DNA of 64,000 nt from Candidatus Synoicihabitans palmerolidicus (GTDB taxonomy: Bacteria; Verrucomicrobiota; Verrucomicrobiia; Opitutales; Opitutaceae). Positions 1 to 64,000 of this stretch are shown one piece after another (the stretch's first letter is position 1; each line of letters opens with the position of its first letter). The position numbers were made by a program, and so were the translations under genes. Below the pieces are notes generated by a model. The model saw only the letters and a list, made by a program, of their open reading frames with translations, was not told where the DNA came from and ran no database searches. The stretch lies in assembly GCA_020809425.1 (NCBI GenBank), contig JAGGDC010000006.1:1-64000 (forward strand), read 5' to 3'.

Positions 1-14
1 TAGAGCGTGTCCCA
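1..14 (+). repeat. Left terminal inverted repeat of the IS
   Basis: The sequence TAGAGCGTGTCCCA is a perfect inverted match to 1749-1762. It may extend left of the window. Confidence 0.85.
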
Positions 15-212
15 TTTACCCTGATTTTGGAAGGGGGGCAGGAAAGCCGATTTTTTGAGCGGCTTTCCGACTACCAAGGGCGGATGTAGGCGCGCGCAGA
101 TGCAATTTAATGGCTAAATTGCAGTGTCGCAGCAGTCAATGCCTGGATCGTTTCCATGAGGGAACCTCCGGCAGCCGGTTTATTGTTCATCGTTGGAGTA
201 GGCGTGGTGGTT

Positions 213-1646
213 TTAGGCGGCTTGGGCCTGCGGTGGTTGGTCGGCCAGCAGTCGGGCGATGAGCCACAGGTTGTGACCGAGGATGCTCCAGGCTACCGCC
301 AGGTAGCGATTCGTGAAGCCTCGGCACTCAATCGCTGGCCTTGGCGTTGCTTGATGATGGGGATGCGGGCCTCCGTCGAAGCCCGGCGATGTTGGAGCGC
401 CACGAACTGCGGCTCCTGCATGCGCCGTTGCAGCAGCTGCGGATGGCGGGGGCAAGTGGCGTCATAAATATCGGCTTCGGCCAAGCGTTCGCACAGCCGT
501 TTGGTCGAGAAGCCTCGGTCGGTGCTCGCCGCTTTGATCGGGGTGCTCAGGTCGAACTGATTCTGGCGCTCGAGGCTCTGGTCGAACTGACGCCATTCGG
601 CCGGAGTCATTCCCTGATACCACTGCCAATCGGTGATCAACCCCGTCACGTTCTCACTGATCATGAGAGTGTTGCCAAACTCGACCTCGCCAGACGCCTT
701 GCCCCGGACCACGGTCTGCACGTCGGGTTCGTAGACGCAGAGGATCTTCTCGGCGTTGGGCACTGATCGCGCGCCGATGATGCGTTCGTGGGCCTGTTTG
801 ATCGCGACCGGCAGTTGCTCGAGCATGGCGTCGATGCGCGCAATGATGCGGGCGGGTGGCCTGGCGCTCACTGCAGCGGGTCCGGGCGTAGTCGGCGGCG
901 AGGTGGTCGCGGTGGCGGCGGGCGTGCTCGCCGATGGTGCGCAGCAGGCGTTTCATCTGGCGGAGCACGCCCTTGCGGGCCCGCTTCGCATCGCGGCGCC
1001 GTCGGCTGTGGGTCATCGCGAGGCACCACCGATTCATCTGCGTGGCAAAGACTGGCGGCTCGTTCGGCATCCGACCCCGCAACCCCGCTGCACGGAGCAG
1101 TTTCACCGCCTTGAGCAGGGGGGGGCGGCTCACGTCGCGAAAGAGCACCCAGTCGACCGGGAAATGGATGTTGGCCTGCAGGCAGGTCGAGTCCACCAGG
1201 CACGTATCCATCGGCTGCGTCGCAGCCAGTCCCAGTTCGCTCGCCCGGTCCGCCTCACCGCACATCTCGATAAAGACTTGGCTCATCCTGCGCACCTGCC
1301 AGGCGGTGAAGCATTTGGACGCACGCTCCCGCACGCTTTCTTTGGGAGACCCCCTTGATGCCGTCGATCTGGCGCGCTCCGCAAAAGTCGGCCAACAGAT
1401 CGCTGGAGGCGATGCTCCGGGAAAGTTTACGCAAGCTGATGTTTCCGAGCATCATGCGCAATACCTGCCCCCGCAGCGCCTTGCGCGCGAACTGCTAGGT
1501 GTCGCGGCAACCCGGCCACGTCGTCGCCCCGCCAGTTGATCGCGAAACGCGGCGTAATCTTTGTTGGGTCCGACCGGAGTCAGGTCTGGACGCAGCCAGG
1601 TTTGCAGGGCACCTTCCGGGGCGACGGCTTCGGTAGTATTGTTCAC
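213..1646 (-). pseudogene. Transposase remnant (ISNCY/IS5-superfamily DDE), multiply frameshifted
   Basis: One transposase can be pieced together from at least four minus-strand reading-frame segments. An N-terminal piece starts at 1646 (M-N-N-T-T-E). A second piece around 1461-1330 contains an L-L-A-D-F-C stretch. A third, from 1334 down to about 870, holds the probable first catalytic Asp (T-C-L-V-D-S-T followed by N-I-H-F-P-V-D). A fourth, about 871-330, holds N-A-E-K-I-L, a K-A-S-G-E-V-E-F-G block and S-T-D-R-G-F. The usual C-terminal motif (W-S-I-L-G-H-N-L-W-L-I-A-R-L) appears in yet another frame, ending at 213. With this many shifts the protein cannot be made. This is an old, immobile copy unless an intact relative acts in trans. 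Confidence 0.8.
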
Positions 1647-1748
1647 ACCAAATTATACACGCCGTTTTTGTGCCGAAACCAGGAAATCCTCCCGATTTCG
1701 GTGTATTTATTTTTACGCTACCTCCTCATTGACAACCTCTTGAGCTTG

Positions 1749-1762
1749 TGGGACACGCTCTA
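1749..1762 (-). repeat. Right terminal inverted repeat of the IS
   Basis: The plus strand reads TGGGACACGCTCTA, the exact reverse complement of the first 14 bases. It lies about 100 bp upstream of the transposase start, as expected for an IS end. Confidence 0.85.
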
Positions 1763-2190
1763 AATATTGAGTTGCAGACATCGAACGGGAGAGGTGGTCG
1801 GTGTCTTTGGTCAGGTGGTGGTGGATGCGACCGCTTTGGCTTTCGCAGGTGCCGCGATTCTAAGGCCTGCGGGGGACCGCCGACGAAGACTTGGAGGTTA
1901 CTACGGAGGGTCTTGTACTGGGACATTTCCATACCCGGATCGTAAGTGAGAAGATCTTGCGCTATCGGGATGGCGCACAAACGGCGGGTGAAAAGCTTCA
2001 CGCACGGGGCGTGTTTAGGGGCTAGATCGCAAAAGATCGGGTGACGGGACGCGCTCTCCGCCAGCACGCCGAGAGCTGAGCGGTTGCCCGCGCCCAAGAT
2101 CAGTTCGCTTCTGCTTCAGCGAGCCCACGAGCTCAAACTCACCCATAGGTAAACGTGCCTCGGCGGCACTCGTTCACGTTTCTTATATCT
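1763..2190. other. Gene-free stretch between the IS and the carbamoyltransferase
   Basis: No convincing gene was found in these about 430 bases. A minus-strand open frame of 123 codons (2097 to 1726) crosses the IS boundary and its translation resembles no family I recognise, so it is not called. No rho-independent terminator for the carbamoyltransferase, tRNA or repeat array was obvious by eye. Confidence 0.5.
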
Positions 2191-3927
2191 CTATTTCTCA
2201 ATCAGGTAGTCGCCCACCACCATCGTATCGAGTCCCGTGGTGTAGAACACGCCGAGCGCGTCCTCCAGCGAATTAATGATCGGCTTGCCCATGATGTTGA
2301 AACTCGTGTTGAGCAGCATCGGCACTCCGGTCAAATCATGAAAGGCCGAGATCAGATCATAATATCGTTCGTTCCATTCGCGGCGAACGGATTGCAGACG
2401 CCCCGTCATGTTCACATGCACGATCGCCGCCACTTTCTCCTTCGCCGAATCCTTGAACCGTAGGGTTCGTTCCATATAGGGCGAAACTTGGTAATCCTCA
2501 AAGTACTCCGACCCATATTCGTCGAGCACAGACGGTGCGAAAGGTCTGAACTCTTCGCGAAACTTTACCCGCGCATTAATTTTTCCCTTCATTTCGGCCG
2601 GACGTGGATCCGCCAAAATAGACCGATTCCCCAGTGCCCGTGGTCCGAATTCAGCCCGCCCCTGCACCCAACCCAAAAGTTTGCCTGCAGCCAACAATGC
2701 CGCCGCCTCTCGGTGCACCGTCCCGGGCAGGTGTCGTATCTTCTGGAATCGGCCAAACTCCACCAGATGCTCCATTGAAACGTTCGAAATCGACGCGCCA
2801 AGATACGGACTCATCACTTCGCAAGCAGGTCTCAAATCAGGATTATCCTGGTAACAAGCCAACAGCGCGGCCCCCAATGCGTTGCCGTCGTCGCCTGGCG
2901 CACAAGGTACATGCAGCTGCTTGAATGGGGTCGCCCCCAGCAACTGGCCGTTGTAGGAGGAATTTAATCCACAGCCTCCCCCAAGTACCAGATTTTCGGA
3001 CAAACCAAGCGCGTGGAAATTCGTCAATAATGTGGTCATCGACTCCGCATAAAATGCCTGTGTCGTCGCCGCGAAGCTCGCCATGTCGATAGCTGGTACG
3101 CCTGGTTTTCGCCCTCGCCCCTGCAATCGTTTCCTCCAGCGTTTCAGCTGCGTGGTCGATGGGTATTTAAACTTCAATCCTTCGATACGCCCCAGCTCAC
3201 GAAACTCGTCCAGCATGGCCGGATCGACTTCTCCGTAGGGCGCGAGGCCCATCAGTTTCCCCTCCTCCCCGGCCTCACTGCTGAAACCGGCTACGTCGGT
3301 ACACATTGAATACAGGATACCCAGACTCTCCGGGCCTTTCATCTGTGCGACCGGCCGCAATCTTCCGTCCGCATACGCATAGTAGGACATCGAACCCGAT
3401 TCTCCCTGCCCGTCGACCACCACGCAGGCCGCTTCTTGGAATGGGCTCGTGAAACACGCCGCGGCCGCGTGAACATCATGATGGGGCAAATGCACAAAAC
3501 GTTGACGCCGATTGCCGAAATCCTTGATCAACACGTCGGCCAGATGACCGCCCCCTAAGCGTAGGGTGCTATGCTGCAACCAGAGCGCAAAAAACAACTG
3601 GTGCTGGTCGACCAGGAAGCGGGTCATTTCCGCGCCACGTCGAGCGAGTTTTTCATGGTTGGTAAGTCCAAGCAGGAACTGAAAATCCATGAAACGCGAA
3701 AATCCCCGTCCCCATGATTTCGCGATGATGAATTCTCCCTGCGGATCGCAGTGTTCCCTTAAAACCTGTCGCACAAGTCCGCGCGGGTCAGCCGCACATC
3801 CATAAGCTCTCTTTACCTGATAGAAGCGCTCAACGGCTTCGGCGAAGAGTACCTTGCCCTGTTCGTCGACCACGGCCAACGCCGGGTCGTGAAAGGTTGT
3901 GGAAAGTCCGACGTAGTATTTAGCCAT
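2191..3927 (-). CDS. NodU/CmcH-family O-carbamoyltransferase (tailoring)
   Basis: The predicted enzyme of 578 residues transfers a carbamoyl group from carbamoyl phosphate, through carbamoyl-adenylate, to a hydroxyl group. The N-terminal Kae1-like ATPase domain shows H-D-P-A-L-A-V near residue 13 and the metal/adenylate motif H-H-D-V-H at 149-153. A G-G-G-C-G-L-N nucleotide loop lies near residue 330. The C-terminal carbamoyltransferase domain has the signature G-R-A-E-F-G-P-R-A-L-G-N-R-S and a later P-Y-M-E-R. Start: the frame is open to 4017, but family members begin at the M-A-K-Y-Y Met (ATG at 3927), and a longer form would overlap the broken gene upstream. It is the last gene of the minus-strand cassette and is intact although its neighbour is not. 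Palmerolide A carries a carbamate at C11, which this enzyme would install after or during chain assembly. Regiochemistry is inference. Confidence 0.93.
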   Translation of the reverse strand: MAKYYVGLSTTFHDPALAVVDEQGKVLFAEAVERFYQVKRAYGCAADPRGLVRQVLREHCDPQGEFIIAKSWGRGFSRFMDFQFLLGLTNHEKLARRGAEMTRFLVDQHQLFFALWLQHSTLRLGGGHLADVLIKDFGNRRQRFVHLPHHDVHAAAACFTSPFQEAACVVVDGQGESGSMSYYAYADGRLRPVAQMKGPESLGILYSMCTDVAGFSSEAGEEGKLMGLAPYGEVDPAMLDEFRELGRIEGLKFKYPSTTQLKRWRKRLQGRGRKPGVPAIDMASFAATTQAFYAESMTTLLTNFHALGLSENLVLGGGCGLNSSYNGQLLGATPFKQLHVPCAPGDDGNALGAALLACYQDNPDLRPACEVMSPYLGASISNVSMEHLVEFGRFQKIRHLPGTVHREAAALLAAGKLLGWVQGRAEFGPRALGNRSILADPRPAEMKGKINARVKFREEFRPFAPSVLDEYGSEYFEDYQVSPYMERTLRFKDSAKEKVAAIVHVNMTGRLQSVRREWNERYYDLISAFHDLTGVPMLLNTSFNIMGKPIINSLEDALGVFYTTGLDTMVVGDYLIEK

Positions 3928-4806
3928 GGGAAATTGATGGGACGGGAAGAGAACTCTCCCGCGAAATGTAGAGTACGATGGTCTCGAACGAACCCGTCGC
4001 GCGCGCCGTAGCGACAATCTCGGCGAGCGACGGGGCAGCTCCGGCGTGTTTCACTCGTTTCAAGCATTTCATGATCACCCGAAAGATTTTGAAGAACGTG
4101 ACCCCGTTGTGAATTTTGATCTTATCGAGCAACGGGAAGCCTTTGAAGGCCCGCTTTCCCTTGAAATCAAGCGAGGTGTAAATCATGGCCTGCCCCAACC
4201 AGCCCGAGTCGGCCAATTCGCGCTTATCCCACGAACCGTCCGAGGTCGACGCGCGTTGGATGGCGGCAAGTGGATTGAGGTGCACAATCGCGTCGTTCCC
4301 ATTGACGATAGTGTAAAGCGTATCGATGGAACCCCCGCATAATTTGCGCTCTCACTCAGCAACTTTTTCGCATGCGTCGTGCGCACCAAATCACCATGGG
4401 TGGTCATGATATCTCCTCGCAGAAAATGAGGTCCAAGTCATTCAACCGGTCTAAAAATTAAACCTCCCAGGTGCAGGAAATTACACTCCGGATGCTCATC
4501 CCCCAAAGTCAGGATTCGCCGCAGGTGAGTTTCGTGATCGGGTTGAAAAAGAATATCATCCTCCATGATGAGCGCATACGGCACATCGTGTTCAACCGCC
4601 TTCGAAAGGCAAGCCAGATGGGATTCCCCACACCCGCGCTCATTGTCAGCTTGTCGATCCGAGCGGAAGAACTCGACCTGAGTCATCCCCACCCGACGCA
4701 ATTCCGCGCTGACTTCGGACAAGCGGTCTTCGCGCTCTCGTAGATTAATGCACGTGAGGAGCGGGATATTGCCCCACACGGAGGTGGCTTCAGTGGTTTT
4801 CATCAC
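3920..4806 (-). pseudogene. Broken glycosyltransferase family 25 (LPS-type) gene
   Basis: The N-terminal part (4806 to 4441) begins near M-M-K-T-T-E and contains the GT25 pattern I-N-L-R-E-R-E-D-R followed by a donor-site-like M-E-D-D-I. It then meets an in-frame TGA at 4438-4440. Reading through that stop, the same frame continues with P-H-F-L-R-G-D-I and T-T-H, typical of the middle of GT25 proteins. At a run of five C (4332-4336) the frame is lost. Restoring one base gives G-S-I-D-T-L-Y and then H-L-N-P-L-A-A-I-Q-R, a normal GT25 C-terminal region, ending near 3920. One nonsense mutation plus one homopolymer contraction make it non-functional as written. Palmerolides are not glycosylated, so loss fits the product. 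It lies between ECH2 and the carbamoyltransferase. Confidence 0.8.
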
Positions 4807-4833
4807 GGAGGAGGGTTAATTGCGACGAGAAAT

Positions 4834-5604
4834 TCATGAGAACCCTATGCGGATACGCTTGGATACTTCGGGTATCGTAAAGGTCACTCCATGCATCTCC
4901 AGTTCGCGGCGCACCGCTTCACGGTAAGCTTCGTGGGTAGTCTCAAGTCGCCGCCGTTTCAGTTGCACCAAAGACTCGCGCGGCGTCTTCGCGAGCGCAC
5001 GGGCCTGCGCCACCGCGCTTGGCACAACCTCCGTTCTCTTTCTCACCGGCACGCCTACCCCGCGATCCCGTAGCGATGCACCTCGAATGTTAGCCGCCAT
5101 GAACAACATTTCCCACCCGATCATATCGCCAAAAACTCGAGGCAGGTTGAAGGTGCTCGCCATTCCCGGTGTAAATCCGAAGCCCATGAAGTTTGCGCAA
5201 TACATGCTCTCCTCGGCCAGAAACATGAAATCCGCATGGGCACCAAATGCCAGCCCGCCACCAATGGCGTGCCCCTGCATCGCCGCAATCGTCGGTAACT
5301 CACAGTACCGCAACAAATCGAAGAATTTGAAGTCAGTGTAGCTCATTCGCCCCTCGGATATCGCGATGAGCTGTTCAGCGGTCCCCCCCCCGCAAAAGTA
5401 GGAATCGTAGCCGTGCACCACGACCACCCGGGCGTTCGGATTGGCGACGATTTCAGCAAACCCCTCCAGCAGCCCTCGTCCAATCTCCTGGCTAAACAAA
5501 TTTCGCGAGGATCTATCCTCCATCGCCACGACCGCCACTGCAGGCTCCGCCCAGGTGAGCTTGACGCACCTTTCGACCCCTTCCCCTGATCCCGTCGCGC
5601 TCAA
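4834..5604 (-). CDS. Enoyl-CoA hydratase-like decarboxylase (ECH2, PksI-like) of the beta-branching cassette
   Basis: This crotonase-fold protein of about 256 residues is expected to decarboxylate the 3-methylglutaconyl-ACP intermediate made by ECH1, leaving a methyl branch. It shows the oxyanion-hole segments C-G-G-G-T-A-E-Q and A-M-Q-G-H-A-I-G-G-G-L-A-F-G and the P-G-M region typical of PksI homologues. Start choice: the frame is open to a GTG at 5619, but a TTG at 5604 is preferred. It overlaps the ECH1 stop (TTGA) and is preceded 7 nt upstream by GGGAGG, indicating translational coupling. The HMG-CoA-synthase cassette lies directly upstream. A second homologous domain is embedded in the PKS (about 52990-52230), so the free enzyme may serve another branch point such as the starter or an upstream module. 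That division of labour is inference. Confidence 0.9.
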   Translation of the reverse strand: MSATGSGEGVERCVKLTWAEPAVAVVAMEDRSSRNLFSQEIGRGLLEGFAEIVANPNARVVVVHGYDSYFCGGGTAEQLIAISEGRMSYTDFKFFDLLRYCELPTIAAMQGHAIGGGLAFGAHADFMFLAEESMYCANFMGFGFTPGMASTFNLPRVFGDMIGWEMLFMAANIRGASLRDRGVGVPVRKRTEVVPSAVAQARALAKTPRESLVQLKRRRLETTHEAYREAVRRELEMHGVTFTIPEVSKRIRIGFS

Positions 5605-6365
5605 GATGAAACCTCCCACGGGAATCGACCCGCATTCACAAAATTGGCAATGCCTTCACGCACGGTCGGCTTGTTCAGCAACCGGCCAATTTCAGTAACC
5701 GCCGTCTGCTCCATTTCAGGGGTCAACATCCACATCTTCTGAAAATAGGATTTCAGTTCTACCACCGTTTCGTCCGTCAACCGACCCAGACGCAAAGAGA
5801 GCCTCCTGAGCGCCTCATCGAGTTCATCCGTGACTTCATCCACCAAATGATGGTTCAGCGCTTCCGCGACGCTCAAAGTTCGGGTCGTCATGGTCATGGC
5901 GTAAGCTTGTTGAAATCCCACTCGCCGTATCAAGAAAGGCACCACGCAACACGGGAGAATACCCCACAACGCCTCCGATAGGCTGAAAACACTGCGCGAA
6001 GTCGCCAACACCAGGTCGCTCGCGGCCACCAATCCGACCCCGCCCGCCATCACTTTTCCGTCTACCACCGCGACGATCGTTTTCGGTGAAGACGCCAGAC
6101 GTTTCAGAATAGCCATGTAGTCCGCCGCGGCCATCTGGCTCTCAGATTCACCCGCAATCTCAACGAAATCCATGCCGGTGCAAAATACGCCCGCTCCGCC
6201 CCGTAGTAGAATCATTCGACAGGTTGAAATGCGCTCGGCCTCGTCGAGAGCCGCGTTCAGTTCGCGCAGTAAAGTCGCGTTAATGCTATTGGCGCGCTCC
6301 GGTCGGTTAATCGTGATCGAGACGGTAAGCGCCGTCGATTCGACGAGCAAAGTTTCAAAGCTCAT
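5601..6365 (-). CDS. Enoyl-CoA hydratase-like dehydratase (ECH1, PksH-like) of the beta-branching cassette
   Basis: This crotonase-superfamily protein of about 254 residues is predicted to dehydrate HMG-ACP to 3-methylglutaconyl-ACP. Diagnostic stretches are G-V-F-C-T-G-M-D-F, the oxyanion-hole G-K-V-M-A-G-G-V-G and S-L-S-E-A-L-W-G-I-L-P-C-C-V, a pattern I associate with PksH/CurE-type ECH1 proteins. The frame is open to a TTG at 6404 that overlaps the HMG-CoA synthase stop, but the ATG at 6365 has a strong Shine-Dalgarno (GGGGGAGG about 10 nt upstream) and begins like the family (M-S-F-E-T-L), so it is taken as the start. It sits between the HMG-CoA synthase and ECH2, the canonical order of beta-branching cassettes in trans-AT PKS clusters. 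Confidence 0.9.
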   Translation of the reverse strand: MSFETLLVESTALTVSITINRPERANSINATLLRELNAALDEAERISTCRMILLRGGAGVFCTGMDFVEIAGESESQMAAADYMAILKRLASSPKTIVAVVDGKVMAGGVGLVAASDLVLATSRSVFSLSEALWGILPCCVVPFLIRRVGFQQAYAMTMTTRTLSVAEALNHHLVDEVTDELDEALRRLSLRLGRLTDETVVELKSYFQKMWMLTPEMEQTAVTEIGRLLNKPTVREGIANFVNAGRFPWEVSS

Positions 6366-6400
6366 CGTCACCGCGCCTCCCCCACCATGCCGAACATTTA

Positions 6401-7633
6401 TCAACTCCAGTCATATTCCCGATGGTAGTTACGCACCCCTTTCAACACCAACAAACCACGGCCCGCCAAGGTTTGGTCGTAGAGGTTTCGGTAAGGAGCT
6501 AAGTCCACTTCCTGATCCTTCACGCCGAATACCCAGTCCAACCCGGCATCAAGCAGCTGCTCGTACTCCGGCATGGAAAGTACATACCGATCTGCTAGGG
6601 CGGCGGAGAGTGCGGCTCCTTTAAAAGAGGTTCTCGCGCCGGGTCCTGCCACTCCGCTGTAAAATTCGCCGCAGCACCCCGAGCCGTACGAATAGACTCC
6701 AATGCGTCGTGGTTGGAAAAGATCGGCCCCGTCAATTAGTCCGCACAACGCGAGATACACCGTAGCAGAATAAATGTTACCGATCTCTGCGCAAAACCGC
6801 AGCGATGGCGTGACGCGTCGATCGAAGTCAGCCTCGGCCTCCGCCGGCGACGTGCCTCTCAATTTGCGAAGGAGCATTCGGTGCGCGCCTTTCACCATAC
6901 CGGGAAATGGAGTGTGAAAGGCCAGATAATCAAAAGTCTCGAAGAAATCAGCTCCCTCCACTCTTCGCGCGTATTCCGCAAAACTGTGTTCCAAGCAATC
7001 GAGGTAAGCGATGAGCGATAAATCCGAATCACCGGTCTCGATGTCCGCCGCGGGGCGGCACGTATCCATTACCTCATACCCATGGTAACCATTGGCCCCA
7101 AAATCCAATTCGAAAACGTCCGGCTCGTCGCCCACGATCATCGCCACCGCACCCGCACCTTGGGAGGGCTCGACGTAGCTACCCCGAATAGTCGCCCGTC
7201 CAATATCGGTCCCTATCACCAGAGCCTTTGCCCCCAGGGAAGCCTGTGAGGCCACAAAACCGACTGCCATTTGTAGCGCCGCAGTCGCGCCGTAACAGGC
7301 CTGTTTAATTTCGAACAAGCGGCAGGTGCGCCCAAGCCCGAGATAGTGGTGCACGTAGGTCGTCATCGACTTGCCAAAATCAATGCCCGATTCCGTGCCC
7401 ACGATTACCAATTCGATGCGTGCTCGGTCTTCCGCCGACATGGCCTCGATCAGAGGTTTGGCGGCATTGACCGCCAAAGTCACCGGATCCTCGCAAGGCA
7501 GGGCCACGGATTTTCGCACCAGCATGAGATTGTCAAACCTACGCATGTCCAGCTCCCGTACCTCAAATAGCATGCGGATGTCGAGCACGGCCCGCGCCCC
7601 GTAGAAATTGATCGATTCGATACCAATACGCAT
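6401..7633 (-). CDS. HMG-CoA synthase homologue (HCS, PksG-like) for polyketide beta-branching
   Basis: This 410-residue enzyme condenses an acetyl unit, made on the free ACP, with the beta-keto group of an ACP-bound polyketide. The catalytic residues of the family are visible: Glu81 in G-T-E-S-G, the nucleophile Cys113 in K-Q-A-C-Y-G, and His240 in F-H-T-P-F. Length matches PksG/MupH-type proteins. The ATG at 7633 is 4 nt downstream of the stop of the decarboxylating KS gene. It is central to the ACP-KS-HCS-ECH1-ECH2 set. In palmerolide A a methyl at C17 (and the 3-methylcrotonyl starter) would require such chemistry. The module acted on is probably module C, which lacks a ketoreductase and carries its own ECH domain. 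Confidence 0.95.
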   Translation of the reverse strand: MRIGIESINFYGARAVLDIRMLFEVRELDMRRFDNLMLVRKSVALPCEDPVTLAVNAAKPLIEAMSAEDRARIELVIVGTESGIDFGKSMTTYVHHYLGLGRTCRLFEIKQACYGATAALQMAVGFVASQASLGAKALVIGTDIGRATIRGSYVEPSQGAGAVAMIVGDEPDVFELDFGANGYHGYEVMDTCRPAADIETGDSDLSLIAYLDCLEHSFAEYARRVEGADFFETFDYLAFHTPFPGMVKGAHRMLLRKLRGTSPAEAEADFDRRVTPSLRFCAEIGNIYSATVYLALCGLIDGADLFQPRRIGVYSYGSGCCGEFYSGVAGPGARTSFKGAALSAALADRYVLSMPEYEQLLDAGLDWVFGVKDQEVDLAPYRNLYDQTLAGRGLLVLKGVRNYHREYDWS

Positions 7634-7637
7634 TTTT

Positions 7638-8912
7638 TTAAGGAGCCGAGATCACCAAGCTGCTATTAAAACCGCCGAAACCAAAGCTGTTCGACAGGGC
7701 CAGCCGAACCTCCGAACTTTCGGCATCAACGGCAACCAGAGAAAGTTGCGCATCGATGGGTTGGACGAGGTTCGGATTACCGTGGAGAAAACCCCCCTCG
7801 ACCTGTAACAGGCAAGCCAATAGTTCCACCAAACCTGCACTACTCAAGCCATGACCCAGCAAAGCCTTCGTGGCATTGATTCGCGGCCTCCCCGGCCCTA
7901 GGCCAAAAACTTCCCGCAAGGCCTCGCATTCTGCGCGATCTCCAGCCGGTGATCCCGTTCCATGCGCGTTCACGTAGTCTATCTCTTGAGCCGAAACGCC
8001 CGCCGCGGCCAAGGCCGCTCTCATCGCTTGCACCTCGGCTGCTGCCACCGGTTCGGGGCCATGACGCGCATCCAGCAGTAACGACACTCCGAGAACACGC
8101 CCCCGCGCTGAAACGCTCCGCCTCCGGGCCGACTCGCCCGACTCAAGCACGACGGCGGCGGCCGCTTCACCCCACACGAATCCGTCGTGACCTTTGTCAA
8201 ACGGCCGGGGTGCCGCCGACGCTTCTCCCGTCAAAGATGCGGCCCCTAATATGCCAAACGCTTCCAATTCAACTGGAGACAAGACCGAGGCCGCCCCTAC
8301 TACCACACAACGCTCCACCACTCCCGCGCGCACCCAATGCCAAGCCTGAAACAAGGCCGCATTACCACTCGCTGAGGCAGCTCCGACGGTCATACCCGGC
8401 CCCCGCACTCCCAACATCTGGCTGAGACAGCCGACCTGATTGCTGTCCGAATAGGAAACAGCGAACTTGGGATTCACCCGGCGCTCGCTGGCAGCCAAAG
8501 CCCCAAGATTTTCTGCCATGTAATCCTGACTAAGATTGCTGCCGGCCACGATAATGCCCGTACCCGCGCCAAGGGCGGGATCCTCCGCATCAAGCCTCGC
8601 GTCGCGCCACGCCTCCACCGCCGCAACCGCACCGAGCCGGGTGGAACGGGTGGCATTGTGCAGCACTTTACGAGCACGCTTCCAGATCCCAGACACGGGC
8701 GTCTCAATCTCCTCCAACCAACGGACGTGATCAAAATCCTGCACGCGCGCCGCCACCCGCGGACCTCTTGCGGTGATGAGCTCCGGGGGCAGCACCTGAA
8801 CGCCCCGCTGCCCTTCACGCAGGGCCAAACCCAACTCCGTCATTGAAGAAGCGATACTGCAGATCACCCCGCCACCCGTGCACACCACTTCGTGTTCTCT
8901 CGCTCGTTGCAT
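7638..8912 (-). CDS. Decarboxylating ketosynthase (PksF-like, Cys-to-Ser) of the beta-branching cassette
   Basis: This free-standing ketosynthase-fold protein (about 424 residues) decarboxylates malonyl-ACP to acetyl-ACP for the HMG-CoA synthase. The nucleophile position reads G-A-A-S-A-S-G-N-A, so the normal active-site Cys is Ser, the hallmark of this subfamily. The two His motifs are kept (H-G-T-G-S and L-G-H-G). The frame is open to 9002, but the ATG at 8912 (M-Q-R-A-R-E) lies 13 nt after the ACP stop, and a longer form would overlap the ACP. The neighbours, ACP upstream and HCS downstream, fix its role. I saw no frameshift or stop. Confidence 0.92.
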   Translation of the reverse strand: MQRAREHEVVCTGGGVICSIASSMTELGLALREGQRGVQVLPPELITARGPRVAARVQDFDHVRWLEEIETPVSGIWKRARKVLHNATRSTRLGAVAAVEAWRDARLDAEDPALGAGTGIIVAGSNLSQDYMAENLGALAASERRVNPKFAVSYSDSNQVGCLSQMLGVRGPGMTVGAASASGNAALFQAWHWVRAGVVERCVVVGAASVLSPVELEAFGILGAASLTGEASAAPRPFDKGHDGFVWGEAAAAVVLESGESARRRSVSARGRVLGVSLLLDARHGPEPVAAAEVQAMRAALAAAGVSAQEIDYVNAHGTGSPAGDRAECEALREVFGLGPGRPRINATKALLGHGLSSAGLVELLACLLQVEGGFLHGNPNLVQPIDAQLSLVAVDAESSEVRLALSNSFGFGGFNSSLVISAP

Positions 8913-8925
8913 CTTGATGATTCGC

Positions 8926-9198
8926 TCAACGAGAGCGGTCGCTGGTATGTCGTTTAAAAATCTCCACGAGGTCGGCGAGAGTACTGGCCCCATGTAACTC
9001 AACGGTGGGCACGTTCACCTGGAGTGCTTCACTCGCATACATGACCACTTCCACCCGGTCGATCGAGTTGGCACCGAGGTCGGTCATGTTGCTTTCCGGT
9101 ACGATGTCATCGGGGTTAAGGTCGAAGACGACTTCCAACAAGTTGGCTTTGACGATTTCGAGGATACGTTGGGATTCCGGGTCCATTGGAACATTCAT
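8926..9198 (-). CDS. Free-standing acyl carrier protein (donor ACP of the beta-branching cassette)
   Basis: This 90-residue carrier protein has the 4'-phosphopantetheine site at Ser45 in L-G-A-N-S-I-D-R-V. It would carry malonyl, then acetyl after decarboxylation, and donate it to the HMG-CoA synthase. The ATG at 9198 overlaps the enoyl-reductase stop by 4 nt (ATGA), implying coupled translation. The residues after the Ser (I-D-R-V-E) are those of discrete donor ACPs (AcpK-like) rather than of the in-line ACPs in this window, which read D-S-I or D-S-L. Confidence 0.93.
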   Translation of the reverse strand: MNVPMDPESQRILEIVKANLLEVVFDLNPDDIVPESNMTDLGANSIDRVEVVMYASEALQVNVPTVELHGASTLADLVEIFKRHTSDRSR

Positions 9199-10586
9199 GT
9201 TTCGATAAGTGACCGATAGCGCTGCGACAAAACTGCCGCCGCCCCCGTCATTAATTGATCGGCGATCAGGTCCACGTGCCGGTTACGCCAGTCGGCCATC
9301 GCCGTTCCGCGTACCCATTGGTTAAAAGCTCCCAAGGCCGGACCTGAGTGGATTTGAAAATCAGTTTGTTCGGCGGGTTCTCCCGCTAGGGCCAGTCGTG
9401 ACGTGTGGACAAAATACCAGCGAAAGATCAGCGCCATGCGATGCTTCGGATCGCGTTCGGCTCGAGCAATGACAGCGGGTGCTCGCTGCGCGTAAAACAT
9501 TCGGGTCTCCTCCCACACCGCATCGAAGGAGCGTTTGAAATAACGCGTCTCAATCTGCTCCCGGGTTTTTGCATCGATCTGCTCAATCGAATCATACTGG
9601 CGATAGAGATCATACAGTTTCTTCGCGCGGCCCGGGAAAAGCAGTCCACGCTTAAATACCTGCACCTTGGCGCCCATTTCAAACATGTCGCCCGCCGGCA
9701 CAATATCCATGTCCTGCGCCTCCGCCGCTTGCAGCATATCCTTCACTCGATCACTGGTCCCAGCTTCGACCGTGCATTGATTGACGGAACCCGTGAGCAC
9801 AAAGTCGGCCCCCACTACAAACGATGCAGCCACCGCTTCCGGCGTCCCGAGTCCGCCGGCCGCGCCCACCCCAATCTTTCGCGCGTAGCCATGTTCCCGA
9901 CTCAAGTCGTCTCGCAGCCTCAGAATGACTGGCAGTAACACATAAGCGACTCCACGATCCGTGTGTCCGCCCGAGTCTGATTCCACACAAATATCGTCCG
10001 CCACCGGCACCGTCGCCCCCCATTCCGCCTCCTCGGCGTTGATTAGTCCGCTCGCCAGTAGTGTCCGACGCAATACGTCTGGCACCGGACGTAAAAACTG
10101 CGCCGCTACTTCTGGGCGCGAGATCTTTGTCATAATCTGCCTCGGAGATCTTACCACACCGTCGGCATCGCGCGTCATCCCCCTCAATCGCAACCAGGCC
10201 AAATCCATCGAGATCTGGGTAAAGGCCGCCGCTTCGATGCGGGGCACGCGGCGTTCTAGTAATATCTCCGCAGTCGCGTGTTCGATCTCCGGATCGAAGG
10301 GTGCCGCCAGAAAATTGGCCCCATAAATTCCGGTTCCGCCCAACTGCTCCCCGATCCATTGCAAGTCTCGGTCTATCCGCTCGGGTTTGAGCCCACCCGT
10401 GCCTAAAAACCCCAACAACCTCGCTCGCCCAATGCGTACCACCAGCTCTTTTGAGGCAATCCCTTTGTACATCGCTCCCGCGACATAGGCGTATTTTATT
10501 CCATGACGCCGTCGAAAAGCATCGCAGCCTAGCCGCCCCGGGTCGATCGCACGTAACGTTGGGGAATCCGTATCAGCCAAGGGCAT
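9195..10586 (-). CDS. Trans-acting enoyl reductase, PfaD/PksE type (FMN-dependent)
   Basis: This TIM-barrel flavoenzyme (about 463 residues) is predicted to reduce alpha,beta-enoyl-ACP intermediates on selected modules. Family landmarks are A-Y-V-A-G-A-M-Y-K-G near the N-terminus, G-A-N-F-L-A-A-P, S-D-S-G-G-H-T-D, the phosphate-binding G-A-A-G-G-L-G-T-P and G-S-V-N-Q. No ER domain is visible in any of the ten modules, so this enzyme must account for saturated positions (C4-C5 and C12-C13 if the product is palmerolide A). The frame is open to a GTG at 10691 that would overlap the upstream gene. The ATG at 10586 (M-P-L-A-D-T) begins 12 nt after that gene and matches family N-termini, so it is preferred. 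Confidence 0.93.
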   Translation of the reverse strand: MPLADTDSPTLRAIDPGRLGCDAFRRRHGIKYAYVAGAMYKGIASKELVVRIGRARLLGFLGTGGLKPERIDRDLQWIGEQLGGTGIYGANFLAAPFDPEIEHATAEILLERRVPRIEAAAFTQISMDLAWLRLRGMTRDADGVVRSPRQIMTKISRPEVAAQFLRPVPDVLRRTLLASGLINAEEAEWGATVPVADDICVESDSGGHTDRGVAYVLLPVILRLRDDLSREHGYARKIGVGAAGGLGTPEAVAASFVVGADFVLTGSVNQCTVEAGTSDRVKDMLQAAEAQDMDIVPAGDMFEMGAKVQVFKRGLLFPGRAKKLYDLYRQYDSIEQIDAKTREQIETRYFKRSFDAVWEETRMFYAQRAPAVIARAERDPKHRMALIFRWYFVHTSRLALAGEPAEQTDFQIHSGPALGAFNQWVRGTAMADWRNRHVDLIADQLMTGAAAVLSQRYRSLIET

Positions 10587-10600
10587 AAATCGATCAAAAC

Positions 10601-11410
10601 TCACCGCAAATTGATGGTCGTGAAACAGTTCCCGAGTGCCAAGGCGGGTTTCTGCGGTAATGCCACTGCCAGAGCAAACTCCCTTAACCAATAGGCTTGG
10701 ACGCCGTACTGTGCAAAGTGCCGGTAGCTGCCGCGCACGCCCGGTTCACCCGGTATCGACTCGACCTCCGCTATTTCGTAAAAAGAGCGCGGCGCCATCA
10801 GGCCGGTGCGCAATACCTTCGCCAATGCCTCCCGGATCGCCCAACTCACCGTCGGGCAGCGTTCCGCTGGCACCCCCGCCCGCGCCAAGGCAGACCATTC
10901 CTCCGTGGAGATCTCGCGTCGCAAAATTTCCGCATGGGCGGGATCATCGCATTCCAGATCCACCGCCATCGGATGACCTTCGTCTACCGCCAACGCCGCG
11001 GCCCAAGCACCGCTGTGGGTAATACTCACAAGTGGGTTACCCGCGTTCCCGTTACCGTCATTGCCGTCGCGCACCACAGGTTGTCCGAACACTCCCGCCG
11101 CGACATGCCAAGCCTTGGCAGGCACCTCCGGTTTCCACGCCCCAAGCGCTAGTTTTGCAGCGTACCGACCTCTCAAGAATTCATCCTGTCGTCTCGGCAC
11201 ACCCGCCGACTTCCATCGTTCGACCTCTACAGGATGTAGAAAAACTTCCCGCCTAGTGTTCAACTCTGCTGCCGGGGTTTGGGTCACGCAGAATCCCACG
11301 CATTCTCGTGAGTAACTCGATTTATTCTCTCCATTTCGACGCGACTCCAAAGTCCATCGCCAAGATTCCGGCAAGGTATCCACGACCCTAGCAATCATAT
11401 TAGTTCGCAT
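10601..11410 (-). CDS. 4'-phosphopantetheinyl transferase (Sfp-like)
   Basis: This protein of about 269 residues would convert apo-ACP domains to the holo form using coenzyme A. Family motifs are visible: S-I-T-H-S in the middle, the Mg-binding A-V-D-L-E-C, and W-A-I-R-E-A-L-A-K, which corresponds to the W-x-x-K-E-A-x-x-K signature (first Lys replaced by Arg). The frame is open upstream to a TTG at 11545, but that would run across the divergent promoter region and the start of the plus-strand gene at 11519, so the ATG at 11410 (M-R-T-N-M) is chosen. The start is not certain, as the upstream Shine-Dalgarno is weak. It is the first gene of the minus-strand operon that ends with the carbamoyltransferase. 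Confidence 0.85.
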   Translation of the reverse strand: MRTNMIARVVDTLPESWRWTLESRRNGENKSSYSRECVGFCVTQTPAAELNTRREVFLHPVEVERWKSAGVPRRQDEFLRGRYAAKLALGAWKPEVPAKAWHVAAGVFGQPVVRDGNDGNGNAGNPLVSITHSGAWAAALAVDEGHPMAVDLECDDPAHAEILRREISTEEWSALARAGVPAERCPTVSWAIREALAKVLRTGLMAPRSFYEIAEVESIPGEPGVRGSYRHFAQYGVQAYWLREFALAVALPQKPALALGNCFTTINLR

Positions 11411-11518
11411 CACGGCAAGCCTTTGTATGTACCTATACCCGGAGCGGCACTTACCAAGGTTCGCTCGTGAACCACCCCTTCTTGAACCACCCATTTCACT
11501 GTTCATAAACACCCTCGG
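11411..11518. promoter_or_regulatory. Divergent intergenic region, presumed promoters for both directions
   Basis: This 108-bp gap separates two divergent transcription units: the phosphopantetheinyl transferase operon (minus) and the broken binding-protein operon (plus). Promoters must lie here or inside the first codons. A possible plus-strand pair TTGAAC (11482) and CATAAA (11504), 16 bp apart, was noticed, but its -10 is only 9 bp from the ATG at 11519, so no specific site is claimed. Confidence 0.35.
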
Positions 11519-12717
11519 ATGCGACGCCCGCCACCACTTTGCCAATTTCTAATCTGGATTTTTTTGATTGTCCTACCCTCCGTCGGTTGTCGCAAGATTA
11601 ATAACCCGATGCCCAGTGACCTCGAAAGGTCCGGCTTTCTGATTAATTATAAAATTGCCAATCCCGAGTCCAAACTTGGCGAGATTGTCGCTCCGGTGAC
11701 TAAACAATTTCCCCACACGCGTCTTTCCCTTCTATTACCACACGGTTCGATCCCATCACTCGTCTTTAAACATTATCAGGAGGCCTCTGGCGTCACGATT
11801 GATCCGACCTACTACGCTACCCATCAAGAATTCGATCAATTGCTCGTTGGTGGCACTCACCGGATCTCGCCATCGTGAATAATCTCATGATTGAGAGCCT
11901 TCGGGCCGCCGGGAGGCTCGGCGATTTAAACTTCCAAAACATCCCTAACCGCAAGGAAGTGGAAGATGAGTTTACTGCTCTCCCGTTTGATCCGAGTGCG
12001 AGTAGCTACGTTCCATTAACTTGGCGCACTGTGGGCATCGCCTACAATGTGGCGATTCTCGACGAAACTCCTCGCACTTGGAGCGACCTCTTCACCCCGA
12101 TCTCCCCGGATCGATAAGAAGCCGTTGGCGTCATCGGATTATTGGATGATTCGCATCTCCTTTTCGCGGCGGCCTTGCTCGCCACCGGCGCTTCACCTTC
12201 GTCGAATTCCGAAACTCAAATCAAGGTCGCAGGTGATTTTCTCGTGACCAGCACTGAACAAACGAAATTCGAATTCGTACATCACCAAGCTGTTGCTGAT
12301 CTACTTCAAAACCATCACCTTATCGTCTGCATGGCGCTATCTTCCGACATTGCCCGGGCCGTGCAGAGCAATCCAAACATCGGGTTCGTCGTTCCCGCCG
12401 ACGGGACTTGGATATCTCTCGACTGCATCGTTGCCTTCGCTCCCAACGATGCCCACCAGAAGGAGATCGGCGAGGACTTCATCAACTTCCTTTTGTTGCC
12501 CTCCGGCGCCGCCGAAATCGCCAACTACTCCTTCAAAGCCAACACCGACCGTCGAGAGCGAGCGTTCCTCGAACCGGCCATCAAATTTGATCCCGCCTAT
12601 CAATCCACCACTTACGGGTTGTCACCCTTGCGCATGAGCAACCAGGACCAGTTCCAACAGCAAATCTTCCACCAAATCCCGCCTGAAATCGCGACGGAAC
12701 CCTCTTCCTCCGATTAA
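11519..12717 (+). pseudogene. Broken PotD-like periplasmic binding lipoprotein
   Basis: The start is M-R-R-P-P-P with a hydrophobic segment and lipobox-like L-P-S-V-G-C near residue 24, so the ancestral protein was an exported lipoprotein. The distal part has the pattern of polyamine/iron-type ABC binding proteins: N-P-N-I-G-F-V-V-P followed by D-C-I-V-A-F-A-P and F-I-N-F-L-L-L-P-S-G-A-A-E-I. The frame breaks near 11862, where restoring one C gives H-P-D-L-A-I-V, and again at an in-frame TAA at 12115-12117, beyond which the same frame resumes as E-A-V-G-V-I-G-L-L-D-D. One indel and one nonsense codon disable it. It is first in a four-gene plus-strand run. A role in the polyketide pathway is not evident. 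Confidence 0.75.
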
Positions 12718-12721
12718 ACAA

Positions 12722-13755
12722 ATGAGTGCTGCTACGTTGCCCGACACCTCGCCCGCCGTTCGGTTGCCTCTACGATACTTTACGGGGCTGGATCCGACGG
12801 AATCGATTTTACCTCTGGTTGGTGGGCTTCCTCTTAACGGTACTATTTTTAGTTTTTCTAAGAGGCATGTTTTTCACGATTTCGGCCGGACATACTGGGG
12901 TGATTTTTACCGATTCGGTGGCGGAACCGAAACAAATTTGTCCGCGATGAGGGACTCCAATTCAGTTTCCCGTGGCATTACCCTACTCTCTACGACGTGC
13001 GGATACAGGAGCATGCGCATGCGTTCAATATCATTAGCAAAGACGGACTGACCATAGAGGTAGTGCTTTCGATCCGCTTCCACCCAAAGGTCGAGTTGCT
13101 AGGCGTGTTGCACCAAGAAGTGGGTCCCGACTATCTCAATCTTATTGTCATTCCTGAAGTGCAGGCCCTCGCCCGGTCCACGTTCGGAGCCTACACGCCC
13201 GAGGAAATGTACCCCACCAAACGCACGCTCATTGAAGAAACATTGAGCCGGGCCACCAGTCAGGTCAGCGAACGTTACGTCGTTCTGGACGATCTACTCG
13301 TCAAGGAGATCAAACTCCCTCCACTCATAAAAACCTCGATCGAGAAAAAACGGGTCGAACAGCAAAATGCTCTCGCCATGTCATTTCGCATCCAACGCGA
13401 GGAACAGGAAGTGGTTCGAAAGATTATTGAGGCCGGTGGCACCGCAAAGGCTAATGCGCTCCTACACCCCACGCTCAATGAGGATCTCCTTCGCTACCGG
13501 GGTATCGACGCCACGCTGCAGCTGGCCTCCTCGAACAACGCGAAGGTCATCGTGATCGGAAATAACGACGGCCTTCCTCTGATCCTCGATCCGTCCAAGA
13601 TTACGCCTGACTCACCTTCAACCAAAACCACGCCATCTACCACGTCGCTGGTCGAACCGAAGCCGCCCGAATCCGACCCCTCGGGAACCGCTGACAAAAC
13701 TCCTTCCCCTGCTCCGGCCCCCTCGGGAGTCGCTGGCATCTCCATCGCCCCGTGA
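12722..13755 (+). pseudogene. Broken SPFH/prohibitin-like membrane protein
   Basis: The N-terminal region encodes one strong transmembrane segment (F-Y-L-W-L-V-G-F-L-L, then F-L-V-F-L-R) and the SPFH-like I-S-A-G-H-T-G-V-I-F. The frame is lost near 12935-12950 (removing one T from a TTT restores V-R-D-E-G-L-Q-F). It then continues to 13755 as a typical prohibitin domain: Y-D-V-R-I-Q-E-H-A-H, R-F-H-P, S-E-R-Y-V-V-L-D-D and a basic-acidic helix rich in K-K-R-V-E-Q-Q-N. A Pro/Ser/Thr-rich tail ends the protein. The N-terminus is also unclear, because the ATG at 12722, 4 nt after the upstream stop, is not in the frame of the membrane segment. Such proteins scaffold membrane microdomains. A link to palmerolide is unknown. 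Confidence 0.7.
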
Positions 13756-13797
13756 CCCGCCGCCATCTTACCGACCTTTCACCCGGATCTTAGACCG

Positions 13798-15401
13798 ATG
13801 GAGTTTATTAATTTTCTCAAAAAGGAGTCAAACGAGCTCGACCGTCGCCTCCTCCTTTCCGGTGCCGCTACCGGTGTCATCAACACTTTGTTGATATTCA
13901 TACTGTCGACCGCCGCTGACCGTATTTCGGGAGATCAAACCGCCTACCGCGAACTTTTCATGGTGATCGTTTGTCTCGCCGGAGTTGGGACCAGCAAAGG
14001 ATACCTTCTCCGTCGGAGTACCAACATGGTGGAGGAAATCGTACTCAACATTCGCCTACGCGTGGCGGAGAAAATCCGTCACACCGACTGACGCGCTTTC
14101 GAAACGATGGACCGGGCCGTACTCTATAACGCCATCTCCTCACACACCATGGCGATCTCACGCGCCTCAAGCATCGTCGTGAGTTCAGCCACCTCTAGCG
14201 TGCTCATTGTCTGCGCGTTCCTGGTTATTTTTCTTCAATCAACCGCCGCCTTGCTCATCCTCCTGTCGGCCCTCGCCTTCGTTCTCATGACCCTGTTTAG
14301 TCAACGGCAGCGCTTGGTTGCCGCGATGACTGCCGTGACCACGCAGGACAACGTATTTGTGGCCCGATTTTCCGACCTGCTCGATGGATTCAAGGAGCTC
14401 AAAATGGACGTCGCTAAAAATCGAGAATTCTTCGACCCCGATCTTCCCCCCCCTCCGCGCATCACGCCCGCGACCTTCGCGTCGCGGGAGGCCAAATCGG
14501 CAATCGCTCCGTGCTCCTTGCCGCAGTTGTCTTCCTTCGCCCTGTATTCGCCGAAGCTGACACCGCAAAACTCGTTTTCATCAGCTCGCTCATCATGTTC
14601 CTGATTGGTCCCATCAGCGAAGTAGCTTTCTCGTTTTCGACGGTTTCCGAAGTGAACACTTCGATCTCCTAAATTTATCGAATAGAAGGTGAACTCGACT
14701 CCGCCTTTGATCGAGCTGAGGACCCCAACGCTCCACCACCGCAGCCCGTAGAGCACTTCAGGGCTATCACTTGCGAGGAGATGAGTTTCGCCTACTACAA
14801 CGATAAAGGAAAGGCCGTCTTCTTTCTCGATCCCTTCGAGTTCTCGCTCACGAGCGGGAAACTTCTCTGCATCACCGGCGGCAACGGTAGCGGTAAGTCA
14901 ACCTTCCTTAAGGTACTGGCCGGACTCTATCCGCCCGAGGCGGGGACCATTCTGCTGGACGGCAGTCCCGTCACTGCGACCAACCGCCAAAGCTACCGTT
15001 CTCTATTTAGGCCCATCTTTACCGATTTCCACCTCTTCGACACGCTCTATGGTTTCGACGATATCGATGAGGCACTTCTCACTCATTGGCTCCACCGTAC
15101 CGATCTTTGGCACAAGACCGGAGTCGAGGAACGCAAGCTTACCGAGCGCAACCTTTCGAGAGGCCAACGCAAGCGCCTGGCCCTCGTGCTCGCTCTGATG
15201 GAGGACAAACCCATCCTCCTGCTTGATGAATGGGCCGCCGAACAAGACCCTCAGTTTCGCCGCATTTTTTACCGCGAGATCCTGTCCGAATTGAGAGCGG
15301 AGGGCAAAACCATCATCGCGGTAAGTCACGACGACGAACACTATGACGTCGCTGACCGCACCTTGAAGATGCACTACGGGAAGTTCGTTCCCTTTGCCTA
15401 A
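13798..15401 (+). pseudogene. Broken SyrD/PvdE-type ABC exporter (membrane plus ATPase)
   Basis: This is a fused half-transporter: a transmembrane domain followed by an ATP-binding domain, as in cyclic-peptide/siderophore exporters. Segments before 14450 contain several hydrophobic helices and the intracellular pattern L-N-I-R-L-R-V-A-E-K-I-R-H-T-D. The ATPase (14781-15401, intact by itself) has Walker A G-G-N-G-S-G-K-S-T, signature L-S-R-G-Q-R-K-R and Walker B I-L-L-L-D-E-W. The coding sequence is broken by an in-frame TGA (14089-14091), a frameshift at a C run near 14446-14455, and an in-frame TAA (14670-14672). All three lie in or just after the membrane part, so no complete transporter can be made. 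It may once have exported the polyketide or an unrelated peptide. Confidence 0.8.
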
Positions 15402-15420
15402 GCATTCCGAACGGCCTGTC

Positions 15421-16199
15421 ATGATCCCTCAGATCATTCACCAAATCTGGGTGGGCACGAAACCTCTGCCGAAGAAATTCGCCATCTGGGGCGAATCCTT
15501 CCGCCACCACCTGCCCGACTGGCCGTACCACGTGTGGGGCGACGAACAGCTCGAGGCCCTAGCCTCCGAGCATTTCCCCCGTCACCTCGATCTGTTTCGG
15601 CGTATGACGGTGATGTCACAAAAGGCAGACCTGGCCGCTACATGATCTTGGCGATTCACGGAGGACTTTATGTCGACACCAATTGCGAATGTCGGCGGCC
15701 TTTCGATTTCATACAGGAAAGCGACGACCTCATCGTCGCTCCCGAACTCCAGACCTCCTCGGCGCAGATACGGGAACTCTATAATACGCCACGCAGCGAA
15801 CTCTTCTGCGTTTGGGCGTTACTCAGTCGGCCCGGTCATCCTCTTTGGTTCGAACTGATAGACGAAGTGGTGGCCCGTCTGGGTCGCACCCTCTCAGAAA
15901 ACCGAATTGTCAATTTGATCGACCAGAGCGGCCCTGGAGCATTTACCGACGTATTTAGGCGCTATCTCGACCGTGGCGGTCGTGCCCACCTGGTCCCCGG
16001 CCCAACATTTGGCTGTGCCAATGGCTCCTCCCTATTTCAGTTCGCCCGCAGTTTCATGTTCCCCGAATTGTTCCGCGATGTGTACGTGCGCCACCGGTCA
16101 CAAGCAAGTTGGGTTGATCCCAAGATGAAGCGCCAGTGGTTCCTTCGCAGCCTCTTTTTTATCGGTCCCCCCCAAACGAAGCCGACCGAAAAGTCGTAA
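15421..16199 (+). pseudogene. Frameshifted GT32 (OCH1-like) glycosyltransferase
   Basis: It begins M-I-P-Q-I-I-H-Q-I-W-V-G, the classic N-terminus of DXD-containing sugar transferases, with Y-H-V-W-G-D-E-Q downstream. The frame is lost near 15635. Adding one C gives A-R-Y-M-I-L and then the donor-binding G-G-L-Y-V-D-T-N-C-E-C (D-T-N in place of D-x-D) followed by a normal C-terminus to the TAA at 16197-16199. A single 1-nt deletion therefore separates it from an intact gene of about 259 codons. It is the last of the plus-strand run and converges on the oxidase gene with a 15-bp gap, with no obvious terminator hairpin between them. A sugar transferase could have masked the toxin in the producer. 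That is speculative. Confidence 0.75.
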
Positions 16200-16214
16200 G
16201 AAGTCCGCTTCGAC

Positions 16215-17280
16215 TCAACTCGTCAATCCGAGCAAGCGGGTTGCATAGTCAGATGAAAATAACCCTTCGGGGTCGTGAGATTTTCGTAGTCTTCGAAAAT
16301 CATCCAAGCGCGGCAGATTCAGCTCCACCTTGTCCGGGCCGGGCAAAATCTTGCCGAAGTGATAACGGGGCCCAAAAGGCGCCAACACCTCGTGCCCCAC
16401 CCCGGTCCTGTCCTGATACGAAGTGCCCAATAGTTTGCGCACTAGGGCCACATTTACCGATCTGCCGCCCATTGCAGCCGCGCGTAACATTAGTCGAAAC
16501 ACGGTCGATACCCACCGTCGCCTGGCCTGGGTTACTTTCGTTATCGGCTGGGTCGGCTTCTCCGATTCTGATGCCGCAACTCGCGTCATTCGCATGATTT
16601 CCACCAGTCCCACCTGGGGAAACCACCGTGCATCGACGAAATCTGCGGATTCCTGCATCCTGATAAAATCCTGCACAAACTCCGTGAATGACACGATGCT
16701 CGACTCCGCGCGCAGATAAAACAACGGCACTGCCTCCAAAGTAATCTCGGTCACAATTCCCCATAATCTGAGCGCCGCGACCACTCCACCGAACCCCTCA
16801 TCGCCTCGACGACTCAACGCCGCTTCACCGGCTGCGTTTACCCATCTAATCTGTGTCACCACATCAGCGAGAGTACCGGTGCGGATCGAACCACCATGAG
16901 TCGCCGTCGCGATCGCTCCCGCCAAGGACTGTTCCGCGTAAGACCCCAGGTTGGGCAAGGCCAATCCCCGTTTGGCCAAGTCCCTAGTCAACTTCAGCAA
17001 GGTAATCCCACCTTGGACCGTCACCAACTTGCCGGTAACATCCAGTACGCGGTTCATCAACTCCAGGCTCACCGGCCACCCCGTCCGTGTCAGGCAAAGG
17101 CACGAAGGTGTACAATTTTCCCCACGCCTTTACTCGCTTTCCAACCAAGCGGGCCCGACGCACCGACGCACTCACTTCGAATTCATTTCTGGGTCGGACC
17201 AATGCCGTCGGTCGCATGGCATAGTGACGACCACAATTCCATTGGAGCCGCCCCGCCACCCCTTCGTGCTCACGGAGCCA
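16215..17280 (-). pseudogene. Frameshifted FAD-linked sugar-lactone oxidase (D-arabinono-1,4-lactone oxidase-like)
   Basis: The N-terminal part reads W-N-C-G-R-H-Y, A-L-V-R-P-R-N-E-F-E-V and V-K-A-W-G, the start of a VAO-type FAD-binding domain. Near 17065-17075 the frame shifts (dropping one G restores T-D-G-V then S-L-E-L-M-N-R-V-L). The main part (17072 to 16215) contains the FAD-binding G-S-Y-A-E-Q-S-L-A-G-A-I-A-T-A-T-H-G-G and a C-terminal lactone-oxidase region ending H-D-P-E-G-L-F. The upstream boundary is uncertain, because the frame continues without a stop or clear start codon into the preceding epimerase sequence (about 17280). A gene of this description is reported in the palmerolide cluster. 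As written here it is disrupted. Confidence 0.7.
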
Positions 17281-18262
17281 GAGTTCCGTAACCAACATTC
17301 CCTCAAACCAATTCATCTGCGGGGCGAAGCCGAACACCGTGCGGGCTCGTTCACTGGAATAAACTGCCCGATTACTGGACATGCGCCGCGCCCACGCGAG
17401 ACCTCGGGCCAACTCCACCGCAGGGGCCACCACTCTCGAAACCCTGAGTGCCATCCGCTCGATCCGCTTCAGTCTCGCCAGTGAAGCCCACTGCGGAACT
17501 CGCCCCACCATTTCTGCCAACGGGGTATAGAACTCCGTAAAACTCAATTCTTCGTGGCCCAAGGTAAAATACTTGCGAAGCGGCAGACTCACACGCGCCC
17601 GCCGCCAGTATACCAGTCACCACGTCATCGATAAAAACGGCGTTCATTCTCCCGACTCCGCCATCCGCCCCCAACATAATCGGAGTCCCCTTGCGCAAAA
17701 ATCCGAGCGGAGTGAGGGTCCAGGACTTCCTCTCCGGGCCATAAACACAGGTCGGTCGTCCAATCGTCCAACTCGTCGAAGTGCCCGCCAAAGTTTGCTT
17801 CATGACCGCTTCCGCCAATCGTTTGGTCCGGCTGTAGGCATCAAGTTACTGATCATCGGGCAACACTTCCTCATCGCGATAACCATCGGGTCCCGGCTCG
17901 TCCGCGCCGTGCACGGCAATGGAACTCACCAAAATCATGCGGCGGCCCGCTGCCCCCGCCACTATTTCAGCCACTCGTTGCGTGCCTTCCACATTCACCG
18001 CGTGGAACTCCTCCGCTTTGAAACCCGTCATTTTGGCCGCCGCATGAATCACCAAATCCGCGCCAGCAATCAACCGCGTCAGCGCGGCCTCATCCTGGAG
18101 ATCTCCGATGACGACGGTGCCTCCCGAAGCCACCAAAGCCCGACTACGCGCCGACTCGCTCCTGAACAATTCTCGCACTTCGTGGGTCCCCATCAAGGCG
18201 TACGTCAACGCCGCTCCGATGCCGCCACCGGCTCCAGTGACACTCGCAATCGGACGTTTCAT
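17250..18262 (-). pseudogene. Broken NAD(P)-dependent epimerase/dehydratase (extended SDR)
   Basis: The ATG at 18262 overlaps the acyl-hydrolase stop by 4 nt. The N-terminus has a Rossmann motif T-G-A-G-G-G-I-G-A-A and later D-L-V-I-H-A-A-A and L-V-S-S-I-A-V-H-G, typical of extended SDR enzymes. An in-frame TAA (17846-17848) interrupts D-E-E-V-L-P-D-D-Q just before the expected catalytic Y-S-R-T-K-R, which follows in the same frame. The frame then shifts near 17565 (dropping one C joins V-F-Y-L-G to H-E-E-L-S-F) and the C-terminal region E-G-M-L-V-T-E-L-W-L-R runs straight into the oxidase sequence without a stop. One nonsense and one indel. Function in the pathway unknown. Confidence 0.75.
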
Positions 18263-19218
18263 TCCATCGTCAGCCGTGCGCTCAATCGCTCCAGATTGCG
18301 CAGTTCCTGGCCAAAAGGTGTGATGATCGGAAACAACTCCGAAGCAGCCCCGGGATCAAGGTTGTACTTCACCGCCGTTGTCATACTGCCACTCGGTCCA
18401 AGATCCACATAAAGATTCGGCCCCGTCTCTTCCAATCGTCGGACTGCCTGCGGAAACTCCGTCATTTTTCGAGTCGCCGCCCAAAAGTGTTCGGCCGAAG
18501 GAGTCGCCAGTTCAATGTCACAATCAATCGAATACACTGGTATTTTTGACGCCTTGAAGGGCACCCCCGATAAGGTGCTCATGGTCGGCACCTTCACCAC
18601 ATCCATGGCTGCGGTGTGAAACGGATAGGCCACTGGAAGTTCGTGCGTATCGATTCCCCGCTGCCGTAAAACCGCCCGGGCTCGGACCAACAATGAAACG
18701 TCTCCCGCCACCACGAAACTCCGCGGAGAATACACGCCCGCCAATTCGCAGTCGACAAAAAATGCGGGGTCACTTGAGAATAACTCAACGCCCGTCAACA
18801 CCACCAACATGCCACCGCTAGGAGCGCAGTATTCCAAAAACTGGGCCTGCTTGACGGCCGCGAGCAAAGCTTCCTCAAACGTGAGGGATCCCGCGACCAC
18901 GAACGCCAAGAGTTCCCCCAAACTGTGGCCTGCCAAACGGTCCGGACGCATGCCTCGTGCGAACAAACATTGGGCCATGGCATACCCCATTGCCAATATC
19001 GCCGGGTGGGTAAACCGCAGCGAGCGAAATGGCGCAAAGCGGTCCTCTCGTGGCCGAAACATTTCGTCGGCTAGAGACGCTTTGATCAATGGCCGCAGCA
19101 TTTCGTCCGCCGCCAACACCGTCGCTCGAAAGACCGAATCACCTTCATAGAGCGAACGGCCCATTTGAAAATAGTGAGCCCCCTGACCGGGAAACAACCA
19201 GACGATTGGCTTCTTCAT
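18259..19218 (-). CDS. AT-like acyl hydrolase (PedC-type proofreading enzyme)
   Basis: This 319-residue protein has the malonyl-transferase fold, with nucleophile Ser99 in G-H-S-L-G-E and a later Y-P-F-H-T carrying the partner His. Unlike the neighbouring AT it lacks the Arg that holds the malonyl carboxylate: the helix that reads V-K-A-R in the AT reads V-K-Q-A here. In trans-AT clusters such Arg-less homologues are acyl hydrolases that clear stalled acyl units from ACPs, so that function is inferred. A true AT of unusual specificity is the alternative. It overlaps the AT stop by 4 nt (19215-19218) and the epimerase start by 4 nt, so it is part of the same operon as the PKS genes. Confidence 0.8.
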   Translation of the reverse strand: MKKPIVWLFPGQGAHYFQMGRSLYEGDSVFRATVLAADEMLRPLIKASLADEMFRPREDRFAPFRSLRFTHPAILAMGYAMAQCLFARGMRPDRLAGHSLGELLAFVVAGSLTFEEALLAAVKQAQFLEYCAPSGGMLVVLTGVELFSSDPAFFVDCELAGVYSPRSFVVAGDVSLLVRARAVLRQRGIDTHELPVAYPFHTAAMDVVKVPTMSTLSGVPFKASKIPVYSIDCDIELATPSAEHFWAATRKMTEFPQAVRRLEETGPNLYVDLGPSGSMTTAVKYNLDPGAASELFPIITPFGQELRNLERLSARLTME

Positions 19219-20078
19219 ACTGTATTCCCTGCTTCCATCTGCATTCGACGCAGGAGGCCACGGAGTACGTTCCCCGGCCCCACTTCGACGAACTCAGGTT
19301 CCGTCTGCCGAAACAGCCAGCGCATGGTCTCTGTCCATCGCACCGGGCTCGTAATTTGCCGCGCCAACATCTGTTTTAGCGTCGTCGATTCATGGGGTAG
19401 TGCGGTGACATTCGACAGCACTGTGAGTTGCGGGGGCGCCAGCGTCACTCCGGCTAAAGTCTCAGCAAATGCCCGCGCGGAACCGGCCATATAGCGCGAG
19501 TGAAACGCCGCACTCACTGGCAAACGCTTCCACATCATCACTCCAGCCGCCGCCAAGGGCGCTTTACTCGCTTCGATTTCGTGGACCGGTCCGGAAATCA
19601 CAGTTTGTTTCGGTGAATTGAAATTCGCAATATCAATTCCAGACAGGCCGGTGCCCGCCAACACCTCCGCAAGCGCCGTTGCCTCAAGCCCAATCACCGC
19701 CGCCATCGCCCCTTCTTTGGCTTCGGCCATCAAGGCACCGCGCGCTTTTACTAACCTGAGGCCGGTTGAGAGATCGAATACTCCTGCCGCAAAGAGCGCG
19801 CTGTATTCGCCCAGACTGTGACCCACCACCACTTGTGGCCGTTCTCCCGTGTCGAGCAAACGGGCGAAAAAGGTGAGTGCATTCACCAAAAACAATGCGG
19901 GTTGGGTAAACTGAGTTTGGTTCAGTTGCCCCTGCGGGTCTCGTTCACACATATCGCGGACGTCATAGCCCAATTCACGCTGTGCGAGCGCAACCTGGGC
20001 CGGAAACCGATCAAAAAGATCCGCGCCCATCCCGACCTTCTGCGACCCTTGGCCCGGAAATAGAAATACCCTCGTCAT
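19215..20078 (-). CDS. Trans-acting malonyl-CoA:ACP acyltransferase
   Basis: This 287-residue enzyme loads malonyl units onto the AT-less modules. Key residues are visible: G-Q-G-S-Q near the N-terminus, nucleophile Ser88 in G-H-S-L-G-E, carboxylate-binding Arg113 in V-K-A-R-G, and His193 in A-F-H-S, a motif of malonyl-specific ATs. It starts at ATG 20078, 6 nt after the stop of the last PKS gene, and overlaps the acyl hydrolase by 4 nt. It is the only gene in the window able to supply extender units, consistent with methyl branches coming from a C-methyltransferase and HMG-type chemistry rather than methylmalonyl-CoA. Confidence 0.94.
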   Translation of the reverse strand: MTRVFLFPGQGSQKVGMGADLFDRFPAQVALAQRELGYDVRDMCERDPQGQLNQTQFTQPALFLVNALTFFARLLDTGERPQVVVGHSLGEYSALFAAGVFDLSTGLRLVKARGALMAEAKEGAMAAVIGLEATALAEVLAGTGLSGIDIANFNSPKQTVISGPVHEIEASKAPLAAAGVMMWKRLPVSAAFHSRYMAGSARAFAETLAGVTLAPPQLTVLSNVTALPHESTTLKQMLARQITSPVRWTETMRWLFRQTEPEFVEVGPGNVLRGLLRRMQMEAGNTV

Positions 20079-20084
20079 AGTGTC

Positions 20085-23000
20085 TTATGCAATGGCTGCC
20101 GCGCCTGCCGTCGAGGTCGGATAACCAATTCTCACCTTCAGTGTATTGCCCTCGCCTGGCACGATCACTGCCGTGCCCGCGTAGTGGCAGAGATTAATGT
20201 CCTCGGTTGCAGGTCCGGTGCCAAAATCCATCGGCGGCAAATTGAACCGGGCCACATTGGTCACGACCAGCGCAGTGGCGGGGTCTGCCAGTAACGCGCG
20301 CCTAACCGCCGCCAACCCACGGGTCAAACGCAGCTGTTCTACTGCTCCGTTATAGCGCACCAATTCTCGCTCATCACAGGCTCGCACCGCATCGGTGATG
20401 GCACTCGCCAACGACGGAATCGACGATGCCATCACTTGATTTCGTTCCAATCGCAAAACCGCCGGTGCCATGGCATTACCAAAAAAGGAGTGGGAGAACG
20501 GGCCATCGTGGCGCCGAAAGTTAACGGGACAGGCCAGCGTCAATTCACCAACCACATCCGTCAATTCGGACGCATAAAGTTTCCATAGATGTGCGGTCAC
20601 GACACTGTTCTCGGTCAACTTCGAGTGCTCCATCGGCCCCGCAGTACGGCGGGCTTCTTCTAGCAAAGCCGCGCCGTTGAAGGTCTGCGTCTCCACTCTC
20701 CGGGCCATCGGATCAAATCGTGGTCCCACTGTCGCCAGTTCCGGCACCCGCCAACTAGCACCTTCGCGGCGCACGGTCTCGCGCACCAGTTTTCGCAATT
20801 TGCTGCGGGAATGATCCGGAATCAAGAATGGTTCCCCGCGACACGCCGCCGACCAGGCCGACATGAAGTAGTAAAAACTGTAACCGTCCGCGATTGCGTG
20901 AGACACGTTTACCGCCAACAGGCTGCCGTGCTGCAGCTGGTGTAGACGGAACTTGGCCAGTTTTTCGCCGTGTTTCGTCGGATCAAACGAAACCCGAAAC
21001 CGCTCCAGCAACATGGGGTCATCCTCCCGCGGAACTAAAACATCTCCCTCCTCCTGCACTTCCATATAATCGGGGTCATCCGAACATTCACAGATGGCGT
21101 ACTCATTTTTCCCCCGTCTTTGTAAACGCGAGTTGATCGGAAAAAACGCCTCCGCCGTTCGAATCAAGCCTCGTCGTAGTAAGTCGGCATCGAGGGGCCG
21201 CTCAAAATAATAGAGGATCTGCATCGCCAGTCGTTGCGGGGCCACAAAAACGTAGTCGATCGGCGCCAACATTAGCTGGCGTCGGGATCGAGCCTCCAAA
21301 GGCAAAACCATTACCGATGGGGTGGCGGGCACGGCCGCGAGGGGCTGCTCAACATCCACTGGGCTCGCGGGCACCCGGTTTTCCAGGTAGGCGCAAAGGG
21401 CCTCGATGGACGAATGCTCAAACACCACCGCTTGGGAAACCTCTCCATACACCTTGCCGATGCGCTGAGAGAACTCCACCGCCAGAATCGAATCGAGTCC
21501 GTATTGCTCCAAGGACTCGGTCGGTCGAATTTTCCCTGCGGCGACCTTGCTCAACTCCGCAAACCACTGGGTAAGTTCGATCACCATCGCTTCACGTCCC
21601 TTCGGCTTCGAAGACCGCGGCAGGGTCGAACCTGCAGGCATGGCCGATGGAGCAGACTGCAAACGTCGCAACAAGTCCGTCGCTTTTCCTGCAAAGCCCC
21701 AAACTTGCGGTTGGTCGCCGTGGAGTACGGTTTCAAATATTTTCAACCCTTCCGCCGTTGCCAAGGGACGCATACCGAGAACATCGATTCCGCTCTTGGC
21801 TTGCATACCACCATCGCTCCACAACGGCCAATTAATCGAAAACGTGCGCCCCGATCGCCGACCTCCGCTGCGTTCCTCCTCACGCCACCGCGCGAATGAG
21901 TCGAGGTAAGCATTCGCAAAGGCATAATCGCTCTGTCCGGCATTGCCCAGCATCCCCACAGACGAGGAACACAATAGAATCCAGTCCAACGGTTCATCCA
22001 TCGTCGCCGCGTCCAAGGCCTCAACGGCTTCCATCTTCGGAGCCAACACTTCGTCAAAATCCGCACGCGTCTTCTGCCGCAACAATCCGTCTCGCAGCAC
22101 TCCCGCTGCATGCAGCACTCCGTTCACTCCGCCAAAACGCGCTTTGGCCTCAGCGATGACGGCAGTCGCTCCGATGGTCGTACTAATATCCGCCATCACA
22201 TAAGTCGCTTTATCTCCCCAGGCGGCCAAACGCTTTTGTAGCGCGATTGTCCCTTGGGACCGGCCCGCCAAAACAACGCGCGCCGAGTAGTGGGTCACCA
22301 GAAATTCCGCAAAGATTTGCCCGAGTCCTCCTCCTCCTCCGGTGATCACATACACCCCTTCGCGTCGAATCGCTCCGGCGGACCGTAGGTTCACGGGCTT
22401 CCACTGGACTAAATCCTTCACCTCTCGTTTCCGCTCCACCCAACGCACCTCTTCGCGCGCCTCGTTCAATTCGCTGCAAAGCCGGGCGCTAACGTCATCG
22501 GTCGCCAAGGTCGTCCAATTTAAAGCGGGGTACTCGTATCGGGCTGACTTCACATAGGCCGCCACGGCCTCATACCCAGGCAGGCCCGGAGGATGAATAA
22601 ACAGCAGGGGCTGCTTCGCATCAGGTTGCCGCTGTACCCAAGCCTGCGTCAACGCATGCACACTGTGCAGCCCGCAGGCCAGCACCTCGGTCCTATCAAC
22701 TTCGCGGGTCGACCACCGGTGAACCACCGCGCCGACGTTTCGCCTTTGCAGCAGACGTTCGTAGTCGCCCGGCTCATCGCGACGCAGCCAAACCACGTCA
22801 CCGCTTTCCCGATACGTCGATCCCGCCACGACACGGGTCACTTCCAGTCCGGTCAGGCGGAGTTCCTCGGCCAAAGCGGGAGACTCGTCAAACAGCAAGC
22901 AATCGCCCTTGATCGGGTTAATGTCCCGTTGGAGGGATGGCACCCATGTGGGCACAAGGTATTCTGGTCCCGCCGCCCGTAATTCACGTAGCGCGTAGTC

Positions 23001-26000
23001 GTCCAATCGACCGAGCACGACTCCCGCCTCGTTTGTGATTCGTAGCGAAAAGGTGCGCTGGTCCGTCTCTTGGGACTTCAGTCGAGCGTGGACATAGCAC
23101 ACCGGCGGCAGATCGGTGGCGTTGACCATCCCCAATGCAAACGGGACTTCCAAAATCGAATCGGAGCCCAGTACGGCCAGCGTTTGTAAGGCTCCATCGA
23201 TCAACGCGGGATGGGCTCCCGCTCCTGTTGAAGTTTGAGCGCGCCACAAATCCGGCAGTTCCAGTTTACTCCAGGCCTCGTGGTCGTTGAATCCGATCTC
23301 ATGGATCACGCGATAGCCTGCACCGTAACTCAGACCTCGCGCGGCAAAGGCCTCGTATAGTTCCGTCACGTCCGTCGTTTTTCCGCATCGTGCCTTCACC
23401 TCGGCCCATGCGATAACCTCAATTGGCTTCGAAGACGGACGCGCTGCGGTGGCCGTGGCCAGAACCGATCCATCGGTGTCCTCGACTGCGATATCGCCTC
23501 CTCCATCCAACGAGGAACCGACTCGCACGGTGAACGCGGCAATACCCCGTTCATCAGGTGTGATTGGTCGCAGCCACATCACCCGTCGCAGTTCCACATC
23601 CTTGACACCCGCGGCCTGCTGCCACGCTTGGGTCATCACCGCCACTATCGCCGCCCCTGGCAGGACGGCACGCTCCTGTACCAGATGGTCACCCAGAATG
23701 GGTTCTTTGATGGAAAACTCCGCTTCCACCACGCGTACCCGCAGTGCCTTGCCGGCCGGCGCCGTGGCTCCCGGCACCCAATGCCTGTCTCGTGAAAACG
23801 GATACAAGGGTAGACGCACGCGGCGTGGGGGATGATCCGCGTAGGCGGTGCTCCAATGCAATTTCACCCCGGCCGTCCAAAGTTGCCCCAAGGTCGCCCA
23901 GTCTCGCGCCGCCCACCATGGCGCCAGCGATGCTGGATCGCCGTGCAATGACCGCAAAACCCGCACGGCCGCCGGATTCTCCTGCGTATCGCCGGTCCAG
24001 CAGTCTCCCACCGACTCGCCGGTTTGCCACATGGTCAATTTTTTCACCAATTCGGTCCGATCGCGCACAACCAACGCCAATCGCATATTCATCTCTTCAC
24101 GACCGCGTTGTAATCCTTCGGCGATGTCACGAAGAGCGGGGGCGTCAGGCCGTGTCAAATACTCCGCCAGCCGACGAACCGCCTCCACCAGCTGGTCCTG
24201 GGAACGAGCAGAAAGCACAATCAAGGTGGCCTCCTCCGATTCGATGGCCTGACCGGAAGCGACCGCAGGTGAACCATATTCCTCCAACACTACGTGAGCA
24301 TTGGACCCGCCAAAACCGAACGAACTCACGCCCGCCCGACGCGGAATCTCACGCCCCTGAGCATCACGTTTGACCGGCCAGGGCTCCGCTTGAGTCGGAA
24401 AATATAACGCGGTACCCGAGGTCTGGATATAGGGATTAATTTCCTGCAAGTGCACCGTCCCCGGAATGCATCGATGTCGGAGCGCCAGCAGAGTTTTAAG
24501 CACGCCCGCAATACCGGCCGACGTTTCGAGATGACCGATGTTGGTCTTGACCGCTCCGACGGCACACCTCGGGTCCACTTCAGATAGTGGAACCGAAGCG
24601 AATGCCTTCTTCAGCCCGTTAATTTCAATCGGATCACCAAGAGCGGTTCCGGTTCCATGCGACTCGATATAACCGATAGTGGCCGGGTCGATCCCCGCCC
24701 TCGTCCAAGCGTCCTGCAGCAGACGGGCCTGTGCATTGGGGTTCGGCACCGTCAAGGACTGCACATGGCCTCCATGGTTTTCGGCACTGCCGATGATTGT
24801 CGCGTAAATCTGGTCACCATCACGCTGCGCCCGCGCCAGGGGCTTGAGCAAAAGTGCGCCAACTCCTTCGCCCCTAACGTACCCATCGGCCCGCGCATCG
24901 AAACTCTTGCAACGACCGTCCGGACTTAACATCCCTGCCCGAGTAAAGGCCGTGAATCCCGCGGAGCTCAGCAACGCGTTCACTCCCCCGACAATTGCCA
25001 TTTCGGAACTCCCGCTCTCCATCGATTCGATCGCCCGGTGGATGGCCACCAGCGAGCTGGAACACGCCGTGTCGATGGCTTCACTGGGTCCATTCAAGTC
25101 GAAAATATATGAGACCCGATTTGCCAATACAGAATGGGCATTGCCTGTCGCACTATAGGCCTCCACCTCCACGCTCGACGCTGCGAGCACATTGGCATAG
25201 TCATTCGCCGCCACGCCGACAAAAAGGCCCGTCTTCGTCCCCGACAATTCGGATTTCGCATAACCCGCGTCTTCAATGGCATGCCAAACCGTCTCGAGAA
25301 AAATGCGCTGCTGCGGATCCATTAACTCGGCTTCACGCGGCGAAATATCGAAAAAACGGGCATCGAACTTGTCGATATCGTCGATAAAACCACCCCACGG
25401 CATCGCTTCTCCGTCGACGCCCATCCATCGATCTGCGCTCGGTTTGCCGATCAAGTCACATCCCGCTTCCAAGTTCGTCCAAAATGCCTCCAAATCTGTC
25501 GAGCCGGGGAACCTGCCGCTCATCCCGATAATGGCGATTGGTTCCCGCTCACCGACCGACCGCGGCAATTGCTCAGACACCCGATTCGTCCCCCCGACCG
25601 CTTCCGGTGGTGACGCGATTGCCGGGGCGGCCAATGGAGTCGAGACGGCCACCGTCTGCACCTGAAACCGCCGCGCTACAACCTCGCGAAACTCTTGCCA
25701 AAGATAATCCCCGAATTCCGCCAAAGTCCGATGCTCAAAGAACATTGCCGGCGTGACTTCCAACGCCAACGCCCGTCCCACTTCGTTCGCCAGCGAAGTG
25801 AATGTGACCGAGTCGAATCCGTATTCCGCCGAATCTATCTCCGGGTCCAAAAGCACTGGGTCGAGCTTCAAAACTCCCGCTGCCAATTCCCGCAGAAGAT
25901 CGATTAATGCAGGGGGCAAATTCCCGTCGCTCGCCTCCGGGATCGCGTGCATCGCTGACGCCGTTGCTCGATCCCGTCGTGGCGCACAAAGTTTTTCCGG

Positions 26001-29000
26001 GTCACCTTTCAACACCACAATCGCGCCTGGTGAGATTGCCTGCAATCCATCCAGTATGGCCAGTCCCTCGAGCGTTTCCAGTGGATACAATCCCAGTTGA
26101 TCGGCTTGCCACCGAACACGCTCCTCCGGTGCCCGCATGCCCCCATCTCGCCAGAGCGGCCAAACCAAGGAGTGCACCCGCGGACCCTGACTAGTGATTG
26201 ACCAGGACTGACTCAAGGCATCGAGGGTCGCGTTCGCCAATGCATAGGCACTCTGACCGCCGTTGCCCAACGCTCCTGCGGTCGAAGAAAACAAGACCAT
26301 CCATTCGAAGGGAAAATCGCGTGCCGCACTGTACAATGCTCGCGCCCCACCGACCTTTGCACTCCACGCCGCGCGTAGGTCGGCCACACTTCGATCCCTA
26401 ACCAAACCATCGTGCGATTCTCCCACCGCATGCACCACTCCGGTGATCCGCCCAAACCTGCTACTTGCTTCCGCCAACAGTCGCGCCGCCCCATCAGAAT
26501 CACTCAAGTCCACCCGAAAATGAATCATGGCTCCTGCCGCCTGCTCCAGCCAATCCGCCTGCTCCGGACTCGGGACTGAGCGACTAGCCAACACCACGCG
26601 CACTCTGGGGTCTCGCGTCAAATGCTTCGCGACATGGCGACCCAAACCGCCCAAGCCCCCCGTAATCACGTAGACTCCGCCTGGTTTGGAGTCGTCCACG
26701 GTCTGTATTCCGGTCGCGAATGGCATCAGTTCACTCAATCCAAACTGATCACGTTTGGTCCCACGGTAACGCAGGTCCGCCGATTCGCCCCCGAAATCAT
26801 TTAACACGTCGTCCAATTCCGGCGGGGAATCACACCCCACCGTGAACAATTTCCATCCCGGGTGCTCCCGCCGCACGCAACGGACATAGCCGCCCACCCC
26901 TTCATCGACCGGCGAACCGCCGGGATACACAAAGGCCAAAGGCGTGGACCGCCGATCCGAACGCAATATTGACCGGACCAGGCGGTGGAATGCGGCCACT
27001 CGGGCCGGCAACACTTCGTCCGACGGGTTACCGGCAAGGCGCCAACCAAAAACCACCGCATCGGCCTTCACTTCGTTCAACAGCCGGGCGTAGTCCGCCT
27101 CGACTTCTGGTCGCAATGTAATGGTCGCCTGAGTACGACCGTACTCGGGTCCCGGCACTACGCGGCACAAATTCGCCTCAGGATGCTGCGTCACCTGCAG
27201 CTCCCTACTATCGTCGTCGAACACCAGTACGGAGCCACTAAATGCCACCGTTTCACGCGGAGCCGGCGACCACGTCATACTTCCGGTGAGGAGTTGGCCT
27301 CGCTCTTTCTCAACCAGCCGCACACATACACCGCGCAACTCGATCGCAACCTGCCCTTCCGACGTCAATAACCTCAAATTATATTGCGGGGCCGTCATGT
27401 TAGTCAGCCGTTGCACATGGACCGAACACGTTCGGGGACACCGCGCGTGCACCAACACTTCTGCGACCGAAAACGGAATTTCCAATCCGTCACGACCTGC
27501 GCCAATGACTCCGAGACATTGCATGGCGCCATCAAGGAAGGCCGGCGGAAGCAAGTCATCCGAACCATCCCACAAATCGGGCAATCTCAGCTCCGCCACG
27601 GCCTCCATTGTGTTGTATCTCACGTCCTGCACGACCTGAAACGCCGCGCCATAGGCAATCCCGCGGGCGGCAAAACCCTCATACAACGCCGTTGCTGCAA
27701 TCGTCTCCTGGCACCTCGACCGCAACGACACTAAGTCCACCGCTACAGGAGGATCCTCGCGCATGGGTAGCGCCGTTCCCAGCATCCAAGGCTCATCTTC
27801 ATTCTCTCCCGTCAGTTCAAACCGCCAGATTTCGTCCTGCCGATGCCATTTGATCCGCACGCTCACTCCCGTCGCGTCGCCAATAATCGGACGCTGCCAC
27901 ACCACGTTCCGCAAGGTCCACCCATTTCCGGGAGGTAGGACCCCATGTGCCAATGACAGCGTCGCGGCACCCGGCAATATCGCGTGACCCCGTACCACAT
28001 GATGCGCCAGCACGGGCTCGTGCGAGGCCAGGTGCACCACCTTTTCGCCATCCCGCGTTTCAATCCGTAAAACTTTGGCCTTACTTTCCGTCTGCAGCGG
28101 CAGGCTCGGAATCCAGTAACGCTCTCGAGCAAATCCGTAGCCAGGGAGTCCCACCCGCATCGGCGGCGCGTCCTCTCCTCCCAAAGACTGCCAATCGATA
28201 TCTGCCCCGGCCACCCAGCGAGCGGCGGCAGCTCGCCCCTCGCCCACGGTAAAGCGCTCCAGAATCGTGTCGTCGGTATTCCCGGCCTGGGCACGTTCCC
28301 TCTTCACTCGCCCCCGCAACTCTCCAACATCCTTACCTGCGGAAATCGCGGCCAATCCCTCCAATAACGCAGCCCGATCACGGGCTGGAAAGGCCACGCG
28401 TTCTTCCAATGCTTCGCGGCCGAATTGCAAGGTCCAGGCAATTGCCCCGAGGGAACGGGGAGCCGCGGGAGATTCCACCAAAAACGTGTGTAAACGTCCG
28501 GCCAGGGCCCGCAGGCGTTCGGAGTTTTTGGCCGACAAAACGATCCATTCCGCGCTGACCTTCAGATCACCGGCATCCTGCAGCACCTCGACCACGGGCG
28601 GAGGTTCTTCAAGAATGACGTGCGCATTTGACCCACCAGCACCAAACGAACTCACCCCGGCTCGGCGGGGCCAGGATTGCCCCTCTTTTTCCGCCGTTTG
28701 CCACGGCCCCAGCGATGTTTGCACGCGGAATGGTGTAGCCGCAAAATCGATCCGTGAATTCGGCGGCGCAGCATGAAGCGACGGGGCCAATTGGCGGTGC
28801 CGCATTTGCAACAGTACCTTCACCACCCCGGCCACCCCCGAGGCCGATTCCAAGTGTCCGATGTTGGTCTTCACCGAACCGATCGCGCAGCTCGCGCCAG
28901 TCTTCGCCGCACCAGCCCAAGCCCGATTCAATCCCTCCACTTCAATCGGGTCTCCCAGTGCCGTACCCGTGCCGTGGGTCTCAAGGTAGCTGATGCTCGC

Positions 29001-32000
29001 TGGATCAATCGAGCCCGCCTTCAACGCCTGAGTGATCAAACTCGCCTGGGCTGCTGGACTCGGCACACTGTACCCATTGGTGCGCCCTCCGTGATTCACA
29101 GCCGTCGCTTTGATCACCCCATGAATGCGATCCCCATCCGCTTGCGCCAAAGCCAGAGGCTTCAACAGTAGCGCCGCGACACCTTCGCCTGGAACAAATC
29201 CATCCCCTCCCTCACCGAAAGCCCGACATTTCCCATCCGTGGAAAGCATTTTCATCAGACTGAGATGAGAATATTTCGACGGATGGAGGTACAGATTCAC
29301 CCCGCCCGCAATGGCCTGTTGACACTCTCCACGGCGAATCGCCTCCACCGCCATGTGGATCGCGGTGAGCGACGACGAACACGCGGTGTCCACGGGCATA
29401 CTCGGCCCATTGAAATTAAAGAGGTAGGATACTCGATTGGCCAGCGACCAGGGGAGCGTCGTCGGGGCGGCTCGCGCTCCCCCATTTTCGTGCCCCAACA
29501 GCGTGTAGCTGTTGCTCGTCACGCCCACAAACACCCCCACATTGGTCGCATACTCTGGTCGCACCCGCCGCCTGAGCTCGCGACGTGGCATCCCGGCGTC
29601 CTCCAAGGCATGCCACGCTACTTCAAGAAATAATCGCTCCTGAGGATCCATCATCTCCGCTTCAACCGGCGACAGATTGAAAAACAACGGATCGAATTTA
29701 TCGACGTCTTCCAGAAACGCTCCCCAGCGTCCATACATCTTGCCGTCGATGGCCCGCTCCGGATTGGCATCGTAAAACTCGTCCAGATTCCAGCGCGTAG
29801 CCGGCACCTCGCTCACACAATTTCGCGCGTCCTTCAGTACTTCCCAAAAACTGTCGGCATCGGGGGCGCCAGGCAATCGAGCCGCCATACCCACAATCGC
29901 GATGTCCCCCGGACTCGGCGAAGGTTCGGAAGGCGGATTCACTTCGTTTATCGCTTTCGAGGCGACACTATCAGGCTGCACCACATCACCGCCGAGTCGG
30001 GCCATTGCTATCCCATGATGGGCCACCAGATGACGCGCCAATTTTCGAATATTAGCATGCTCGAAAAGCAATGTTTTGGGTACGTTCCCCAAGTCGCGTT
30101 CGAATCGTTGATTCACGTCATTCACCACGATCGAATCGACCCCCATTTCGTCAAAACGCTGCTCATCGTCGATCTGCTCGGCCGGCATCTGAATCACTTC
30201 ACCCAAGGTCGTGCGGAGATAGGTCTTGACTTGCTCCATCGACACCCGGGCATTTGAACCCGTTTCCGTGACCGCAGGTTCTGGAGTCCTCACGAATAGC
30301 TCGAACACCTTGTTCCGCTCGCCCCACAACGGCAGCACCTGTGAAACTTCGCCACCCGCAAACAAATCGAACCACCGGAAACCAACCTGGCTCGGCAAGG
30401 GAGCCAAGCCTGCTTCGGCCAGCCGGCTCACCACTTCCGGTCCCGGCGGCATTCCTCCGTCCGCCCACAACGGCCAATTAATCGAAACCGTCGGTCCACT
30501 TCGCTCCCCACGGCTGACCTGTTCCTGTCGCCGTGCCGCCATGCCATCGAGGACACTGTTGGCAAAAGCGTAATCCGCCTGGCCCATGTTACCCCAGACT
30601 CCAGCGGTGGATGAGAAGAGCACAAAACACGAAAGCCGGTCCGCCGCCGTTGCCTCATCCAACCAAATTGCACCTGCCACCTTCGGCGCAATTACCTCGT
30701 CGTAGTCTGCCCGCGTCTTTCGAAGGATAAAGTTGTCGCGCAACAGGCCTGCAGCGTGGACCACACCATCGATTCCACCAAATCGCTGACGACACGCTGT
30801 CACCGCCAGCACAACGTCGTCCCGTTTGGACACGTCTCCCGACCCATATTCGGCCTCGCCTCCCGCTGCTCGAATCTCCGCCAGTACCGCCTCCTGCCGC
30901 GCACCGCGCGTCGAGCGTCCCATCAACCACAGCCGTGCGCCTTGGGTACGCGCCAAATGTAGCGCCAACAGACGGCCCACCCCGCCAAGCCCTCCCGTTA
31001 CCAAATAGACTCCACCGCGTTTGGGTGGGTTCACTTTCGCCGCCAAAGGTCCACTCCACGGTTCGATGGAGAACGTCCGGCGAATCCCGACACCCAGTTG
31101 CAATGCTCCGGCCTCCGTCGCCTGCAACAATTCCTGTGCTACGACGGTTTCGGCGAGATCGTCCGCCACTTCCATCACCACCACGCGCACCAGAGGTTGC
31201 TCCTGTGCGAGCGTCCGCGCCCATGCTGCCACCGCCGCGTGTTGTGGCGCCCCCGGAGGATGACAAAACGCGATCCTCACCAGCGACTTCACTCCATTCG
31301 TCATCAGGGCCCGCACGAAACGCACCAAACTGTGCAATCCCGTTTCGAGGGTAGCCATCACGTCCCCACTCCGTGCCCATCGATGAATCACAAAATCCGT
31401 CCCAACCGCATCCGCCAGCTGCTGGTAATCGGCATCCGCTGACGCATTCAAAACGACTTGATTCTCCTCGTGGCAAAAAGCCTCACCTGCCAGGACTCGC
31501 GTCAATTTCAACGCTGATGCAGGCGTCATTCGCGCCGCGCCGTCCCCGCGCCGATCAAATATTAACCACGTTCCAGTCACCTCCGTCAGTGGTTTTGCCG
31601 GCCCCAAATTTACCCAAACTGGACGTAGGAGTACCTCATCCGCAGTGACCAAGTCGTCGACCACCGCCTGCGTCAGATCTGGTGAAGACGCGCGCGGAGA
31701 CGACTTCAGCGCGATCAACTTATCGGGTGCCCAGTAGCGATCACCCACAAACGGATACACTGGTAAGGATAGCCGCCGTCCCCCTTGGGTCTCCTTACGG
31801 TCCGCCCAAATCACCCCTGCCCCCGCCACCCACGCGTTCACCGCCGCGCCCAAGGGCGAGGTCGGTTCCGGTTTTTCCAATGATCCCTCGCCGGAGCGCA
31901 CCATTCCGCGTGTCCACGTGGTCAAGGATGGCGTTGCCAAATATCGACGCAGTTGGGTTGCCAAATCGTTTAGATCGTTAGCCACCAAAGCCAACCGCTC

Positions 32001-35000
32001 GGGCAAAGATTCTCGACCGTTTTGCAAGGTAAACGCCAGATCCACCAACATCCATCCACGCTCCGACACGCCATCCCTGATGTGCGCGTCAATCCACCTC
32101 ACCAGTTGTTCCGCCCGCGCCAACAACCTGTCTTCAGTGCGAGCCGAAAGGACGATGGCCTGCGCCCAATCCTGATCTCGTGTTCGCTCGTCCCGAGGGC
32201 GCGAATCAACATATTCCTCGAGCACCAGATGGGCGTTCGCCCCGCCAGCGCCAAACGAACTTACGCCCGCTCTCCGTGGAGCGGCGCCATTCGTCCATGG
32301 CTCCAAGCGTTGAGGCACTCGAAATGGCGAAGTCTCAAACTTGATATGCGGATTCAGCGCCCGCGAGTGCAGCGACGGCACGATCTGCCCATGACGCATT
32401 TGCAACAACACTTTGGTCACACCCGCCACCCCTGCGGCCGACTCCAAATGGCCAATATTCGATTTCACTGATCCCACGCGAATCTTCGCGCCTTCCGACC
32501 CAGCACCGAACGCGCGTGTCAGCGCCGCAAGTTCGATCGGGTCGCCGAGAGAAGTACCGGTTCCGTGCGCTTCGACATAGGAAATTTCTCCCGGTGCCAA
32601 TCCGGATCTCCCCAACGCTGCGGCAACCACGGCCGCCTGTGACTTGGGATTGGGCACCGTGTACCCATTCGTTTTCCCGCCGTGATTCACTGCACTCGCT
32701 TTGATCACGCCCCACATCGCATCGCCATCGGCCCTTGCTTTCGCCAACGGTTTCAGCACCAAAGCGCCGACTCCTTCGCCCGGGACATATCCGTCGCCTC
32801 CTTCCCCAAAACTACGACAGCGTCCATCGCTCGCCGCAAATCCTCCCGGGGCCAGCAGCATGTCCTTATGGGGATGCACCGTCACGTTGACGCCACCGGC
32901 CAACGCCATCTCCGACTCGCCGCTCCACAGACTTTGGCACGCCAGGTGAATGGCCGTGAGCGACGACGAACACATCGTATCGACCGCCAGGCTGGGTCCG
33001 TGCCAATCAAAAAAGTACGAGACCCGATTCGCAATCGACGCATACGAAGAACTCAACGGCACGACCTCACCCGCGGAGACATCTCCCGCGCCGTACAATT
33101 GATATTCCCCGTACATCACCCCCACAAAGACTCCCACTGATCGGCCAGCCCACGCTGATCGCCGGTAACCGGCATCCTCCAGCGCCTGCCAAACCGTCTG
33201 CAAAAACAAACGCTCCTGCGGATCAAGCGCATAGGCCTCACGCGGAGTCACCCCAAAGAAACCAGCATCAAATTTTTCCACTCCCTCGATGAAGCCCCCC
33301 CACTTATTGCGGGTCTTGCCCGGTTTGCCTGACTCCGGATCATAAAATTTCCGCCAGTCCCAGCGCTGCAACGGAATCTCCTCAATACAATCGCGGCCAT
33401 CACGTAGATTTGCCCAAAACATAGCCAGATCATCTGCCATCGGATAACGTCCCGCCACCCCGATAATCGCGACGTCCGTGGCTTTAATCTCCCGGTTCTG
33501 CCCCGGTTCCGCAGCTGGCGTCGGCTGACCCTCCGCTTGGATTACTCCTCCGTTCAGTAGTGCCGTTCCGATGCGCTCATCCGTGCTTCCGCCGATCAAC
33601 CGCAGTGCCCTCTCCCCGTGTTGAGCGACCAAATATTCGGCCAGTTCAGCCAACGTCTGATGCTCGAAGAGCAACGTTTTGGACAACTCACCAAAATCCA
33701 CCTCCAGCCGTCGCGTGAAGTCCATCACCATGACTGAATCGATCCCGAACTTCTCCAACGCATCCATTGGTTGAATACGTTCCACCGGCAGTTTAACCAG
33801 CTCTGAAAAACGAGTCGTCAACCATGGCAAGAGCGCCACCACCGTGCGATCAACATCTGCGGAAACCAACTGCATGGGGGGAGGCGATTTCACCACCCGC
33901 GCGCGGTCGCCCGGCTTAAGCAAACGCTCAATTGATCGCTGGTCCCCCGCCAACAAAGCCAAACGCGGTCGACCGAGACGCACGGCTTCCTCCAAACGGA
34001 TCAAACCCTCTTCAGGCTCGAGCACTCTCAAACCGACCTGAGCCAACTTGCGTTGCTCGACGTCGGCATCGCGTCCCATACCGACGCCCCTCCACAAGGG
34101 CCATGCCACTGAAACCGTAACTCCCGAGCACTCCCCTTTCATTCGCCGGGCCTCGCGCAGTTCAGCCCATCCGTCCATAAACCCATTGGCATAGGCGTAG
34201 TCGGCTTGCCCGACATTACCCAAAGTCGCCGCCACCGAAGAAAACAAAATGAAACAGTCCAAGGGATCGCCCTGAGTCGCCGTATCAAGTACCTGCACCC
34301 CCGCAACCTTGGGCGCCAACACCCTCTGGGCGGAATCCGAAACCTTGTCTCGCACGAAACGATCATCGAGCACGCCGGCGGCATGAATGACCCCATGCAA
34401 AGAGCCAAAGTGGGCCCGCGCCATTGCCAGCGCCCGCTCCACCTCGGAACCGACCGTGACATCAGCAGCCACATAAATCGCCTCGCCACCAGCCGCTCGA
34501 ATCGACGTCACCACCGCATCGCTCACCGCGCCCGACTCCGATCGACCCATCAATACAATCCGAGCGCGAAACCGGCTCGCCAAGTGTCGGGCTACCGAAG
34601 CGCCTAGGCCTCCGGCGCCACCGGTGATCAAGTAAACGCCTTCCGGTCGAAATTCCGTGGCCACACTCGGATCCGACGGCACCCAAATTTCCGGTACTTC
34701 AATTTCTCTTCGACCGTGTGACCATCGCACGACGGCGGCCTCGTCTATTGCACCTAACTCTCTCAACCACGCCTCCGTGTTCGACGGTTCAATATCCACC
34801 GCCACCATGCGGAGATGGGGTTTTTCCAAACTCAGACTTCGCGCGTAACCGCCCCATGCCGCCCCCACGCCCCCGGTCACGATTATGCGCACCTGTTTTT
34901 CGTTCACCGATCTCACCAACGATCGCATCAACACCATGAGCTCCGTCGTCGAACCTTCGTCCTTTACTCGCACGATGATGGTATCTGGTACGTCGGCAAC

Positions 35001-38000
35001 GTTGTCCGTCGCATCAGCCAGGCTCAAATGCCGTAGGTGTAATGCCGGAACTCGGGTTTGCAGGCTTTCACCCCATCCCGGTTCGCCGCCGATCGTCCAG
35101 ATTCGCCCGGCGTGAATTGCCGCCGGCGCCTCCGTTTCCTGCCAGCGCGGCTTCAACCACACCAGGTCTTCGGGCTCAGATTGCGCGGGCGAAGCGTGCA
35201 GCACACGCATGCTCATTCCCGTCAGGCTTGTCACCACATTTCCCTGCTCATCGAGCAAGCGCACGCGAAAGCGCAGGAGTCCTCCTTTCGCCTCCATCCG
35301 TTCGACGTGAGCCCATCCGCGTTCCGGCACCTGCCCAAAACTCACCTCCTCGACGGCGAACGGCACCGGGAGACCACTCGCGTCTTTACGACCCAAAGCC
35401 GCGGTGGACTGCAAGGCCCCGTCCAACAAAGCCGGAGGAAGCACCCATCCCGTCCCATCATCTGGCGCCAACTCCAACCGGGCCAATGACTCCGTATCTG
35501 AAAACTGAATAAACTGCACCGCCCGCATTCCCCGTCCCAAGCTCAACCCAACGTCTTCGCAACGCGCATACAATTCCTCCGCGTCCAATCTACCGTCACA
35601 CCTTGCCTGCACCGCCGTGATATCGACCTGCTCAGACGGGTTGACCAGCGCGCTCCCGCCCAATCGTAGTCGACCTTCCGCGTGCACCACAGCATCCGAA
35701 CCCGACACAATCGTGAACTCCACACTCCGCTCCTCACGGTTGAGCCGAATTTCAACCTCGGTGGGTGCAGTCACCACCAAGGGTTGTCGCCAGGCCACAT
35801 GATGCAGCGAGACCGTGTCTCCCATCATGCCGAGTTCGCGCGCCGCCACCACCGCCATCTCCAAGTAGGCCACTCCCGGTAATGTCGCTTGACCATTAAC
35901 CACATGATCTCGCAGGAAAAACTCGTCGCCCGACCATCGCGTAGTGAAACACACCTGACCAAACGTCGACGTATTGCGGTGCAATAGTGGATGCAGTTGA
36001 GTCACTCGCATTTCGGTATCCACCAACTCGGAGGTCTGCTCTGACCAGTAGCGTTCCCGGGCGAACGGATAACCGGCGAGTGAAACTCTCCGACCCATTC
36101 CGGACGGAAATAGTTGCTCCCAATCAGGCTCGACTCCCTTGACGTAGAGCGCACCCAGCACGCCGAGTTTTTCCCGCCAAATCCCGGGCAGCTTTCGAAC
36201 CACCGTCAACTCACCAGCTATCTGCGCCGCCATTTGCTGGTGAATTAACGCATCGGCCTCGTCCGTGGTGAGGTGTGACGTTGAGCGCAAAACACCCGAT
36301 CGTTTGCCGCCTGATCCAAGAACATTCAAATCGTCCCGCAACGCCTTGATCGACGTCGCCACCATGGCCAAACGTTCTTCGAAATGCGCGCGTCCCAAGG
36401 CCAGGGTAAACGCCACGTCGACCAGATTCATGTCATCGGTTAAGTGCTCAGCGGTGCTCTGCAGCAGCTCGGTCAAAGCCTCGGGAGTGTGGACGGAGAA
36501 CACCATGAGTTGCGCCGAATCCGGTTCCTCGATGGCGGCAACTGGTCCGATCCTGGGAGACTCCTCTAACACGAGATGGCAGTTGGTCCCGCTGAAACCA
36601 TAAGAACTCACGGCAGCGCGACGGGGTCGCCCCTCCACTCGAGGCCATGGTGTGAGTTCGGCAACGGGCCGAAACGGACTCTCGGTGAAATCGATGTACG
36701 GATTTACCTTCTGCAAGTGGAGAGAACGGGGGATCTGCCCGCTGCGAAGCGCACCCAAAACCTTGATGACGCTACACACGCCGGCCGCGGCCATCGTGTG
36801 ACCGATATTGGACTTCACCGCCCCGAGTAAACAACCGCCCTTATCCGACCGAAAACGACGGTAAGTCTGCGTCAGGGCTTGCACCTCCACCGGATCGCCC
36901 AGCTTGGTGCCGGTACCATGTGACTCCACATAGTCGATGCTTTCCGGCGTCACACCGGCCCGTTCGTAGGCTTCCAATTGCACCTCAGTCTGCGCCAGAC
37001 CGCTCGGCGCGGTGATCCCATTGGTACGACCATCCTGATTGATCGCCGATCCCTTAATCACTCCGTAAATCGTGTCCCGATCACGTTGCGCTGCCGTCAA
37101 CGATTTTAGAACAACAACGCCCGCCGCCTCACCCGGCACAAAACCATCCGCTGCAGCGTCGAACGTTTTACAGCGTCCGTCTGGCGCCAACATGCCCATG
37201 GAGCCCAAGGCAAGGTAGACCTTTTCCGAAGCAAACACGCGTACGCCACCCGCCAGGGCCAAATCGCATTCCCCTCGTCGAAGACTTTCGCACGCCAAAT
37301 GGATCGCCACCAGAGAGGAAGAACACGCCGTATTGATCGCGATACTGGGTCCATGTAGATCCAGGAAATAGGAAATGCGCGCCGCCAAAATCGATTCTGC
37401 GTTCCCCTGAAACAGCGGCGCCTTTTCCGTCCCGGCGAGCGCCGCCGACACCCGTCCAAGGTAATCACTCGGTTCCACGCCCGCAAAAACGCCGCACTTC
37501 CGAGCCCGTCGGGTGGAGGCGCCCGCATAACCTGCGTCCTCGAGTGCATGGTAGCACTCCTGCAGGAAAACACGCTGTTGTGGATCGGTTGCTTCGGCCT
37601 CCCGGCCCGAGATCGCGAAAAACATCGGATCAAACTTGTCCGCATCAGTTAAAAACCCACCCCACTTAAACGAGGTCTTATCAGGTCGCTTGGCGTTGGG
37701 ATCGTAAAACCGAGAGTGATCCCAACGGTCTGGCGGCACTTCCGTAATTGAATCCACCCCGTCGCGCAAATTTCGCCAAAATTCTGTCACCGTATTTGCG
37801 CCTGGAAACCGCCCAGCTAAACCGACGACCGCAATATCATTCCTGGACTCGGCGCCGACCAGCGGGGGTGCCCCCATGTTGGTCTCAACCCGACTTGTCG
37901 AGGGGAGTGAACAGGTTTTTTCCACCGCCGAAACGGGGGGCGACACTTCATTTTCTGTCGCCAATTCGGTCATCAATCCCTCCCCGACAATAAATGTCGC

Positions 38001-38723
38001 GAGACGCTCCACGCTGGCGTGATCAAACAAAACCATTGGTTTCAATTCAATGCCCAAGACACGGTTCAGCTCGTTAACGAATGCCACGCCGACAATTGAA
38101 TCCACCCCGTATTCGGAAAACGGTGACTTCACATCCAAATCACCCGGTGCGAGACGAAGAATTCGCTCCAGCGCCGTTGCCACCCGGATCTGGACGTCCG
38201 CCACATTGACGTTCGACCTCGCACAAATGGAGCCCGTCGAATCGTCAACATTTTCCCCCTTCGGCATACCCACGGCCAAGCGCCGAGCCATGATCAGCTC
38301 GCATTGGTTCGACTCGATCTTCACTTCCGCACCTTTGTCCCGCATGTGAAATTCCCCAAAACTCGCCGTGGTCAAAACCTCCAGCCATATCAATCTAGAC
38401 ATCCGCGGGATCTCCAAGATGGCTCGTCCCCCTGCGACCAAGGCCTGATTTAGTCGCGCAACTATCACCGCAATCGCGGCGATTTCTCGGGGCAATGCCG
38501 TAACGGCAATCAGGGAAAATCCATCTCCAAACTCATCCTCGAGAGGAGTGCCCCGACGGAGCAAACGCTCTTCTCTCACTGCCTCCCGGACCCTTGACTC
38601 CGCTTCCTCAGGTAAGGGACCGATGACCGCCACCGACCCTGAGGATGTGTCTTGTCGAGCAAACGCCGCAACCGCCGAGGCCAACCTCAAACGCAAAGAA
38701 TCGAGCTGCATTTCGTCGATCAT
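20085..38723 (-). CDS. Trans-AT PKS megasynthase, last protein (rest of module F, modules G-J, BAHD/condensation-like release domain)
   Basis: This 6,212-residue protein has, in order with rough residues: a methyltransferase-like remnant (1-165) and ACP (175-250) completing module F; module G KS (295-725), DH (900-1180), KR (1190-1600), ACP (1620-1705); module H KS (1745-2175), KR (2360-2820), ACP (2825-2910); module I KS (2935-3375), DH (3550-3810), KR (3820-4240), ACP (4265-4345); module J KS (4385-4815), DH (4990-5250), KR (5265-5690), ACP (5705-5780); then a C-terminal acyltransferase/condensation-like domain (5800-6212). Every KS keeps Cys-His-His, and no AT, ER or thioesterase is present. 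It starts at ATG 38723, 3 nt after the previous PKS stop. The chain would be extended four times and released as the macrolactone. There is no stop or frameshift over 18.6 kb. Confidence 0.96.
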   Translation of the reverse strand: MIDEMQLDSLRLRLASAVAAFARQDTSSGSVAVIGPLPEEAESRVREAVREERLLRRGTPLEDEFGDGFSLIAVTALPREIAAIAVIVARLNQALVAGGRAILEIPRMSRLIWLEVLTTASFGEFHMRDKGAEVKIESNQCELIMARRLAVGMPKGENVDDSTGSICARSNVNVADVQIRVATALERILRLAPGDLDVKSPFSEYGVDSIVGVAFVNELNRVLGIELKPMVLFDHASVERLATFIVGEGLMTELATENEVSPPVSAVEKTCSLPSTSRVETNMGAPPLVGAESRNDIAVVGLAGRFPGANTVTEFWRNLRDGVDSITEVPPDRWDHSRFYDPNAKRPDKTSFKWGGFLTDADKFDPMFFAISGREAEATDPQQRVFLQECYHALEDAGYAGASTRRARKCGVFAGVEPSDYLGRVSAALAGTEKAPLFQGNAESILAARISYFLDLHGPSIAINTACSSSLVAIHLACESLRRGECDLALAGGVRVFASEKVYLALGSMGMLAPDGRCKTFDAAADGFVPGEAAGVVVLKSLTAAQRDRDTIYGVIKGSAINQDGRTNGITAPSGLAQTEVQLEAYERAGVTPESIDYVESHGTGTKLGDPVEVQALTQTYRRFRSDKGGCLLGAVKSNIGHTMAAAGVCSVIKVLGALRSGQIPRSLHLQKVNPYIDFTESPFRPVAELTPWPRVEGRPRRAAVSSYGFSGTNCHLVLEESPRIGPVAAIEEPDSAQLMVFSVHTPEALTELLQSTAEHLTDDMNLVDVAFTLALGRAHFEERLAMVATSIKALRDDLNVLGSGGKRSGVLRSTSHLTTDEADALIHQQMAAQIAGELTVVRKLPGIWREKLGVLGALYVKGVEPDWEQLFPSGMGRRVSLAGYPFARERYWSEQTSELVDTEMRVTQLHPLLHRNTSTFGQVCFTTRWSGDEFFLRDHVVNGQATLPGVAYLEMAVVAARELGMMGDTVSLHHVAWRQPLVVTAPTEVEIRLNREERSVEFTIVSGSDAVVHAEGRLRLGGSALVNPSEQVDITAVQARCDGRLDAEELYARCEDVGLSLGRGMRAVQFIQFSDTESLARLELAPDDGTGWVLPPALLDGALQSTAALGRKDASGLPVPFAVEEVSFGQVPERGWAHVERMEAKGGLLRFRVRLLDEQGNVVTSLTGMSMRVLHASPAQSEPEDLVWLKPRWQETEAPAAIHAGRIWTIGGEPGWGESLQTRVPALHLRHLSLADATDNVADVPDTIIVRVKDEGSTTELMVLMRSLVRSVNEKQVRIIVTGGVGAAWGGYARSLSLEKPHLRMVAVDIEPSNTEAWLRELGAIDEAAVVRWSHGRREIEVPEIWVPSDPSVATEFRPEGVYLITGGAGGLGASVARHLASRFRARIVLMGRSESGAVSDAVVTSIRAAGGEAIYVAADVTVGSEVERALAMARAHFGSLHGVIHAAGVLDDRFVRDKVSDSAQRVLAPKVAGVQVLDTATQGDPLDCFILFSSVAATLGNVGQADYAYANGFMDGWAELREARRMKGECSGVTVSVAWPLWRGVGMGRDADVEQRKLAQVGLRVLEPEEGLIRLEEAVRLGRPRLALLAGDQRSIERLLKPGDRARVVKSPPPMQLVSADVDRTVVALLPWLTTRFSELVKLPVERIQPMDALEKFGIDSVMVMDFTRRLEVDFGELSKTLLFEHQTLAELAEYLVAQHGERALRLIGGSTDERIGTALLNGGVIQAEGQPTPAAEPGQNREIKATDVAIIGVAGRYPMADDLAMFWANLRDGRDCIEEIPLQRWDWRKFYDPESGKPGKTRNKWGGFIEGVEKFDAGFFGVTPREAYALDPQERLFLQTVWQALEDAGYRRSAWAGRSVGVFVGVMYGEYQLYGAGDVSAGEVVPLSSSYASIANRVSYFFDWHGPSLAVDTMCSSSLTAIHLACQSLWSGESEMALAGGVNVTVHPHKDMLLAPGGFAASDGRCRSFGEGGDGYVPGEGVGALVLKPLAKARADGDAMWGVIKASAVNHGGKTNGYTVPNPKSQAAVVAAALGRSGLAPGEISYVEAHGTGTSLGDPIELAALTRAFGAGSEGAKIRVGSVKSNIGHLESAAGVAGVTKVLLQMRHGQIVPSLHSRALNPHIKFETSPFRVPQRLEPWTNGAAPRRAGVSSFGAGGANAHLVLEEYVDSRPRDERTRDQDWAQAIVLSARTEDRLLARAEQLVRWIDAHIRDGVSERGWMLVDLAFTLQNGRESLPERLALVANDLNDLATQLRRYLATPSLTTWTRGMVRSGEGSLEKPEPTSPLGAAVNAWVAGAGVIWADRKETQGGRRLSLPVYPFVGDRYWAPDKLIALKSSPRASSPDLTQAVVDDLVTADEVLLRPVWVNLGPAKPLTEVTGTWLIFDRRGDGAARMTPASALKLTRVLAGEAFCHEENQVVLNASADADYQQLADAVGTDFVIHRWARSGDVMATLETGLHSLVRFVRALMTNGVKSLVRIAFCHPPGAPQHAAVAAWARTLAQEQPLVRVVVMEVADDLAETVVAQELLQATEAGALQLGVGIRRTFSIEPWSGPLAAKVNPPKRGGVYLVTGGLGGVGRLLALHLARTQGARLWLMGRSTRGARQEAVLAEIRAAGGEAEYGSGDVSKRDDVVLAVTACRQRFGGIDGVVHAAGLLRDNFILRKTRADYDEVIAPKVAGAIWLDEATAADRLSCFVLFSSTAGVWGNMGQADYAFANSVLDGMAARRQEQVSRGERSGPTVSINWPLWADGGMPPGPEVVSRLAEAGLAPLPSQVGFRWFDLFAGGEVSQVLPLWGERNKVFELFVRTPEPAVTETGSNARVSMEQVKTYLRTTLGEVIQMPAEQIDDEQRFDEMGVDSIVVNDVNQRFERDLGNVPKTLLFEHANIRKLARHLVAHHGIAMARLGGDVVQPDSVASKAINEVNPPSEPSPSPGDIAIVGMAARLPGAPDADSFWEVLKDARNCVSEVPATRWNLDEFYDANPERAIDGKMYGRWGAFLEDVDKFDPLFFNLSPVEAEMMDPQERLFLEVAWHALEDAGMPRRELRRRVRPEYATNVGVFVGVTSNSYTLLGHENGGARAAPTTLPWSLANRVSYLFNFNGPSMPVDTACSSSLTAIHMAVEAIRRGECQQAIAGGVNLYLHPSKYSHLSLMKMLSTDGKCRAFGEGGDGFVPGEGVAALLLKPLALAQADGDRIHGVIKATAVNHGGRTNGYSVPSPAAQASLITQALKAGSIDPASISYLETHGTGTALGDPIEVEGLNRAWAGAAKTGASCAIGSVKTNIGHLESASGVAGVVKVLLQMRHRQLAPSLHAAPPNSRIDFAATPFRVQTSLGPWQTAEKEGQSWPRRAGVSSFGAGGSNAHVILEEPPPVVEVLQDAGDLKVSAEWIVLSAKNSERLRALAGRLHTFLVESPAAPRSLGAIAWTLQFGREALEERVAFPARDRAALLEGLAAISAGKDVGELRGRVKRERAQAGNTDDTILERFTVGEGRAAAARWVAGADIDWQSLGGEDAPPMRVGLPGYGFARERYWIPSLPLQTESKAKVLRIETRDGEKVVHLASHEPVLAHHVVRGHAILPGAATLSLAHGVLPPGNGWTLRNVVWQRPIIGDATGVSVRIKWHRQDEIWRFELTGENEDEPWMLGTALPMREDPPVAVDLVSLRSRCQETIAATALYEGFAARGIAYGAAFQVVQDVRYNTMEAVAELRLPDLWDGSDDLLPPAFLDGAMQCLGVIGAGRDGLEIPFSVAEVLVHARCPRTCSVHVQRLTNMTAPQYNLRLLTSEGQVAIELRGVCVRLVEKERGQLLTGSMTWSPAPRETVAFSGSVLVFDDDSRELQVTQHPEANLCRVVPGPEYGRTQATITLRPEVEADYARLLNEVKADAVVFGWRLAGNPSDEVLPARVAAFHRLVRSILRSDRRSTPLAFVYPGGSPVDEGVGGYVRCVRREHPGWKLFTVGCDSPPELDDVLNDFGGESADLRYRGTKRDQFGLSELMPFATGIQTVDDSKPGGVYVITGGLGGLGRHVAKHLTRDPRVRVVLASRSVPSPEQADWLEQAAGAMIHFRVDLSDSDGAARLLAEASSRFGRITGVVHAVGESHDGLVRDRSVADLRAAWSAKVGGARALYSAARDFPFEWMVLFSSTAGALGNGGQSAYALANATLDALSQSWSITSQGPRVHSLVWPLWRDGGMRAPEERVRWQADQLGLYPLETLEGLAILDGLQAISPGAIVVLKGDPEKLCAPRRDRATASAMHAIPEASDGNLPPALIDLLRELAAGVLKLDPVLLDPEIDSAEYGFDSVTFTSLANEVGRALALEVTPAMFFEHRTLAEFGDYLWQEFREVVARRFQVQTVAVSTPLAAPAIASPPEAVGGTNRVSEQLPRSVGEREPIAIIGMSGRFPGSTDLEAFWTNLEAGCDLIGKPSADRWMGVDGEAMPWGGFIDDIDKFDARFFDISPREAELMDPQQRIFLETVWHAIEDAGYAKSELSGTKTGLFVGVAANDYANVLAASSVEVEAYSATGNAHSVLANRVSYIFDLNGPSEAIDTACSSSLVAIHRAIESMESGSSEMAIVGGVNALLSSAGFTAFTRAGMLSPDGRCKSFDARADGYVRGEGVGALLLKPLARAQRDGDQIYATIIGSAENHGGHVQSLTVPNPNAQARLLQDAWTRAGIDPATIGYIESHGTGTALGDPIEINGLKKAFASVPLSEVDPRCAVGAVKTNIGHLETSAGIAGVLKTLLALRHRCIPGTVHLQEINPYIQTSGTALYFPTQAEPWPVKRDAQGREIPRRAGVSSFGFGGSNAHVVLEEYGSPAVASGQAIESEEATLIVLSARSQDQLVEAVRRLAEYLTRPDAPALRDIAEGLQRGREEMNMRLALVVRDRTELVKKLTMWQTGESVGDCWTGDTQENPAAVRVLRSLHGDPASLAPWWAARDWATLGQLWTAGVKLHWSTAYADHPPRRVRLPLYPFSRDRHWVPGATAPAGKALRVRVVEAEFSIKEPILGDHLVQERAVLPGAAIVAVMTQAWQQAAGVKDVELRRVMWLRPITPDERGIAAFTVRVGSSLDGGGDIAVEDTDGSVLATATAARPSSKPIEVIAWAEVKARCGKTTDVTELYEAFAARGLSYGAGYRVIHEIGFNDHEAWSKLELPDLWRAQTSTGAGAHPALIDGALQTLAVLGSDSILEVPFALGMVNATDLPPVCYVHARLKSQETDQRTFSLRITNEAGVVLGRLDDYALRELRAAGPEYLVPTWVPSLQRDINPIKGDCLLFDESPALAEELRLTGLEVTRVVAGSTYRESGDVVWLRRDEPGDYERLLQRRNVGAVVHRWSTREVDRTEVLACGLHSVHALTQAWVQRQPDAKQPLLFIHPPGLPGYEAVAAYVKSARYEYPALNWTTLATDDVSARLCSELNEAREEVRWVERKREVKDLVQWKPVNLRSAGAIRREGVYVITGGGGGLGQIFAEFLVTHYSARVVLAGRSQGTIALQKRLAAWGDKATYVMADISTTIGATAVIAEAKARFGGVNGVLHAAGVLRDGLLRQKTRADFDEVLAPKMEAVEALDAATMDEPLDWILLCSSSVGMLGNAGQSDYAFANAYLDSFARWREEERSGGRRSGRTFSINWPLWSDGGMQAKSGIDVLGMRPLATAEGLKIFETVLHGDQPQVWGFAGKATDLLRRLQSAPSAMPAGSTLPRSSKPKGREAMVIELTQWFAELSKVAAGKIRPTESLEQYGLDSILAVEFSQRIGKVYGEVSQAVVFEHSSIEALCAYLENRVPASPVDVEQPLAAVPATPSVMVLPLEARSRRQLMLAPIDYVFVAPQRLAMQILYYFERPLDADLLRRGLIRTAEAFFPINSRLQRRGKNEYAICECSDDPDYMEVQEEGDVLVPREDDPMLLERFRVSFDPTKHGEKLAKFRLHQLQHGSLLAVNVSHAIADGYSFYYFMSAWSAACRGEPFLIPDHSRSKLRKLVRETVRREGASWRVPELATVGPRFDPMARRVETQTFNGAALLEEARRTAGPMEHSKLTENSVVTAHLWKLYASELTDVVGELTLACPVNFRRHDGPFSHSFFGNAMAPAVLRLERNQVMASSIPSLASAITDAVRACDERELVRYNGAVEQLRLTRGLAAVRRALLADPATALVVTNVARFNLPPMDFGTGPATEDINLCHYAGTAVIVPGEGNTLKVRIGYPTSTAGAAAIA
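20088..21310 (-). other. Terminal BAHD/condensation-like acyltransferase domain (chain release)
   Basis: The last about 410 residues of the final PKS replace a thioesterase. The catalytic motif is S-H-A-I-A-D-G near 20895, a single-His form of H-x3-D-G, followed by a Trp-containing F-M-S-A-W. Near 20220 the sequence reads P-M-D-F-G-T-G, the position and form of the D-F-G-W-G motif of BAHD acyltransferases, and an early I-L-Y-Y-F region and F-F-G-N-A also fit BAHD proteins. NRPS-type condensation domains normally have H-H-x3-D-G and no D-F-G-W-G. The likely job is ester formation between the acyl-ACP carbonyl and a chain hydroxyl, giving the macrolactone. The palmerolide literature calls this a non-canonical condensation domain. 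Confidence 0.8.
21380..25560 (-). other. PKS module J: KS-DH-KR-ACP (last extension)
   Basis: The KS is active (D-T-A-C-S-S-S near 25065). The DH keeps the catalytic His and D-G-A-L-Q, but the Gly of H-x3-G is Glu (H-L-V-Q-E-R-A-V-L-P). The KR has T-G-G-G-G-G-L-G and D-Y-A-F-A-N. The ACP reads G-L-D-S-I near 21493. It predicts the C2=C3 olefin next to the ester carbonyl. Confidence 0.85.
25680..29920 (-). other. PKS module I: KS-DH-KR-ACP
   Basis: The KS is active. The DH has H-V-V-R-G-H-A-I-L-P and L-D-G-A-M-Q. The KR has T-G-G-L-G-G-L-G with S-A-Y-A-L-A-N. The ACP reads G-F-D-S-V. It gives an enoyl intermediate. The trans enoyl reductase is needed for saturated C4-C5 in palmerolide A. Confidence 0.85.
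30000..33490 (-). other. PKS module H: KS-KR-ACP
   Basis: The KS is active (D-T-M-C-S-S-S), followed by a KR (T-G-G-L-G-G-V-G; D-Y-A-F-A-N) and an ACP (G-V-D-S-I near 30135). There is no DH, so a hydroxyl remains, matching C7-OH. Confidence 0.85.
33610..37850 (-). other. PKS module G: KS-DH-KR-ACP
   Basis: The KS reads N-T-A-C-S-S-S (Asp to Asn, Cys kept). The DH has H-V-V-N-G-Q-A-T-L-P and L-D-G-A-L-Q. The KR has an L-D-D motif (A-G-V-L-D-D-R) typical of B-type reduction. The ACP reads G-I-D-S-V. It predicts an olefin, matching C8=C9. Confidence 0.85.
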
Positions 38724-41700
38724 GGGTCAGTTAAAAAGGTGTTCCACCAGGATGTCATCGAGACTTCGTGGTTCGGGTTTTGTCGCCAACTCTACCGGCG
38801 GACCATCCTGTACCCCGATGCGCGTCAGGGCCGCATCGTCCATTTTGAGAAACGCAACCTGTGTCCATCCGGCCGCAAGTACCGTTTCGATCGCCGCCAT
38901 GCCTTCAGCCGCAGTGATCGCCCCCAATCCGCCCGCCTTCAATCCTTCTAGCAGGCTCGGATCCAATCCGTGTTCCCAGAACCCCCAATTAATCAATTGG
39001 ACAGGAAAGTCGGTCAGCGCATCAGCTTTCACCACCCACGCATCTTGAAAACTACACGCCGCCGCATAGCCCGCGCGACAGGCCTCGGGAAATAGACTCT
39101 GGGCAGAGCCCAAATAGAGAACAAAATCCAGTGCCTGATCTCGGACCGCCGCCCACAACGCCACACTGCCGCGCGTCTTCGCGTCAAGTATCCTCCGCAG
39201 CTCGGCTTCGGTCGTATCACTCAGTCGTTCGTCGTGAAACACCATCGCCGCATGGAACGCGCCGTGAAGGGCGCCATACCGGGCTCGCACCGCAGTGGTC
39301 ACCTCTCGCATCGCGGCGGCATCTTCGCCCGCCGCCATCATATAGTGGGCCTCTCCCCCCAGTGCTTCTATCTCGCCCATCGCACGCTCGATGGTGGCGT
39401 CGATCGGTCGGCGCCCGGTCCAAATAATTTTCGCCCTGTAGTTTGAAGCCAGGTGGCGGCTCAAATGTTGGCCTACCCACCCCGCGCCACCCACGATCAA
39501 ATACACTCCACCCGACCTGAACCGAGTCGGCGACTCCGCCAGGCTCGTCATCGTCGCCAAATGCAAGCGACGACGAGTACCCGAACGCAACGCAATCTGC
39601 TCGCCCGATTTTTGAGCGGGTTCTCTAGCCACAGCAACTGCCACCGCATCCGTATCGTCCCAGCCCTCCGACAAATCGATCACCGCCAAGTCCGCTCGAG
39701 GATACTCTTTGGCGAGGGAGGCAACCATTCCCGTTAACCCCGCCATCTGAGGATTGACGTTGTCTCCCGTCTCGACCGCAAAAACCCCCCGAGTCAACAC
39801 CCGTAACTGCCGTCCGGTTCGCCACCATTTTTGCGCCGCCAAGCTCTGCACGAGTCGAGCCAGCGCCAGGGGTCCGATTTCCTGGGCTGCGGCAGTGTTA
39901 TTTACCTGATCTTCAGTCCCTGGCGCAGAAACCGGTGCGAGAAAATAGATTCGGTCCGCACCGGCAAAAGCGCCGCCATCGGCCCCGCATGCACGCTCCA
40001 TCGCATCCAATGACACCACTTGCACCGAATCGCCCCCATGCTGCGCCACCAACGCTTGTTCGAGTGCACCCGCCGGTTCGCCTATAATAACGATTTCGGT
40101 AACCGCCGCTGAGGCTGACTGCGGAACCGGGGCTTCACGCCATTCCCTTTTCAGGAAACGACCTTTGATCGGACCAGCCACCTCGGCCGACTTCGGCGAT
40201 TTTCGTAACTCTTGTTTCGGCACTGCGTTCTCCGCGGGAAATTCTTCAACCATTCGAGCCCGCAGAGTGGCCAGATGAGGCAGGGCATTCAGCACTTCGT
40301 CGCTGCTTGCTCCGAAATCCAAAAGCGCCGCGATTTCGTCGACCCCTGCCGCGTGGCAATCCCGCACCATCCCCATGCAATTTTCCGGGCTTCCAATTAG
40401 AGAGGCATGCCGGCGATACCGCTCGTAGGAAAACTCCGCCATTTTATCCAAATCCGCCTCACTGGCCCGTTGGCCGCGCTCAACCGCATGCATGTGCGCA
40501 TCAAGCGAACTGCGAATATACTCCAGAAAAGGCTTACGGACGATCTCCTGCGCGCGATCCTCATCGGGATCCACAAACGTGTGCAGCATGAGAGTCACAC
40601 ACCCTCCCACCGGATCCAGGCCCGCCTCAGCCCGTGCAGCACGGTAACGCGCAATTTTTTTAGCGAGTTCTTCCAAGGTCGAGCCCTGGAGCATCGTTAA
40701 CACATTATAGCCTCCCCGTCCCGCCTCCTCGAACGATTCAATTCGTCGCGATACCGTAAGCCATACTGGTAATTCCTTCTGCCGTGGTTCCGGGTAGATG
40801 CGCAACTGCACTGTTTCGCCTTTACCATTGCGGCGAGCGACCGTCTCTCCTCGCCACAACCGCTGGACCTCGGGAATCCGGGCCAACCACGTGTCGCGCA
40901 ACTTCGGATACACCGACGGGGCCAGCGCAAAATCGTTGGGATTCCAGCCGGAAGCAAAACCCAAATCGACCCGGCCATCGGACAGGTTATCCACCACTGA
41001 CCAAGCCTCAGCGACCCGCAAGGGATCTTCCAACGGTAATACGACACTGCCCGCCCGTAACCGTATGCGCTTGGTCGTCGCCGCCAACGCTGCCATCAGG
41101 GTCGCCGGGGAACTGTAGATGCCTCCAAATGCATGGAAGTGTCGTTCCGGAGTCCATACCGCATCAAACCCATGCCGATCGGCATACTTCGCTGCTTCCA
41201 ATACCAAGCGATAGCGGCTCTGTGCGCTCACTTGCGCTGAATCACTGAAGAACATGATACTCAAGCCCACTTTGCTCGAACCTGAGGCGACTGCCGATTC
41301 CGGTTCCGGCACCCAACAACGTAAACGTGCAAAGGGATAAGTCGGCAAAGCCAGCAGGGCGGGGTTTCCGGGCAGAGGCAGCACTGACCAATCAACTTCC
41401 CCTCCGGTCACCCAAAGTGCGCCCGGGTCCTCGGAATCAACCGGCGTCGCTGCGGCCAAAGCATCTCCCGCCGCGCCATTCGCCCTGCGTTTCACTCGTC
41501 CCCGATGCAATCCTGGGAACGTGCCGCCCGCAATCCACGTGCGCAGTTTCACTATGGCATCGTCCAAGTCACTCACCCGCGCCGCAAATCTTTCCTCCAT
41601 TGCTTCACGTCCGGTTTGCAGCGTCCAAGCCACGTCCTGCAAATATCCTGGTTGGGCATCACGCAGTACCGCCGAACCATTGGACGCCGGATCAATCCGA

Positions 41701-43130
41701 ATCGCGAGAAAGCGCGCCAGATTCGTTGCTGCCTCCCGCAAACGTGTCTCGTTTTTTGCGGATAAAACAATCCAAATCGGGGTGGGCTTGAGGACCGGCC
41801 GGGCTGGAGCCACATATTCTTCAAGAATCAGATGCGCATTGGCTCCCCCTGCGCCAAAAGAACTTACTCCCGCTCGCCGTGGCTCTGGAATACTATCTTT
41901 CTGGGACTGCGGCCACGGAGACAGTTCCCGTTGAACTCGGAAGAACGAATCCGTGAACTGGATATTCGGATTCAGTGTCTCAGCGTGCAATGACGGCACC
42001 AGTTTCCCATGATGAAACTGCAATAGTACCTTGGTCACCCCCGCTATTCCGGCCGCAGACTCGGCGTGCCCAATATTGCTCTTCACCGATCCCACGGCGC
42101 AATACCCCGGATCAGGTCGCGATCCCCCGGCCTGATCTGCCAACGCAGCCTCAAAGGCTTGCTGCAGTCCGGTGAGTTCGATCGGGTCGCCCAACGAAGT
42201 ACCGGTTCCATGCGCCTCGATGTAGGTGATGCTCGCGGGATCAATCTGCGACCGCACCAACGCTTCGCCCACCACCTCGGCTTGTGATCGTGAATTGGGC
42301 ACGGTGTAACCGTTGGTCCGTCCGCCATGATTCATCGCACTGGCACGAATCACCCCTTGAATACGATCACCGTCGGCGATCGCTTTCGACAGGGGCTTCA
42401 GTAGAACCGCACCGACTCCCTCACCCGGCACGTAACCCTCACCACCTTCGCCAAAGGCTCGGCAACGCCCATCCTTCGCGCTGAAGCCAGACTGACTTAA
42501 GATCAGATCCTTCTCCGGGTGGATCGTGAGGTTTACTCCGCCTGCGATGGCAAATTCACTCTCCCCGCGCCGGAGGCTTTCGCAGGCGAGATGAATCGCG
42601 GTCAACGAAGACGAACACATCGTATCGACCGCCATGCTCGGTCCCCGCCAATTGAAGAAAAACGATACCCGGTTTGCAATCGTGGCAAACGACGAGCTCA
42701 GCGAGACCGGATTCCCTTTCAGCCGCTCCTCCACTCCAAACAGTTGATACTGTCCGTACATCACCCCAACGAATACCCCGACCTTACGATCCTGCAGCTT
42801 ACTGCGCGGACAGCCCGCATCATCGAGCGTGCTCCAAACCGTTTCGAGGAACAGGCGTTCCTGCGGGTCCATGAATTGCGCCTCACGCGGGGAGAGATTA
42901 AAAAACAGAGGATCGAACTCATCAACTCCCCGCACGAAACCACCCCATTTGTTCGTGGTGGCCCCCGGCTTCATCGGAGTTGGGTCGTAGTAATCTCGCC
43001 AATCCCAACGCTCCTCAGGCACTGACTCGATGCAGTCTTTCCCTGCCGCAAGATTCTCCCAAAACTCCGCCAAATTGTCCGCCTGCGGGTATCGCCCCGC
43101 CATGCCGATGATCGCAATTGATGCCTCGGC
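37970..43130 (-). other. PKS module F: KS-LLM-KR-(MT remnant)-ACP, split across two proteins
   Basis: After an active KS, a luciferase-like flavin monooxygenase domain (about 41280-40240) occupies the place of a DH. It starts S-I-M-F-F-S-D and includes W-T-P-E-R-H-F-H and G-F-A-S-G-W-N-P. A KR follows (V-G-G-A-G-W-V-G; Ser and Tyr present, Asn replaced) to the ORF end. The next ORF supplies a methyltransferase-like remnant without a SAM motif and the ACP (G-V-D-S-I near 38100). It predicts alpha- and beta-hydroxyls, as at C10 and C11. Confidence 0.85.
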
Positions 43131-46100
43131 CACTGATGGAGCGTTCTTGGTCGCTGTCGTCGCGATTACCGCAGGTTCAACTCGCGCGCCTTTGCTTATC
43201 GTGCCCATCGGTTCGGGGACTTCCAAATGGGACTCGGCACTGCTCGGACTAAGCGCTTTGGCCAACGCCACCGCATGCGCTTCAATCAGAAAGTCCGCCA
43301 CCTTCTCCAGAGTTGGATACTCGAACAGTAACGTCTTGGAGAGCTCACCGAGGTCCCGCTCGAGCATCTGAGCGAACGATGTCACAGAAATGGAATCCAG
43401 GCCGTAACTCTCAATCGGTTCATCGGCATAAACTTGTTCCCGCGGCAGTTTCGTGAGCTCGCAAAATAAACCCAAGAGATGTTGGATGACCGCAGCCTTT
43501 GGCGGTGCGACAATTCTCTCGGCAACCTCCGTCTCCAGAGGCGGCACCACAATGCCCGTCGGCACGGTTTCTCCAAGATTCGCTGTCTCCACCTCAAACC
43601 GCTTCAATACGGCATCGCGCTTTCCTCGCAGCGGACAGACCTGCGGAGCCGTGCCAGCCAAGACCCGCTCCAAGAGTTCCAGCCCCATCGCTCTATCTAA
43701 CACGTCTAATCCAGCCTCGGAAGACTTGGCCTCTCCGGTAACCCCTCCCATCCCGCCGTCACTCCAAAGCGGCCAATTGATCGACACAGTCCTGCCCTCA
43801 CACTCGCCGAGAGTTCGCGCCACTTCGCGGTCATGCGCCCACGCATCAAGGCAAGCGTTGGCATACGCGTAGTCTGCTTGTCCCGCGTTGCCCCATAAGC
43901 CGGCCGTCGAGGAAAAAAGTGCAAAAACCTCCAGCGGTTCGTCCTTGGTCGTCGCGTGGAGCGCCTTCGCCCCTTCCAGCTTTGGCGCCAAAACGGCTTG
44001 GAAATCAGCCAAGGTCTTATGCCAAATTAATCCATCCCGCAGCCCCCCCGCCGCGTGCAGCACGCCGTCAAGTCGACCAAACTTGTCCTTCGCCGCCTTC
44101 ACTACGCTTTCCGCATCAGGTCCGACCGAGACATCCGCCTGCAAATAGATCGCTGCTGCCCCCAATCCCGTCACCCGGCTTCGCCTCTCGCCATCGAGGA
44201 CTGAACGCCCCACCAGCACGACCCTGGCGCGTCGGGTGTGCACCAGATGCTCCGCCACGATCAATCCCAATCCGCCCGCCCCTCCCGTGATGAGATAAAC
44301 CCCATTTTTCTTGAATACCCCGACCGGAGGCTCGACCAGTGAAGTCTCGACATACCGCCGGATCGCCCGGCGTCCGGAAACAAGACGCACCTCTAAATCG
44401 TCCGCCGCCAACTCAGCTTTCACCATATCCAAGTTCCACCCTCCCTCACCCGCCAGGGCCAAAGTGCTTAAACGCAACGCCGGTTGCTCCTGGCGCAAGG
44501 TCTTGGCGTAGGCGGCCACCGCGCGGTATTCGACCACGCCCATCGGATGAACAAACAGTCCAAGTACGTCCCCCAACGGTCGATCCTTGGCGCGCACCAG
44601 GGCCTGTACCAGTCCATGCACACTGCCGATTCCCTTTAGGAAATTCCTTTCAGTTTCTGCCTGTTTTCCGAGGGTCCAGCCGTGCACCCAAACATTGGGT
44701 CGAACCATGGTCACCACCTTCGCCCAATCTTCCGCACTCTCCGGTCGCACTGTCAGTACCTCATCATGGAGACCGAAAGCGTCGCCAGGTACCACTCGCC
44801 ACACGTCAACTCCCGTTGCCCTCCACGCCTCGGACAAGGCCGTTTCCTCATCAAGTACCAACACCCGGCCCACCGCCAGTTGCGCCGAACCGGTCTCCGG
44901 CACCTCCAACCATTCAGGTCGAAGCGCAAAGACTTCCCCCTTCAGTTTCGCGGTATCGGTGGGGGCGCGGGTCGCCAATTGTTCGATTTGCAACAAGACC
45001 GTGCCATCATCAGCCGAAACCGTCAGGTCGTAACATCGCACCGTCCCCTCCGCGCCGGCGATGCGCCCGTGCACCCAGCCCTGAGACGGCCAGCCAAGAC
45101 TGCCCGAGATCCGTTGCACGGCAAAGGGTAAACCCACCTTGCCTGTGCCCAACGCCAGTGGCGCGAGACTCTGCAATGCCCCGTCCAGCAGGGCCGGATG
45201 CCAAAGATAACCTTCCTCCATCCATCGGTCCGGAAGCACCAGCTTGGCCAACACTTCCGTCGACGAATAAACCAGTTCTTCCACCACCCGATATCCGTCT
45301 CCGTAAGCAATGCCTCCCTGCGCAAATTCATCATAGAAGGCCGCCCGAGACCTGACTTCTCCACATCGCGTTCTAATGGAAACGAGGTCCAGCTTCTCCT
45401 CTGCATCGAGTTTCGTCGCCCTGGCCACTCCACTTCCCACCGTTTCACCGTCTTTCTGGCACACGGTAACAGTCCAACGGCCCTCCGTCTTTTCCTCCAC
45501 GGCGGTGATCAACTCCAATGTGTCCTCTGCCTTCATCGCCACCGGACGCAGCCAAACCCAATCCCTTATTTCCACCGCTCCGGACTCGGCGGCCATACTG
45601 GCCACGAAACGCGTGAGTTCCAAAGTCGCCGCTCCGGGCAGTAGGCGTCGTCCTCCTACCACGTGATCACTGAACAAAACTTCATGGGAGGAGAATCGAC
45701 TCGAAAAGCATACTCCGTTCAGGGTGGAAATATTGCTGGTCACCAATGGATGCAGGCGCTGGCTCGGAATGGACTGCGTACCAACCCTCGGTACATTTGG
45801 CAACCAATGACGCTCCGGCGCAAAAACGTAGCCGGGCAAACTCACGCGTCTCCTCGCCCCCTCGGGCCATAAGGTGAGCCATGGTACCTCGGCGCCTTCT
45901 GCCCACCAACGCCCCAGCGCGGCCCAATCACGTGCCTCGACCAACGTTTCGACAAAATGCCGTCCGGTTTCGCCTTCCACGAGTGTCATTCCACCAAGCC
46001 GTACCGCCCGAGCGCTCCCCGTGGTAAAATCTCCGGTGGCGGCATCACTCTCAAACGCGATCAAGTGCTGTTCCATCTCAACCCAATCCCGCGCGCTGAA

Positions 46101-49100
46101 CGCCAGCCGCTCATCAAAGGCTTCGCGTCCGTTCTGCAACGTGAACGCCACCGCACTCAACTCCGGCCGCGCCGGGTCTGGCGTGATCTTCAACCAATGG
46201 CGGTATGCCCGGACGACTCCTCTCAATCGCTCGCGGTTGACCGCCGAAAAAACCAGCAGGTACCGACCCTCGGCATCCGCACCACCTGTTGCGACAGCCC
46301 GTGACTCCAAAAACTCCTCTACAATCACGTGAGCGTTCGAACCACCGGCGCCGAACGAACTTAATCCAGCGCGTCGCGGCGCGCCTGCGACCGTCGACCA
46401 CTTTGCCATCTCCCGTTGAACCACAAACGGTGTATCCGTAAATTCAATATTCGGGTTCAATTCATCGGAATGCAGACTCGGCACGAGTTGCCGGTGGCGA
46501 AGTTGCAACAGAAGCTTGCTCAAACCTGCCATGCCTGCGGCGGCTTCGAGGTGACCCACATTCGACTTCACGGAACCGATGGCACACGGGGTCTCCCGAT
46601 CCATTCCAAAAACTTCCGTTAAGGCCGCGATTTCAATCGGATCTCCCAACGCCGTGCCCGTGCCATGCGCCTCCACGTAGCTGATGCTTTGAGATGCAAT
46701 GCCCGCCTTCACCAAAGCCGAACTTACCGCAGCCGTCTGGGCCTTCGGATTCGGTACCGTGTAACCATTGGTTTTACCGCCATGATTTACTGCTGTGCTG
46801 CGAATTATGCCGTGAAGGTGATCGCCATCCGCGAGCGCCTGTGCGAGCGGCTTCAGAAGAACGGCGCCCACGCCTTCACCCGGGACATAACCATCGCCCC
46901 TCGCCCCAAAACTTTTGCAGCGACCGTCGCTCGCCGCGAAACCACCCTGCGCCAAGCCGACGTCCTTCAAGGGGTGAAGACTGAGATTCACCCCACCCGC
47001 CAAGGCCAGCTCTGCCTCGCCTTTGTGCAGGCTGTCACAGGCCAAATGCAGCGCCGAAAGCGAAGACGAACACATGGTATCCACCGCCAGACTCGGACCG
47101 TGCCAATCAAACCAATATGATACTCGGTTGGCGATCGAGGCATACGACGAATTGACCGGCAACAAGCGGCCGACTTCGGAGCGTTCCAACCCCAGCAATT
47201 GATATTGGCTGAACATCACCCCGACAAAGACGCCTATAGCCCGATCCCTCAGCTCCGCCCGCGCATAACCGGCCTCCTCAACCGCATGCCATGCAGTTTC
47301 CAGAAACAATCGTTCCTGCGGGTCCATTACTTCCGCCTCCCGAGGTGGAATGCGAAAGAAGCCCGCGTCAAATTGGTCAACTCCCGCGAGGAAACCACCC
47401 CAACGATTGTAGGTCTTACCCACCTGCCCACGTCGTTCGTCGAAATAAGTTTCGAGGTTCCATCGCGCGGCCGGGACCTCGGTAATACAATCACGCCCGT
47501 TCTCCAAATTGCGCCAGAACTCGTCCAGGTTTTCCGCCTGCGGGTATCGACCACTGACACCGATAATTGCGATGGCATCATTCGCCATATTTTCCGCCAT
47601 CGAATTCAATTCCCCAGTGTTCGGTCCACCAACCGCCGCCGCAGGATGACTCGACTTCGTAGCCTCGGGCTTGAGCGCAGGGGCGGCCATTCCGCACAGC
47701 TCTTTGAGCTTCTCGGCGTGTCGCGTCGCAAAATGCGACGCCAATGCGTCCAGAGTCTGATGTTCAAACAACAGCGATTTGGACAATGGCCCAAAGTCCT
47801 CCTCCAATCGGCGAGTAAACGACATCACCAGCAGTGAATCTATCCCATATCGCTCCAGTGCCTCATGGCCTTTGATTCGATCAATCGGAATCCGCGTCAG
47901 CTCCGCGAACCGAGATTTCAGAAAATCCAGTACCTGCGTCTCATCCAATCTGTCTTCCACCTGCGAAGCGGGGCTCTCCACCGGCGGTAATGGCAGACTC
48001 ACTGAGTCGACCAAGGGGCGTTCATTGGCTGCAGTCGGGAAAACCGCCAACACGGGTTCGCTTGCGCACAAGCATGTCTCGAAAATCTTGATACCTGTCG
48101 CGGTGTTGATGGCACGATGATGCGGATCCTTCAGGGCCAGAACATCCGTATCCAGGCCCATGCCATCCCCCTGCCACAGCGGCCACTGAATTGATAAGGT
48201 GCGCCCACGGCATTCCCCCCGCCGACGGCGCTGCTCCCGTTGCTGGGCAAACGCATCAAGGAAACCGTTGGCAAACGCGTAATCGCACTGCCCCACATTG
48301 CCGTTCACACTGGCGACCGAACTGCACAGGACCATCAGCTCAAGGGGTTCATCTGCCAAAACCTCATCGAGCACCTTCACGCCCTCGATTTTCGGTGCCA
48401 GAACCCGGCGGGCCGAGATCAAATCCTTTTTCACCACAAACCCGTCATTCAACAAGCCGGCCGCATGGACAACCCCGTGCACTTCACCTGCTTTCGCGCG
48501 CGTCTCCTTCAAAGCGCGATGCACGTCCTCCGACCGGGTCACATCGCAACTCACGTAATAAACCTCGGCACCATCGAGAAGAGTCGACTGCCCACTCAGT
48601 CGAATCTCATCCAATTTTCGTCGGCCCCACAGTACCACTTTGGCCGCATGGGTATCTCGTAGATATTTAGCCAATACCAGGCCCACTGCGCCGGCTCCGC
48701 CCGTGACCACCCAGGTCATACCAGCCCGAATCGGTCGAAGGTACTCAGCCGGAGGGACGAATGCCTCGAACACCCGCCCGCGACGGGCGCCCTCCCTGTA
48801 TTCAATTTCTTCCTCACCGCCGTCCGTTTTAATCTCCGCCACGGCCCTCTCCACGGTCACCTCTCCACTCACGATTTTCCACCGCAGCGAGGGTTGCTCC
48901 AATCGAATTGTTTTGGTCAACGCCGGCAACGCCACCCATGCCGGAGGCGCGTCACGGGGCAAGACGACTAGAGCAGGCAGTGGACGATCCATGCCGCACC
49001 GCAACAGACACTGCGAAGCCAAGAGAATCGTCTCAAAGCCCAAGCGAATCCCCTCGGCATCTGCCGCTGGGTCGTGAGCCCAGCGGTGCATCACTGCGGC

Positions 49101-52100
49101 CGGGGGAAACGTTGCCAATACCTGAGTTAGATCCCCAACCTCACCCGGCCGCACCGTGGCACCGTCTGCCCGAAGTTCAAACGTGTCTCCGGCGGTAATA
49201 CAGATCACGTGAAGCCCGGAAACCTGCTCCGCGAGGGGCACCGTCCACGTTCCGCTATTGTCCAACACCAACAAATTTTTGCGCAGCGTCGGAGCCGATG
49301 GAGATTCCGACAGCGAACTCGCCTGCCATCTCGATCTCAGGTAGGTGAGTTTCGGTGATTCGGACTCCTCGGTCCCAATTGTCTGAACGGAAAACGCCTC
49401 GATCCGCGCCAAAAACTGGCCCGTTCCGTCCACGAGGGTGACATCAAAAGTCGTCCGCCTCTTAGTTGTCTCCCTCCGACTGACCGCCGCATACACCGGC
49501 CCAAGATCCGCCGTCCATTCGGTTGAACTTGCCACTCGAAGACGTCCCACTCCGACGGGAATCGTTGGCCCGTTTGTCGCAGGTTGGAGCAATACTCCCG
49601 TCGCCTGCAATCCCCCCTCAATCATGAGAGCAATGCTCGCGTCAAGCGGTACACCAGTCGGGCGTTCAAGTGTCGCCCAACCCACGCCATCGCCCCAAGC
49701 CACGTTCCGCACTCGCCGATAGAGGGGTCCGTAGACCAACCCACCAGTCTCCAAGCCTGCATAAAAATCTTCACCCGTCACGCGCTCAGAACACCGCGCC
49801 TCGCACGCCTCCGGATCAATCCTGTCAGGAGAGCCGAGGTCGCTTTCTCGCAGTTCGACTTGTCCACTCGCACTGCCGTCACCAACCGTTACGGACCACG
49901 TGCCGTCCTTTTCCGCCTGGAGTTTCACCCGCAGCGCCAATGCCCCGGTCACCGGCAGGGGCTGTCGCCACGTCCAATTGATCAAACTTACGGATTCATC
50001 GGCCAACGCAGCCCAGGCCGCCCGGAGCGCGCGCTCCAATATCAGCGACCCTGCCAACCAATGCTCCCCGTTCACGCAGTGGTCCTCGATCAGTGAGTCG
50101 GCAGCGATTATGTCGGTCACGAAAACCGGTCCAGCCACCGTGGATTCATTACGCTGCACCCATCGCATGCTCTCCGTTCCCATCAAAACCGATGGAAGGG
50201 GCCCCCCTGCAGCTGGCCGAACCCAACACCGATCCCGTGCAAAGACATGGTTAGGCAACGGGGAGCGGCGCGTGGGCCGGGGCGCCGATGGCCACTCGTC
50301 ACCCAAAACGACATGGGCATTGGTTCCGCTATAGCCAAAGGAACTTACCGCAGCCAACCGTTCTCGGTCTGGCCGCCGCTCCCACGCCCGTAAACTGGTG
50401 TTCACAAAGAATGGACTGCTGGTAAAATCGATGTGCTCATTCGGCATCGAAAAATGCAACGACTGCGGCATGCGCTCGTTCTCCATGGCCAACAGGACCT
50501 TGATCACCCCTGCAATGCCGGCGGCAAACGAGGTGTGGCCAATGTTGGATTTCACTGAACCTAAAGCGCAGTAGCCGCATCGAGAGGTGAAACTGCGAAA
50601 CGCTTCCGTCAGGCCGCGAACTTCCACCGGGTCGCCCAACAAGGTTCCGGTTCCATGTGCTTCCACGAGATCAATCTTTGCTGGATCAATCCCCGCGCGT
50701 AGATACACCGTGCGTTCCAGCTCAGCTTGCGATTTCGCGCTCGGTGCAGTGATGCCATTGGTCTTTCCATCCTGATTAATGCCCGAACCGCGCACGACCC
50801 CGTAAATACGATCTCCACCCGCTCGCGCGGCGGCGAGAGACTTCACCATCACCACCGCGACTCCTTCGCTCAATGCGATGCCGTCAGCCGCTTGGTCAAA
50901 CGGCCGACACCGTCCTCCTGGCGAAAGCATCTCTAGTTTACTCGTGGTGATGAGTTGGTCGGGTTCGATGATAAGGCTCACCCCACCCACCAGAGCCATC
51001 TCGCAATCTCCCGCTTGAATCGCTCGACAGGCCTGATGCAAGGCCACCAGCGATGAAGAACACGCCGTGTCGATCGCTACGCTCGGGCCTTTCAGATTAA
51101 GAAAATAGGAAAGCCGGGCGGCCAGTATTGATGGGGTAAGCCCCATGCCGGCAAACGCAGTCTGAGCTTGTCCCGGGTTCAATCGCCGCAGAGTTCCTCC
51201 ATAATCGCCCGTTCCTGCGCCCACAAAAACCCCGCAGTTCGTATTGGCTAATTCCTCACTCGTATAACCCGCATGCTCGATGGCTCGCCATGCCTCCTCC
51301 ATGAATAGGCGCTGCTGCGGATCCATAATCTCAGCCTCCGCATGCGACAGATTAAAGAACAGCGGATCGAAGCAGTCGATATCTGCGATAAATCCGCCCG
51401 TGCGGCAGTACGACTTGCCCTCGGCTTGAGGATTCGGGTCATAAAACGCATTTACGTCCCACCGCTCCGCCGGCACCTCGCTTACACTGTCCACGCCCTC
51501 CGCAAGATTGATCCAAAACTTCGCCAGATTTCGCGCGCCAGGCAAGCGGCAAGCCATGCCAATAATCGCGATGGGATCGTCGCGTGTCACCGTCGGGGCG
51601 GTTTCCCCCGCCTCGGCCGAGCCCGCCGACTTAATCGTCGGCCCGGGGGCTGTGCTCAGCTTAGCCAGTTTCACCGGCACTCTTGTGATCATTGCGTGAC
51701 CACTGACCGCCGCCGGTACCGACAGGCTTACGCGTCCACGAGTGACTGCATCAGAATTCGGTGCCTGCGGCGGCTCTGAAACCACGACGCCAACCTCCGG
51801 GCTCTCCGACAATTCAATTTGCGACGGCTTTGACGGCTGGAGCCGGGGAGTCGAAGCGTTGATGAGTCCGATCACGTGCTCCGCCAAATCGTCGCAATTT
51901 ACAAAATCGTAGACGATCGAAGCATCGAGTCGCAGACGAAATGCACGGTTCAAACCGTGGATGAACTCAACACTCAATATAGAGTCGAGGCCCAGGTCGC
52001 GAAAGGCGGTCTGTCCGTCAAATCCTACCGGATCGAGGTGCAGCTTCGCACATAAATCTTCCCGCATCCATCGTCTCGCCTCGTCCGCCGACGGACTTGA

Positions 52101-55100
52101 GGGCGACGCTTGAGTCCCGGTCTCAGACCCAGTCAGCGTCGATAGCTTTATCGGGATGGACTTCGATTCCGAAAGCGACCGTGGTCCCAGCTTGTCAGTC
52201 GTTGGTTCTCCTGCTTCCCGGATAAATTGTCTTATCCTCTCTTTCACCTCCGCCTTACCAAAGGTCTCACCGTGCATGCGCACTTCATCGGCAATGATCG
52301 TGGGCAATCGGGCCAATTTTCGCGCCGCCAGGCCCTGCTTGAGCGTGCGCATGGTATGCACCGGTTTCTGCGCCATGTCATGAGCAAGGGCCATCGCAGT
52401 CGACAACACCTCCGCCGCAGGTCGAAAGGTCACGCCCGCCCCTCGCTGAGACAGGTCACTACCGCGATAGGTCGACGCTGTCATCATCATCTCGGTCGCC
52501 GTGGCATCACCGAGTTTATCGGCCAGAATGTAGGTCGCCCCGAGCCCAGGCGTGAACCCATATTTGGTAAACACCGCAGAATAGAGTGCCTCCTCCGCCA
52601 TTACCACCACATCGGCATATAACCCAAAGACCAATCCACCGCCCTGGGCGTGGCCCTGCATCGCGGATATGACCGGCACGCGACATTGCAGGAATCCTTT
52701 GAAAATAAATTCGAGGCTCGCGAACGAGCGGACCTGATCGGATAGCGAGAGTAACTCGTCGCGAGTCCCTCCCATCGAAAACACATTTCCGATACCAGTG
52801 ACGACCACCGCCTGCACCGTCTCATCGTGATCGATCTCCGAAAATACGTGCATCAATCCCTCCAGCACAGCCCCCGTGAACATATTGCGATGATCCTGGT
52901 CCTGCATCCGCACTAGCGCGATGCCGCTCTCGTCACACGCCCAAGTCACCTCCGGGCGTTCACCGAAAGGAGGTGCCGTTTCGCTCCAATGATTCACGGT
53001 GACGACTGGCGCCGGGGACGGATTTTTTAACGTTTCAATCTTCTCAATTTTCGACTCGCTGAAACTGCCATACCAAAATCGTTTCCGCTCAAATGGGTAA
53101 CCGGGCAACAGTACCACCCCGGGTAATAGTCCACCGCGCCGGGCCCGCCAGTCCACCACCCCTCCGCCGACCCAGCCCGTTGCCACCGATTGGGGATCTG
53201 CTCCGAGCGCAATGGGTTCGCGCGCGCTTGCCGGAGTGACCTTGCCTCGGCCTACCGCAGTCTCATCCCCTTTGAGCCAGCGTTCCAAGCGTGCAATCAC
53301 CTCGGATACACTCCGAGCCGGCAACGCCAGTCGTTCCGTCATGGCTTCGCGTCCCGCTTGCAAGGTGTGCGCCAACGCCGCGAAATCGAGGTCGGCACCT
53401 GTACTTCGCAGGTGCGCAACGAGTCGTTCCGCTCCAACCTTCAGCGCGGGAGGGGTCCGCGCGGACAAGACAATGATCTCCTCGCCCTCCCGGGGGCGCA
53501 ACGCTGAGGCACCTTGATACTCTTCCAAAATCACATGCGCATTGGACCCACCCGCACCAAATGAGCTCACCCCAGCTCGCCGAGGTTGTTCCAGCCCGTC
53601 AACAACCGGACGCACCCAAGGCGTCGCTTCAGTCGGGACGACGAAAGGCCCTCCGGCAAAGTCGATGTGGGGGTTGGATGGCGCGGCGTGCAAACTCGGT
53701 GCAATCACGCCATGGCGAAATTGGAGTAACACCTTGACCATGCCAGCAATCCCCGCTGCCGCCTCGAGGTGGCCTATATTCGATTTCACCGAACCCAGAC
53801 TGCACCAAGGTCCCGTCATTTTTTCCGTCGCGAAAACACGCCTTAATCCATCCACCTCGATCGGATCACCCAATTCAGTACCTGTGCCGTGTGCTTCCAC
53901 ACACGAGATACTACGAGGATCGATATCCGCTCTCTCCAACGCTGCCCGCACCACCGCAGCCTGGGCCGCCGGATTCGGCACACTGAATCCGTTGGTTCGT
54001 CCGCCATGATTCACCGCCGTCGCCTTGATCACTGCGTGAATCGGATCCCCATCGCGTTGTGCCGCACGGAGCGGTTTGAGCACCAACACTCCCGCCCCCT
54101 CGCCTGGCACGTAGCCATCGGCCCCGGCACCAAAGGTGCGACACCGTCCGGTGGGTGACAACATGCCCAAACCACACGCATTGATGTATTTGGATGGATG
54201 TAAATGCAGATTCACGGCCCCGGCCAAAGCCGTTCGACACTCGCCCCGTCGCAGGCTCTCGCAGGCCAGATACACGGCTGTCAACGCCGCCGAACACGCA
54301 GTATCCACGGGTAAACTCGGTCCTGCGAAATTAAAGAAATACGATACTCGATTGGCCGTGGACCACTCCCCGGAGTGATCCACCCGGGTGGGTGTGGCTT
54401 CGTTGCGTAATACTCCTTCCAATTGATAGGTGTTGTGCGTGACGCCGGCGAACACCCCCACGTCCGCATGTTCACCGCCGAGCCGCCACCGCGCAAGATC
54501 ACTTTGGGCATAGCCCGCACTCTCCAAGGCCTGCCAAGCCACTTCCAGCAACAGTCGCTGTTGCGGATCCATTAACTCCGCCTCGACCGGCGGTATGTTA
54601 AAAAATGAGGCATCAAACTGGTCCACGCCGTCCAAGAATCCGCCCCACTTACAATAGGCTTTACCTTGCGCCGCGTCACTTGAGTCCGCTCCCGATAGCA
54701 GCTCAGCATTCCATCGCGAAAGGGGCACCGCTGTGATGCCATCGCGTCCGTGCACCAAATTGTCCCAAAATGTTTCCAAATCGTCCGCCTGGGGAAAGCG
54801 ACCGGCAACGCCAATAATGGCAATGTCTTCGGTCGGCTCCGCGCGGAGCGTTTCGTCAAGTGGCTTCGCCGTGGGCGTCGATTGATCGGACGCCACTGCA
54901 GGTGCTGGGGCCTCCATCCGGGGAACCGGGGAGCGGCGGGTTGAATCTTGAATCCAACCCTCACCATAAGCCTTGCCGAGGTGCTCACTCAGCTGCTGCA
55001 GGTTAGGGAACTCAAACAACAGCGTCTTCGAGACCTCGGGCAGTAATTCAGCCAATCGCTCGTTAAACTTGAGCACCAAAATCGAATCGACCCCATAATC

Positions 55101-58100
55101 GGTAAACGGAGTGGTGTCGTGCAACCTGTCCGGCGACAACTTCAATACACTCGCCAACAACACGCGTACCGTCTCACGAATTCGAGTCGACTCATGCTTA
55201 TCTGCGTCATTGGCAATTTCAGGGACCGTCGGAGCGGGTAACGGAACCAAACCACCCATTTTCTCTGCCCGGAGTGCGAGCACGTTCGCATTGCCCCAGC
55301 CCCACAATCCACTGGTTTTCTGCGACGACGAGGCCCAATCCAACAACGCCAATCCCTCCGTGGTGATCAACGGTGGCAGACCGGTTAAACGCTCGGTCTG
55401 CTCAGCGTGTTGCCGTGCCGCATCGGCATCCGTTGAGCCGCTCCCGGCCGACATGCCACCTTCGCACCACATCTGCCAATTGATTGAGACTGCGGGAAGC
55501 GCGCTTCGCTCCGCCCACTCGTCGAGATAGCGATTCGCATACGCATAATCCGCCTGTCCGGCCTCCGGCAAAACGGCTGCGACAGACGAGCAAAGCAACA
55601 CCACATCCAGTTGGTCAGCCGCCAGTGCGAACTCCAGATGTCGCACCCCCAGTACCTTGGGTCCAATTACTTCGTGCAGTTCGCTCGTCTCTTTCTGCAT
55701 CAGGAACCGATTACGCAACACTCCGGCGGCGTGGATCACGGCATGGATTGAACCAAAACGATCGCGGGTCTCAGCCATCGCCCTTTCTACGTCCGCCAAG
55801 CGCGTGACGTCCCCCCTAACGTAATGAACTTCCGCCCCCAGGGCCTCGAGTTCGCGCATCCGTGCTTCGATGTGTTCGCCGCACGGTGACCTGCCCATCC
55901 ACACCAAGCGGCTTCGCTGTGTTCGAGCCAAATGACGCGAGAAAATCAGCCCCAATCCACCCGCACCACCCGTGATCAAACAAACCCCGTTTTCTCGAAA
56001 GCGCGTTTCCGATCCAGAGCCATCTTCCGTCGATGCCAAGCATCGCACTTCACGCGTCCCCGGACCCAACCGCACCTCCCGATAGTCATCATCAGACAAG
56101 AGCTCAGACACGATCCGAGGATCATCCCCGGATGCTCGCACCAATCGCGTCCTCACACGAGGTGCCTCTTCGGTCAACGCGCCGAGATAGGCTCCAAGGG
56201 CGGTCCACGCGGGTCCCGCGTCAATCGGCATGATCACCATCAAGCGCACCCGTCCGGTTGAAGATTGGTTTAAAATCTCACGCGTCAATGTATGCAGTTT
56301 ATCAATACTTCTCGCCAACTCAGTTTCCAACGAAGTCACCATGGCACCGAAACCCAACACCACGCCTGCGGGCGGGTTGGCCAAACGAGGCAGCTCGGAT
56401 TCGGCGCACACACTCACCAGCACACCGGGTTGACGTGCCTGCAATTCTGCCATCATTCGATCGTCGAAATCACCCCACAAATCCCAACGAGCAGGCCCTT
56501 TCACCACCGCCGCCGACGGAGGAGAGACGCTCCGCCATGTTGGCGCAAAGCATACTCGGTCCGTCAGTGAAGAGGGCGAGCCCACTTGCTTCGCTTCCGG
56601 CGAATCGACCCAACACCGTTCGAGGATAAAGGGGTGACCCGGCAATGACACCAATCCCTCCGGTCGGCGCGGAAAAAGCTCCGACCAAGATAAATGCTCC
56701 TGGCTCAGGAATGCCGCGGTCAGTGCTTGCGCTTGAGCGACGGTCCACGGTCCCAGTCGTGTCGGCAGAATCTGCTCCTCCATCACGGCACTCGATGGTT
56801 CCTCGGCTGCCCTTGTTTTCAGCGCCTCACGCAACTCGTTCTTTGATGATACGGTAATGCCCCAACGTACCCCATAATGACTCCGTCCCGTTGCCAAAGT
56901 AGTCGCGATGGCATCGATTGATGCAGCCAATCCTGCTTCACTACTCAGCCACTCCAGCAAAAACTGCCTGAGCAGAGCCAATGCTTCTTCCGATTTCGCT
57001 GAGAGCAGAATCGGAACCACTCCCTCCAGCGGCTGACTCACCGTCACCGGCGGTGCCTCTTCCAAAACGAGGTGCACATTCGTACCACTGAATCCGAACG
57101 CACTCACCGCCGCCCGGCGTGGACCAGCACCTGCGGGCCAAGCTCGCGCTTGCTGGTTAAGGAAAAATGGACTCCCTGCAAAATCGATTTCGGGGTTGGC
57201 ATGCTCGCAATGCAACGTGGGCGGAATCAGGCCGTGTTTTAGCGCCAATAGGACTTTAATCACCGCCGCCGCTCCAGCCGTCATCAGGGTGTGGCCGATG
57301 TTCGATTTCACCGAACCGAGCGCGCAGAACTGGCGACGGGTGGTAAACCGGTGGAATGCTTCGGTCAATGCGTCGACCTCGATCGGGTCACCCAATCGGG
57401 TTCCTGTTCCATGGCACTCCACCAGACCCAAGCTGTCGGGACTCAGCCCCAGTTTTTGATATAGGCCCACTTCCAGCGCGGTCTGAGATGGGCCGTTCGG
57501 TGCCGTAATCCCGGTAGTCCGCCCATCCTGATTTAGCGCCGAACCAAGAATTATCCCATGGATTCGATCTCCATCCCGCTGAGCATCCGCCAAGCGCTTG
57601 ATCACCAAAACCGCCACCCCTTCACTGGGTACAAATCCATCGGCCCCAGCTCCGAAGGTGTGGCATTTCCCGGTCGAGGAAAGCATACCCGTCTGGCTGG
57701 ACAACACGTGAAATCGCGGAGTACTTAAAGTCGACACCCCGCCGGCCAGGGCGACGTCACTCGCGCCATTATTCAGGCTCTCACAGGCGAGATGTATTGC
57801 AACGGCGGACGAAGAACAGGCCGTATCCACTGCTAATGTCGGGCCCTTAAGATTAAGCCAATAAGCGATCCGCGCGGGCAACATCGCGGGCGCGGTACCT
57901 GTAAATGCGAAGGCCTCGCTATCACGTTTCGCCGCTCGCAGCACGATTTCATAATCTCCGTAGGAGCACCCCGCAAAGACCCCGCAATTGAGACCCGCCA
58001 ATTCTTCCTGAGAGTAGCCCGCGTCCTCAAATGCGCGCCACGACTCCATGAGAAACAGCCGTTGTTGGGGGTCCATCATTTCCGCTTCGTGCGGCGAGAT

Positions 58101-60659
58101 ACCGAAGAACAAGGGGTCGAATAAATCGATCTGCTCCAGTAATCCGGCGTGACGACTGTAACTGCGGTCTGTCCTTTTCCGATCCGCGCTAAAGTACTCC
58201 TCTTTAGGCCACCTCTCCTCCGGCACCTCACTCACCGCATCAACCCCGGTCACCAAATTATTCCAAAAAACCGCAGCGTCATTCGCTTCTGGTAGCCGCA
58301 TGGAATACCCCACCACGGCCACCGTTCCTGGCGGATAATTTCCAGCCGACGAAACTGGGCCCGAGTCTGAACTTGCTGCCGCTGATTTCGATTCTGAAGG
58401 AGACGGATCAACTGACGCAAACCGCCCGGAAAGCACTTCGCGCCGCGACGGCGTTACGACCACGGGTTGGTGCGCCTCCATGATTCTCTCCAACAACAAC
58501 TCCACCGTCGGGTAGTTGAACAAGTCGAGTGAACGTAGCTCTATCTGCAAAGCTCGGTTGAGTACCTCAACGACCTCTACGGCGACAATCGAATCAACTC
58601 CCAGACGATCAAAAGAGGTCTCCGCACTCAGGTCACTCGTCTCGAGTCGGAACACGCGTGACAGTTCGGCGTACACGATGGTCCTGACCGCCGCGGCATC
58701 ACTTTTCGCTGCAGCCTTGACCGATGTGGTCTCGAGGCGGGGAGGTTCCGGGATAGGCTCCACCGCGGTTTCGCGTGGCGCGGATTTCACCCAGATTCCA
58801 TCACTTTCAGCCAACAGGAGCGTCTGAAAAAAGTCGGTTGCCTCGCCACGATCCTCCTCCGCTCGTCCCGCCCCGAGAAAGCCCTCCTCCCCGAGCACTC
58901 GCAACCAACCAGCGGGATCCAAGAGTGGTGCATTCGGCAATCGCCGGGCGGCATCCTCCGCTTGCCACCAGCCTTCAAGCAGACCGTAGGTCAACGAATT
59001 GAACACGGTCACGGTGCTCACTTCAATCAACACCAGAAACCCGCTCGGTCGCAGCAGGGCCTTGATCAATTGCAAACCACGATGCAGGTCAGGCGCCACG
59101 TGCAAGGCATTGGCCGCCAATATAATATCCATTGATCCCAATTCCACTGTTTGCTCGACTGGGTCACGGTCCAGGTCCACCACCGCGAAACGCATGAAGC
59201 GGTAATCTTCAGCCAACTCCCGATCAAAATGTCGCCGAAAGCCAGCCGAGACATCCGAGAATATGTACTCCACCCGAGCCGCGTGCGGCCGAAGAGCCTC
59301 CGCCACAAAACGCGTGGTACTGCCTGTCCCGGCACCGATCTCCAATACTCTTATGAGTGTGCCCGGAGGCACCTCTTGCAGGCGTCGTGCGACCATCCGC
59401 TCGACCGCTGCCGCCATCAAACGATTGAAATAATCCGAAATAATCGTGCCGGTATAAATCTTCTCCACCAGTTTCAAGGAGCCTCCCGGAAACATCACGT
59501 CGGTCCCTCGTCGACGTCCGCTCAACACCTCTCGTAAAGCTGCCGTGCAAACGTCGAGCAACTCGAGATAGCCCGTCATCTCTGGATAGTCTTCCGTCAA
59601 ACTTGATCGCAACCTCGTCGCATCAATTTCGATGGCTTCTGCACGAGCCGCCATCGCACCTAAGGTCGTAGCCAACCGGGTCTGATTGGGGGCCACGGCC
59701 AGTTCTGTGAATCCCGCACTACCAGTCGATCTCAACACCGAAAGCCGATCCCGCAGCCAAGCCAATCCCAGCACGTCCACTTGCGCGAGACCCGCCAACT
59801 GCCTCCGCGCGGCCTCCACGTTCACCGTCAACTGGGGATCGTCCGCCACCGCCAGCTCCGCACGTAATTCCATGATACCTGCGGGTGTCGAAGCAGTTGG
59901 AGCGACCAGTGTCTTGGCTGCATCGATTCCGATCTCCTTTAACAGATCCGACCTGGCTTTCACTAATGCGACTTGTCGGCACGCTCCGGCCAGCACTCGC
60001 TCCACTGCCGCCATCCCTTCGACGGCATCGATCGACCCCATTCCCCGTTCCGCCATCTCGTGTCGATACCGTTCGTTGGCCACCACTCCGGTATCCCCCC
60101 AATACCCCCAGTTAATAACCCGCACCGGTAAGCCATGACGGCTTTCCATGGCGAGTGCATAACTGTCGGTGAAGGCACTGCCTGCGGTGTAGTTGCCCTG
60201 ACCCGCGCTATTGTAAAACGCCACTATCGACGAAAACACGAGCAACCAACCCGCCCTCGCTTCGCGAGCTGACTCCGCCAGACACACCATGCCCTCGGTC
60301 TTGGAGTCAAGCACTGCCAGAAAATCCTCCTCACTCATTCGATCCAGTGAACGATCACGCAGCACAATCGCCGAGTGCACCACCCCATTGATTTGTCCCC
60401 AACGTTCACGAATGGACCGGAAACTCTCCGCGACTGCGTCACCGCAGGTAATGTCCGTTTGCCAATAATCTACCTCGCCACCTTGTTGCACGATCTCAGA
60501 CATCGATACACCAATCGACTCGTTGTGCGCTCGCCGCCCCAACCAGGCCACTCGTGCTTCGTAGTGACTTGCCAAATACGCAGTCAACGTGCGGCCCAAT
60601 CCGCCCGCACCACCTGCGATCACATACACCCCCCCGGACTTGAAACTAAGTTCGCTCAT
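38727..60659 (-). CDS. Trans-AT PKS megasynthase, middle protein (half of module A, modules B-E, most of module F)
   Basis: This 7,310-residue protein has, in order with rough residues: KR catalytic half (1-225), C-methyltransferase (280-620) and ACP (650-730) of module A; module B KS (775-1205), KR (1360-1800), ACP (1820-1900); module C KS (1945-2390), embedded enoyl-CoA hydratase (2555-2810), ACP (2855-2930); module D KS (3030-3460), DH-like (3500-3770), KR (3780-4215), ACP (4235-4320); module E KS (4365-4790), DH (4970-5250), KR (5260-5690), ACP (5715-5790); module F KS (5845-6290), luciferase-like monooxygenase (6460-6800), KR (6830-7300). Module F is finished by the next protein. The ATG at 60659 overlaps the previous PKS stop (ATGA) and has GGAGGAA 5 nt upstream. 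It is intact over 21.9 kb. Confidence 0.96.
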   Translation of the reverse strand: MSELSFKSGGVYVIAGGAGGLGRTLTAYLASHYEARVAWLGRRAHNESIGVSMSEIVQQGGEVDYWQTDITCGDAVAESFRSIRERWGQINGVVHSAIVLRDRSLDRMSEEDFLAVLDSKTEGMVCLAESAREARAGWLLVFSSIVAFYNSAGQGNYTAGSAFTDSYALAMESRHGLPVRVINWGYWGDTGVVANERYRHEMAERGMGSIDAVEGMAAVERVLAGACRQVALVKARSDLLKEIGIDAAKTLVAPTASTPAGIMELRAELAVADDPQLTVNVEAARRQLAGLAQVDVLGLAWLRDRLSVLRSTGSAGFTELAVAPNQTRLATTLGAMAARAEAIEIDATRLRSSLTEDYPEMTGYLELLDVCTAALREVLSGRRRGTDVMFPGGSLKLVEKIYTGTIISDYFNRLMAAAVERMVARRLQEVPPGTLIRVLEIGAGTGSTTRFVAEALRPHAARVEYIFSDVSAGFRRHFDRELAEDYRFMRFAVVDLDRDPVEQTVELGSMDIILAANALHVAPDLHRGLQLIKALLRPSGFLVLIEVSTVTVFNSLTYGLLEGWWQAEDAARRLPNAPLLDPAGWLRVLGEEGFLGAGRAEEDRGEATDFFQTLLLAESDGIWVKSAPRETAVEPIPEPPRLETTSVKAAAKSDAAAVRTIVYAELSRVFRLETSDLSAETSFDRLGVDSIVAVEVVEVLNRALQIELRSLDLFNYPTVELLLERIMEAHQPVVVTPSRREVLSGRFASVDPSPSESKSAAASSDSGPVSSAGNYPPGTVAVVGYSMRLPEANDAAVFWNNLVTGVDAVSEVPEERWPKEEYFSADRKRTDRSYSRHAGLLEQIDLFDPLFFGISPHEAEMMDPQQRLFLMESWRAFEDAGYSQEELAGLNCGVFAGCSYGDYEIVLRAAKRDSEAFAFTGTAPAMLPARIAYWLNLKGPTLAVDTACSSSAVAIHLACESLNNGASDVALAGGVSTLSTPRFHVLSSQTGMLSSTGKCHTFGAGADGFVPSEGVAVLVIKRLADAQRDGDRIHGIILGSALNQDGRTTGITAPNGPSQTALEVGLYQKLGLSPDSLGLVECHGTGTRLGDPIEVDALTEAFHRFTTRRQFCALGSVKSNIGHTLMTAGAAAVIKVLLALKHGLIPPTLHCEHANPEIDFAGSPFFLNQQARAWPAGAGPRRAAVSAFGFSGTNVHLVLEEAPPVTVSQPLEGVVPILLSAKSEEALALLRQFLLEWLSSEAGLAASIDAIATTLATGRSHYGVRWGITVSSKNELREALKTRAAEEPSSAVMEEQILPTRLGPWTVAQAQALTAAFLSQEHLSWSELFPRRPEGLVSLPGHPFILERCWVDSPEAKQVGSPSSLTDRVCFAPTWRSVSPPSAAVVKGPARWDLWGDFDDRMMAELQARQPGVLVSVCAESELPRLANPPAGVVLGFGAMVTSLETELARSIDKLHTLTREILNQSSTGRVRLMVIMPIDAGPAWTALGAYLGALTEEAPRVRTRLVRASGDDPRIVSELLSDDDYREVRLGPGTREVRCLASTEDGSGSETRFRENGVCLITGGAGGLGLIFSRHLARTQRSRLVWMGRSPCGEHIEARMRELEALGAEVHYVRGDVTRLADVERAMAETRDRFGSIHAVIHAAGVLRNRFLMQKETSELHEVIGPKVLGVRHLEFALAADQLDVVLLCSSVAAVLPEAGQADYAYANRYLDEWAERSALPAVSINWQMWCEGGMSAGSGSTDADAARQHAEQTERLTGLPPLITTEGLALLDWASSSQKTSGLWGWGNANVLALRAEKMGGLVPLPAPTVPEIANDADKHESTRIRETVRVLLASVLKLSPDRLHDTTPFTDYGVDSILVLKFNERLAELLPEVSKTLLFEFPNLQQLSEHLGKAYGEGWIQDSTRRSPVPRMEAPAPAVASDQSTPTAKPLDETLRAEPTEDIAIIGVAGRFPQADDLETFWDNLVHGRDGITAVPLSRWNAELLSGADSSDAAQGKAYCKWGGFLDGVDQFDASFFNIPPVEAELMDPQQRLLLEVAWQALESAGYAQSDLARWRLGGEHADVGVFAGVTHNTYQLEGVLRNEATPTRVDHSGEWSTANRVSYFFNFAGPSLPVDTACSAALTAVYLACESLRRGECRTALAGAVNLHLHPSKYINACGLGMLSPTGRCRTFGAGADGYVPGEGAGVLVLKPLRAAQRDGDPIHAVIKATAVNHGGRTNGFSVPNPAAQAAVVRAALERADIDPRSISCVEAHGTGTELGDPIEVDGLRRVFATEKMTGPWCSLGSVKSNIGHLEAAAGIAGMVKVLLQFRHGVIAPSLHAAPSNPHIDFAGGPFVVPTEATPWVRPVVDGLEQPRRAGVSSFGAGGSNAHVILEEYQGASALRPREGEEIIVLSARTPPALKVGAERLVAHLRSTGADLDFAALAHTLQAGREAMTERLALPARSVSEVIARLERWLKGDETAVGRGKVTPASAREPIALGADPQSVATGWVGGGVVDWRARRGGLLPGVVLLPGYPFERKRFWYGSFSESKIEKIETLKNPSPAPVVTVNHWSETAPPFGERPEVTWACDESGIALVRMQDQDHRNMFTGAVLEGLMHVFSEIDHDETVQAVVVTGIGNVFSMGGTRDELLSLSDQVRSFASLEFIFKGFLQCRVPVISAMQGHAQGGGLVFGLYADVVVMAEEALYSAVFTKYGFTPGLGATYILADKLGDATATEMMMTASTYRGSDLSQRGAGVTFRPAAEVLSTAMALAHDMAQKPVHTMRTLKQGLAARKLARLPTIIADEVRMHGETFGKAEVKERIRQFIREAGEPTTDKLGPRSLSESKSIPIKLSTLTGSETGTQASPSSPSADEARRWMREDLCAKLHLDPVGFDGQTAFRDLGLDSILSVEFIHGLNRAFRLRLDASIVYDFVNCDDLAEHVIGLINASTPRLQPSKPSQIELSESPEVGVVVSEPPQAPNSDAVTRGRVSLSVPAAVSGHAMITRVPVKLAKLSTAPGPTIKSAGSAEAGETAPTVTRDDPIAIIGMACRLPGARNLAKFWINLAEGVDSVSEVPAERWDVNAFYDPNPQAEGKSYCRTGGFIADIDCFDPLFFNLSHAEAEIMDPQQRLFMEEAWRAIEHAGYTSEELANTNCGVFVGAGTGDYGGTLRRLNPGQAQTAFAGMGLTPSILAARLSYFLNLKGPSVAIDTACSSSLVALHQACRAIQAGDCEMALVGGVSLIIEPDQLITTSKLEMLSPGGRCRPFDQAADGIALSEGVAVVMVKSLAAARAGGDRIYGVVRGSGINQDGKTNGITAPSAKSQAELERTVYLRAGIDPAKIDLVEAHGTGTLLGDPVEVRGLTEAFRSFTSRCGYCALGSVKSNIGHTSFAAGIAGVIKVLLAMENERMPQSLHFSMPNEHIDFTSSPFFVNTSLRAWERRPDRERLAAVSSFGYSGTNAHVVLGDEWPSAPRPTRRSPLPNHVFARDRCWVRPAAGGPLPSVLMGTESMRWVQRNESTVAGPVFVTDIIAADSLIEDHCVNGEHWLAGSLILERALRAAWAALADESVSLINWTWRQPLPVTGALALRVKLQAEKDGTWSVTVGDGSASGQVELRESDLGSPDRIDPEACEARCSERVTGEDFYAGLETGGLVYGPLYRRVRNVAWGDGVGWATLERPTGVPLDASIALMIEGGLQATGVLLQPATNGPTIPVGVGRLRVASSTEWTADLGPVYAAVSRRETTKRRTTFDVTLVDGTGQFLARIEAFSVQTIGTEESESPKLTYLRSRWQASSLSESPSAPTLRKNLLVLDNSGTWTVPLAEQVSGLHVICITAGDTFELRADGATVRPGEVGDLTQVLATFPPAAVMHRWAHDPAADAEGIRLGFETILLASQCLLRCGMDRPLPALVVLPRDAPPAWVALPALTKTIRLEQPSLRWKIVSGEVTVERAVAEIKTDGGEEEIEYREGARRGRVFEAFVPPAEYLRPIRAGMTWVVTGGAGAVGLVLAKYLRDTHAAKVVLWGRRKLDEIRLSGQSTLLDGAEVYYVSCDVTRSEDVHRALKETRAKAGEVHGVVHAAGLLNDGFVVKKDLISARRVLAPKIEGVKVLDEVLADEPLELMVLCSSVASVNGNVGQCDYAFANGFLDAFAQQREQRRRRGECRGRTLSIQWPLWQGDGMGLDTDVLALKDPHHRAINTATGIKIFETCLCASEPVLAVFPTAANERPLVDSVSLPLPPVESPASQVEDRLDETQVLDFLKSRFAELTRIPIDRIKGHEALERYGIDSLLVMSFTRRLEEDFGPLSKSLLFEHQTLDALASHFATRHAEKLKELCGMAAPALKPEATKSSHPAAAVGGPNTGELNSMAENMANDAIAIIGVSGRYPQAENLDEFWRNLENGRDCITEVPAARWNLETYFDERRGQVGKTYNRWGGFLAGVDQFDAGFFRIPPREAEVMDPQERLFLETAWHAVEEAGYARAELRDRAIGVFVGVMFSQYQLLGLERSEVGRLLPVNSSYASIANRVSYWFDWHGPSLAVDTMCSSSLSALHLACDSLHKGEAELALAGGVNLSLHPLKDVGLAQGGFAASDGRCKSFGARGDGYVPGEGVGAVLLKPLAQALADGDHLHGIIRSTAVNHGGKTNGYTVPNPKAQTAAVSSALVKAGIASQSISYVEAHGTGTALGDPIEIAALTEVFGMDRETPCAIGSVKSNVGHLEAAAGMAGLSKLLLQLRHRQLVPSLHSDELNPNIEFTDTPFVVQREMAKWSTVAGAPRRAGLSSFGAGGSNAHVIVEEFLESRAVATGGADAEGRYLLVFSAVNRERLRGVVRAYRHWLKITPDPARPELSAVAFTLQNGREAFDERLAFSARDWVEMEQHLIAFESDAATGDFTTGSARAVRLGGMTLVEGETGRHFVETLVEARDWAALGRWWAEGAEVPWLTLWPEGARRRVSLPGYVFAPERHWLPNVPRVGTQSIPSQRLHPLVTSNISTLNGVCFSSRFSSHEVLFSDHVVGGRRLLPGAATLELTRFVASMAAESGAVEIRDWVWLRPVAMKAEDTLELITAVEEKTEGRWTVTVCQKDGETVGSGVARATKLDAEEKLDLVSIRTRCGEVRSRAAFYDEFAQGGIAYGDGYRVVEELVYSSTEVLAKLVLPDRWMEEGYLWHPALLDGALQSLAPLALGTGKVGLPFAVQRISGSLGWPSQGWVHGRIAGAEGTVRCYDLTVSADDGTVLLQIEQLATRAPTDTAKLKGEVFALRPEWLEVPETGSAQLAVGRVLVLDEETALSEAWRATGVDVWRVVPGDAFGLHDEVLTVRPESAEDWAKVVTMVRPNVWVHGWTLGKQAETERNFLKGIGSVHGLVQALVRAKDRPLGDVLGLFVHPMGVVEYRAVAAYAKTLRQEQPALRLSTLALAGEGGWNLDMVKAELAADDLEVRLVSGRRAIRRYVETSLVEPPVGVFKKNGVYLITGGAGGLGLIVAEHLVHTRRARVVLVGRSVLDGERRSRVTGLGAAAIYLQADVSVGPDAESVVKAAKDKFGRLDGVLHAAGGLRDGLIWHKTLADFQAVLAPKLEGAKALHATTKDEPLEVFALFSSTAGLWGNAGQADYAYANACLDAWAHDREVARTLGECEGRTVSINWPLWSDGGMGGVTGEAKSSEAGLDVLDRAMGLELLERVLAGTAPQVCPLRGKRDAVLKRFEVETANLGETVPTGIVVPPLETEVAERIVAPPKAAVIQHLLGLFCELTKLPREQVYADEPIESYGLDSISVTSFAQMLERDLGELSKTLLFEYPTLEKVADFLIEAHAVALAKALSPSSAESHLEVPEPMGTISKGARVEPAVIATTATKNAPSVAEASIAIIGMAGRYPQADNLAEFWENLAAGKDCIESVPEERWDWRDYYDPTPMKPGATTNKWGGFVRGVDEFDPLFFNLSPREAQFMDPQERLFLETVWSTLDDAGCPRSKLQDRKVGVFVGVMYGQYQLFGVEERLKGNPVSLSSSFATIANRVSFFFNWRGPSMAVDTMCSSSLTAIHLACESLRRGESEFAIAGGVNLTIHPEKDLILSQSGFSAKDGRCRAFGEGGEGYVPGEGVGAVLLKPLSKAIADGDRIQGVIRASAMNHGGRTNGYTVPNSRSQAEVVGEALVRSQIDPASITYIEAHGTGTSLGDPIELTGLQQAFEAALADQAGGSRPDPGYCAVGSVKSNIGHAESAAGIAGVTKVLLQFHHGKLVPSLHAETLNPNIQFTDSFFRVQRELSPWPQSQKDSIPEPRRAGVSSFGAGGANAHLILEEYVAPARPVLKPTPIWIVLSAKNETRLREAATNLARFLAIRIDPASNGSAVLRDAQPGYLQDVAWTLQTGREAMEERFAARVSDLDDAIVKLRTWIAGGTFPGLHRGRVKRRANGAAGDALAAATPVDSEDPGALWVTGGEVDWSVLPLPGNPALLALPTYPFARLRCWVPEPESAVASGSSKVGLSIMFFSDSAQVSAQSRYRLVLEAAKYADRHGFDAVWTPERHFHAFGGIYSSPATLMAALAATTKRIRLRAGSVVLPLEDPLRVAEAWSVVDNLSDGRVDLGFASGWNPNDFALAPSVYPKLRDTWLARIPEVQRLWRGETVARRNGKGETVQLRIYPEPRQKELPVWLTVSRRIESFEEAGRGGYNVLTMLQGSTLEELAKKIARYRAARAEAGLDPVGGCVTLMLHTFVDPDEDRAQEIVRKPFLEYIRSSLDAHMHAVERGQRASEADLDKMAEFSYERYRRHASLIGSPENCMGMVRDCHAAGVDEIAALLDFGASSDEVLNALPHLATLRARMVEEFPAENAVPKQELRKSPKSAEVAGPIKGRFLKREWREAPVPQSASAAVTEIVIIGEPAGALEQALVAQHGGDSVQVVSLDAMERACGADGGAFAGADRIYFLAPVSAPGTEDQVNNTAAAQEIGPLALARLVQSLAAQKWWRTGRQLRVLTRGVFAVETGDNVNPQMAGLTGMVASLAKEYPRADLAVIDLSEGWDDTDAVAVAVAREPAQKSGEQIALRSGTRRRLHLATMTSLAESPTRFRSGGVYLIVGGAGWVGQHLSRHLASNYRAKIIWTGRRPIDATIERAMGEIEALGGEAHYMMAAGEDAAAMREVTTAVRARYGALHGAFHAAMVFHDERLSDTTEAELRRILDAKTRGSVALWAAVRDQALDFVLYLGSAQSLFPEACRAGYAAACSFQDAWVVKADALTDFPVQLINWGFWEHGLDPSLLEGLKAGGLGAITAAEGMAAIETVLAAGWTQVAFLKMDDAALTRIGVQDGPPVELATKPEPRSLDDILVEHLFN
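43290..47590 (-). other. PKS module E: KS-DH-KR-ACP
   Basis: The KS reads D-T-M-C-S-S-S near 47070. The DH has H-V-V-G-G-R-R-L-L-P and L-D-G-A-L-Q. The KR has G-G-A-G-G-L-G and D-Y-A-Y-A-N. The ACP reads G-L-D-S-I. It predicts an enoyl intermediate. If the product is palmerolide A, the trans enoyl reductase must act here to give saturated C12-C13. Confidence 0.85.
47700..51580 (-). other. PKS module D: KS-DH(degenerate)-KR-ACP
   Basis: The KS and KR are intact (D-T-A-C-S-S-S; C-D-Y-A-F-A-N). The DH fold is recognisable (V-Y-G-P-L-Y), but the H-x3-G-x4-P motif ends in Ala (H-C-V-N-G-E-H-W-L-A) and the second catalytic Asp is Glu (I-E-G-G-L-Q). Dehydration at this step (C14=C15 in palmerolide A) may therefore need another domain. 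Confidence 0.8.
51860..54830 (-). other. PKS module C: KS-ECH-ACP (beta-branching module)
   Basis: The KS reads D-T-A-C-S-A-A near 54300. Instead of reductive domains there is a 250-residue crotonase-fold domain (about 52990-52230) with M-Q-G-H-A-Q-G-G-G-L-V-F-G, closely resembling the free ECH2. The ACP serine lies in G-L-D-S-I near 51985. A retained beta-keto group plus an in-line ECH points to HMG-synthase branching here, matching the C17 methyl and C16=C17 olefin. Confidence 0.85.
54960..58330 (-). other. PKS module B: KS-KR-ACP
   Basis: The KS is active (D-T-A-C-S-S-S near 57825). The KR has T-G-G-A-G-G-L-G and a catalytic Ser, Tyr and Asn (C-S-S, D-Y-A-Y-A-N). The ACP motif is G-V-D-S-I near 55085. 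There is no DH, so a beta-hydroxyl is predicted, matching the C19 oxygen that closes the palmerolide lactone. Confidence 0.85.
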
Positions 60660-63600
60660 ACTGGTTCCTCCATGGCACGCAAAGTGCCTTCATACCGTCT
60701 TCCATTTCGCCAGGCGACTCGGGGGCTTGTCCGCTGAGCCGGTTCTTCCGCTACCGCTCGAGCCATGGCCGTGCCGTCCTCTCTGCCTACTCCCACGTCC
60801 ACGCACACCACAGTGATTTCCGGATACTCCCGTCCGATGGATCCAACCAATCCGGGAATCGCTGAAAAATACGGAGCAGACTCCACTTCGTTCGAAATCG
60901 TCCAGACACCTCGCAATATTACCCGCAGTTCAAGTGGCTCGCGCCACCAATCGCGGCTCTGCAAAAACTGCACCAAGCGAAACAAAGCCAATACGCCGAC
61001 GATCTTCGCCTCGCGCACACAATCAATCTCCTCTGCATAATCGTCAGGAGAGATTTGGCCGGGAGAAAAATAGATTGTTCGTGGCCGGGTCAGTCCGTCA
61101 GGTAACATCGTCCAACCCGACGCATCAGCGACATTCACCTCCCAGCTGCGTCCGTCGGTTTGGCGTGATTCGCGGCCGAGACGAATACGAGTCAAAGCTG
61201 GATGCCGTTCCATGAGCGCCGTCTCCACCGCCGTTTCACTCCGCTCGACCAACCAAACCGCATCCTGGGAAGCAGGTTTGTCCGAAGTCTCCAGCATCCG
61301 CTCCTCCCACCCCGGGACGTAGCTTGGCAACGGGATGATCGGGGAAATCGTTCTCTGCGGCGCCCGAGTCACATAACCCGTCAGTTTGGCCACCACCAAA
61401 CCCGCGTCATCCGCCAATTCCAGCGAGACGCCCGTCTCAGGTGAGCCTGACGCGAATACCCATAAGCCAGCCGGCCAAACCGAGGTACAAATCATCTTCT
61501 GAAAACCGAATGGATACCGAAATTCACCCGCCGCGCGGGGATCAGCGTAAGACAACCCCGCGGCCACTTGCAGGGCACCGTCAAACAATGCCGGGTGAAT
61601 TCCGGCATGTCCCGCCTCGCCCGCAAACTCGGGATCGAGTTCCACCCGCCCCAATGCTTCCCCGGACCCAACCGCGAATTCACGGAGAACCTTGAAGTAA
61701 GGTCCATAAACCACACCGGCAGCGGCAACACGCTCATAAAATTCAGCAACCTCGATTTTGCTCGTACACCTCGCACGAATCGCCGCCACATCAAGATCAG
61801 CCAAGGGCATCGGGGCCTCATTCCAACGTACCTCGCCCTGCACGGCTCGTTCCCCGGTGTCGGATCGATCCACCCCGAAGCGGCCGCCGTTGGCTGTTTT
61901 CTCCGTACACACCACCACTGACAAGTCCTGTCCCTTGGCCGCGCGCAGAGGACGCAGCCAAACCACGTCATGAAAAGTAACTGGAAGGCCAGGCTTCGAT
62001 TGCTCAGCCCCAAGCCATGCCAAGGCCACACTTGCGGCTCCGGGTAGAACAGCGGTCTCCCCCACCGCATGCTGCGCCAATACCGGTTCAGAAGCAGAGA
62101 ACGTCCGCCGAAACTCACTGCGTCCCGCAGCATCACCCGCATCACCCGCTCGCTCAATCCAACACCGCCGCAGCTCGAAAGGATAACCGGGCATCACAAT
62201 ACGTCGCCCGGCCCGAGCCGCGTGCCACTCCGCCCAATCCAAGGTCGCCCCCTGCAAATAAAGCTCAGCCCACTCCCGAGCGGTTTCGACCTCTCGTGGA
62301 CGCTTCAACAGCTCACGCTCAGCATGGCGCATCGCGGCCGCAGTGGAGTTGGCCCTTCGCTCATCGAAAGCGTCGTCTAACAAATCAGCCCGGACTTGGC
62401 GAAGAAGTCCCGCCAGACTGTCGGCTATAATAACGTGGCGCTGATCAAAATGACTGCGTCCCAAATTGAGCGTAAAGCTCACGTCGGCAGGACTCGCCAC
62501 CCGTCCAAGCGGGGACTCCAACCATTCCCCGAGGTCTGCCAACCTGCGCCGTAGCGCCGTCGGAGTGAGTCCCGAGACGGTGAACACGTGCCAAGGAATA
62601 TAGTCACCTCGAGTATCCGCGGCCCGCAAAGGAGCTTCCTCAATCACCAGATGAGCATTGGCCCCGCTGAATCCAAATGCACTTACCGCCGCACGCCGCG
62701 GTCGATCCTGCCTCGGTCGCCAAGCTCTCAGCTCCTGGGTCAATAAAAATGGGCTCCGGTCCAGGCCAAGATGAGGATTAACTTCCGCACAATGCAGGGT
62801 GGCAGGAATTTCGTCGTGCCGTAGCGCCAATAAAACTTTCAATACCCCCGCCACCCCCGAGGCCGCCAACGCGTGACCAATATTGGTTTTCACGGATCCC
62901 AAGGCGCAAAACGCTTCACGCGACGTGAACCGTCGGAAGGTATCCGTCAACGCCGCCACTTCCATCGGATCACCCAATCGAGTTCCCGTCCCGTGGCATT
63001 CGACGTAATCCAAGGTCTCCGGATCGATGCTGAAATCCCGGTACACTTGAGACTCGAGCTCCGTCTGCGCCGGAGAACTCGGAGCGGTTATACCATTGGT
63101 TCGACCATTTTGATTGATTCCGGAACCCATGATCACGCCATGAATGTGATCGCCGTCGCTCACCGCATCGCTCAGGCGTTTTAACACGACGATGCCAACT
63201 CCTTCTGCCGGGACAATTCCATCGGCGTCAGCCCCGAAGGTCCGGCAACGTCCCGTCGCCGAAAGCATGCCGGTCTTGCTGGCCCAAATATAGAATCGCT
63301 CTGAACTGAGAACGGTCACGCCACCTGTCAGGGCCATTGAACACGAGCCCGCCCGCAAGCTCTCACACGCCAGATGAATCGCCACAAGAGAAGACGAACA
63401 AGCGGTGTCCACCGCGACCCCCGCACCTTTCAAATTCAACAGATAAGCGATTCGACCGGCCAGTACTGCTGTCGCGGTGCCTGTAAATGCCCCGGCATCC
63501 CCCCAGTCGTCGCATCGCGTAAGATGCGCCTCGTAATCCCCACCACAAACCCCGACATACACCGCACATCGTTGATCATCCAATGATCGATCACCATAAC

Positions 63601-63920
63601 CCGCGTTTTCCAATGCATGGTACGCGGTCATGAGAAACAAGCGCTGCTGAGGATCCATTAAATCGGCCTCGCGGGGCGAACAATTGAAGAACATGGGATC
63701 GAATCCCGTGGGGTCTTCCAAGAGCCCCCCCCAACGACTATAACTACGCAACGGCTCCCTTCGATCCTCGCTAAAGAATCCCTCCATGGGCCAGCGGGAT
63801 GGTGGAATCTCGGTGACGCAATCCCGCCCGGCAACCAGATTTCCCCAAAATTCCTCAAGGTTGTTTGCCCCCGCATACTGCCCCGCCATGCCGACGATCG
63901 CAATCGGTTCCGGTCCCGCG
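58470..63920 (-). other. PKS module A: KS-DH-KR(split)-cMT-ACP
   Basis: The KS and DH are on the upstream ORF and the KR straddles the ORF junction. The C-methyltransferase has the SAM-binding L-E-I-G-A-G-T-G near 59340, and the ACP serine is in G-V-D-S-I near 58592. Expected chemistry: extension, alpha-methylation, keto reduction and dehydration. In palmerolide A this would add C19-C20 with the C20 methyl. The C21=C22 olefin position implies the double bond is moved from alpha,beta to beta,gamma, which is not evident from the domains. Confidence 0.8.
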
Positions 63921-64000
63921 CTGGAGAGCATCGCGTTCGAAATCACCAGCTCTGGCGCCGACTCATTTGGTATATTCCCCGTGAGCTGGATGGGAACTGC
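60656..64000 (-). CDS. Trans-AT PKS, C-terminal end of an upstream protein (start of module A), partial
   Basis: The frame is open to the right edge, so the true start lies outside the window. About 1,114 codons are visible. A KS begins near 63910 with D-T-A-C-S-S-S, H-G-T-G-T and N-I-G-H all present. A DH follows (about 62110-61370) with H-A-V-G-E-T-A-V-L-P and F-D-G-A-L-Q, so both catalytic motifs are intact. The remaining 220 residues are the structural (non-catalytic) half of a ketoreductase and end abruptly at the TGA at 60656. The catalytic half opens the next ORF. Methyltransferase and ACP functions for the module are also on the next protein. Upstream modules and the starter machinery are expected beyond the window. 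Confidence 0.93.
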   Translation of the reverse strand, partial: AVPIQLTGNIPNESAPELVISNAMLSSAGPEPIAIVGMAGQYAGANNLEEFWGNLVAGRDCVTEIPPSRWPMEGFFSEDRREPLRSYSRWGGLLEDPTGFDPMFFNCSPREADLMDPQQRLFLMTAYHALENAGYGDRSLDDQRCAVYVGVCGGDYEAHLTRCDDWGDAGAFTGTATAVLAGRIAYLLNLKGAGVAVDTACSSSLVAIHLACESLRAGSCSMALTGGVTVLSSERFYIWASKTGMLSATGRCRTFGADADGIVPAEGVGIVVLKRLSDAVSDGDHIHGVIMGSGINQNGRTNGITAPSSPAQTELESQVYRDFSIDPETLDYVECHGTGTRLGDPMEVAALTDTFRRFTSREAFCALGSVKTNIGHALAASGVAGVLKVLLALRHDEIPATLHCAEVNPHLGLDRSPFLLTQELRAWRPRQDRPRRAAVSAFGFSGANAHLVIEEAPLRAADTRGDYIPWHVFTVSGLTPTALRRRLADLGEWLESPLGRVASPADVSFTLNLGRSHFDQRHVIIADSLAGLLRQVRADLLDDAFDERRANSTAAAMRHAERELLKRPREVETAREWAELYLQGATLDWAEWHAARAGRRIVMPGYPFELRRCWIERAGDAGDAAGRSEFRRTFSASEPVLAQHAVGETAVLPGAASVALAWLGAEQSKPGLPVTFHDVVWLRPLRAAKGQDLSVVVCTEKTANGGRFGVDRSDTGERAVQGEVRWNEAPMPLADLDVAAIRARCTSKIEVAEFYERVAAAGVVYGPYFKVLREFAVGSGEALGRVELDPEFAGEAGHAGIHPALFDGALQVAAGLSYADPRAAGEFRYPFGFQKMICTSVWPAGLWVFASGSPETGVSLELADDAGLVVAKLTGYVTRAPQRTISPIIPLPSYVPGWEERMLETSDKPASQDAVWLVERSETAVETALMERHPALTRIRLGRESRQTDGRSWEVNVADASGWTMLPDGLTRPRTIYFSPGQISPDDYAEEIDCVREAKIVGVLALFRLVQFLQSRDWWREPLELRVILRGVWTISNEVESAPYFSAIPGLVGSIGREYPEITVVCVDVGVGREDGTAMARAVAEEPAQRTSPRVAWRNGRRYEGTLRAMEEPV

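Follow-up and report, generated by a model that had tools for sequence, protein, structure and literature searches.

A BAHD-family acyltransferase domain at the end of the palmerolide assembly line and its probable role in macrolactone release

Known release domains and the palmerolide locus

BAHD acyltransferases, a family described chiefly in plants and fungi, have a fold of two domains with a solvent channel and transfer an acyl group from a CoA thioester to an oxygen or nitrogen acceptor. At the end of polyketide synthases (PKSs), thioesterases serve macrolactonisation and release. Condensation (C) domains have been described in the same place: those that terminate the phormidolide, basiliskamide and lasonolide lines are presented, in PMC8739492 and PMC9600693, as ester-forming release domains that follow the last ACP, with no thioesterase. 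It is through these published descriptions that the three are likened to the domain studied here. Palmerolide is described as a macrolactone in which the C-19 hydroxyl of the same chain closes the ring. Section 3.2.3 of PMC8739492 gives this ring closure to the terminal domain of palD and calls it a condensation domain truncated to 133 residues, with much of the HHXXDDG motif (HHxxxDG type) said to be kept. The C-19 hydroxyl is assigned to module 5 in that paper, and the word BAHD is absent from its main text. The producer, Candidatus Synoicihabitans palmerolidicus, is reported to carry five copies of the cluster (PMC8636102), and in these papers the assignment of the cluster to palmerolide is a bioinformatic inference.

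We analysed a stretch of 64,000 nucleotides from this organism (assembly GCA_020809425.1, contig JAGGDC010000006.1, positions 1 to 64,000; hereafter the window). Pfam searches of ten flanking ORFs returned a carbamoyltransferase (2194–4017), an HMG-CoA synthase (6404–7633), two ECH proteins, a lone KS, a phosphopantetheinyl transferase, an FAD/lactone oxidase and two acyltransferases, as well as an ORF with FabD_helical_ins and an NMO match below the cut-off. The palmerolide papers describe this gene set, which makes it very probable that the window holds the pal cluster. At 16218–17592 two minus-strand ORFs of 285 and 202 aa overlap; the first has FAD-binding and ALO lactone oxidase matches, and both correspond to one 793-aa protein of Allochromatium. 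Judged by its reading frames, the pal gene looks split or rearranged here.

The genome consists of 10 contigs (4,399,668 bases) and holds the terminal domain at five places, on contigs C2 (the window's), C7, C8, C9 and C10. The five PF02458 sites, the window's included, do not differ in any amino acid of the domain, which recent duplication may explain. The KS-KS-NRPS start of the cluster on C7 was not seen on C2, the contig of the window's copy; PF00668 is present on C6, C7, C9 and C10, and not on C2 or C8.

Two trans-AT PKS ORFs lie on the minus strand of the window: a palC-like one of 7,310 aa with ECH and LLM domains (38727..60659) and a palD-like one of 6,212 aa (20085..38723). The KR of the first full palC module (55452..56321, minus strand) is taken, from the order of domains, to be that of module 5 of PMC8739492, the module of the C-19 hydroxyl. 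Searches with single-sequence phmmer seeds gave the palD-like order ACP / KS-DH-KR-ACP / KS-KR-ACP / KS-DH-KR-ACP / KS-DH-KR-ACP-BAHD, in which the fourth ACP was seen in one such search and was absent from a stricter one. The last module, on the same strand, comprises a KS (24201..25553), which is the reciprocal best match of the KS preceding the BAHD domain in both homologous clusters discussed below, a DH (22941..23768), a KR (21801..22913) and the last ACP (21366..21590), whose GLDSI phosphopantetheine site presumably carries the acyl donor for release. Behind it, the C-terminus of the 6,212-aa protein is formed by the 407-aa domain proposed here as the release domain (20088..21308, minus strand). 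A preliminary description of this DNA, made from the letters and their reading frames, had placed this domain at 20088..21310; the coordinates stand, and the strand is minus, since the plus-strand reading contains stops.

Family membership of the terminal domain

By its sequence, the terminal domain of the palmerolide line is a full-length BAHD-family acyltransferase. In Pfam it matches PF02458 at 66.5 bits (E 2.4e-18, curated cut-off 22.7) over residues 5–365 of 407 and profile positions 15–384 of 434, far more than chance would give, and its two close homologues reach 68.1 and 69.7 bits. PF00668, the condensation family, is not listed on the domain at E<=10, a range in which HMMER's filters drop most matches above ~0.1. 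Two C domains served as controls: that of the NRPS in the cluster scores 124.5 bits with PF00668 and has no PF02458 match, and a cyanobacterial one shows this pattern too. Genome-wide there are four PF00668 matches, all of them NRPS C-domain copies and none at a PKS terminus, and no NCBIfam family was matched by the domain.

Searches against PDB sequences point in the same direction. A profile of the three-member alignment (the pal domain with those of Allochromatium humboldtianum and MAG STC_78) matched 28 distinct sequences at E<=10, comprising 25 BAHD-type plant enzymes, no condensation domains, and 7zma, 5zk4 (ACP part of the alignment only) and 6egc (a designed protein). With the pal sequence alone, 24 matches were obtained, 22 of BAHD type and two unrelated (1qxw and 5gw8), and the best matches of the domain are plant HCTs; the BAHD-type label in these counts follows the names of the sequences. 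The NRPS C domain, in turn, found 31 NRPS or condensation sequences at E<=0.001, including 6cgo, and no BAHD enzyme. In profile comparison with hhalign, five plant BAHDs scored 99.1% (E 5e-19), two standalone bacterial BAHDs 96.1% (E 3.7e-9) and nine C domains 87.3% (E 3.8e-6). The last score fits a superfamily common to both, and these profiles suggest a remote kinship between BAHD and condensation domains.

In a 19-row maximum-likelihood tree, ten BAHD rows were split from the nine C domains at 100/100. The five plant BAHDs in it are all protein segments, two stopping short of the DFG motif, and several of the C domains are trimmed to their Pfam match. An AlphaFold model built from three sequences was of low confidence (pLDDT 42.9, pTM 0.42); a Foldseek search of the PDB with this model gave, at ranks 1–29, entries that by their titles are BAHD-type (TM-scores 0.26–0.34), and at rank 30 an NRPS epimerisation domain, a ranking that we take as suggestive at most.

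The two sequence motifs of the family are both recognisable. HxxxDG occurs as HAIADG in all three members (in pal residues 137–142, at 20883..20900 on the minus strand), and His137 and Asp141 would presumably be the catalytic residues, as in BAHD enzymes. The residue before this His is Ser in all three (S-H-x-x-x-D-G). All nine C domains have HH, but so do the two standalone bacterial BAHDs of the tree, and HH by itself therefore does not tell the families apart. The second motif, the counterpart of BAHD DFGWG, reads DFGTG in pal (residues 361–365; 20214..20228, minus strand) and DFGHG and DFGSG in the other members, the W being replaced by T, H or S; no DFG was found in the nine C domains (0/9), several of which are trimmed to the Pfam match. 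The distance from the His to DFG is 224 aa in pal; for the two close homologues it is 221 and 230, and among the plant BAHDs three segments allow it to be measured, at 228, 230 and 233 (two others end earlier). A DFG-type motif ~230 residues after the His is thus present in relaxed form, with the W not kept.

With plant BAHDs such as HCT and spermidine hydroxycinnamoyl transferase, the pal domain shares PF02458, HxxxDG, DFGxG and the spacing of the motifs. It differs in having ~20–24% identity to them, in being fused to a PKS and in the replaced W of DFGWG; further to that, the plant enzymes use free acyl-CoA and a separate acceptor, whereas the pal domain would likely use an ACP-bound polyketide and an internal hydroxyl. 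To the release C domains of PKSs, namely enacyloxin (6cgo) and the phormidolide, basiliskamide and lasonolide examples, the likeness is a distant one in profile and lies in the His of HxxxD. The enacyloxin domain belongs to another Pfam family and is unmatched by the pal profile at E<=10, whereas the NRPS C domain matches it at 4.6e-7.

The published account, in which an NRPS-type condensation domain cut down to ~133 residues closes the ring, agrees with the distant kinship seen by hhalign and with the greater part of an HH-type motif reported in section 3.2.3; the HH of two standalone bacterial BAHDs also means that the Ser of SHAIADG is not decisive by itself. Against this account stand the missing PF00668 listing, a conserved stretch of ~400 aa with both BAHD motifs, the lack of any C domain among the 28 PDB matches, the 100/100 separation from nine C domains, and a Ser in place of the first His in 3/3 members, set beside HH in 9/9 and DFG in 0/9 C domains (several trimmed). 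We regard it as very improbable, and a condensation-domain assignment was rejected on the Pfam, PDB and tree evidence. The sequence thus argues for correcting the "truncated condensation domain" to a full-length BAHD domain.

This bears out the preliminary description, which had read the domain as BAHD-like, not an ordinary C domain, from HAIADG and DFGTG in BAHD order and spacing; Pfam, the PDB sequence searches, profile comparison and the tree all back that reading. Of the checks that it had proposed, the comparison of PF02458 with PF00668 gave no better PF00668 score that would favour a C domain, and the tree placed the domain outside the NRPS C domains, the nine included being none of them terminal domains of trans-AT PKSs.

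Palmerolide-type lines in other bacteria

A scan of genome contigs from 84,980 species, with patterns taken from the single pal sequence and so reaching close relatives only, gave 11 pattern matches, two of which encode relatives: one in the cultured Allochromatium humboldtianum DSM 21881 (55% identity to pal) and one in the Verrucomicrobiia MAG STC_78 (53%). In both, KS-DH-KR-ACP-BAHD terminates the PKS, and the BAHD domain ends all three palmerolide-type lines inspected. Two of these lines were found with the domain itself as query, so that its presence in them is not independent evidence, while the colinearity of the rest is; clusters found in this manner say nothing on how often such lines end otherwise.

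This colinearity is extensive. Nine of the pal KS domains compared, the last of the line, are those of the window; for the first four contig C7 was used, since the window's copy shows no two-KS/NRPS start on its contig. In a KS tree each of the 13 pal KS groups with exactly one of the 13 KS of the MAG, 12 groups at 98–100% ultrafast bootstrap and one at 92, and 12 of the 13 pairs are reciprocal best matches, the exception being palC_KS4 with c114_8_KS6. On Allochromatium contig C77 six KS pair with the last six of pal, and the seven KS of contig C14 have the first seven of pal, in the same order, as their best matches. Domain order agrees almost throughout the three lines; a small number of DH, KR and ACP calls disagree, and the use of single sequences as search seeds may account for some of them. 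An LLM domain was found in pal only, and not in the assembly-line proteins of Allochromatium or the MAG, from which the Allochromatium product may lack the C-10 hydroxyl. Genes flanking the Allochromatium line resemble those of pal, with 65% identity for the carbamoyltransferase, 69% for the HMG-CoA synthase, 65% for the FabD_helical_ins ORF and 59% and 42% for the acyltransferases.

The Allochromatium cluster, divided between C14 and C77, appears whole, with 13 KS, an NRPS C domain, acyltransferases, a carbamoyltransferase and an HMG-CoA synthase. In MAG STC_78 a colinear palmerolide-type line with 13 KS extends over two contigs, C114 and C147. A single mention in the accessible part of PMC8636102 already counts the KS of Allochromatium humboldtianum among those most homologous to pal KS.

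Within the last module, identities among the three bacteria are 55–58% for the BAHD domain, 70–76% for KS, 36–49% for DH and 45–49% for KR, and the conservation of the BAHD domain across species argues for a needed function. We consider that the domain is scarcely an inactive vestige: the loss of W from DFGWG would suit such a reading, but HxxxDG is kept, the identity in three distant bacteria lies above that of DH and KR in the same module, and the five copies do not differ in amino acids (which recent duplication would also explain).

In the genome sets searched the family is rare. PF02458 exceeded its cut-off in one of 387 Verrucomicrobiota genomes, the window's own, and in two of 369 genomes of Allochromatium's class, namely Allochromatium and a genome with one standalone protein. 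The three-member profile had matches at E<=0.001 in 2/384, 2/398, 4/210 and 1/6 genomes, near full length in the seed genome only in each set, the others being short and of <=22 bits; the six genome sets overlap, and the first four are even samples of larger groups. Viral contigs yielded 45 stretches with a pattern match and no relatives. Three plasmid records were recovered, two of them Streptomyces matches (one a standalone PF02458 protein) and one a cyanobacterial NRPS C domain, and a nucleotide search of plasmids with the last KS region gave 223 records. PF00668 occurs in 29 of 210 genomes of the order (an even sample from a larger group), and no PKS-terminal C domain was present in the three PF00668 regions inspected among those 29 genomes.

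Two standalone bacterial PF02458 proteins fall on pal's side of the tree: one of 433 aa and 92.5 bits in a genome of Allochromatium's class (L015, 1489–2790), and one of 451 aa and 63.5 bits on a plasmid stretch of Streptomyces sp. NBC_01450 (L018, 7899–9254) that is without annotation in PLSDB. Unlike the pal domain, they are not fused to a PKS, and they carry HHALGD and HHTAGD in place of SHAIADG.

As for the origin of the domain, the branch of the pal-type clade measures 1.41 changes per column, and its fork with the plant and standalone bacterial BAHDs has no firm order in a tree that includes no fungal row. In palD the domain has a GC3 of 0.629, within ~1 sd of the ORF-window mean (0.641, sd 0.012), and it lies ~1.7 sd below the PKS in Allochromatium and ~1.7 sd above it in the MAG, a pattern with no consistent foreign signal and no perfect match either. 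A recent acquisition from plants or fungi is not supported; a source in either group is possible. Also bearing on the distant gene transfer that the preliminary description had raised as a possibility is the position of the domain, which terminates colinear lines in three bacteria.

Chain release

Thioesterases hold the same position and purpose in other lines, and in the palmerolide producer none was recognised: a profile search of the window's genome gave no match to PF00975, and the Pfam scan of window positions 20088–26000 gave no match to hydrolase families. One PF00975 match in Allochromatium and two in the MAG are on contigs other than those of the pal-type PKS genes. Release by a thioesterase was rejected, there being no PF00975 match in the window's genome, and the preliminary description was right to hold that the terminal domain is not a thioesterase (no PF00975 in the Pfam scan, none genome-wide).

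We suggest that the BAHD domain behind the last ACP is probably the chain-release domain that forms the macrolactone. What supports this is its family by sequence, the conserved motifs, the position after the ACP, its conservation together with the line, and the absence of PF00975. As the domain follows the last ACP in a genome without PF00975, macrolactonisation from an ACP thioester, as the preliminary description had envisaged, is the best inference; the ACP as donor, the C-19 hydroxyl as acceptor and ring closure itself would follow from BAHD chemistry. In this scheme the BAHD active site would receive, instead of an acyl-CoA, the finished chain bound by a thioester to the phosphopantetheine arm of the last ACP. 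His137 of HAIADG could serve there as the general base that activates the C-19 hydroxyl of the same chain for attack on the thioester; the macrolactone would form and the ACP would be set free.

The strongest competing possibility, which we consider unlikely, is that the BAHD domain releases the chain unclosed, by hydrolysis or by transfer to a separate small alcohol or amine, and that ring closure falls to another enzyme. The BAHD enzymes known so far carry acyl groups mainly from one molecule to another, and the enacyloxin condensation domain (PDB 6cgo) does release a PKS chain, reportedly with a separate acceptor. Palmerolide, however, is described in PMC8739492 as closed through its own C-19 hydroxyl, Pfam revealed no further enzyme for release or cyclisation in the ten flanking ORFs, and PF00975 has no match in the genome.

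Less likely again is a tailoring role, in which the domain would esterify a hydroxyl with an acyl-CoA and release would occur by other means. That would be the ordinary BAHD reaction, but the genes for decoration are separate ones (carbamoyltransferase and HMG-CoA synthase), and the domain is covalently placed behind the last ACP in 3/3 lines. The descriptions of palmerolide considered from PMC8739492 mention no acyl ester besides the lactone. Release might also be the work of an enzyme in trans or of a hydrolase from another family, the search for hydrolases having covered PF00975 across the genome and Pfam families in the ten flanking ORFs of the window.

Release and ring closure by the fused BAHD domain remain our preferred reading. 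In the open PubMed Central literature, none of the matches listed describes, by title or abstract opening, a BAHD release domain fused to a bacterial PKS (subscription papers being outside this scope). With somewhat less confidence than we attach to the release function itself, we think it likely that these lines form a class of bacterial assembly-line PKS, the first to be recognised, in which a fused BAHD domain takes an ACP-bound acyl group and both closes and releases a macrolactone, and that this class marks a palmerolide-type family extending across Verrucomicrobiota and a cultured purple sulfur bacterium.

The colinear cluster of Allochromatium humboldtianum DSM 21881 offers a cultured organism and an ACP-BAHD didomain with which release can be tested. 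Since BAHD and C domains appear to be distant kin with the same His motif, the pal domain lends itself to the question of whether a CoA-using enzyme can take on an ACP-bound donor. For palmerolide, an Antarctic compound and anti-melanoma lead, our analysis corrects the published account of how the chain is probably released, and in assembly lines generally the BAHD domain would join thioesterases and condensation domains as a further type that closes the ring on release.
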